Below are positions 1 through 28,560 of a stretch of DNA of 28,560 nt, in pieces (position 1 is the first letter of the stretch; each line of letters begins with the position of its first letter). Both the position numbers and the translations under genes were made by a program. The stretch comes from a virus. The stretch covers positions 1-28,560 of IMG/VR virus record IMGVR_UViG_3300044675_003460, one strand, 5' to 3'. The notes under the pieces were generated by a model. It worked only from the letters and a program-made list of their open reading frames with translations, did no database searches and was not told where the DNA came from.

Positions 1-120
1 ACAATGTCAAAAGATTTAAATATCAAATGTACGTATCATGCAATCCCAATCTTTAGCAATTCATTGACTGCTAAAGATCACGAAAACATTATGTCTGCAT
101 TGAATCAGGCATTTGCATGA
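1..120 (+). CDS. C-terminal fragment of upstream gene, possibly a DegT-type aminotransferase
   Basis: Reading frame 1 is open from the window edge to a TGA at 118-120, giving the last 39 codons of a gene that starts upstream. The tail reads like the end of DegT/DnrJ/EryC1 aminotransferases: a hydrophobic Pro-Ile-Phe strand, then Leu-Thr-Ala-Lys-Asp-His and a final amphipathic helix. The assignment rests on only about 25 residues and is tentative. The stop overlaps the next start as ATGA (117-120), so the two genes are translationally coupled. A sugar aminotransferase would fit the downstream deoxysugar cassette. Confidence 0.45.
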   Translation, partial: TMSKDLNIKCTYHAIPIFSNSLTAKDHENIMSALNQAFA

Positions 121-992
121 AGCCGTTGAGAATAGCATTTGCAGATACACATGATCATCTTGCAACGTTCTTTATATATCTTTTTCAGACTAGATATAAA
201 GTAGATATCGTAGGCATGAGTGAATCGCCGGATTTTTTATTATTCGGTGATGATAACTTTGGTCGTAATAACTTAAATATCACCAGAGATCAATGTACTA
301 AGATATTGTTCACAGGTGAAAATCGTAGACCTGAGAATTTTGATTGCGACTATGCTATTAGTTTTGACCATATATTTGAACCATGGCATTACAGATTACC
401 CTTGTATGTAATTTATATGTGGGCATTAGAGCATATCCATGAAACAAGATTTGATTTTAACTATATCTTTAATCCCGAGATTAAAGAAAAAACAGACTTT
501 TGTACGTTTGTAGTATCGAATCCAAATTGTAATGAGCGCAATGAATTCTTTAATAAGCTAAATAATATTAAACGTGTAGATAGCGGCGGCAAATTGTATA
601 ACAACATCAATGCTAATTTAACAGGCGAAGAAAGCAAAATAAATTTCCTTTCGACAAGAAAATTTAATATTTGTTTTGAACATACTTCTCATCCCGGTTA
701 TACTACGGAGAAAATTCTTCACGCATTCTATGCAGGAACTGTTCCAATTTATTGGGGGTCCGAAACAATTGCAAATGACTTTAATCCTGCCGCATTCATA
801 AATTTACACGATTTCAATAGCCAGGAAGAGGCTATTGCACATATAATGAAGGTTGATCAAGATGACGAACTATATGCATCTTATGTTAATGCTCCAAAAT
901 TTTTAAACGGAATCCCTCCGTCATTTGTAGTATTGGATAACTTCCTTAATTGGTTCGATGCTATAGTGTATAATAAAATTTTAAAACGATGA
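117..992 (+). CDS. GT10 family (alpha-1,3-fucosyltransferase-like) glycosyltransferase
   Basis: The 291-aa protein has the GT10 signature in its C-terminal half: YTTEK (residues 195-199), then AGTVPIYWG ending at 214, and DFNPAAFI (221-228). The equivalent region in bacterial FucT enzymes binds the nucleotide-sugar donor. FTGE at 65-68 matches the family's N-terminal-half motif. There is no signal peptide or membrane helix, so it should act in the cytoplasm or at the inner membrane face. GT10 enzymes usually move fucose from GDP-fucose, but donor and acceptor cannot be read from sequence, and neighbouring genes suggest other deoxysugars are available. The start overlaps the preceding stop and the end overlaps the next gene by 4 nt. 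Confidence 0.85.
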   Translation: MKPLRIAFADTHDHLATFFIYLFQTRYKVDIVGMSESPDFLLFGDDNFGRNNLNITRDQCTKILFTGENRRPENFDCDYAISFDHIFEPWHYRLPLYVIYMWALEHIHETRFDFNYIFNPEIKEKTDFCTFVVSNPNCNERNEFFNKLNNIKRVDSGGKLYNNINANLTGEESKINFLSTRKFNICFEHTSHPGYTTEKILHAFYAGTVPIYWGSETIANDFNPAAFINLHDFNSQEEAIAHIMKVDQDDELYASYVNAPKFLNGIPPSFVVLDNFLNWFDAIVYNKILKR

Positions 993-1699
993 AAATACAA
1001 ACATTTATCTTTAACTGGCGCGGACAGTATGAAAAAACAAAAGAAAAGCAAAAGCAACTGAGTGCCATTGGGGTCGTGCCTGTCGTTATTAATAGTGACG
1101 ACAATCACCGTGAGGACGATCCTAATTGGCACAACATTGGCGAGGACAGTTATTTTACAGCACAATTTTTAAAAGCAATTGAGTTGTTTGATGCGGATGT
1201 AATGTTTCACATTCAAGCAGATGCATCTTATGATAATTGGACTGAAATTTATGCTGGCGCTGAAGAATGTTTTGACACTTACAACTGGGGCATCTATGCT
1301 CCGAATGTAGATTATACATTCTATGATTCTAGTAGAGCTGATCTTAAATCTTTTGATCTAGAAGAGCCTTATTATAAAATGGTTGCAAATCCTGATTGTA
1401 CTTGTTGGTTCATTCATAAAGATATTATTGAGGATGCTAAGAATCGTAATATCGATTTTGCCCCCTATAAAATGGGATGGAGCTTTGATATAGTATATAC
1501 TGCAATTGGTTATATTAGTAAGAGGCCTGTTATCAGAGATTATCGTTACACAATCTCACATCCGCCAGGAACAAACTATAGTAAACAACAAGCTGAGACT
1601 GAGATGCATACGTTTTACTCAAAACTGCCTTCCGATATTCAGACTGCATTTAAATATATTAAACAAGACAAAGAACATTTAGGAAAATATTATGCTTAA
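989..1699 (+). CDS. putative glycosyltransferase (GT-A-like)
   Basis: The 236-aa soluble protein starts in an ATGA overlap with the GT10 gene. The N-terminus (MKIQTFIFNW) and an acidic stretch near residues 73-82 (MFHIQADASY) resemble the first strand and the metal/nucleotide-binding segment of GT-A glycosyltransferases. The C-terminal half is rich in Tyr, Trp and Asp, including a WSFD motif of the kind that contacts sugars. No exact family is recognised. The operon position between glycosyltransferases supports a role in building the same glycan. An unrelated sugar-binding function is possible. Confidence 0.55.
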   Translation: MKIQTFIFNWRGQYEKTKEKQKQLSAIGVVPVVINSDDNHREDDPNWHNIGEDSYFTAQFLKAIELFDADVMFHIQADASYDNWTEIYAGAEECFDTYNWGIYAPNVDYTFYDSSRADLKSFDLEEPYYKMVANPDCTCWFIHKDIIEDAKNRNIDFAPYKMGWSFDIVYTAIGYISKRPVIRDYRYTISHPPGTNYSKQQAETEMHTFYSKLPSDIQTAFKYIKQDKEHLGKYYA

Positions 1700-2624
1700 A
1701 AACTTCTTTGAGGTTAATGATTTAATTTCAGAAAAATTGCAATCAAATGAACCTTTTTCATTATTGCGTCTAGATAATAGTGCGGGGTATGTTCTACAAA
1801 ATCTGTTTAACAATACTAGTATATCCTCACAATTCTTTAATAATACTGTTATTTCTTTTGAGGGTGGGGTAACTCCAGGTACAACTGACTATTATATAGA
1901 TACCATTGTTCCTATGTTAACACAATCCATGAAAGAATGTGATATACTCGGATTTGTTGATATGTCATTAGCCATACAAAATGATACGACCTTTACAAAA
2001 ACATTCGGCGAAAAGCCTATGTTCTTTGGGCATGATAGTCTTATGGTTTTGGATCCTATCGGTGTTCTAAGAGGCGGGCTATGCGGAACATTTAAGGTCG
2101 AAACACCTTGGACAAAATATTTAAAAAATAAAAAAGTATTAATTATATCTACGCATTGTGAAACTATTAAATCGCAATGGCAACAGATTGATAAAATATG
2201 GGGAGACAATTTAGATTTAGTTGCACCGTTTGATTTAGTAGGATGTATTCGTACTCCGTACCATCCTTTAATGGATGACAGACAATATCCTGGTTGCGAA
2301 ACGTGGGAACAAAATGTAGAATACATAAAAAATGAAATTGATAAGTATGAATATGACGTTTTAATTTCTGGAGCATCCACATCTTCTCCTATATATGTAG
2401 AACATGCGAAAAAACGAGGCAAAGTAGGTATACAAACTGGCGGCGTGCATCAGTTATTCTTCGGCATATTAGGATATCGTTGGTCACCTGAGGCAAACAA
2501 CGGATATAGAGTATGGGCAGAATATTATAATGAACATTGGACATATCCTTTTAAAGAAGACGAAGCAAGGAATAAAAATCAAGTAAGACATTTGGAAGGC
2601 AATTATGCCTATTGGAAACCATGA
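1692..2624 (+). CDS. GT-D-type (DUF1792-like) putative glycosyltransferase
   Basis: This 310-aa protein overlaps the preceding gene by 8 nt and has an AGGAAAA-type ribosome site. Near the N-terminus it has a conserved-looking LLRLDNS segment (about residues 24-30), comparable to the Arg-Asp/Glu region of the DUF1792/GT-D family. Near the C-terminus the order 'SGASTSSPIYVEHAKKRGK' then a Gly-rich strand (IQTGGVHQLFFG) matches the 'alpha-helix plus aGxxg' end of GT-D folds. GT-D enzymes transfer hexoses onto glycans of bacterial adhesins. The call is by pattern only; substrate unknown. Its TGA forms ATGA with the RfbH-like gene. Confidence 0.5.
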   Translation: MLKNFFEVNDLISEKLQSNEPFSLLRLDNSAGYVLQNLFNNTSISSQFFNNTVISFEGGVTPGTTDYYIDTIVPMLTQSMKECDILGFVDMSLAIQNDTTFTKTFGEKPMFFGHDSLMVLDPIGVLRGGLCGTFKVETPWTKYLKNKKVLIISTHCETIKSQWQQIDKIWGDNLDLVAPFDLVGCIRTPYHPLMDDRQYPGCETWEQNVEYIKNEIDKYEYDVLISGASTSSPIYVEHAKKRGKVGIQTGGVHQLFFGILGYRWSPEANNGYRVWAEYYNEHWTYPFKEDEARNKNQVRHLEGNYAYWKP

Positions 2625-3946
2625 ATAAACAAGACATCATTAACGGAGTAGCTGCATATTTCCAAAACAAGGCAGCAAATAAGACATGGACTGCCGGTAA
2701 GGATTTTGTAAATTATGCTGGTCCATATTTTGACGAACATGAAATTATGGCGGCAGTTTCTACATTGTTAGATAGCTGGCTTGTAATGGGCGATCAATCA
2801 ATAAAATTTGAGAAACAATTTCCTAAGCAATTTCAAAAGAACTTTGGAATACTTACTAATTCAGGATCAAGTTCTAATTTATTAATGATGTCTACGCTTA
2901 CATCTAAGCGAGGATACAACTTACCTAAAGGTACAAAGGTGTTGATGCCTATTGCAGGTTTTCCTACAACATTAAATCCTACATTACAAGTAGGGTTTGA
3001 ACCTGTGTTTTTAGATATTGAATTGGATACACTTAATTTAGATTTAACTAGAGCGGAAGAACTAATTAAGAAACATGACATTCGAGTAATCACATTTGCT
3101 CACGTCTTGGGCAATCCCCCTAATATGCGTTGGGTGATGGAACTTGTCAATCGTTATGATTTGATTCTATTAGAAGATTGTTGCGATGCTTTAGGTTCAA
3201 CCTATGGCGGACAACCATTGGGATCATTTGGTGAAATGGCATCTTGCTCATTCTATCCAGCACACCATATGACAATGGGCGAAGGCGGATTTGTAGCATG
3301 TAAGAATTATGAGACAGAAGTTATTCTTCGTTCATTTAGAGAATGGGGCCGAGGTTGTTACTGTGTAGGGCCGGAAGCTAATAAATTAAAATGTGGTTCT
3401 TGTGGCAAACGATTTCAAGAATGGATTCCTGAAATGCCAGGTGAAATTTTTGACCACAAATATGTTTATGACGAGATTGGATATAATCTTAAGCCTATTG
3501 AATTACAAGGCGCAATGGGATTAGTTCAATTAGAAAAATTGGGGACAATACATGCACTACGTCGTCGTAATTATAGTTTGCTTTTTGATATCTACAGCAA
3601 GTACGAGGAGTATTTCCATCTACCAAGAGCACAAGAATACTCAGACCCAAGTTGGTTCGCATTCCCATTAACAATTCGGGCGGGATCTCCTTTCAAGCGT
3701 AGTGACATTGTAGATTACTTAGAAGAAAAATTAATTCAGACAAGACCATATTTTGCTGGCAATATTATGCTACAGCCTGCATATTCGCATTTAATGAACC
3801 CTGCAGATGCAAGAGATAATTTTCCAATTGCTACAATGACAATGACTAATACTTATTTCCATGGTACTAGTCCCGTTATTACTCCTGAACAAATTAAATA
3901 TATTGGTGAAGTAGTAGATAGTTTTATGAGTTTATTTGGAGGTTAA
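2621..3946 (+). CDS. rfbH: RfbH-type CDP-4-keto-6-deoxy-D-glucose 3-dehydratase (E1)
   Basis: The 441-aa protein has the DegT-aminotransferase fold but carries the dehydratase hallmark: in SFYPAHHMTMGEGG the PLP-anchoring lysine is replaced by His215. RfbH/E1 enzymes use PMP plus a [2Fe-2S] cluster to remove the C3 hydroxyl from a CDP-4-keto-6-deoxyhexose. Candidate cluster cysteines are Cys187/188 in EDCCDALG and Cys245, 247, 258 and 261 after REWGRG. The Cys spacing in the last group is longer than I recall for enteric RfbH. Full-length for the family (about 437 aa). ATG 2621 is chosen over TTG 2612 because it forms an ATGA overlap. No reductase partner (E3) is visible in the window. Confidence 0.9.
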   Translation: MNKQDIINGVAAYFQNKAANKTWTAGKDFVNYAGPYFDEHEIMAAVSTLLDSWLVMGDQSIKFEKQFPKQFQKNFGILTNSGSSSNLLMMSTLTSKRGYNLPKGTKVLMPIAGFPTTLNPTLQVGFEPVFLDIELDTLNLDLTRAEELIKKHDIRVITFAHVLGNPPNMRWVMELVNRYDLILLEDCCDALGSTYGGQPLGSFGEMASCSFYPAHHMTMGEGGFVACKNYETEVILRSFREWGRGCYCVGPEANKLKCGSCGKRFQEWIPEMPGEIFDHKYVYDEIGYNLKPIELQGAMGLVQLEKLGTIHALRRRNYSLLFDIYSKYEEYFHLPRAQEYSDPSWFAFPLTIRAGSPFKRSDIVDYLEEKLIQTRPYFAGNIMLQPAYSHLMNPADARDNFPIATMTMTNTYFHGTSPVITPEQIKYIGEVVDSFMSLFGG

Positions 3947-3947
3947 T

Positions 3948-4961
3948 ATGCGTGTATGCGATTGGATATCAGATTATCTTTATAATTTAGGCATTGAAAA
4001 TGTACATGGGATTATGGGCGGCGGCGCTAGCGGATTAAATGATGGGTTTATTAAGAATGGTAAAATAAACTATATCTGTTATCATAACGAACAAGGTGCA
4101 GGCCATTCGGCAATGGGCGAAGCAATTTATACCGGTAAAGTATCCGTTGTTAATCCTACTACCGGGTGTGCAGGAACAAATTGTGCCACATCTGTATTAG
4201 ATGCATGGCAAGATGGAGTACCGGTATTATTCATATCTGGCAATGTTAGAATGAATACTTGTTCTAGTTGGATTAATACCACAAAGAACATTAACTTGCG
4301 TAAGTATGGTATTCAGGAACACAATGTTGTTTCTATGTATAAGAACATGACTAAGTATGCTCATTTTATAACAAGCATAGATGAAGTTGCATATGTAATT
4401 ACAAAGGCGTTATATATGGCAAAAGAAGGAAGACCTGGGCCGTGCTGGGTTGATATTCCCGGAGATATACAAACTGCAGAAATGCCAGAAACATATAAAT
4501 TGTTTATTGCAGATGATCCTATTAATCGTATTCATACAAATCTTGACGAATTAAAGAATCAATTAGAACAATCAGAAAGACCAGTTGTGTTAGTTGGTCA
4601 GGGCATTAGACAAACAAATACAGTAGATTCCTTTATTAAATTTATAGAAAAATATAAACTACCATTTGTAACAACATACGGCGCAACCGATTATGCAAGT
4701 AACGATCATGAATTAAATATGGGAGCAATTGGTATCAAGGGTTGCCGATATGGAAATTTTGTAGTACAAAATGCAAGTCTATTATTAGTTCTTGGTAGTA
4801 GTTTAAATAGTAGTGTGATAGGTTATGACCCTAAACAGTTTAGTATTGGTAGCAAAAAGATCGTTGTTGATATTGATTCTGACGAACTAAATAAAGATAT
4901 ATTAGACATAAGTGAAAAATACAATATGGATCTTTCCGATTTCTTTGAGGTTATGGTATGA
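3948..4961 (+). CDS. ThDP-dependent acetolactate-synthase-like enzyme, Pyr and central domains (split half 1)
   Basis: The 337-aa protein covers the first two of the three domains of acetolactate-synthase-type ThDP enzymes. The Pyr domain has the activating glutamate (Glu48 in HNEQGAGHSAMGEA) and the PTTGCAGTN / DGVPVLFISG strands. The central Rossmann-like domain follows (RPVVLVGQG and LLLVLGSSLNSS). It stops where the PP domain should begin, and that domain is the next ORF. ATG 3948 is chosen over TTG 3936 because GGAGG at 3938-3942 sits at the right distance. Beside RfbH, a YerE-like role (adding a two-carbon acetyl branch from pyruvate to a 3,6-dideoxy-4-ketosugar) is attractive but inferred. 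Confidence 0.8.
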   Translation: MRVCDWISDYLYNLGIENVHGIMGGGASGLNDGFIKNGKINYICYHNEQGAGHSAMGEAIYTGKVSVVNPTTGCAGTNCATSVLDAWQDGVPVLFISGNVRMNTCSSWINTTKNINLRKYGIQEHNVVSMYKNMTKYAHFITSIDEVAYVITKALYMAKEGRPGPCWVDIPGDIQTAEMPETYKLFIADDPINRIHTNLDELKNQLEQSERPVVLVGQGIRQTNTVDSFIKFIEKYKLPFVTTYGATDYASNDHELNMGAIGIKGCRYGNFVVQNASLLLVLGSSLNSSVIGYDPKQFSIGSKKIVVDIDSDELNKDILDISEKYNMDLSDFFEVMV

Positions 4962-5698
4962 ATAGAACTGAATGGATAGACAAATGTAATCATTGGAAAA
5001 ATAAATGGCCGGTAATACAACAGGAATATTTACAAGCCGGTGACGAAATTAATATGTACGCAGTGATAGATGCTATAAACAAATATAGTAAACCAACTGC
5101 TACAGTAATGGCAGACGCGGGTAGTGGGTATTATATCGGAAGCACTGCATTTAAACCCAAACAAGGACAACGATTTGTTTGTAGCGTATCCCAAGCAGAT
5201 ATGGGCTGGGCAGTTCCTGCGGCAGTGGGCGTAGCATTAGCGAGTAAACAACAAGCTATAACATTCTTAGGCGATGGCAGTTTTATGTCTAACATACAAG
5301 AACTTGCCGTTGCTAAACAACACAATCTAGATATTAAATTTGTCATTCTCAATAACAACGGATATTCTTGTATTCGGAATACGCAAACAAAATACTATCA
5401 AGGTAGAGTATATGGTACAAGTAATACTACAGGTATTTGGTTTCCATTGTTTGAGAATGTAGCAACTACATTTGGTTTAGGTTATAAAGAAATAAATGAT
5501 GTAGATCAGTTAAAAGAATTTGAACATATATTAAACACTCCTGGCCCTATGCTTGTAGTTTGTAAATGTAATACAGACCAAGAAATTGCTCCAGCACAAG
5601 GGCTAAAGAATGGTAAACAAGCAGGCCTGCATGATTTATTCCCATTTTTAAGTGACGAAGAATTAAACCGAGAGATGATTGTAAAATATAATGTATAA
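4958..5698 (+). CDS. ThDP-dependent acetolactate-synthase-like enzyme, PP domain (split half 2)
   Basis: The 246-aa protein holds the ThDP diphosphate/Mg-binding domain: GDGSF at 105-109 and NNNGY at 132-136 give the GDG-X24-27-NN signature. ADAGSG and MGWAVPAAVG precede it as in acetolactate synthase and related decarboxylases. It begins in an ATGA overlap (4958-4961) with the first half, and together they total about 583 aa, the usual length of the one-chain enzyme. No domain appears to be lost, so the pair could form a working heteromer. A single-base indel creating an artificial break is the alternative. Confidence 0.82.
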   Translation: MNRTEWIDKCNHWKNKWPVIQQEYLQAGDEINMYAVIDAINKYSKPTATVMADAGSGYYIGSTAFKPKQGQRFVCSVSQADMGWAVPAAVGVALASKQQAITFLGDGSFMSNIQELAVAKQHNLDIKFVILNNNGYSCIRNTQTKYYQGRVYGTSNTTGIWFPLFENVATTFGLGYKEINDVDQLKEFEHILNTPGPMLVVCKCNTDQEIAPAQGLKNGKQAGLHDLFPFLSDEELNREMIVKYNV

Positions 5699-6479
5699 AG
5701 TTTTTAAGTGTGTAGCATGTGATTCTAATAATGTTGAATACAAAGAAACTGGTTTAGCTAAATTTATACAATTTCGTATATTCGGAAATAATACAGATAA
5801 TGGCATGCCAATAGTTGGTATGAAATGTTTAGATTGTTCTTTTGTTGGATCTGCTGATAGATTCACAGATGATGAAACTAAAATATATTATAACGGATAT
5901 AGAGACAACGAATATACGCGTACTCGAATTATGTTTGAGCCAGGATATACTGATATAGAAAAGTTTAATAGTATTGCCTATAAAACACATAGACAAGAAG
6001 GTATACAAAAATTAATTAAACAATATATCGATGTTGATCAAATACATACAGTATTAGATTACGGTGGCGACAATGGATCGGTTATTCCTGATTGGTTTGA
6101 TAAATCTAAAAAATATGTTTTTGATATTAGTAACGTTCCATTGACATCTAAGGTTGAATCAATATCTCTTAATGAAAACAAAATTTTTGATTTTATATTA
6201 TGCACGCATCTATTAGAACACGTGTCTGATCCTAATGATACATTGGGTAAAATAAAAGAACATGCGAATGATAATACCTGGATTTATTTTGAAATACCAA
6301 ACAACCCTGCACCGTACATTGGTATTATCCACGAACATATTAATTTCTTTAATATTAAATCAGCCACGGCATTGTTAAATCGTAATGGATTTAAGGTCAT
6401 AGATGTGTGTGAGTATGGGTTTGATTCATTTGCTGTCGCCCATAAAAATAATTTATGTATATTAGCTAAGCTTTATTAA
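5691..6479 (+). CDS. class I SAM methyltransferase with N-terminal zinc-ribbon, sugar-methyltransferase type
   Basis: The 262-aa protein begins with two CxxC pairs (Cys7/10 and Cys46/49) that look like a small zinc ribbon, followed by a Rossmann methyltransferase domain. Motif I is VLDYGGDNG, and CTHLLEHVSDP is the typical segment after motif IV. The layout, CxxC ribbon then methyltransferase, is seen in C-methyltransferases of deoxysugar pathways, such as TylCIII-like enzymes, although those are longer. The EIPNNP and HINFF segments are also typical. It overlaps the ThDP gene by 8 nt, so it probably works on the same nucleotide sugar. Exact methyl acceptor unknown. Confidence 0.72.
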   Translation: MYKVFKCVACDSNNVEYKETGLAKFIQFRIFGNNTDNGMPIVGMKCLDCSFVGSADRFTDDETKIYYNGYRDNEYTRTRIMFEPGYTDIEKFNSIAYKTHRQEGIQKLIKQYIDVDQIHTVLDYGGDNGSVIPDWFDKSKKYVFDISNVPLTSKVESISLNENKIFDFILCTHLLEHVSDPNDTLGKIKEHANDNTWIYFEIPNNPAPYIGIIHEHINFFNIKSATALLNRNGFKVIDVCEYGFDSFAVAHKNNLCILAKLY

Positions 6480-6491
6480 ATTGAGTATTTT

Positions 6492-7274
6492 ATGAAAATA
6501 TTAGTTGTAGGCGCCGGCGGATTTGTTGGCTCATATATCGTTCCGTTATTATCTAAAAAACATGAAGTTATTCCTATCTATAAAAATGAGATAGATCTTT
6601 TAGATAATCAAACAGTTACAAAGATATTAGATGTTCTTCGTCCCGATGTTGTTATTAATTGTTTAACCTTCGGCGGCAAAACAGAACTACACGAAAACAA
6701 TGCTTCGAATGTTGGCAAGAACATGTCATTGTTCTATAACTTCTATACTAATGAGGATAAATTTAAATTTTATATTAATTTGGGTTCTGGCATTGAAAAA
6801 ACCAATGCAAGAAATGCGTATGTATTTTCCAAAAGATTAATTAAGAATTTGTGTTTTGGTCCTAAGTATCTGACACTAAGAATATATGGATGTTTTGGTG
6901 CAGGTGAACCCTCGCATAGATTGTTAAAACAATACAATGCAACCGAAGGTGAATTTAAAATAAAGAATGATCGCGAATTCGACTATTTTTCAGTACAAGA
7001 TTTATACAATGTTATTGATTATTCATTGAATAATTATGCCACTAGCGATTGGTTAGTAGGTAATGATATAGATTGTGTATATCGGAACAAAATTACCCTA
7101 AGTGAATTTTTGGGGATGTACTGCGATATAAATAATATAGAGAAAAGATTTGTAGTTGAATCTACAAGTGATGAAAAATATATAGGCCATCCAGTTGATA
7201 TCAGTACTCTAGAAGAGTTCGGAGGATTGAAGTTGTATGGCATTGGACATGGATTGAAAGTTTATAATGACTAA
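6492..7274 (+). CDS. extended SDR, NAD-dependent epimerase/dehydratase or 4-ketoreductase
   Basis: The 260-aa protein opens with the nucleotide-binding signature GAGGFVG (7-13) after a beta strand. It has a NLGSGIE strand and the catalytic YxxxK as YVFSK, about residues 115-119. It is shorter than RmlB-type dehydratases and resembles RmlD or fucose-synthase type reductases that finish a nucleotide-deoxysugar by reducing a 4-keto group. This is a plausible last step for the product of the RfbH and ThDP enzymes. It overlaps the RmlB-like gene by 8 nt. The 12-nt gap before it is the only break in this part of the operon. Confidence 0.75.
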   Translation: MKILVVGAGGFVGSYIVPLLSKKHEVIPIYKNEIDLLDNQTVTKILDVLRPDVVINCLTFGGKTELHENNASNVGKNMSLFYNFYTNEDKFKFYINLGSGIEKTNARNAYVFSKRLIKNLCFGPKYLTLRIYGCFGAGEPSHRLLKQYNATEGEFKIKNDREFDYFSVQDLYNVIDYSLNNYATSDWLVGNDIDCVYRNKITLSEFLGMYCDINNIEKRFVVESTSDEKYIGHPVDISTLEEFGGLKLYGIGHGLKVYND

Positions 7275-8217
7275 AGTTGTTTATGTTACAGGGTGCATTG
7301 GATTTATAGGTTATCATGTAACCAAAAAATGTTTAGATGCGGGGTATCATGTTTTAGGGATAGATAGTAAAACATATGCGAGCAATCTAAATTTACTTCC
7401 AGACTTATTAAAGTATCCAAAATTCAAATTTTTAGAATTGGATATTAATGATCTAGACAGACTTCATGACTGCGATTATTTTATTAATACCGCAGCTGAA
7501 ACACACGTCGACAATAGTATTGTTAGTTCAGATGTTTTCCTTAGAAGCAACATCAACGGTGTCCATAAAATACTAGAACTAATTAAAGCTATACCAAAAG
7601 CTCGTAGACCAATATTATTACACTTTAGTACAGATGAAGTGTATGGGGATATCGTAGATGGGTTTCATACTGAAACAGATTTATTAAAACCAAGCAATCC
7701 GTATTCAGCGACAAAAGCTGCAGCTGATATGTTGGTAACAGCATGGGCAAGAACATATGATGTTCCCTATGTAATTGTTAGACCAACTAATAATTATGGA
7801 ATTGGTCAATATGTTGAGAAGTTTATTCCTAAAGCAATTAAAAATTTATCTCTAGGTAGACCTATTATTATGCATGACAACGGATCTCCTAGAAGAACTT
7901 GGTTGCACGTATCCGATACAGCAACTGCAGTATTAAAAATTATTGAATCGGGAACAGTTAACGAAACCTACAATATATCAGGCAATTATGAGGAACAAAA
8001 TATTATTGTTGCTAAACATTTAGTTGATTTATTCTTTAATTGGAATGTTATCCACTATACAGAATTTATGGATTTTTCAGAAAAGCGTGTCGGCCAAGAT
8101 GTTAGATATGCTATAGATGATTCTAAATTAAAAGCATTGGGTTGGAAACCAGAAGCAGAGTTTAAAGATTCATTAGTTGAGATTGTGGAATACTATAAAA
8201 AGAATTTTATATGGTAA
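7267..8217 (+). CDS. RmlB-like nucleotide-glucose 4,6-dehydratase
   Basis: The 316-aa extended SDR has all the RmlB landmarks: GxxGxxG as TGCIGFIG (Gly9, 12, 15), AAETHVDNSI (76-85), FSTDEVYGD with Thr122-Asp123-Glu124, and YSATK with Tyr146 and Lys150. VRPTNNYG, a strand for sugar binding, and RTWLHVSD complete the set. RmlB converts dTDP-glucose to dTDP-4-keto-6-deoxyglucose. The homologous CDP-glucose enzyme would supply RfbH; from sequence the closer match is to RmlB. No nucleotidyltransferase (RmlA or RfbF) is in the window, so the activated sugar must come from the host or from upstream. Confidence 0.87.
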   Translation: MTKVVYVTGCIGFIGYHVTKKCLDAGYHVLGIDSKTYASNLNLLPDLLKYPKFKFLELDINDLDRLHDCDYFINTAAETHVDNSIVSSDVFLRSNINGVHKILELIKAIPKARRPILLHFSTDEVYGDIVDGFHTETDLLKPSNPYSATKAAADMLVTAWARTYDVPYVIVRPTNNYGIGQYVEKFIPKAIKNLSLGRPIIMHDNGSPRRTWLHVSDTATAVLKIIESGTVNETYNISGNYEEQNIIVAKHLVDLFFNWNVIHYTEFMDFSEKRVGQDVRYAIDDSKLKALGWKPEAEFKDSLVEIVEYYKKNFIW

Positions 8218-8909
8218 AAATTATATCATTAAGTGTTTGGGGAAATGATCCCAGATATATCGTTGGCGCAAATCGTCAGTATGAATTAGCAAAGAAATAT
8301 TATCCTGATTGGGAATTTAGAATTTATACTGATGATAAAAATAAATTTTCTAATCTAACAGATGCTAACATTATAGAAGTAACTGATGGAACATATGGTA
8401 TGTTCTGGAGGTTCAGAGCAATGTTTGAGGATGAATCTAATATTGTAATTGTCAGAGACTCGGATAGTAGAATTACTTTCAGAGAACATCAAGCAGTCAA
8501 TCAATGGTTGCAATCTAATGAAAAATTCCACACATTCCGAGATCACGAAGCACATTTTGAATTCCCTATTATCGGATGCGCATTTGGATACAAGGGTAAA
8601 TTTGGAACTCCTATATTAAATTTATTAAATTCTTATACATCTCAGATGAATTATTATGTGGGCGATCAAATATTTTTAAGAGATGTAATTTGGCCATTAG
8701 TTAAAGACGATGCAATGATTCATTGCATGAAAGATGGATGGTTCAAAGAAACAAGAACACAATTAGTTAATCCATATGATTTTTGTGGCAACGGATATGA
8801 CGAAAATGATATGCCGTTGTATCCGCCAACTTTAGCGGAATGCGCAGGATTTGACCCTAAAAATACCTCTAAAGAATTTAAATTTAACAAAGGCATTTTA
8901 ACAAAATGA
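8211..8909 (+). CDS. putative glycosyltransferase with DxD motif
   Basis: The 232-aa soluble protein has a hydrophobic strand ending in RDSDSR, with Asp83 and Asp85 forming the DxD that would hold a metal and a nucleotide sugar. GANRQYELAKKYYPDWEFRIYTD near the start (residues 19-41) resembles proteins from polysaccharide clusters that begin with a GT-A-like 'x-Y-Y-P-x-W-x-x-x-x-Y-x-D' segment. The start overlaps the dehydratase gene by 7 nt and the stop overlaps the next GT2 by 4 nt. Acceptor and donor cannot be read. Confidence 0.62.
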   Translation: MVKIISLSVWGNDPRYIVGANRQYELAKKYYPDWEFRIYTDDKNKFSNLTDANIIEVTDGTYGMFWRFRAMFEDESNIVIVRDSDSRITFREHQAVNQWLQSNEKFHTFRDHEAHFEFPIIGCAFGYKGKFGTPILNLLNSYTSQMNYYVGDQIFLRDVIWPLVKDDAMIHCMKDGWFKETRTQLVNPYDFCGNGYDENDMPLYPPTLAECAGFDPKNTSKEFKFNKGILTK

Positions 8910-9700
8910 AAAGCTATTTTATTACTCCCGTATTCAATAAAGAGAATATGATTGGGAAAGTACTTGAAGGAATTGCGCAATCTGTTGCAGGTAAATATAC
9001 TGCAATTTTTATTATTGATGGATGCACTGATAAAAGCGAAGAAGTTATTAAGAGCTATAACAATCCAAATATTGTTTTATTGCATGCCCCGAATGTTCAT
9101 GAGATTAAAAGTTTAAATATTGGTCTATCATATATTAGAGATAATTGCAATCCCAACCCAAATGATTTAATATTCACAGTACAAGACGATGTAATTATTG
9201 AAGAAGAAAATATTGATATACTATTTACTAATTTGTTTGAGGAATATACTGATTTAGGATACATGTCTTTTAGATTGGGTATCAGTATGCAATTAGCGGG
9301 TGATGGTATATCTGAATATAACTTTGCAGAGTCTGAATTTGGACATTGGAAACAATTAGGTCTAAAACATTTTCGGGAAATTAAACACGGTGATTTAGTT
9401 GAAGCTGAAGCAGTTATTAGAAGTCCTACTTGCGTTCTATGGAAGCGTTATCAGGAGGTAGGATTCTACAATGACGATCTTGCTCCTTGCGGTTACGACT
9501 GCCAAGATTTTAGTATTCGTATGAATATGAATGGATATCGCAATGGTGTATATGCTTTAAAATATAGAAGCGATGTTGATTGGGGTTCTACAAGAGAAAA
9601 GGCTGAAACAGAAGTTAATTCTAAGATGGGACAAATACAGGAACGCAATAGACAATATCTTGCAAGAACATATAGAAATTATTTTGAGGGAAAACGATGA
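8906..9700 (+). CDS. family 2 glycosyltransferase
   Basis: The 264-aa protein starts with a GT2 beginning (YFITPVFNKENMIGKVL), followed by a strand with an Asp-containing turn (FIIDGCTDKSEEVI) and QDDVIIEEEN at about 92-101 as the metal-binding region. A late region (DDLAPCGYDCQDFSIRMNMNG) matches the ED/QD catalytic-base area of GT2 enzymes. There are no membrane helices, which is unlike processive GT2 synthases. It lies in a row of overlapping glycosyltransferase genes and is probably one step of the same glycan. Donor unknown. Confidence 0.77.
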   Translation: MKSYFITPVFNKENMIGKVLEGIAQSVAGKYTAIFIIDGCTDKSEEVIKSYNNPNIVLLHAPNVHEIKSLNIGLSYIRDNCNPNPNDLIFTVQDDVIIEEENIDILFTNLFEEYTDLGYMSFRLGISMQLAGDGISEYNFAESEFGHWKQLGLKHFREIKHGDLVEAEAVIRSPTCVLWKRYQEVGFYNDDLAPCGYDCQDFSIRMNMNGYRNGVYALKYRSDVDWGSTREKAETEVNSKMGQIQERNRQYLARTYRNYFEGKR

Positions 9701-10422
9701 GTGAAGTGACTATTATAACAGCAACAACTGGTTCTAATTATCTTCACGATAATATTAAATCGGTTCAATTGCAAACACATAAAGATATTCAGCATCTAAT
9801 TGTTGTTGATGGTGAGGAACATTTTGAGAAGGTTGCTGCTATATTAGCAGAGCACGATTTTCCAAATATAGATATGGTTGTTTTGCCTTATGCTACAGGT
9901 AAAGAACAATATAATGGTCACCGAATCTATGGCGGATTTACCCACATTGCAAAAGGTGATTACATTGGTTACCTAGATGAAGATAACTGGCTAGAGCCAG
10001 AACATGTGGAAGTATTGCTTGATACTGTAAAAGATAATCAATGGGCAGCAACCTTGCGTAAGATTGTAGATAACGAAGGTAAGTTCATTTGTAATGATGA
10101 TTGCGAAAGTCTGTGTAATTGGGAATCGGTTATTAGAGATTATTTTGTAGATGTTAATTGTTTCTTCTTCACCAAACCTCTTGCGCTTCAATTAAGTCCT
10201 ATTTGGTATAGACGTGCAAGACATCCAGACGATCAACCTGAAGTAGATCGAGCATTGACGTACACGCTAAAAGATAATAAAATAGCATGTGAGGTGACGG
10301 GAAAGTATACTGTAAACTACCGAGCAGGAAATAGAGCAGATTCGGTTCAAGCTAAATTTTTCCTGCAAGGTAATGAAATAATGAAACAAAAATATAATGG
10401 AGAGCTACCATGGCAGAAATAG
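9697..10422 (+). CDS. family 2 glycosyltransferase
   Basis: The 241-aa protein has the GT2 opening VTIITATTGSNYLHDNIKSV (4-23), then HLIVVDG and YIGYLDEDNWLEPEHVE with the Asp-x-Asp that binds donor and metal. This LDEDNW version is common in single-domain bacterial and phage GT2 enzymes. A pair of Cys residues (ICNDDCESLCNW, about 129-140) is unusual within the core but no function is claimed. It overlaps the previous GT2 by 4 nt and the DUF3310-like gene by 13 nt. Confidence 0.8.
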   Translation: MSEVTIITATTGSNYLHDNIKSVQLQTHKDIQHLIVVDGEEHFEKVAAILAEHDFPNIDMVVLPYATGKEQYNGHRIYGGFTHIAKGDYIGYLDEDNWLEPEHVEVLLDTVKDNQWAATLRKIVDNEGKFICNDDCESLCNWESVIRDYFVDVNCFFFTKPLALQLSPIWYRRARHPDDQPEVDRALTYTLKDNKIACEVTGKYTVNYRAGNRADSVQAKFFLQGNEIMKQKYNGELPWQK

Positions 10423-10727
10423 ACTACAAATATAATGAGGGTGGGTTAATTAAAGAGTTTCAAGAATACATTGATGCAACATATGGACAACATTATTCAA
10501 TGAATAGATTCCAAGCATCCGAGTTTATTATTGATAATGGGCATGGTGTAGGATTTACTGCAGGCAATGTAATGAAATACGTCCAAAGATATGGCAAAAA
10601 AGCTGGTCGTAACAGACAAGACTTGTTAAAGGTTTTACACTACGCATTGATGTTGTTATATGTGCATGATCTTGAAACAGGCGAAGGCAATGCTGATAAT
10701 TTTGAAATACGTAAGGTAAATAAATGA
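10410..10727 (+). CDS. DUF3310-like small phage protein (sometimes called nucleotide kinase)
   Basis: The 105-aa protein carries the DUF3310 pattern: an N-terminal Tyr/Glu region and then FTAGNVMKYVQRYGKK followed by a helix with DLLKVLHYALMLL. The 'GN-hhKY-h-R-x-G-x-K' core is characteristic of this family, frequent in tailed phages and often labelled nucleotide kinase without strong proof. It sits between the glycosyltransferases and an SDR and overlaps both, so it is co-transcribed with them, although its role is probably in phage DNA or nucleotide metabolism. Confidence 0.75.
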   Translation: MAEIDYKYNEGGLIKEFQEYIDATYGQHYSMNRFQASEFIIDNGHGVGFTAGNVMKYVQRYGKKAGRNRQDLLKVLHYALMLLYVHDLETGEGNADNFEIRKVNK

Positions 10728-11599
10728 GCACTATTCTTCTAGGTTCAAGCGGGTTTCTAGGCCCACAAATATTAGAAAAATATCCTGATATTGTTTCTGT
10801 TGGTCGCACAAAACCTGCAACAGGAATGAAGCACGTGGATTGTCCTACATTGGAGCATCTACCTGAAGTTCTAGACAAATTAGATTTTGATAAAGTGATT
10901 ATGATGATTGGTAGTTCTAATCATACAGAATTAAATTGTCAGAATATGTTAGCGATTGAAAAGAATGTAATACCGTTGAAAAAGGTATTTGCATATTTCA
11001 AGAATAGACCAATTAAAAAGCTATTAAGTTTTAGTTCTATTCTTTTATATGATCGCAGTAAAATGACTTTGCCGGTTGACGAATCACAACCATTAAGTAC
11101 TTATCAGAATGAATACATTTTCAGTAAGTTCTTAGGCGAAGAAGTGGCAAAATTTTATTCTGATGTACCTAACATCATTGTGAGATTAACAAACATTTAC
11201 GGACCAACTACAGCATTAGATAGACCAGATTTGGTTAATCAATTAGTTGAAGGTTTGGTTATTCGTAAAAAAGCACGAGTATTAAATTTAAGACCACAGC
11301 GAGATTTTATTTATACTGCAGATGCTTCTGACGCAATTGTAAAATTATTGGATACTGATTATACAGGTCCCGTTAATGTTGCTACAGGTCAAATGCATTC
11401 CATAAGTGATGTTGTTAAAATTTTAGAAAAACTTTCTGGAATTAAAATTGAAATAGGTGACGGTCCAGCAACTGGACATATGCAATTTGTTTCGGACAAT
11501 ACATTGATTAAGAAATTAATTGAATGGGAACCGAAATATAATTTGGAAGAAGGTCTAACAGAGACCTATGAAAAAATGATGGCTATGTATGGGAAATAG
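10724..11599 (+). CDS. extended SDR, NAD-dependent epimerase/dehydratase
   Basis: The 291-aa protein has a nucleotide-binding GSSGFLG (7-13), a LLSFSSILLY strand and the catalytic YIFSK (Tyr-x-x-x-Lys) near residues 126-130, followed by VRLTNIYGP and RDFIYTADASDAI. These are landmarks of UDP- or GDP-sugar epimerases, dehydratases and reductases. Substrate cannot be fixed. It is the last gene of the glycan operon; the first base of gp45 is 70 nt downstream behind its own promoter. It is the second non-RmlB SDR in the cassette, implying more than one sugar-modifying step. Confidence 0.78.
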   Translation: MSTILLGSSGFLGPQILEKYPDIVSVGRTKPATGMKHVDCPTLEHLPEVLDKLDFDKVIMMIGSSNHTELNCQNMLAIEKNVIPLKKVFAYFKNRPIKKLLSFSSILLYDRSKMTLPVDESQPLSTYQNEYIFSKFLGEEVAKFYSDVPNIIVRLTNIYGPTTALDRPDLVNQLVEGLVIRKKARVLNLRPQRDFIYTADASDAIVKLLDTDYTGPVNVATGQMHSISDVVKILEKLSGIKIEIGDGPATGHMQFVSDNTLIKKLIEWEPKYNLEEGLTETYEKMMAMYGK

Positions 11600-11601
11600 T
11601 A

Positions 11602-11630
11602 TAGACTTATACGCACATAGGTGTTATAAT
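11602..11630 (+). promoter_or_regulatory. sigma70-like promoter with extended -10 upstream of gp45
   Basis: TAGACT (11602-11607, four of six matches to TTGACA) is followed after 17 nt by TATAAT (11625-11630). A TG one base upstream of the -10 (TGTTATAAT) makes an extended -10. It lies in the 70-nt gap before gp45, with AGGAG just before the start codon. This fits host-polymerase early or middle expression of the replication genes. No MotA-type box was recognised. Confidence 0.6.
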
Positions 11631-11669
11631 ATATTTTTATGTAAATGATATTGCAATTTAGGAGATATT

Positions 11670-12326
11670 ATGCAATTTAGTAATGAAACAATCCAGTTCT
11701 TAAAGAACTTCGCCGCAATTAATAGTAACATCTTGATCCGTAAAGGTCAGACGTTATCTACAATCAGCACAGCAAAGAATATATTTGCGCGTGTAACAGT
11801 TAACGAAGACTTCCCAGTAGAAGTTCCTGTTTATGATTTGAATTCATTGTTGGCATTGTTAACATTGATGGAGAATCAGCAAGTTGATTTTGGCGAAAAG
11901 TCTTTGACTATCTCTAAAGACAATGGTAAATTTGAATACTTCTATTCTAACGCAAGCGTTATTGTAGCAGCACCCGATAAGAACATTGAGATTGACGAAC
12001 ACTTTAAATTCAATCTATCATCTGAAGATGTTAACATGATTATGAAGGCAGCCGCAATTACAGCAGCACCTACAATTTCTGTTATTAGCAAAAATGGACA
12101 AGTTACATTGACCATTGGTGATAAGAAAAATGATACTGCAAACACTTATAAAAAGACAATCGGAGCATCAGATGCAACATTTGAATGTCATATGGCAGTT
12201 GAAAACTTTAAGATCATTCCCGATGCTTATGCAGTAACAGTTGCTAAAAAGAAATTGTTCCACTTTAAAAACGCTACAAAGCCATTAGAATATTTTATTG
12301 CAATGGAACCCGATTCGGTAATATAA
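11670..12326 (+). CDS. 45: DNA polymerase sliding clamp (T4 gp45-like)
   Basis: The 218-aa protein is close in length to T4 gp45 (228 aa) and shares its start (FSNETIQFLKNFAAINSNILIRKG, residues 3-26) and the clamp layout of two topologically similar halves. In T4 a trimer encircles DNA, gives gp43 processivity and also activates late promoters with gp33 and gp55. The identity is backed by position: gp44, gp62 and regA follow in order. AGGAG lies 7 nt before ATG 11670. The presence of this late-transcription coactivator supports the late-type boxes in the window. Confidence 0.93.
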   Translation: MQFSNETIQFLKNFAAINSNILIRKGQTLSTISTAKNIFARVTVNEDFPVEVPVYDLNSLLALLTLMENQQVDFGEKSLTISKDNGKFEYFYSNASVIVAAPDKNIEIDEHFKFNLSSEDVNMIMKAAAITAAPTISVISKNGQVTLTIGDKKNDTANTYKKTIGASDATFECHMAVENFKIIPDAYAVTVAKKKLFHFKNATKPLEYFIAMEPDSVI

Positions 12327-12327
12327 A

Positions 12328-12999
12328 ATGTTTGGAAATTATAATAAAAATGTTCATTCTCAAAATGGAGAAGATGGAATTATCGAAGAAATTCTTCATA
12401 GGTTAGATGTTGATTATAACACCTCTTGGTGTGTAGACATTGGTGCATGGGATGGTATACTGTATAGTAATACATACAATCTTGTAAAAAAAGGTATGCA
12501 CGGTGTGTTTGTAGAAGGTGCAAGTGAAAAAATTCCTGATTTAAATAATACAGCTAAATTTTATAAAAAAATTATTCCAATTGAAGCATTTGTATCACAC
12601 AATCCCGCAGACGAAAATAGTCTAGATAATATTTTAAAAAGAACACCTATACCTAAAGATTTTGAATGTATATCAATTGATATTGATTCGTATGATCTTG
12701 CTGTGTGGGAATCACTTAAAGAATATTCTCCTAAGATTGTAGTTATCGAAGTTAATAGTAGTATTGCACCTGGGATTGTATGGCGCAATGGAGATCCCGA
12801 ATCTATACGACAAGATGGATTGCCGGGCGGTAATACATTCTCCGCAACAAACGAAGTTGCTAAAGAAAAGGGATATACTTTAGTTATGCATACAGGAAAC
12901 AATATCTACATTAGAAATGATTTGATTGAAAAAGTCGGGGTCCCTACCGACATTGTAAGTAATCCAGATTCGTTGTTCAATCGAAACTGGCTGCGTTAA
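12328..12999 (+). CDS. FkbM-like methyltransferase inserted between gp45 and gp44
   Basis: The 223-aa protein has the FkbM-type layout: HSQNGEDGIIEEIL (11-24), then WCVDIGAWDGILYSNT with the SAM-binding Gly-rich loop, VFVEGASE after strand 2, and CISIDIDSYDLAVWESL as the motif-IV region. FkbM-family enzymes O-methylate sugars or other hydroxyls. It starts one base after the gp45 stop and has no good ribosome site, so it likely depends on coupling with gp45. It is cargo in the replisome operon, and may act on the glycans made by the left cassette. Confidence 0.75.
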   Translation: MFGNYNKNVHSQNGEDGIIEEILHRLDVDYNTSWCVDIGAWDGILYSNTYNLVKKGMHGVFVEGASEKIPDLNNTAKFYKKIIPIEAFVSHNPADENSLDNILKRTPIPKDFECISIDIDSYDLAVWESLKEYSPKIVVIEVNSSIAPGIVWRNGDPESIRQDGLPGGNTFSATNEVAKEKGYTLVMHTGNNIYIRNDLIEKVGVPTDIVSNPDSLFNRNWLR

Positions 13000-13027
13000 T
13001 ACGCAATTTTAATATTATGGAGTTATT

Positions 13028-13969
13028 ATGGAATTTCGTGAAGATCAATTTTTGTGGGTTGAAAAGTATCGCCCTCGTAAACTAGATGAATGTATTTTAC
13101 CTGTAGACCAAAAGAAGGTCTTTCAGGACATGGTTGAAAAAGATGAAATACAAAACATGCTATTGTGTGGTTCGGCCGGTGTGGGCAAGACTACTATTGC
13201 CCGAGCATTGTGTGAAGAACTAGGTACAGACTATATCATCATTAACGGTTCAGAAGAATCTGGTATTGATGTTCTTAGAACTAAAATCAAACAGTTCGCA
13301 TCTACAGTATCCTTTAGTGGCAAGACTAAAGTTGTTATTCTAGACGAGGCTGATTATCTAAACCCTAATTCTACACAACCTGCATTGCGAGCATTCATTG
13401 AAGAATTCTCAGCAAATTGCAGATTTATTTTTACTTGTAATTTTAAAAATCGTATTATTCCTCCGCTTCATTCTCGATGTGCGGTAATCGAATTTAAAAT
13501 TGGTAAAGAAGAGCGTCCTAAGATTGCTGCTCGTTTCTTTAAACGTGTTAATGAAATCTTGGCAAACGAAAAGGTCGAAGCCGACCCTAAAGTTGTAGCA
13601 AAAGTTCTTGAGAAACATTTTCCCGATTACCGTCGTGTACTTAATGAGTTACAGCGTTATGCATCTTCGGGTAAAATTGATGAGGGCATTCTTGTTAATA
13701 TGGGTGAGGTTAATATGCAAGACCTTATCTCTGCTCTCAAAGACAAAGATTGGAAAAAGATGCGTACCTGGGTTGTTAACAATCTAGATAACGATCCGCA
13801 AACTCTTTTTAGAAAAATATACGATACCCTATTAGATTCCGTTGTTCAAGTTCCACAACTTGTTTTGTTGCTTGCAGACTATCAGTATAAAGCGGCATTT
13901 TGTGCAGACCAAGAAATTAATCTTGTTGCGTGTTTAACAGAGATTATGGCATCGGTTGAATTTAAATGA
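13028..13969 (+). CDS. 44: clamp-loader large subunit, AAA+ ATPase (T4 gp44-like)
   Basis: The 313-aa AAA+ protein (T4 gp44 is 319 aa) has Walker A GSAGVGKT (48-55), Walker B VVILDEAD ending at 109, and the SRC arginine-finger motif at 149-151. In T4 four gp44 and one gp62 load the gp45 trimer onto primer-template DNA using ATP. WVEKYRPRKLDE near the N-terminus is typical of clamp-loader subunits. GGAG lies before ATG 13028. The end overlaps the membrane-protein ORF by ATGA. Confidence 0.95.
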   Translation: MEFREDQFLWVEKYRPRKLDECILPVDQKKVFQDMVEKDEIQNMLLCGSAGVGKTTIARALCEELGTDYIIINGSEESGIDVLRTKIKQFASTVSFSGKTKVVILDEADYLNPNSTQPALRAFIEEFSANCRFIFTCNFKNRIIPPLHSRCAVIEFKIGKEERPKIAARFFKRVNEILANEKVEADPKVVAKVLEKHFPDYRRVLNELQRYASSGKIDEGILVNMGEVNMQDLISALKDKDWKKMRTWVVNNLDNDPQTLFRKIYDTLLDSVVQVPQLVLLLADYQYKAAFCADQEINLVACLTEIMASVEFK

Positions 13970-14253
13970 ATGACTTATTAAAACCTACATTTGATTGGAT
14001 CAAAGATGACTACATTACTAATCGCTTTCGTTTTTGCGTTGAGTTGCTTGCTTGGGCTATTAGTATTGGGTGTTCAATTACCATGGCTGTCACAGTTCCC
14101 AATCCGCCCTTACTTTCTCTTTACCCTATATGGATCGTCGGCTGTGGTATGTATGCTTGGGCTGCTTGGACTCGCAAATCTTTTGGCATGCTGGCTAACT
14201 ACCTGTTATTGGTAACAATAGATTCGGTAGGATTGATAAGGATGCTATCATGA
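13966..14253 (+). CDS. small membrane protein with three predicted helices
   Basis: The 95-aa protein starts in an ATGA overlap with gp44 and ends in an ATGA overlap with gp62, which favours this frame over a shorter 74-aa ORF in another frame at 13991-14215. Hydrophobic segments run roughly at residues 22-45, 50-68 and 72-94. Trp, Pro and small residues are frequent. The family is not recognised. Its location inside the clamp-loader pair is odd for a membrane protein; one option is a link between replication and the membrane, another is simple cargo. Confidence 0.7.
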   Translation: MNDLLKPTFDWIKDDYITNRFRFCVELLAWAISIGCSITMAVTVPNPPLLSLYPIWIVGCGMYAWAAWTRKSFGMLANYLLLVTIDSVGLIRMLS

Positions 14254-14690
14254 GTTTGTTTGGAACCCCTGTGGAAAAACCAGCAGAAGTTCCATATAAG
14301 GCTCCTGCAATTTCCCCCTTTGACTTTATTAATGCTATTCATTATAGCAAAGATAATTTAATCGTAGACGATTGGTCGGAGAAACAGTATAACGCATTTA
14401 TTATTAATAAAGGACTATCTTACGGACATGACACAGTAATCCCTGCGAATGAGATGAATTCGCGACCACATCTTGAGAAAAAGATGCAGTTTTCGTTTCT
14501 TATAAATACTATTAGGCCCCGTAAAAGATTCAACAAATGGATCAAAGCGGAGAAAATTGAATCGATCGAAGTAATAAAAGAATACTATGGATATAGCACA
14601 GAAAAGGCCCGCCAAGTACTCCCTCTTCTCGACGACTCAAAATTAGATTATTTAAGAACAAAACTAATAAAAGGTGGTCGTAATGGCTGA
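14250..14690 (+). CDS. 62: clamp-loader small subunit (T4 gp62-like)
   Basis: The 146-aa protein is shorter than T4 gp62 (187 aa) but matches in key segments: PFDFINAIHYSKDNL (23-37), then FIINKGLSYGHDTVIPANEMN (about 50-70), and RKRFNKWIKA. The last stretch (ids near 93-102) is basic. In T4 it holds the gp44 tetramer to form the loader. It lies right after gp44 plus a membrane ORF and right before regA, the T4 order. An internal TATAAATA at 14501-14508 is probably chance. Confidence 0.88.
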   Translation: MSLFGTPVEKPAEVPYKAPAISPFDFINAIHYSKDNLIVDDWSEKQYNAFIINKGLSYGHDTVIPANEMNSRPHLEKKMQFSFLINTIRPRKRFNKWIKAEKIESIEVIKEYYGYSTEKARQVLPLLDDSKLDYLRTKLIKGGRNG

Positions 14691-15114
14691 AGATATTTTT
14701 CACATTGATTATCCTGGATACAACCCGCTGGAAGTAACCATGGCACAACCTGACGATTTTTTGAAAGTCAGAGAAACTCTCACACGCATAGGTGTAGCAT
14801 CACGCAAAGATAAAGTACTGTATCAATCCTGCCATATTTTACATAAGCAAGGTAGATATTTCATTGTGCATTTTAAAGAGCTTTTTGCTCTTGATGGTAA
14901 GACTGCAGATTTAACAGAGAACGATTTACAAAGACGTAATACAATTGCCAAATTGCTAATAGATTGGGGCCTAGTAAAAATTATTGATCCTGATAAATTT
15001 ACAGATTTAGCACCATTGTCGCAAATCAAAGTAATTGCTTTTAAAGATAAAAGCGAATGGTCTTTACAAACAAAGTATAATATTGGTAAGAAAAAACAAC
15101 CTACAGATGAATAA
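14683..15114 (+). CDS. regA: translational repressor RegA
   Basis: The 143-aa protein contains the RegA core: LKVRETLTRIGVASRKDKVL, then CHILHKQGRYFIVHFKELFALDG and TENDLQRRNTIAKLLIDWGLV. RegA binds AU-rich sequences over ribosome sites of early mRNAs, such as gp44 and gp45 in T4, and blocks initiation. ATG 14683 is chosen over GTG 14674 as AAGGTGG lies just upstream and the start overlaps the gp62 stop. It is about 20 aa longer than T4 RegA (122 aa), with the extra at the N-terminus and the basic C-terminus. Confidence 0.92.
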   Translation: MAEDIFHIDYPGYNPLEVTMAQPDDFLKVRETLTRIGVASRKDKVLYQSCHILHKQGRYFIVHFKELFALDGKTADLTENDLQRRNTIAKLLIDWGLVKIIDPDKFTDLAPLSQIKVIAFKDKSEWSLQTKYNIGKKKQPTDE

Positions 15115-15118
15115 TCTG

Positions 15119-15126
15119 TATAAATA
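15119..15126 (+). promoter_or_regulatory. T4-late-type promoter box (TATAAATA)
   Basis: An exact match to the T4 late -10 consensus lies 5 nt after the regA stop, at the head of a 204-nt gene-free stretch. In T4 such a box is recognised by host polymerase with gp55, gp33 and gp45. Chance alone would give several such octamers in an AT-rich 28-kb window (both strands), so the intergenic position is the real support. It would drive the leader RNA and the phasin-like/Hsp20 operon. Confidence 0.65.
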
Positions 15127-15130
15127 ATAA

Positions 15131-15292
15131 TATCCCCGGGATGGGAAACGCAGCAATCGGTGTGGGCTGTATAAACCAGAAGCCGAACTAATTTAAGTCC
15201 CACTACCTTGGGAACGTCTAAAGCTGGTACAACGTATGGTACCCCTGTAGTCAGTAAGCAGGATTAACGCTATGCCTTCGGGGTAGCAAATT
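15131..15292 (+). ncRNA. structured leader RNA candidate upstream of phasin-like/Hsp20 operon
   Basis: This stretch has no ORF and is about 49% GC while the flanking genes are near a third. It contains nested complementary segments: GTGGG 15162-15166 with CCCAC 15199-15203; ACTAC 15202-15206 with GTAGT 15247-15251; GGTAC 15226-15230 with GTACC 15239-15243 (8-nt loop); and a cUUCGg-capped hairpin at 15269-15287 with one bulged G. It starts a few bases after a late promoter and ends 27 nt before the next ATG, with AGGAG (15308-15312) left free. I do not recognise an Rfam class; riboswitch, phage regulatory element or processed ncRNA are all open. Confidence 0.5.
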
Positions 15293-15318
15293 TTAAACTC
15301 GCTTAATAGGAGAACTAT

Positions 15319-15549
15319 ATGTTTTACGCAAACATGGCTATCGATTCAATTCAAGACGCCAAAATCAACTTCCTCAAACAAACAGTCAAGGAAGATTCCC
15401 TTCAAAAACCTCTAGTCGATTTTGTAGAAGCACAACGTGTCTTTACAAAACAAGTTGCTAAGTCTGCTAACGATGTAATGAATATTGCCTCAGAGACTTT
15501 TGCCAATTCGATTACTGGTAAAACAAGTAAAAAGGGAGAATCAAAATGA
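15319..15549 (+). CDS. phasin-like small helical protein
   Basis: The 76-aa protein is predicted to be mostly helical and amphipathic, with PLVDFVEAQRVFTKQVAKSA and a C-terminal basic KTSKKGESK. The middle resembles the helix of phasins and phasin-like proteins, which coat polyhydroxyalkanoate granules or bind DNA and act as chaperone-like factors. Similarity in so short a helix is weak. It is followed at a 4-nt ATGA overlap by Hsp20, which fits a protein-protecting or granule role. Start ATG 15319 has AGGAG 7 nt upstream. Confidence 0.55.
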   Translation: MFYANMAIDSIQDAKINFLKQTVKEDSLQKPLVDFVEAQRVFTKQVAKSANDVMNIASETFANSITGKTSKKGESK

Positions 15550-16070
15550 CATTTGTTCCACAAATATTTGGCCGTGATATGTTCAAAGACTTTGATAAAC
15601 TATATGTAGGCTTTGACGATCAATTTAGCAAGATGGCTAAGATTCATGATGATCTAACAAAGAGCATTCCAAATTATCCACCATATAATATTAAGAAAAC
15701 TGGCGATACAACTTATGTTATTGAAGTTGCAGTTGCTGGTTTTGCCAGACAGGATATTGAAATTGAACTTGCCGATGGCAAAATGATTATTAAAGGTAAT
15801 GTAAATGGTGCAGAGCAAGAAGATAATTTCTTGTTCAAGGGTATTGCTAATAGAGCATTCACTCGTACATTTGCTTTGGAAGACCATATTGAAGTTCAAG
15901 ATGCTGCCATGTTAAATGGTATGCTTAAGATTTTCTTAGAGCGTATTATTCCAGAACATAAAAAGCCAAAGAAAATTGAAGTTAAAGATTCTGAAGTAAG
16001 CACAAAGCCTACAAAGAAATCTAAACCTCAATTGCTTACAGAAGATCCTGTAGAAAATAGAGACCTATAA
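15546..16070 (+). CDS. Hsp20/alpha-crystallin small heat-shock protein
   Basis: The 174-aa protein has an alpha-crystallin domain at about residues 50-140: TYVIEVAVAGFARQDIEIEL, KMIIKGNV, the late GMLKIFLERIIPE with the Gly-x-Leu signature and the IPE that follows. Small heat-shock proteins form oligomers that hold unfolding proteins. Hsp20 genes are common in T4-like cyanophages and their relatives, where they may assist virion or photosystem proteins. The C-terminal tail is long and Lys-rich. Its TAA shares the A with the next ATG. Confidence 0.92.
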   Translation: MTFVPQIFGRDMFKDFDKLYVGFDDQFSKMAKIHDDLTKSIPNYPPYNIKKTGDTTYVIEVAVAGFARQDIEIELADGKMIIKGNVNGAEQEDNFLFKGIANRAFTRTFALEDHIEVQDAAMLNGMLKIFLERIIPEHKKPKKIEVKDSEVSTKPTKKSKPQLLTEDPVENRDL

Positions 16071-16255
16071 TGAATAATGATCTAAAAGAATTTGAGGGAG
16101 TTCATTTCCCTGCAATGAAAGACTTTTGGTCATGGGTTGAAAAAGCCTTTACTCCTTCATATCAAAAAGAAATTGATATGTATTTGAAAGATTCTGTAGA
16201 TTACAAAGATCTAGAACATAGAATGCAGGTATTAGCACGTAGAGGATTATTATGA
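16070..16255 (+). CDS. DUF3563-like small protein
   Basis: The 61-aa protein ends with KEIDMYLKDSVDYKDLEHRMQVLARRGLL (37-61 region), which fits the DUF3563 pattern 'YL-x-x-(S/A)-x-D-x-x-DLE-x-RM-x-x-L-x-R', a short family I associate mainly with betaproteobacteria. Function unknown. The match is by memory and short. The start shares one base with the Hsp20 stop. A family of cellular origin in a phage operon would hint at the host group. Confidence 0.6.
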   Translation: MNNDLKEFEGVHFPAMKDFWSWVEKAFTPSYQKEIDMYLKDSVDYKDLEHRMQVLARRGLL

Positions 16256-16344
16256 AATTCATTAAGGCTTTTATTAAAATCGTACATGAAGTACGACACC
16301 GATTGGCCACACGTAGGAACAAGCATCCTTCAATTGGTTCATAA
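16252..16344 (+). CDS. 30-aa basic peptide ORF
   Basis: An ATG at 16252 overlaps the previous TGA as ATGA and opens a 30-codon frame to TAA 16342-16344. The peptide begins MKFIKAFIKIVHEVRHRLAT, an amphipathic helix with many Lys, Arg and His, and ends in NKHPSIGS. The overlap and tight placement before the hairpin support translation, but its brevity leaves doubt. It could be a membrane-active or nucleic-acid-binding peptide. Confidence 0.45.
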   Translation: MKFIKAFIKIVHEVRHRLATRRNKHPSIGS

Positions 16345-16348
16345 AAAC

Positions 16349-16368
16349 ACTAGGGCTTCGGCCCTAGT
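16349..16368 (+). terminator. hairpin with UUCG loop, putative terminator
   Basis: ACTAGGGC (16349-16356) and GCCCTAGT (16361-16368) pair perfectly over 8 bp around a TTCG tetraloop, 4 nt after a stop codon. UUCG-capped stems are common in T4 terminators. The following bases (TGTCC) lack a long T run, so it may instead be a processing or mRNA-stability element. Confidence 0.6.
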
Positions 16369-16410
16369 TGTCCAAAACTCTTTATTATAATATGTTTTCT
16401 ATATGAAAGA

Positions 16411-16433
16411 TGTTATAATAAGACTTATTATAA
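16411..16433 (+). promoter_or_regulatory. extended -10 promoter overlapping a 21-bp palindrome
   Basis: TGTTATAAT (16411-16419) is an extended -10 without a clear -35. A perfect inverted repeat starts two bases in: TTATAATAAG (16413-16422), one central A, then CTTATTATAA (16424-16433). It covers the -10 and the expected start site and ends 11 nt before the ATG of the next gene. A third half-site, TTATTATAA, lies at 16382-16390. This may be an operator for a repressor, or an RNA hairpin near the ribosome site. Confidence 0.5.
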
Positions 16434-16444
16434 CGGAGAATTGA

Positions 16445-16762
16445 ATGATTAAAATTTTAAAGCTACAAACTGGCGAAGAATTAGTTGCCGATATGACAAT
16501 GGAAACAGCAAGTATTAAACTTGTGCAACCATTCATTTTAACAATGACTCCCAATCGTGAACCTGGGTTTGAGAAAGAAATGACATTGGCATTGTTTCCA
16601 TATGCCCCATATGTTGTTAACCATACAATTGAAGTCGATGCTTCAAAAGTTATATGGATTGCAGAATTACCCGATAGTATGATTGCAGACTACAATCGTG
16701 CATTAACATCTCTAAATGTGTCATTGACTAAAATTGAGCAAGAACTTAATACTAAGGCATAA
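16445..16762 (+). CDS. conserved phage protein, possible small beta-barrel (LSm-like)
   Basis: The 105-aa protein starts with MIKILKLQTGEELVADM and continues in short beta strands (IKLVQPFILTM, LALFPYAPY), ending in a helix WIAELPDSMIADYNRAL. The 'h-K-h-x-TGEE-h-h-x-(D/E)' start is like small Sm-like barrels and resembles a hypothetical protein common in T4-like marine phages, though I cannot confirm membership. Function unknown; RNA binding is an inference from fold impression. It is the first gene behind the palindromic promoter, with GGAG at 16435-16438. Confidence 0.6.
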   Translation: MIKILKLQTGEELVADMTMETASIKLVQPFILTMTPNREPGFEKEMTLALFPYAPYVVNHTIEVDASKVIWIAELPDSMIADYNRALTSLNVSLTKIEQELNTKA

Positions 16763-16764
16763 AA

Positions 16765-16881
16765 ATGAAAACAGTACACAACTTTAAAAAGCGCACCAAG
16801 CAAGGCGGCAGAGCAAAAACCTCAAGTATGAATAAGACTCAAAAGAGAACCTACAAAGCATATAGAGGCCAGGGCAAATAA
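16765..16881 (+). CDS. 38-aa strongly basic small protein
   Basis: The frame from ATG 16765 to TAA 16879-16881 encodes a 38-residue protein with 13 Lys/Arg, many Ser, Thr and Gly, and no acidic residues (GGRAKTSSMNKTQKRTYKAY is the core). Similar short basic proteins occur beside this locus in T4-like marine phages, as far as I recall. It starts 3 nt after the previous stop and abuts the next gene. A role in nucleic-acid binding or virion assembly is possible. Confidence 0.55.
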   Translation: MKTVHNFKKRTKQGGRAKTSSMNKTQKRTYKAYRGQGK

Positions 16882-17061
16882 ATGAGCGGTAAGGGTAGTA
16901 AACCTAGACCATATAGTGTTCCAATTGCTACATTTGATAATAATTACGATGCTATTTTTCGTAATTATAAAAAAACAGATGAAGAAAAATTTGATGATGC
17001 GATTATGAAAAATGAATACTATGAAGATTCTGAGAAGTTAACAGAAAAAGATTATAAATAA
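16882..17061 (+). CDS. 59-aa acidic/basic small phage protein
   Basis: ATG 16882 follows directly on the preceding TAA. The 59-aa product begins MSGKGSKPRPYSVPIATFDN and then becomes acidic (DEEKFDDAIMKNEYYEDSEK). The Ser-Gly-Lys-Gly-Ser-Lys-Pro-Arg start is a pattern I associate with short proteins of T4-like cyanophages. No known function. The end of the gene contains TATAAATA, so coding and promoter signals may be superposed. Confidence 0.55.
   Translation: MSGKGSKPRPYSVPIATFDNNYDAIFRNYKKTDEEKFDDAIMKNEYYEDSEKLTEKDYK
17053..17060 (+). promoter_or_regulatory. possible T4-late-type box upstream of tRNA
   Basis: TATAAATA overlaps the last two sense codons and the stop of the 59-aa gene, and ends 8 nt before the tRNA. 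A transcript from it would start at or very near the tRNA 5' end and run into the lipoprotein-like and S11 peptidase genes. It can also be explained as the chance reading of Tyr-Lys-stop in AT-rich DNA. Confidence 0.35.
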
Positions 17062-17068
17062 ATTATAC

Positions 17069-17142
17069 CGCGGATTGGTGAAATGGTATCACAAAGGACT
17101 CATAATCCTTAGTTCCTAGTTCAACTCTGGGGTCCGCATCCA
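17069..17142 (+). tRNA. tRNA with CAT anticodon (Met-type, possibly initiator-like or Ile2)
   Basis: A 74-nt cloverleaf folds well: acceptor 17069-17075 with 17132-17138, D stem GTGA/TCAC with GG at 17085-17086, anticodon stem AAGGA/TCCTT with loop CTCATAA (anticodon CAT 17101-17103), T stem CCTAG/CTGGG with loop TTCAACT, discriminator T and an encoded CCA at 17140-17142. Position 8 is T as expected. The first acceptor pair is C-A, a feature of bacterial initiator tRNA. However, the anticodon stem lacks the three G-C pairs of initiators and position 73 is T. The class (fMet, elongator Met or Ile with modified C34) stays open. Confidence 0.85.
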
Positions 17143-17144
17143 TT

Positions 17145-17447
17145 ATGAAAAAAATTATATTATCACTGCTATTAACTATATCCACAATTGCGTGTAGTGA
17201 AGAAAGAAACAAACCCGTAATTTGTTTAGATACAAAAGAAATGTTTGACGCAATATTTGAAGAATACCGCGAGACAATACTTATGGTATTTGATCAAGAT
17301 TCATTTACTACCAAGATTGTATTAACCGTTAACTCCTCTACAAAAACATGGTCATTGGTCGAGTATAATACTGAAAAGGCATGTCTGTTAGGTTCCGGAA
17401 AAAATTATAAGATACTGGGGCGAGTATCAAGTAAAGATTACATATGA
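17145..17447 (+). CDS. secreted or lipoprotein-like small protein
   Basis: The 100-aa protein starts two bases after the tRNA CCA. It has a signal-like N-terminus (MKKIILSLLLTISTIAC) with Cys17 at a possible but imperfect lipobox. The mature part has ICLDTKEMFDAIFEE and ACLLGSGKNYKI, a pattern I associate with small phage proteins that hold two Cys residues, perhaps a disulfide. No function known. The only ribosome-site-like bases (GGGG 17129-17132) lie in the T stem of the tRNA. It overlaps the S11 peptidase gene by ATGA. Confidence 0.6.
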   Translation: MKKIILSLLLTISTIACSEERNKPVICLDTKEMFDAIFEEYRETILMVFDQDSFTTKIVLTVNSSTKTWSLVEYNTEKACLLGSGKNYKILGRVSSKDYI

Positions 17448-18172
17448 AGTATATATTATTATTGGCATTACTTTTAACGGGTAATGCCTTTTCCATGAAC
17501 TTGACTGCTCAATCATGGCTTGTTTCTAATAGTAACGGTAAAATTATTGAAGGCGAGAATATTAATGAATCTCGTTCAATTGCCAGTATCACAAAACTTA
17601 TGGCTGCAATGGTTGTAATAGATGCTGGGCAAAATCCAAAAGAAAAAATTGGAAAGTTTACAAGGGAACAACATATACAGTTGGCTCTTGTTAAGTCAAG
17701 TAATGAATCTGCTATTTTATTATGTGACAAATATCCCGGCGGCAAATCTAAATGTATTCGAGATATGAATGAAAAAGCTGTTGCACTTAATATGCACAAC
17801 ACCAAATTTGTTGAGGCATCGGGATTAAGCCCAATGAATATTAGTACTGCTAAAGATTTGTTGGAATTAACTTTGGCTGCAAGCTACTATCCTGAAATCG
17901 TTGAAGCAAGTAAAACTCCGCAAGTAAAAATTCAGATCAAAAAGAAGTGGCTCTTTTTTAATAATACAAACCCTATTATTGGAAAGAGACATAATTTTAT
18001 TGTGAGTAAAACTGGAACAACAAATGCTGCCGGTGGTTGCATCGTTATGATGCTTGATACCGATATCGGCAGACGTATCGTTGTTGTTCTTGGAAGTAAA
18101 AACGGTAAGACAAGAATTCCTGAAGCCGAATTTATCGCACTTCAGGAATATCAATTAGATAAAATTTACTAA
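17444..18172 (+). CDS. S11 family D-Ala-D-Ala carboxypeptidase/endopeptidase (PBP7-like)
   Basis: The 242-aa protein has the three motifs of serine penicillin-binding peptidases: SITK with Ser48 and Lys51, SSN at 85-87, and KTG at 189-191. A signal peptide (about 1-17) sends it to the periplasm. The family trims or cleaves peptidoglycan stem peptides (D-Ala-D-Ala or D-Ala-mDAP bonds). It lacks the C-terminal membrane-anchoring domain of PBP5 and is short, more like PBP7-type endopeptidases. In a phage it could aid lysis or remodel the wall for entry, and is an unusual alternative to lysozyme. The gene converges on the leftward operon. Confidence 0.88.
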   Translation: MKYILLLALLLTGNAFSMNLTAQSWLVSNSNGKIIEGENINESRSIASITKLMAAMVVIDAGQNPKEKIGKFTREQHIQLALVKSSNESAILLCDKYPGGKSKCIRDMNEKAVALNMHNTKFVEASGLSPMNISTAKDLLELTLAASYYPEIVEASKTPQVKIQIKKKWLFFNNTNPIIGKRHNFIVSKTGTTNAAGGCIVMMLDTDIGRRIVVVLGSKNGKTRIPEAEFIALQEYQLDKIY

Positions 18173-18176
18173 TTCA

Positions 18177-18191
18177 ATTCCAATATTTGGT
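18177..18191. repeat. 15-bp direct repeat, copy 1
   Basis: AATTCCAATATTTGG occurs here and at 18438-18452, 261 bp apart, flanking the small membrane-protein gene. Read leftward, both copies encode Lys-Tyr-Trp-Asn; in copy 2 this is the C-terminus of the GT2 gene with stop TAA, and here the same four codons are followed by TGA. It looks like a remnant of a duplicated gene end. The rest of 18173-18250 between the convergent genes holds no clear ORF or strong terminator, only a weak hairpin CAGAT-TGT-ATCTG. Confidence 0.6.
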
Positions 18192-18250
18192 ACAGGTATT
18201 CAGATTGTATCTGGGGATATTCCTAGACCAAGGACAATACCTAAAGCACC

Positions 18251-18433
18251 TTAATTGTCTATAAAATTAATCCATGGTTTAGAATGTGCAATTGACATGG
18301 CAAACCACATTAACGCCATTTCAAATGATTGGCCACCACACATGGGTAGATTGAAGTAAAACAAATTAACAAACCCCATAATCATAAACAATGGGGTGGG
18401 AAAAAGAGCAATAAATTTTTTTATATGAGACAT
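18251..18433 (-). CDS. small membrane protein, 60 aa
   Basis: From the ATG at 18433 the 60-aa protein begins MSHIKKFIALFPTPLFMIMG and has two hydrophobic stretches (about 8-25 and 35-48), with a Cys-Gly-Gly-Gln turn between them. The start is preferred over an upstream one in the GT2 3' end because it is placed 2 nt after the GT2 stop. No family recognised. It is the last gene of the leftward operon. The sequence just beyond its stop stays open for 16 codons (Gly-Ala-Leu-Gly-Ile...), so the stop could be a recent truncation. Confidence 0.5.
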   Translation of the reverse strand: MSHIKKFIALFPTPLFMIMGFVNLFYFNLPMCGGQSFEMALMWFAMSIAHSKPWINFIDN

Positions 18434-18435
18434 TA

Positions 18436-19149
18436 TTAATTCCAATATTTGGAAGAATCTAGGCGATCCCAATATGCCTTGTTGTTTCGGTTTATAAAAT
18501 TCTTAATTAGATACCATCCCATACCGAAGTATCCCATCTTTTTAAACCTGCGAGAATCTTGGCCAAAGTAGTGATTTGCAATTTTAAACTTCTTTGGGTT
18601 ATACATTCTTGATAGAAAGTAATCTTCAGATGTTACTGTCTTTTCAGGGAACCCGCCATATTCTTCAAATCTATCTCTGCGAGTCAACATAAATGCCCCG
18701 ATTGCAAATGGGGAAAAGAATTTTAATATGTGATTTATAATATTAAAAATTGTAAATCCAATTATTGCACGTAAGTCTTTGTCATAACATTTAATGTTTA
18801 ACCCAATTAGATCTAAGTCATTGGACACAATTTCGTTAACGGCATCTTTGATTACTGTGTTTTTAAAGAACCGAACATCTGCATCAATGAATAAAATGTA
18901 GGGAGTAGTAACTAATCTTGCTCCGTTATTCTTGGCAAATGAAACTGGCCCACCTTCAATAATTTCAACATTTAATGAAGAGCTATTATCCTGTATAACT
19001 TGTCTAGTATTGTCAGTAGAGCAATCGGCAATAATGATTCTTGTATCGCCAATGTCTTGTTGGCGCAAAGCATCTAACAAATGATGAATATAGTTTTCTT
19101 CATTCTTACAAGGCACAACAATCGTAATTTTATTACTGAGGTTCATCAT
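18436..19149 (-). CDS. family 2 glycosyltransferase, membrane-associated type
   Basis: The 237-aa protein begins with GT2 strands (ITIVVPCKNEENYIHHLLDAL), followed by IIIADCSTDNTRQVI and ILFIDADVRF with the Asp-x-Asp for donor binding. SEDYFLSRM is the typical ED motif. A hydrophobic region around residues 127-158 may contact the membrane. This is a second place in the window with GT2 enzymes, now leftward, next to an LpxH-like phosphoesterase; the pair suggests lipid or LPS modification. Start ATG 19149 (or 19146) overlaps the phosphoesterase stop. Confidence 0.83.
   Translation of the reverse strand: MMNLSNKITIVVPCKNEENYIHHLLDALRQQDIGDTRIIIADCSTDNTRQVIQDNSSSLNVEIIEGGPVSFAKNNGARLVTTPYILFIDADVRFFKNTVIKDAVNEIVSNDLDLIGLNIKCYDKDLRAIIGFTIFNIINHILKFFSPFAIGAFMLTRRDRFEEYGGFPEKTVTSEDYFLSRMYNPKKFKIANHYFGQDSRRFKKMGYFGMGWYLIKNFINRNNKAYWDRLDSSKYWN
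18438..18452. repeat. 15-bp direct repeat, copy 2
   Basis: Second copy of AATTCCAATATTTGG, within the last codons of the GT2 gene (Lys-Tyr-Trp-Asn-stop, read leftward). With copy 1 at 18177-18191 it brackets the small membrane-protein gene, as expected if that gene was inserted by recombination in, or duplication of, the GT2 3' end. Confidence 0.6.
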
Positions 19150-19891
19150 CTTTTTCCTTAGTCCAGGTAACTATTTCCCATCGACCATCATGATGCTCTA
19201 CAAGTGCCGTACATGATTCAACCCAGTCACCATCATTCATATAGATAATTCCATCTATCTCTTTGATCTCAGCATGGTGTATGTGGCCACATATAACTCC
19301 ATCATACCCACGCTTCTTACAATAGGCAGCTAGATTCTTTTCAAACTGAAATATAAAGTCTACTGCTTTTTTTACTTTGTGTTTAAGGAACTTGCTAAGG
19401 CTAAAGTACCCAAAACCCATACGATGACGTATCCAATTGAACTTGCTATTGAGTGACAAAATGAAGTCATATGCTTTATCTCCTAAAAATGATATCCACG
19501 GTGCTAGCCTTGTTATACCATCAAACAAGTCACCGTGTGTTACTAAATAGTGCTTACCATCAGCACCTATGTGTTCTATTTGATTATGAATTTCTACTAG
19601 ACCAAAACTAAAACCATACGGTATCATTGGTCTTAAGAACTCATCGTGATTTCCTGCAACATAAACAACCCGCGTACCGCGTTTAGCGTGACCTAATACT
19701 CTGCGCACAACGTTGGTATGGCTTTGTTTCCACCGCCAGTTGTTCTGTTGTATACGCCATGCATCAATAATATCTCCGACCAAATAGAGGGTGTCGCCGG
19801 TATTATGTTTGAGAAAATTATTTAACTTGTTTGCTTGACAATCACGAGTACCTAAGTGAACATCACTTATAAATATCGCACGATATTTCAT
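19133..19891 (-). CDS. LpxH-like metallophosphoesterase (UDP-2,3-diacylglucosamine diphosphatase family)
   Basis: The 252-aa protein has the full metallophosphoesterase set: SDVHLG (Asp10, His12), GDIID (Asp40), GNHDE (80-84), THGD (118-121) and a CGHIHHA near residue 209. The RDCQANKL and [10 protein letters not shown] segments and later [12 protein letters not shown] follow the LpxH-related branch common in proteobacteria as 'UDP-2,3-diacylglucosamine diphosphatase'. LpxH yields lipid X for lipid A synthesis, but this branch includes proteins of unproven activity. In a phage it may change the host outer membrane or act on another pyrophosphate. It overlaps ErpA by ATGA. Confidence 0.82.
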
Positions 19892-20211
19892 ACACTAAAC
19901 GAACTACCGCAACCGCAAGTGGATTGAGCATTTGGATTAGTTATAACAAACTGTGAACCTTGTATATCTTCTTTGTAATCCACAGTTGCGCCTGTTAGAT
20001 ATTGCATGCTCATGGCATCAATTAATATTTTAGTTTTTTCAAGCGGCATTTCGAAATCGTCTTCGTTCATTATCTCATCGAATGTGAATCCATAACTCAT
20101 TCCGCTACATCCTCCACCCTGCACAAATGTTCTTAAACATAAGTCAGGATTACCTTCTTCTGCGAAAAGATCTAGAATTTTTGTTTTTGCTGATTCTGTT
20201 ATTGTTATCAT
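19888..20211 (-). CDS. erpA: A-type Fe-S carrier (ErpA-like)
   Basis: The 107-aa protein belongs to the HesB/IscA/ErpA family: [11 protein letters not shown] with Cys35 and the C-terminal TCGCGSSF with Cys99 and Cys101, the three cysteines that bind Fe or [2Fe-2S]. The sequence ([29 protein letters not shown]) is nearest to ErpA-type proteins, which hand clusters to target enzymes. ATG 20211 is preferred over 20238 because it forms ATGA with the stop of iscA. It is the last of three Fe-S genes, ahead of the LpxH-like gene. Confidence 0.87.
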
Positions 20212-20534
20212 ACTCTGAAACTTTCTCCGCATCCGCATCGGTCACGTTCGTTGGGGTTTTTAAAATCAAATCCTTCATTAAGTCCATTACGAACCCAATC
20301 CATTACTACTCCGTTTAAGTAAGCTAAACTTTTAGTATCTACTAATACTACAAAATCTTTTTGAGCGTAGTTTGTTGTGCTAACGTCAGTAACATAGTTG
20401 TCAACATATTCCATGGTATACGCTAAACCACTACAACCAGTAGTCTTTACACCCAATCGAATACCGACTCCTTTGCCTCGTTTCTGAAGTAGGGTTTTAA
20501 CTTTCTCATATGCCTTTTCAGTTAATGAGATCAT
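20208..20534 (-). CDS. iscA: A-type Fe-S carrier (IscA-like)
   Basis: The 108-aa protein has the IscA signature: [11 protein letters not shown] with Cys34 and DRCGCGESF with Cys100 and Cys102. IscA-type proteins bind iron or [2Fe-2S]/[4Fe-4S] clusters and pass them on. It overlaps iscU by 17 nt and erpA by 4 nt. Two A-type carriers in tandem are unusual for a phage; they differ clearly in sequence, so this is not a recent duplication. Confidence 0.88.
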
Positions 20535-20925
20535 GATTTGCTAACCATTCTTTTCTTTTGTAGTCGGCTACTGCGGCTTTAATTGCATCTTCTGCTAGGA
20601 TCGAACAATGTATCTTTACCGGCGGCAGTGCTAGTTCTTCGGCAATGTCGGAATTTTTAATTGATCCTGCTTGGTCAAGGGTTTTTCCTTTGACCCATTC
20701 TGTAATGAGACTCGAACTCGCAATAGCCGATCCGCAGCCATACGTTTTAAATTTCGCATCTGTAATAATACCTGTATCATGGTCAACCTTTATTTGTAGT
20801 TTCATTACGTCGCCGCAAGCTGGCGCACCGACCATACCGGTACCAATATCAGTATCAGTCTTGTCAAAAGATCCCACATTCCTGGGATTTTCATAATGAT
20901 CAATTACTTGTTGTGAATAGGCCAT
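20518..20925 (-). CDS. iscU: Fe-S scaffold protein IscU
   Basis: The 135-aa protein starts MAYSQQVIDHYENPRNVGSF, the IscU opening, and keeps all ligands: Cys37 and Asp39 in GAPACGD, Cys64 in TYGCGSA, and His106-Cys107 in KIHCS. LPPVK (100-104), the HscA recognition motif, is intact. It should accept sulfur from host IscS and transfer clusters with host HscAB. No cysteine desulfurase, HscA or ferredoxin is in the window. ATG 20925 is chosen over 20952 because it matches family length and shares one base (TAATG) with the preceding stop. Confidence 0.92.
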   Translation of the reverse strand: MAYSQQVIDHYENPRNVGSFDKTDTDIGTGMVGAPACGDVMKLQIKVDHDTGIITDAKFKTYGCGSAIASSSLITEWVKGKTLDQAGSIKNSDIAEELALPPVKIHCSILAEDAIKAAVADYKRKEWLANHDLIN

Positions 20926-21473
20926 TATAGTACAATCGGCAACCAGAGCCATATTCCTTGGCTCATTAACAACGCGGATAATGCGCCAACAGCAATACTT
21001 GCCAAATACAAGGCAGGTGCAACAGCTAAGATACTAGCTGATAGTAGAACAATAGAAATCTGGAACCCTGAGCCAGCAAATGTCATCCAGGGCCCTGATT
21101 TACGTACTTGATCGCGCTCTGCTTCTAATGCTCGGGCTTTAGCAAATAACTCTTTCTTACCCTCACCCGTTGCAGGCTCGCTCTCGTATCTATTAATTTT
21201 TGCAGTTAATTTATCTGCCTTTTCAAATTGTTTTCTTTCAACCGCATCGTCTCTAGCCATTTCAGCTAATGTCTGTTTAATAGATTTTGCCTGATAGAAT
21301 GCCCAAGTATCATTTGCTTTAATAGTATTGTTTAATACCTTAGAACTATTGCCTGACGCAATGTAAGTATTAATAGCTAAAAGAGCAGCAAGTACAGTAA
21401 TTAACCAACCTGCTTTATCTTTAATTTGCGCTTCACGCTCAGAACGTGATAATGGTTTCTTTTCTTCTGACAT
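20925..21473 (-). CDS. DUF4337-like membrane protein
   Basis: The 182-aa protein has one N-terminal transmembrane segment (about 22-40), a central charged helical part with KANDTWAFYQAKSIKQTL, and two C-terminal transmembrane segments (about 132-175). The 'N-x-x-I-K-A-N-D-x-W-A-x-Y-Q-A-K-S-I-K' core is the DUF4337 signature. Function of the family is unknown. It has an internal coiled-coil-like region rich in Glu, Lys and Ala. Its stop overlaps iscU by one base, so the Fe-S genes are in the same transcript. Confidence 0.78.
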   Translation of the reverse strand: MSEEKKPLSRSEREAQIKDKAGWLITVLAALLAINTYIASGNSSKVLNNTIKANDTWAFYQAKSIKQTLAEMARDDAVERKQFEKADKLTAKINRYESEPATGEGKKELFAKARALEAERDQVRKSGPWMTFAGSGFQISIVLLSASILAVAPALYLASIAVGALSALLMSQGIWLWLPIVL

Positions 21474-21482
21474 ACTGCTTCC

Positions 21483-21599
21483 TTATTTCTTAGCAATCAT
21501 TGCTTGAATTTTTTCTTGCATCATCTTAGCCCAGAATGGTTGTGGAAAATTCCAGCCGATAAATGCCCCTACTGCTACCCAAAGTAAAATATCTAACAT
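21483..21599 (-). CDS. 38-aa single-helix membrane peptide
   Basis: ATG 21599 opens a 38-codon frame with stop at 21483-21485. The peptide begins MLDILLWVAVGAFIGWNFPQ, one transmembrane helix, and then has a Lys-rich amphipathic tail (KMMQEKIQAMIAKK). AGGAGACA at 21603-21610 is a good ribosome site for this start. It resembles small phage membrane peptides in having a membrane helix plus basic tail. Holin or anti-holin action, or a regulator of a membrane enzyme, are possible but unproven. Confidence 0.6.
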   Translation of the reverse strand: MLDILLWVAVGAFIGWNFPQPFWAKMMQEKIQAMIAKK

Positions 21600-21618
21600 A
21601 ATTGTCTCCTTTTAAATA

Positions 21619-21768
21619 TTAAGGTAAAAATCTACCTATTAACCCGTTAACTAATCTATCTGATAAGTCATCTGGAAGAAATTTAAGAAACCCTAAAAAA
21701 TATAACGCCACGCTACCATATACAAATATTTTTAAACACATATCAAATGTTTTTTGGTATTCGTTCAT
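21619..21768 (-). CDS. 49-aa small membrane protein
   Basis: ATG 21768 overlaps the upstream TGA as ATGA and yields a 49-aa product: MNEYQKTFDMCLKIFVYGSV, a hydrophobic stretch VALYFLGFLKFLP, then DDLSDRLVNGLIGRFLP. It likely has one membrane helix and an amphipathic C-terminal helix. The overlap with the 165-aa gene is the main support. No family recognised. Confidence 0.58.
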   Translation of the reverse strand: MNEYQKTFDMCLKIFVYGSVALYFLGFLKFLPDDLSDRLVNGLIGRFLP

Positions 21769-22262
21769 CTTCCGCACCTATTACCTGTTTGACAAAACTG
21801 CATTAGTTCATAGCCACCAATAAACAATATGAACAAGACAAAAGCAGCTCCACCAAGTATCATTGCCCATTCGTTTAATTCTTCTTCTTTTTGTTTACGC
21901 TTGCGTTCTTGATCGTTGAACATTCTTATATCATTAGCATCGTCCGCGTCCATTTCTGCTTGGCGAGCTTTGATCTTATTCCATACGTCAATCTTGCCTG
22001 TCTGCATAAACAACATCTTTAATTCTTCTTCAAATGCTCTGGCTTGTTCTAATGCCATTTCAATCTGAAGTGCGGTTCCCATATTAGAACCTTTCTTAGA
22101 CTTTTTGGCTTCCATCAATGCTTTAGTAGCAGTACTCTTAGCGTCAAACATTTTCCCAATCATGGGAGCAAGAGAGCCTAGATCATTAGCTACTTTACTA
22201 GCTTTTTTAACCATGCTTATTGCAGACTGTATGCCTGCGAGTGCTGTCATTGGATCTATCAT
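21765..22262 (-). CDS. membrane-anchored helical protein of unknown function
   Basis: The 165-aa protein is mostly helical and charged (residues 30-130; AKKSKKGSN, EQARAFEEELK, ERKRKQKEEELNE) with one C-terminal membrane helix (about 134-153), ending in CQTGNRCGR. Nothing enzymatic is visible. A comparable layout, helical body plus C-terminal anchor, occurs in hypothetical proteins of marine T4-like phages as I recall. It overlaps both neighbours by 4 nt, implying tight co-translation with the other membrane proteins of this operon. Confidence 0.62.
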   Translation of the reverse strand: MIDPMTALAGIQSAISMVKKASKVANDLGSLAPMIGKMFDAKSTATKALMEAKKSKKGSNMGTALQIEMALEQARAFEEELKMLFMQTGKIDVWNKIKARQAEMDADDANDIRMFNDQERKRKQKEEELNEWAMILGGAAFVLFILFIGGYELMQFCQTGNRCGR

Positions 22263-22405
22263 TTCTTTTTACCTTCTTTGGGTTTTTCTTCTTTTCTCCA
22301 CTCCAAACAAATCACTTTTCTATTATAGACATCGCCAATCCAGGTCCATTTTTTACAAGCAGGTAGTTGTACCTGCAAGGCAAAGGCCAGAACTGTAGCA
22401 AACAT
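22259..22405 (-). CDS. 48-aa small protein with hydrophobic start and basic tail
   Basis: ATG 22405 overlaps the upstream TAA by one base (TAATG), and the TGA overlaps the next ATG. The product starts MFATVLAFALQVQLPACKKW, like a short signal or membrane-inserted segment, and ends in a Lys-rich tail (WRKEEKPKEGKKK). An exported or lipid-anchored peptide is possible: Cys17 follows Leu-Pro-Ala, an imperfect lipobox. Length and unusual composition limit certainty. Confidence 0.55.
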   Translation of the reverse strand: MFATVLAFALQVQLPACKKWTWIGDVYNRKVICLEWRKEEKPKEGKKK

Positions 22406-22992
22406 TATTTATTCGCTAATGGATTGTCAATAGCTTTTTGAATTTTGCTATCAACTTCTTTCTTCAACTGGATAACCTCACGTTCGATCTCTCTACGTGC
22501 TTCAGCCATTTCTCTACGAATAACATTGGCTTCATTACGAGCTTTTTCTAAATCCTCACGAACTGCTTTACGCATATCACGCATTTCTGATTCTGTTTCA
22601 CGTTGCGCATTTTTAACACTACGTTCCACTTGTTCGGTTACTGTTTCATTACGGCGAATATCGTTTTTCAAATCAACTTTAATATCACGGGTATAATCTG
22701 CACCCTTTTGACTATTTTCTTCTATAACCGCCAGACGCTTATCAAATCCCGACAAGTCTGGCGCTTCGTATGATGCAATCTTTTTCTTCATACCTACGTA
22801 ATCTTTATATACTTCAAATGTCCCATATAAGCCACCTAACACAGATGACACAATAGTAGCAGCGACCATTAATTTTGCAGGAGTAAATTCATAACCACCA
22901 ATACTAATAACAGTATCTTTACTTGCATATTTCTTTACGGCAGCTTCTGCGTCGTCAATCTTAGCGTTGACGTTTTTAATTTCTTCTCCCAT
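22405..22992 (-). CDS. membrane-anchored coiled-coil protein
   Basis: The 195-aa protein has one membrane segment (about 40-62: AKLMVAATIVSSVLGGLYG) and then a long heptad-rich, highly charged helix from about residue 66 to 190 (REDLEKARNEANVIRREMAEAR and similar). It likely projects a long coiled coil from the membrane. No enzymatic motif. It is the most coiled-coil-like protein in the window and could bridge membrane and virion or organise the other membrane proteins of this operon. TAATG overlap with the 48-aa gene; 9 nt to the next gene upstream. Confidence 0.65.
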   Translation of the reverse strand: MGEEIKNVNAKIDDAEAAVKKYASKDTVISIGGYEFTPAKLMVAATIVSSVLGGLYGTFEVYKDYVGMKKKIASYEAPDLSGFDKRLAVIEENSQKGADYTRDIKVDLKNDIRRNETVTEQVERSVKNAQRETESEMRDMRKAVREDLEKARNEANVIRREMAEARREIEREVIQLKKEVDSKIQKAIDNPLANK

Positions 22993-23001
22993 TTTACTTC
23001 C

Positions 23002-24825
23002 TTATTTGTATTGTAAGTTAACTAAGTCTTGATGTAGTTTATCTGAACTCATTTGTCTTAATGCTCTAACATTATCTACTGTCTTTTGATTCTTGTAAAT
23101 TTCTTTTGGTGCGTAAAATGCAACATCTTGTAGCATAAAGAAATATTGTGAATAATTTGCAGGCTGTTTTGCAATTGATTCTATTGTTATATTACCGGCT
23201 AATTCATTGTTGTCTATATTCTTTTTTACACTATCACTTTGTTGAGAGTTATCATTCAACTGAGGAATAAATGGTTTTGCTTCCATTGCATTATCAACCG
23301 CACCTCTATGTCCAAATTTTATTCCTTCGAGCATAGGTATTTCAATTTGAGGCTGAGCAGAAGATCTTGTAGGTGCAGCTAAACTATATGAGGTAATAGG
23401 TGCAGCCATTGCTACATTAACTTCTTGCCTTGTAGTATTTTGATAACTATTCTGTTGAGTAGTTGCTCCGGCAAAATTTACTTCGCTTGATTGTGAACTA
23501 ACACTGGTATTAATAGATTGTTGTATTCTTGCAGAATTGGATGCATTGCTTGATTGCTGATTTCCTTGCAAAGCCGCCATCGAACTTTGTGTTTGTGTAA
23601 ATGAAGATTGTGTTCCTGCCGTTTGGCCGCCGGTAGATGATCCTGCACCGCCACCGAGACTTTGCGATTGCGCATCTCCTGCAACTTTCTCTGCTTGTTG
23701 TTTTGCAGTCTCCCCTGCAGAAAATGCCTGAGCATCTGCAGATTGTACTACTGATTTTTCTAATGATGCTGTTTTATCTTGATTAGAACTAATCATACTA
23801 AGAACTGATGATAGAGAAACAGGTGATGAACTTTTTCCACCTCCAGAATCTGCTACTTCTCCTGCTCTTGGTTGTTGATTGTTGGCAGCAGGTTGTGACG
23901 CAGCTTGCTGTGGTGCTGGTCCAGCCGCTGCTGGCCCGGGTGGATTTTGTCCCGGTTGAGGTTGTTGCGGTGATTCTTGAACCGGCGGTGCGCCTGGTGG
24001 CGGAGGTGATCCAGGAGGGGGAGGAGCACCTGGTGCAATTGCAACTGTTTCAAAAGGAGGGGGAGGTGATGCTGTTTCTAAAGGAGATGCTGCAGTCTTG
24101 GGTATTAATTTTGCTAATGCATCTAAATATCCAGAACAAGTTGGGCTGTATAATGGATTACTTGCACATGGGTCTACAGAATATTTTAAGCTGAAATTTA
24201 CATTGTATAATTCTGGGCCATATGGGCCTGCCCAAAAATTATTGTCTCTACCAATAAATCCGTATTGTACTTGTCCGATAGAAGGTACTGCAAGAGGTGT
24301 CGTAAATGTTTTGGAGTAATCAAATGTAGTCCAATTATATTTACGAGTTAAATCGTAAACATCTCCGTATAATAAATTGTTAGCACCTCTGCCGCCTGTG
24401 TTATCCCAAAAGCGAACAAGTGCTGTCAGTTGGTCTACACGGCCATCATCCCAACCATTACCATTCTTTGCTGTGAATCCAAAGTTATATCCATTGACTT
24501 GAAGTCCCGTAGCAGAAGGTAACAACGTTGAAATATGTTGTTGTTGATACAGATATGTTGAACCATAAGAGAAGTTAATGTTACCGCCTGGACGCACGAT
24601 AGCATTCGGTCCACAGTATCCTGTATCGCCTTGTTGTCCCCAACAAGTTAGATTGTCTTGATAAACACCGCCAACCCAAGGGGTAGGTCCACCATAGGGA
24701 GTATCTTGTACAATATTCCCGGTAGTGTAGACTTGCCCGGGCTCTACTGTTTGTGCTTTACTTAAAAGCGGCGTGAACGATAACGCCAAGCAAAGAGCCG
24801 AAGCCAATGTTTTTAGCAGTTTCAT
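23002..24825 (-). CDS. large exported protein with proline-rich linker
   Basis: The 607-aa protein starts at ATG 24825 with a Sec signal peptide (MKLLKTLASALCLALSFTPL, likely cleaved after Ala24). A folded N-terminal domain (about 25-245) contains many Tyr, Trp and Gly and four Cys. A proline-rich segment follows (about 248-300), then Gln/Ser/Ala-rich low-complexity sequence to about 490, and a mixed C-terminal part. ATG 24825 is chosen over an upstream codon as it gives the clear signal. The first 68 nt overlap the preceding gene in a different frame. Family not recognised; similar exported proteins with 'VDPC...SPTC' occur in marine phages as I recall. Confidence 0.72.
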   Translation of the reverse strand: MKLLKTLASALCLALSFTPLLSKAQTVEPGQVYTTGNIVQDTPYGGPTPWVGGVYQDNLTCWGQQGDTGYCGPNAIVRPGGNINFSYGSTYLYQQQHISTLLPSATGLQVNGYNFGFTAKNGNGWDDGRVDQLTALVRFWDNTGGRGANNLLYGDVYDLTRKYNWTTFDYSKTFTTPLAVPSIGQVQYGFIGRDNNFWAGPYGPELYNVNFSLKYSVDPCASNPLYSPTCSGYLDALAKLIPKTAASPLETASPPPPFETVAIAPGAPPPPGSPPPPGAPPVQESPQQPQPGQNPPGPAAAGPAPQQAASQPAANNQQPRAGEVADSGGGKSSSPVSLSSVLSMISSNQDKTASLEKSVVQSADAQAFSAGETAKQQAEKVAGDAQSQSLGGGAGSSTGGQTAGTQSSFTQTQSSMAALQGNQQSSNASNSARIQQSINTSVSSQSSEVNFAGATTQQNSYQNTTRQEVNVAMAAPITSYSLAAPTRSSAQPQIEIPMLEGIKFGHRGAVDNAMEAKPFIPQLNDNSQQSDSVKKNIDNNELAGNITIESIAKQPANYSQYFFMLQDVAFYAPKEIYKNQKTVDNVRALRQMSSDKLHQDLVNLQYK

Positions 24826-25972
24826 ATTTGTCTTCTTTTGGTGGTGTTGGGATTTTATCTTTGTTCTCTTCCCATGCAAGTTTAGCCTGTTCACCAATCT
24901 TGCCATCAATTGGACAAGGTGTTCCGGCATCCATCATTGCTTTAAATACACGATAATCTTGACACATAGTGCTAACTGCCGCAACCTTCATGCCCATGTC
25001 ATACAGAGTTTTAGAAAGTTTTAATCTTTCACAATTTAGATCTCGTATTGTGCCTCCAGATGAAACACCAAATACTTGTGTTTGTACTGAGCCAGATGAT
25101 CCAGTACTACATAGATCATTGTTTCCCCCACTCATCATTGAAGGTGCAACTGCTGTGGGTGGAGGTTGAATTACTCTTTGTGTAATAAGAGTTTCGTTTT
25201 TATTAATGTTAGTTACTTCGCCAGAATTTATGTTCTGATTAATGTTTGCATTTTGGTTAACATTATTATTTGTATTAACACTTTGCGATGTAGATGTACT
25301 AATATTGCGATTAGTCATATCTCCAGTATTTACATTATTATTTGTAGAAGTATTTACGTTGTTATTTGTAGATGTACTAACATTGTTGTTATTGTACGTC
25401 ATTGTACCGCTATTTTCATTTTTATTAATATTGGTATTGGTTGAAGTGCTGGTACTGACATTGTTATTATTAAACGTCTGAGTACCGCTATTAATATTGT
25501 GATTAGTATTAACGTTAGTATTGTTACTTGTAGATGTTGATGTATTCTGATTAATGTTTGTCATTGTGCCAGAATTGACGTTGTTATTATTGTACGTCAT
25601 TGTGCCAGAATTGACGTTGTTATTATTTAACGTCTGAGTACCGCTGTTAATATTGTTGTTGGTATTAACATTTGTGCTGGTACTTGCACTATTATTATTG
25701 TTAGTATTTACCGAGGTACTGTTAACAGTTGAATTGCTTGTAGCAGTGCTTGTACTTGTAGCATTGCTATTACTGTTAACTGTACTGACACTATTAGAAG
25801 TACTATTAGTATCTACTAATGATTTACTATCGTATGTGCCTTGATTGATAAGACTTGTAGTCCCTGTCGTTGTTCCCCCAGTTGTGCTAGAGGTTCCACT
25901 TGTCGTTTGTGCTAAAGTGCTACCAAACATCATAACAAAAAGTGCCAATGCGGCTACCTTTTTGTTGAACAT
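24758..25972 (-). CDS. exported Asn/Ser/Thr-rich repeat protein
   Basis: The 404-aa protein has a signal peptide (1-21, ending in STLA) and a long region (about 22-265) made almost only of Asn, Ser, Thr, Val and Gly in short repeats of the type Asn-Asn-Asn-Asn-Val-Asn-Ser-Gly-Thr. A C-terminal domain (about 266-404) has four Cys (DLC, LNC, TMC, TPC) and a final hydrophobic stretch. Composition suggests a beta-solenoid or amyloid-like filament, but this is inference. AGGAG before ATG 25972 is good. It overlaps the next gene downstream by 68 nt. Confidence 0.68.
   Translation of the reverse strand: MFNKKVAALALFVMMFGSTLAQTTSGTSSTTGGTTTGTTSLINQGTYDSKSLVDTNSTSNSVSTVNSNSNATSTSTATSNSTVNSTSVNTNNNNSASTSTNVNTNNNINSGTQTLNNNNVNSGTMTYNNNNVNSGTMTNINQNTSTSTSNNTNVNTNHNINSGTQTFNNNNVSTSTSTNTNINKNENSGTMTYNNNNVSTSTNNNVNTSTNNNVNTGDMTNRNISTSTSQSVNTNNNVNQNANINQNINSGEVTNINKNETLITQRVIQPPPTAVAPSMMSGGNNDLCSTGSSGSVQTQVFGVSSGGTIRDLNCERLKLSKTLYDMGMKVAAVSTMCQDYRVFKAMMDAGTPCPIDGKIGEQAKLAWEENKDKIPTPPKEDKYETAKNIGFGSLLGVIVHAAFK
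25561..25628. repeat. tandem repeat inside the Asn-rich gene
   Basis: A unit beginning TCATTGTGCCAGAATTGACG occurs at 25561 and again at 25597, period 36 bp, near-identical over about 31 nt. Read leftward each unit codes a 12-residue block around Val-Asn-Ser-Gly-Thr-Met-Thr. Other, more divergent copies follow. Slippage or unequal exchange can thus change repeat number. Confidence 0.7.
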
Positions 25973-26009
25973 TTTTTCTCCTATTTTGTTTTACTTTTAA
26001 TTTGATACT

Positions 26010-27128
26010 TTAACCGATTGCCATGCTGTGTATATGGCCTGCAGCAACACTTGCCCAAGTGTTTAACGCACCAACCTGTACTGGACTAGATCTAGCCGTA
26101 GTGTCCCCTAATCCCAAAATGCCGCCATTATTCTCCCCCCACGACCATAATGTACCATCTGTTTTAATGGCCAAGCTGTGATACCTACCTGCACTAACAT
26201 TTAACCAAGTAGTTAATGCTCCAACCTGTACTGGACTTGATCTGTTTGCAGTATCGCCTACACCTAATCGACCGCTATTGAAACCCCATGCCCACATGGT
26301 ACCATCTGTTTTGACTGCCATGCTATGAAAATAACCTGCAGAAATACTTGACCAGGTAGTTAAAGCTCCAATCTGTACTGGACTAGATCTATCGTTAGTA
26401 TCTCCTAACCCTAGCAGGCCATAAGTGAAATTGTACCCCCATGACCACATGGTACCATCTGTTTTAATTGCTAAACTGTGATAATTGCCTCCAGCAACAC
26501 TTGACCAAGTGTTTAACGCACCAACCTGTACTGGACTAGATCTAGCCGTAGTGTCCCCTAATCCTAATTTGCCTTGGCCACCGCTTCCCCAAGACCACAT
26601 GGTACCATCTGTTTTGACAGCTAAGCTGTGACCACCGCCCGCACTAATACTTGACCAAGTAGTTAATGCACCAACTTGTACTGGACTAGATCTATTTATA
26701 GTATTGCCTAGACCCAATCTACCGTTCGAAGCTCTACCCCATGACCACAAGGTACCATCTGTTTTAACGGCCAGGGCGTGTTCCTCACCCGCAGCAATAT
26801 TTAACCAAGTAGTTAGGGCTCCAACTTGTACTGGACTAGATATATTTGTAGTATTGCCTAGGCCCAGTTGGCCGTACTCATTTTTGCCCCAAGACCATAT
26901 TGTACCATCTGTTTTAATGGCCGCGCTGTGCAATTCACCACCGGAAATACTTGACCAAGTAGTTAGTGCACCAACTTGTTTTGGACTTGAATAATCTGTA
27001 GTATTACCTAATCCCAATCGACCAAAGTCATTGTCGCCCCATGCCCATAGATATGGATCAGGGGGAGGCGGTGGAGGCGCAACAAAAGTCCCACCACCAA
27101 CTAACGTAAATCCAGCTGTAAATTCCAT
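26010..27128 (-). CDS. RCC1-repeat seven-bladed beta-propeller protein
   Basis: The 372-aa protein has seven RCC1 repeats of about 50 residues; each includes a version of 'W-x-W-G', 'GxLGLG', 'SSPVQVGALTTW' and 'H-S-L-A-(V/I)-K-T-D-G-T'. RCC1 repeats fold as a seven-bladed beta-propeller. A short N-terminal part with a Gly-rich start and PPPPPP linker (residues 18-23) precedes. No signal peptide. In phages such proteins may be tail or receptor-binding components; a location upstream of exported proteins is also consistent with a surface role. It follows a late-type promoter on the same strand (27161-27168). Confidence 0.85.
   Translation of the reverse strand: MEFTAGFTLVGGGTFVAPPPPPPDPYLWAWGDNDFGRLGLGNTTDYSSPKQVGALTTWSSISGGELHSAAIKTDGTIWSWGKNEYGQLGLGNTTNISSPVQVGALTTWLNIAAGEEHALAVKTDGTLWSWGRASNGRLGLGNTINRSSPVQVGALTTWSSISAGGGHSLAVKTDGTMWSWGSGGQGKLGLGDTTARSSPVQVGALNTWSSVAGGNYHSLAIKTDGTMWSWGYNFTYGLLGLGDTNDRSSPVQIGALTTWSSISAGYFHSMAVKTDGTMWAWGFNSGRLGVGDTANRSSPVQVGALTTWLNVSAGRYHSLAIKTDGTLWSWGENNGGILGLGDTTARSSPVQVGALNTWASVAAGHIHSMAIG
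26055..26564. repeat. RCC1 blades sharing a 60-bp identical segment
   Basis: Positions 26055-26114 and 26505-26564 are identical over 60 bp and are exactly 450 bp apart, three blades of 150 bp, while other blades differ by many silent changes. The shared stretch codes the 'SSPVQVGALNTW' side of two blades. It is a sign of recent intragenic exchange or conversion. Confidence 0.85.
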
Positions 27129-27160
27129 TTGATTATCCTACTAATATATGCGTATTCATA

Positions 27161-27168
27161 TATTTATA
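27161..27168 (-). promoter_or_regulatory. T4-late-type promoter box for the leftward operon
   Basis: TATTTATA on the + strand reads TATAAATA leftward, ending 33 nt before the ATG of the RCC1-repeat gene, in the divergent 147-bp region shared with gp43. With a T4-like start site the leader would be about 25 nt, and GTAGGA lies just before the ATG. This makes late expression of the leftward genes likely. Chance in AT-rich DNA remains possible. Confidence 0.65.
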
Positions 27169-27212
27169 TCTAATCAAATATAAAGATTTGGTCATCTTTA
27201 TTACATAACCTA

Positions 27213-27241
27213 TTGACAAATAAGCACTTTTCATATATAAT
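27213..27241 (+). promoter_or_regulatory. consensus sigma70 promoter for gp43
   Basis: TTGACA (27213-27218), 17 nt, TATAAT (27236-27241) is a perfect consensus match, followed by a second extended -10 (TGATATAAT, 27241-27249). It lies 35 nt before ATG 27276 and points toward the polymerase gene. It implies early transcription of gp43 by unmodified host polymerase. Confidence 0.85.
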
Positions 27242-27275
27242 GATATAATTATTTATTGTGTCTAAAAGGTTTTTA

Positions 27276-28560
27276 ATGAAGTTCTACACTAACGTGAATC
27301 AGTATGGTAATCGTATTCTGGTCAGGGGCGTAAATAACGGCAAAACCGTTCAGGAAAAGATCGAATTCAAACCAAGCTTATTTACAAAGTCACAGAAAGA
27401 ATCATACTATAAGTCGTTATTCGGAGATAATCTTGAAGAAATAGAATTCGCAGATATAAACGATGCCAAAGATTATGTCAAAAGATATAAAGAAGTAGAA
27501 AATTATCCCATCTTTGGCAACACAAATTACGCATATCAGTATATCACAAAGACGTTTCCCGACGAAGTAGAATTCGATATTTCGCAGATTAAAATTTGGT
27601 CTCTTGATATTGAGACCTCTGCAGAACTTGGATTCCCCAATGTCAGAGATCCAAAAGAAGAATTGTTATTGATTACGATTCAAGATGCAAGTACTAAAGA
27701 GCTTGTGACATTTGGATCGAAACAATTTAAAGTAACAAAAGACAATCATACCTATATTCAATGTAGAGATGAGTATGATCTATTTCAGAAGTTCTTAATT
27801 TATTTCCAAGAGAATTGCCCTAACATTCTTACAGGATGGAACATTGAATTCTTTGATATTCCATATTTGTGTTCTAGAATGGCACGTATTCTTGGAGATG
27901 ATGCTGTTAAAAAGCTATCACCTTGGGGTGTGGTAAATCCAAAAGAATTTACCCGCATGAGTCGCACAGAACTTATTTATGATATTCTTGGTGTAGCCAT
28001 TCTAGACTATCTTGATCTGTATAAGAAGTTTACCTACAGTGCTCAAGAATCATATAAGTTGGATCACATTGCCAAAGTAGAACTTGGCAAAGAGAAATTA
28101 TCGTATGACGAATATACTTCGTTCCGAGACTTCTATAAAAATGATTGGCAAAAGTTTGTCGAGTATAACGTAGTTGACGTAGAACTTGTTGACCAGCTTG
28201 AAGACAAGATGAAGTTGATTGAATTGATTCTTACAATGGCATATGATGCGAAATGTAATTATGTTGATGTATTCTCAGCTGTAAGAACTTGGGACTGTAT
28301 CTTATGGAATCATTTGTGGAAACAAAACATTGTTGTGCATCAGCGAGAAGGTTTGCCCGGTAGACAAATTGTCGGGGCATTTGTTCAAGAACCACGACCA
28401 GGCAAATATGATTGGGTGGTTTCTTTTGATGCAACAAGTCTGTATCCTAGTATTATTATGCAGTATAATTTGTCGCCAGAAACACAAATTAGAAAAGCAA
28501 CAAAAAATGCAGATGTAAATTCATTGTTAAAACAATCTATCAATCTAGATGATCTAAAAG
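27276..28560 (+). CDS. 43: family-B DNA polymerase, T4 gp43-like (N-terminal part, runs off window)
   Basis: From ATG 27276 the frame is open for 428 codons to the window edge. It has the T4-type exonuclease motifs: Exo I LDIET with Asp111 and Glu113 (T4 Asp112/Glu114), Exo II GWNIEFFDIPY, and Exo III YNVVDVELV, followed by polymerase motif A DATSLYPSII near residue 390. So proofreading is intact and the polymerase domain begins. AAAAGG lies before the ATG. In T4 gp43 follows regA directly; here it is 12 kb away, with the leftward operon in between. Only the C-terminal palm and thumb are missing. Confidence 0.96.
   Translation, partial: MKFYTNVNQYGNRILVRGVNNGKTVQEKIEFKPSLFTKSQKESYYKSLFGDNLEEIEFADINDAKDYVKRYKEVENYPIFGNTNYAYQYITKTFPDEVEFDISQIKIWSLDIETSAELGFPNVRDPKEELLLITIQDASTKELVTFGSKQFKVTKDNHTYIQCRDEYDLFQKFLIYFQENCPNILTGWNIEFFDIPYLCSRMARILGDDAVKKLSPWGVVNPKEFTRMSRTELIYDILGVAILDYLDLYKKFTYSAQESYKLDHIAKVELGKEKLSYDEYTSFRDFYKNDWQKFVEYNVVDVELVDQLEDKMKLIELILTMAYDAKCNYVDVFSAVRTWDCILWNHLWKQNIVVHQREGLPGRQIVGAFVQEPRPGKYDWVVSFDATSLYPSIIMQYNLSPETQIRKATKNADVNSLLKQSINLDDLK

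Follow-up and report, generated by a model that had tools for sequence, protein, structure and literature searches.

The window, as we call the whole analysed stretch of 28,560 nucleotides from the viral record IMGVR_UViG_3300044675_003460, carries at positions 2621-8217 a set of genes which, according to its open reading frame list, all lie on one (+) strand and are organized as one operon, with adjacent genes overlapping by 4-8 bases or separated by gaps of 1-12 bases. In order, these encode an RfbH/E1-type, PMP- and [2Fe-2S]-dependent NDP-4-keto-6-deoxyhexose 3-dehydratase (2621..3946), the N-part (3948..4961) and the C-part (4958..5698) of a split YerE-like ThDP carboligase, a SAM methyltransferase (5691..6479), an extended SDR (6492..7274), and an RmlB-like (dTDP-type) NDP-glucose 4,6-dehydratase (7267..8217). 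The original prediction had placed RfbH, ThDP, methyltransferase, SDR, and RmlB-like genes in one overlapping operon, and this is confirmed: all are present on the same strand and the operon is real. A GT-D-like putative glycosyltransferase gene (1692..2624, +; PF22882, 23.2 bits, below the cut-off of 27) overlaps rfbH, and a member of its family lies immediately 5' of rfbH in 28 of the 80 loci kept (out of 144 matches). Also on the + strand are genes for a GT10 fucosyltransferase (117..992; PF00852, PF18025) and two GT2 glycosyltransferases (8906..9700 and 9697..10422; both PF00535), and on a longer contig (L002) the upstream region encodes GMD (545 bits, cut-off 415) and a GDP-fucose-synthase-like protein (440 bits, below the cut-off of 500).

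The record is a metagenomic fragment without an isolate, which would be compatible with the cassette being bacterial contamination taken for phage, or non-functional cargo. Such an origin is hardly credible, however, given that T4-type gp43, gp44, and gp45 are encoded in the window, that the longer contig has SbcD/SbcC (gp47/gp46-type) further upstream, and that 13 of the 50 related records contain a gp23 scoring above its cut-off; moreover, the frames are open and the active sites of RfbH and of the split ThDP enzyme are conserved over many contigs.

RfbH passes the curated model NF011936 (433.1 bits, cut-off 423) and has as top PDB match the E1 of Yersinia (3bcx, E 3.2e-94). Its His215 aligns with the histidine found in E1 at the position of the PLP lysine (Lys in 3bb8) and is invariant in 13/13 aligned phage sequences. 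The same applies to the four cysteines of the pattern Cys188-X57-Cys246-X1-Cys248-X12-Cys261, which, following the assignment of the four in E1, we take to be the [2Fe-2S] ligands; the last spacing is five longer than in E1. An RfbH with His in place of the PLP lysine and with cluster cysteines, as initially proposed, is thus borne out.

In the ORFs that follow rfbH, the first contains the TPP_enzyme_N and TPP_enzyme_M domains (PF02776, PF00205; PYR and central domains) and the second TPP_enzyme_C (PF02775; PP domain with the GDG...NN motif). Both have JanthE (PDB 8rph; PMC12188165) as best PDB match, with the N-part covering residues 8-340 (E 1.5e-47) and the C-part 356-574 (E 5.9e-30), and the two frames share a 4-base ATGA overlap. 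Judged from their sequences, the two ORFs together make up a single carboligase, the break falling in a domain linker. A frameshift artefact was ruled out, since such pairs occur in many contigs and are cut at the domain linker. JanthE and 5ahk are single polypeptides, whereas the phage YerE-like enzyme is made of two ORFs, and we do not hold a single chain to be defining. The HNEQ/HHEQ motif with the PYR-domain Glu and the GDG...NN motif are retained in 24/24 split sets, including the window copies, so the loss of ThDP active-site residues that had been envisaged as a counterargument did not occur.

Most of the NCBIfam matches listed for the pair are acetolactate synthases (ALS), which would fit an auxiliary amino-acid or acetoin metabolism based on a host-derived ALS. 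This is highly improbable, because the best 25 matches per part are all far under the curated cut-offs (the top one, PRK08978, with 182 vs 738; TIGR00118, acetolactate synthase, with 165.9 bits against the N-part for a cut-off of 538.35), and because, in a tree of 44 rows, a branch supported at 100/99 sets three ALS apart from JanthE, 5ahk, and the YerE-like enzymes of phages and bacteria, with a clade of ALS and phage-split enzymes being rejected by the AU test (p 1.7e-5). By cut-offs and tree, ALS identity of the pair was ruled out. Within the tree, the phage pair groups with the ketone-branching YerE-like JanthE and five bacterial enzymes, in agreement with the original prediction of a YerE-type enzyme rather than an amino-acid ALS. 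Three of the five nearest bacterial relatives sit one gene from RfbH, and in the two bacterial loci examined (L084 and L086) RfbF and RfbG are also encoded. Among phages, 69 of the 75 loci that were scored have RfbH no more than 4 kb away from the split ThDP gene (80 kept; L170, L171, L173, L174, and L175 dropped as closer to fused ThDP enzymes), which is not an independent estimate, since the seeds of later scans were taken from RfbH-adjacent loci. Among 50,697 annotated phages no record matched the ThDP parts at 60% identity, and the matches, considering the best 15 of 53 and the best 15 of 36 records, showed 24-32% identity. Several of these listed matches are labelled acetolactate synthase or lie within bacterial records.

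The SDR (PF01370/PF04321) was modelled by AF2 with a pLDDT of 93.5, and the top Foldseek ranks were RMD, GDP-fucose synthase, and an RmlD ortholog, i.e., it has the fold of nucleotide-sugar 4-ketoreductases; its scores are under the curated equivalog cut-offs. The earlier description as 4-ketoreductase-like stands with regard to the fold. As to the role, the better read is a reductase of the new side-chain ketone, which we prefer over a ring 4-ketoreductase, given that branching would consume the C4 ketone and that the SDR family tracks the ThDP enzyme: it is present in 58/63 loci with ThDP and in 0/14 without. This association (Fisher p 1.4e-11) comprises only three independent contrasts (sign test p 0.25-0.5) and is therefore a hint and not a strong proof. 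One of the 14 loci without ThDP (L032) has, by eye, a different SDR-like ORF.

If instead the SDR acted on the ring, RmlB, RfbH, and SDR could yield an ordinary, unbranched 3,6-dideoxyhexose, with the ThDP pair serving unrelated chemistry. The shared fold would allow it, and in 14 of 77 loci no ThDP enzyme was found beside RfbH (7 of these 14 end less than 4 kb past rfbH), which suggests that RfbH also serves another sugar. Nevertheless, we regard this as distinctly unlikely for the window, where the ThDP gene comes directly after rfbH and belongs to the ketone-branching clade, and where the distribution of the SDR family, described above, speaks against it.

The RmlB-like protein scores 300 bits against TIGR01181 (below its cut-off of 365.1) and 67 bits against TIGR02622, and matches 2hun in the PDB (E 1.4e-61). 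Its translation contains STDEVYG and YSATK, that is, the TDE and YxxxK catalytic motifs of RmlB. The dTDP type of the dehydratase makes a dTDP-linked substrate likelier than a CDP-linked one. The methyltransferase (Methyltransf_23, PF13489, E 9.6e-18) belongs to a family that, out of 80 loci, occurs in two, each identical to the window, and would perform a tailoring step, either O- or C-methylation, on the product. By eye, its N-terminus shows a CxxC...CxxC pattern.

Some pieces of such a pathway have no phage gene. The Fer2 domain of the E3 reductase was found in 0/50 related records, and the nucleotidyltransferase domain (NTP_transferase, PF00483) in none of the two window-identical records and in 4/50 overall, two of them over cut-off. 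The observation that both functions are missing from the window therefore extends to larger relatives, where they are absent or scarce. RfbF and RfbG, for which the upstream sequence had been suggested as a source, were not seen; those dehydratases of the window and of L002 for which scores were obtained belong to the RmlB, GMD, and GDP-fucose-synthase types. Accordingly, both a CDP-glucose route in the phage and a phage-encoded E3 reductase were rejected, and host enzymes must complete the path. The window also carries IscU/IscA genes (phage-encoded iron-sulphur assembly); these were rejected as a fixed RfbH partner, as NifU_N occurs in just 6/50 records. According to parts of PMC8987622, SpnQ works with ferredoxin or flavodoxin plus their reductases, and thus E3 may be dispensable.

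The same source reports that SpnQ transaminates without a reductase, so with no Fer2 in the records the phage RfbH might perform an SpnQ-like amino transfer without E3; alternatively, the ThDP pair might branch another position or ketosugar (C3, for instance, or the 4-keto sugar that precedes the RfbH step), E1-type ThDP enzymes being described in sections of PMC12247030 as branching C3 or C4. Both variants together are unlikely, considering that the catalytic place of RfbH is occupied by His and not Lys with the four Cys present, and that YerE and ErwE use, as stated in passages of PMC12247030, the CDP-3,6-dideoxy-4-keto sugar, which is RfbH's product.

Our preferred reading, to which we assign a probability of about 0.74, is that the enzymes of the cassette produce, in the course of infection, a 3,6-dideoxy-4-C-branched hexose linked to a nucleotide. 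The RmlB-like enzyme, as suggested by its family, would turn NDP-glucose, most probably dTDP-glucose of the host, into NDP-4-keto-6-deoxyglucose, from which RfbH, with PMP, [2Fe-2S], and electrons of a host reductase, would remove the C3 oxygen to give NDP-3,6-dideoxy-4-ketohexose, an activity for which family and residues argue. The ThDP N- and C-parts, acting as one enzyme, may then decarboxylate a 2-oxo acid and attach its acyl unit at the C4 ketone, leaving a tertiary alcohol, as their relationship to YerE-like enzymes suggests; the donor would most simply be pyruvate, since the donor-type genes of relatives are absent from the window. Subsequently, the SDR would reduce the branch ketone, the methyltransferase would methylate the product, and the glycosyltransferases of the same gene run could put the sugar on a host surface glycan or on a phage component. 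The initial reading of a branched dideoxysugar made by RfbH and a ThDP enzyme is supported by the clade and the RfbH link, but its CDP-linked substrate gives way to a likelier dTDP-linked one. To our knowledge, no sugar has been structurally characterized from a phage of this kind.

The yersiniose A pathway and its YerE-like enzymes (YpYerE, JanthE, ErwE, PpYerE) share with the cassette an RfbH-type 3-dehydratase near a JanthE-clade ThDP carboligase, and the proposed C4 acyl branch followed by ketone reduction. The Yersinia pathway includes a nucleotidyltransferase, a CDP-glucose 4,6-dehydratase, and E3; in the phage, an RmlB-type enzyme replaces this dehydratase, the other two were not found, the ThDP enzyme is in two ORFs, and the set is carried by a virus. 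The Novosphingobium/Sphingomonas loci L084 and L086 (RfbF-RfbG-RfbH-ThDP) likewise combine, in one cluster, RfbH with a ThDP enzyme that has 33% identity to the phage N-part; in contrast, their ThDP ORF is fused (647 and 635 aa), their CDP pathway genes score over cut-off, and rfbH and ThDP are separated in L086 by a NeuB/PseI-like gene (below cut-off).

A ThDP enzyme is found near rfbH in 63 of 80 related phage loci (80 of 144 matches kept in the rfbH-locus scan; 80/123, 80/109, 79/211, and 78/80 in the others), and these enzymes belong to three superfamilies, namely decarboxylase-type (split or fused), E1-type, and split transketolase. They correspond to the three ThDP classes that a review, in its part on branching ketosugars, names for this chemistry (PMC12247030). 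The 77-row RfbH tree and the 63/14 table drop L029, L067, and L072 (incomplete context), the fused set is without L414, and the E1b loci L027 and L052 and the fused locus L044, found again, were counted once. In L067 and L029 a piece of a ThDP gene is seen at the contig end. The modularity of the ThDP slot is not visible from the window alone and appears in the relatives.

In one relative, identity amounts to 98.8% as far as the rfbH end; within the following 3.3 kb a single 77-base piece is in common, and across rmlB identity is then 95.8%. Related phages swap the DNA between rfbH and SDR/rmlB as a block. On the RfbH tree, the ThDP class changes 22 times (shuffled mean 43, minimum possible 5). 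The replaced block would lead to other branches on the same 4-keto core, and the swapping probably varies the sugar on host or phage. RfbH was missing within 4 kb in 51/79 transketolase-type and 20/78 E1-type loci, some of them at contig ends. The protein lengths are 206-221 (E1a), 176-209 (E1b), 202-219 (TktN), and 158-159 aa (TktC), E1a has GDM instead of GDG in 11/11, the canonical GDG was absent by motif pattern from TktN in 3/5 (one form) and 5/5 (other form), and the HEQ pattern was not found in 5/26 fused enzymes. Genes accompanying the ThDP enzymes could make 2-oxo-acid donors: L025 encodes acetaldehyde DH and 4-hydroxy-2-oxovalerate aldolase, both over cut-off, the aldolase family occurs in five loci, and an HpcH/HpaI-like family (f24, weak match) accompanies some. 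The ErwE donors given in portions of PMC12247030 are 4-hydroxy-2-oxo acids, and the product of this aldolase is an acid of that type. Two other families appear, by eye, cupin-like (f80) and HAD-like (f81).

It is an even bet that T4-like phages own a combinatorial system, with a fixed RmlB-RfbH core and an exchangeable slot for one or several carboligases of any of the three ThDP superfamilies, in part accompanied by donor genes, by which close relatives would make different, even doubly branched, higher sugars; the absence of a canonical GDG from E1a and TktN makes this less likely. Two of these superfamilies have been proposed as ketosugar branchers in antibiotic clusters (AviB1/AviB2, Pau11/Pau12, and KbDH of the E1-type, and the miharamycin/amipurimycin split transketolases; parts of PMC12247030 and PMC4753412), where transketolases of this kind are called unproven (PMC12247030, in the section concerned). 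The phage E1a/E1b and TktN/TktC occupy instead the rfbH slot, with the GDM of E1a being a further difference from the E1-type group.

If true, viruses would have a route of their own to carbon-carbon-branched sugars, in which phages build new carbon skeletons beyond moving sugars about, and split transketolases would act as branchers of ketosugars also outside Streptomyces. The branch would be changed by a single block swap with nearly identical flanking genes, which would point to the exact sugar being under strong selection, be it for superinfection exclusion, for a changed receptor, or for the masking of phage parts. The loci would then also offer a naturally occurring collection of ThDP enzymes that are candidates for accepting ketones, with likely donor-making partners adjacent. 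Among open-licence papers, none was found joining phage, RfbH, and ThDP; in the parts consulted, PMC10653327 and PMC11295528 each name rfbH once as a viral gene. Nucleotide-sugar genes are shared with the cyanophages S-H68, S-SM2, P-TIM68, and S-CAM7. No RfbH together with a ThDP enzyme was found in the fetched cyanophage stretches (L095-L101), but each occurs separately, RfbH at 41% in S-H68 and four others and an E1-type ThDP protein at 42% in S-SM2 and P-TIM68, and in S-CAM7 a DegT-type protein lies beside GMD and GDP-fucose synthetase in RfbH's stead.

The window, which comprises the entire 28,560-base virus record, is a fragment of a T4-like phage and encodes T4-type replication proteins, namely a DNA polymerase, a clamp and its loader (phrog_262, phrog_223 and phrog_168). 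A longer contig in a related record (L002 in G001) has the same genes, their proteins being 100% identical, and shows SbcD-/SbcC-type (gp47/gp46-type) genes upstream; on the contig and window combined, the sugar region is located between these and the T4-type replication genes. T4-like pelagimyophages are described as having a hypervariable region with LPS genes (PMC7029224). Upstream of GT10, the contig encodes a GDP-mannose 4,6-dehydratase (TIGR01472, 545 bits, cut-off 415), a GDP-fucose-synthase-like protein (440, below the cut-off of 500) and a DegT-family protein, with two unassigned ORFs between the latter and GT10. In the window follow the GT10 fucosyltransferase, a GT-D-like protein, the RfbH cassette (2621-8217, plus strand) and two GT2 enzymes. 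This gene content suggests that two sugars are made by the phage: one of the fucose type, from the upstream genes, and the product of the cassette.

RfbH of the cassette scores above the cut-off of its curated model (433.1 versus 423) and matches Yersinia E1 (3bcx, E 3.2e-94). His215 and Cys188, Cys246, Cys248 and Cys261 are kept in 13/13 aligned phage sequences, a histidine and four cysteines being described as marks of E1 and SpnQ (PMC8987622). Compared with Yersinia E1, the phage protein has five additional residues in the gap leading to the last cysteine. Model scores assign the RmlB-like enzyme to the dTDP type: it reaches 300 bits with TIGR01181, short of the cut-off of 365, and 67 with the CDP-glucose model. 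Its top PDB match is 2hun. For the SDR, a structure search with the predicted model (pLDDT 93.5) ranked RMD, GDP-fucose synthase and an RmlD ortholog highest, followed, within the first 50, by epimerases and other extended SDRs.

The ThDP enzyme is encoded by two overlapping ORFs, the first with the PYR and central domains and the second with the PP domain. They match JanthE (8rph) at 8-340 and 356-574, respectively, which puts the break between the ORFs in the linker. JanthE is described as YerE-like and accepting ketones (PMC12188165). It ranks first in PDB for both the N part (1.5e-47; the ThDP structure 5ahk, 1e-42; acetolactate synthase [ALS] isozyme 1, 1.3e-36) and the C part (5.9e-30; ALS isozyme 1, 1.9e-23; 5ahk lower, 1.8e-13), and family scores make the pair only distantly related to ALS. 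A tree of 44 rows, including phage enzymes (13 split, 20 fused), five bacterial relatives, JanthE, 5ahk, three ALS and an outgroup, placed all of these split, fused and bacterial enzymes, JanthE and 5ahk apart from the three ALS (100/99), with the caveats that the branch joining the ALS is weak (85/26) and that 5ahk and the outgroup are long rows. Grouping ALS with the split phage enzymes was rejected (AU p 1.7e-5). The bacterial relatives came from five loci of a genome scan; in 3/5, rfbH is one gene from the ThDP gene, and RfbF and RfbG were over cut-off in the two of those three that were examined.

A scan for RfbH kept 80 loci of 144 viral stretches, in which ThDP classes were assigned by our own gene families. 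A fused decarboxylase-type enzyme was present in 26, a split one in 21, an E1-type pair in nine, a split transketolase in five, and a split enzyme together with an E1-type pair in two; the labels E1 and transketolase come from Pfam matches of a single member each (E1_dh above cut-off, with the partner's Transket_pyr at 25.3, below 27; both Transketolase_N and Transket_pyr above cut-off). By these families, no ThDP enzyme was found in the remaining 17, of which three are truncated (L029, L067, L072), two lack one despite more than 6 kb on both sides (L019, L032) and 12 form a group carrying a sulfotransferase-like gene instead. This group (L047, L049, L050, L053, L055-L057, L060, L061, L063-L065) has RfbH, mostly preceded by an epimerase-like gene, then a shared gene family and the sulfotransferase-like gene (one member tested), and no ThDP enzyme, SDR or RmlB of the cassette families; 7/12 stop within 4 kb after rfbH, with the same gene order as the longer ones. 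In scans seeded from the ThDP side, RfbH lay within 4 kb of the split enzyme in 69/75 loci, of the E1 type in 58/78, of the fused enzyme in 38/76 and of the transketolase in 28/79, figures that are not blind because the seeds were drawn from RfbH loci. The GDG...NN plus Glu pattern is kept in 24/24 split sets; fused enzymes have GDG, GEG or CDG in 25/26 (none in L038) and HEQ in 21/26; E1a has GDM in 11/11, and the TktN motif was found in 2/5 by one pattern and 0/5 by another. By these motifs, catalysis seems likely for the split enzymes and most of the fused ones, and less certain for the E1 and transketolase pairs. A few operons (L236, L258) have two ThDP enzymes, from different superfamilies, after RfbH and RmlB, and possibly make doubly branched sugars.

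The slot after rfbH is exchanged as a block. Up to the rfbH end, the contig L002 and a related locus, L004, share 98.8% identity across 2,425 bases. The following 3.3 kb have only one 77-base piece (75%) in common, and identity returns to 95.8% across 938 bases starting 13 bases into rmlB, dropping to 74% after rmlB; the slot proteins are still distant relatives (N part, 47%). Between L002 and L006, identity is 91.3% up to the rfbH end and 92.4% over 2.4 kb from the SDR start, with no DNA match in between. An RfbH tree built by a quick method from 77 rows (68 distinct) requires no fewer than 22 changes of ThDP class, against a possible minimum of 5 and a mean of 43 after shuffling; the class is thus inherited in part and frequently exchanged.

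In the proposed pathway, RmlB would act first, followed by RfbH, the ThDP pair, the SDR, the methyltransferase and the glycosyltransferases. The SDR would act after the ThDP step, since the C4 ketone would be consumed there and since its family co-occurs with ThDP enzymes (58/63 loci with, 0/14 without, with only three independent contrasts). The analysis shows which genes are present, their families, key residues and clade, their linkage and the block exchange; from these we infer the individual reactions as well as the nucleotide, branch, target glycan and benefit. The pathway would have to draw dTDP-glucose and a reductase from the host. Among 50 related records, NTP_transferase was found in four (two over cut-off) and Fer2 in none, with controls positive in 14/14 and 12/14 genomes; five records exceed 200 kb, one of which (G025, 326 kb) has NTP_transferase matches, and as completeness of the records is not given, absence is not proof. 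An LdpA-like protein with two 4Fe-4S-type motifs (L071:11892-13055, NF045992 130 bits, cut-off 450; also L074 and L078), encoded near a ThDP gene, might supply RfbH with electrons locally.

Some loci encode candidate enzymes for the acyl donor. L025 has an acetaldehyde dehydrogenase (TIGR03215, 359, cut-off 282) and a 4-hydroxy-2-oxovalerate aldolase (TIGR03217, 328, cut-off 286), families also present in L037, L058, L062 and L081. All three fused ThDP enzymes of these loci have CDG, versus 0 of the 22 other fused enzymes with a motif, and two of the three, from L025 and L037, group with JanthE in a single clade (100/100). JanthE is described as having CDG, and ErwE as using 4-hydroxy-2-oxo acids (PMC12247030). 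Seven loci (L004, L005, L017, L036, L068, L073, L077) combine a fused ThDP enzyme (GEG in 5/7), an SDR, a 3-dehydroquinate synthase relative (at 3969-4991 in L004, the member scored: 370, below the cut-off of 400, for TIGR04425, an AroB-related cyclizing phospholyase) and f24, a family whose profile hit only HpcH/HpaI-type aldolases (11/11, weak, best E 1.9e-5); this set may make an unusual donor. A class I/II aminotransferase precedes six split sets. None of these donor-type families was found beside the window's rfbH, and pyruvate is therefore the simplest donor there.

Chemistry of this kind is already known from yersiniose, erwiniose and avilamycin-type branching (PMC12247030, PMC4753412). 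As far as our searches go, what is new is its proposed occurrence in phages, the split enzyme, the RmlB start and a swappable slot that three ThDP superfamilies use. A PHROGs ThDP family with unknown function, phrog_11199, matches, and cyanophages have E1-type ThDP proteins in sugar clusters with no RfbH in the stretch covered.

Elsewhere in the window, the clamp gene is flanked by a further epimerase/dehydratase-like protein (10724-11599, PF01370) on one side and, on the other, a protein (12328-12999) that is FkbM-methyltransferase-like by eye, with no Pfam match. On the minus strand, a calcineurin-like phosphoesterase (19133-19891), LpxH-like by eye, adjoins a GT2 glycosyltransferase (18436-19149), and an IscU-type NifU_N protein with two adjoining HesB/IscA-like ORFs (19888-20952; one tested, Fe-S_biosyn) forms a phage-borne iron-sulphur assembly set, NifU_N being present in 6/50 related records. 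Also on this strand, and by eye, are a repetitive Asn/Thr/Ser-rich protein with a signal-like start (24758-25972) and an RCC1-like protein of repeated WSWG units (26010-27128).
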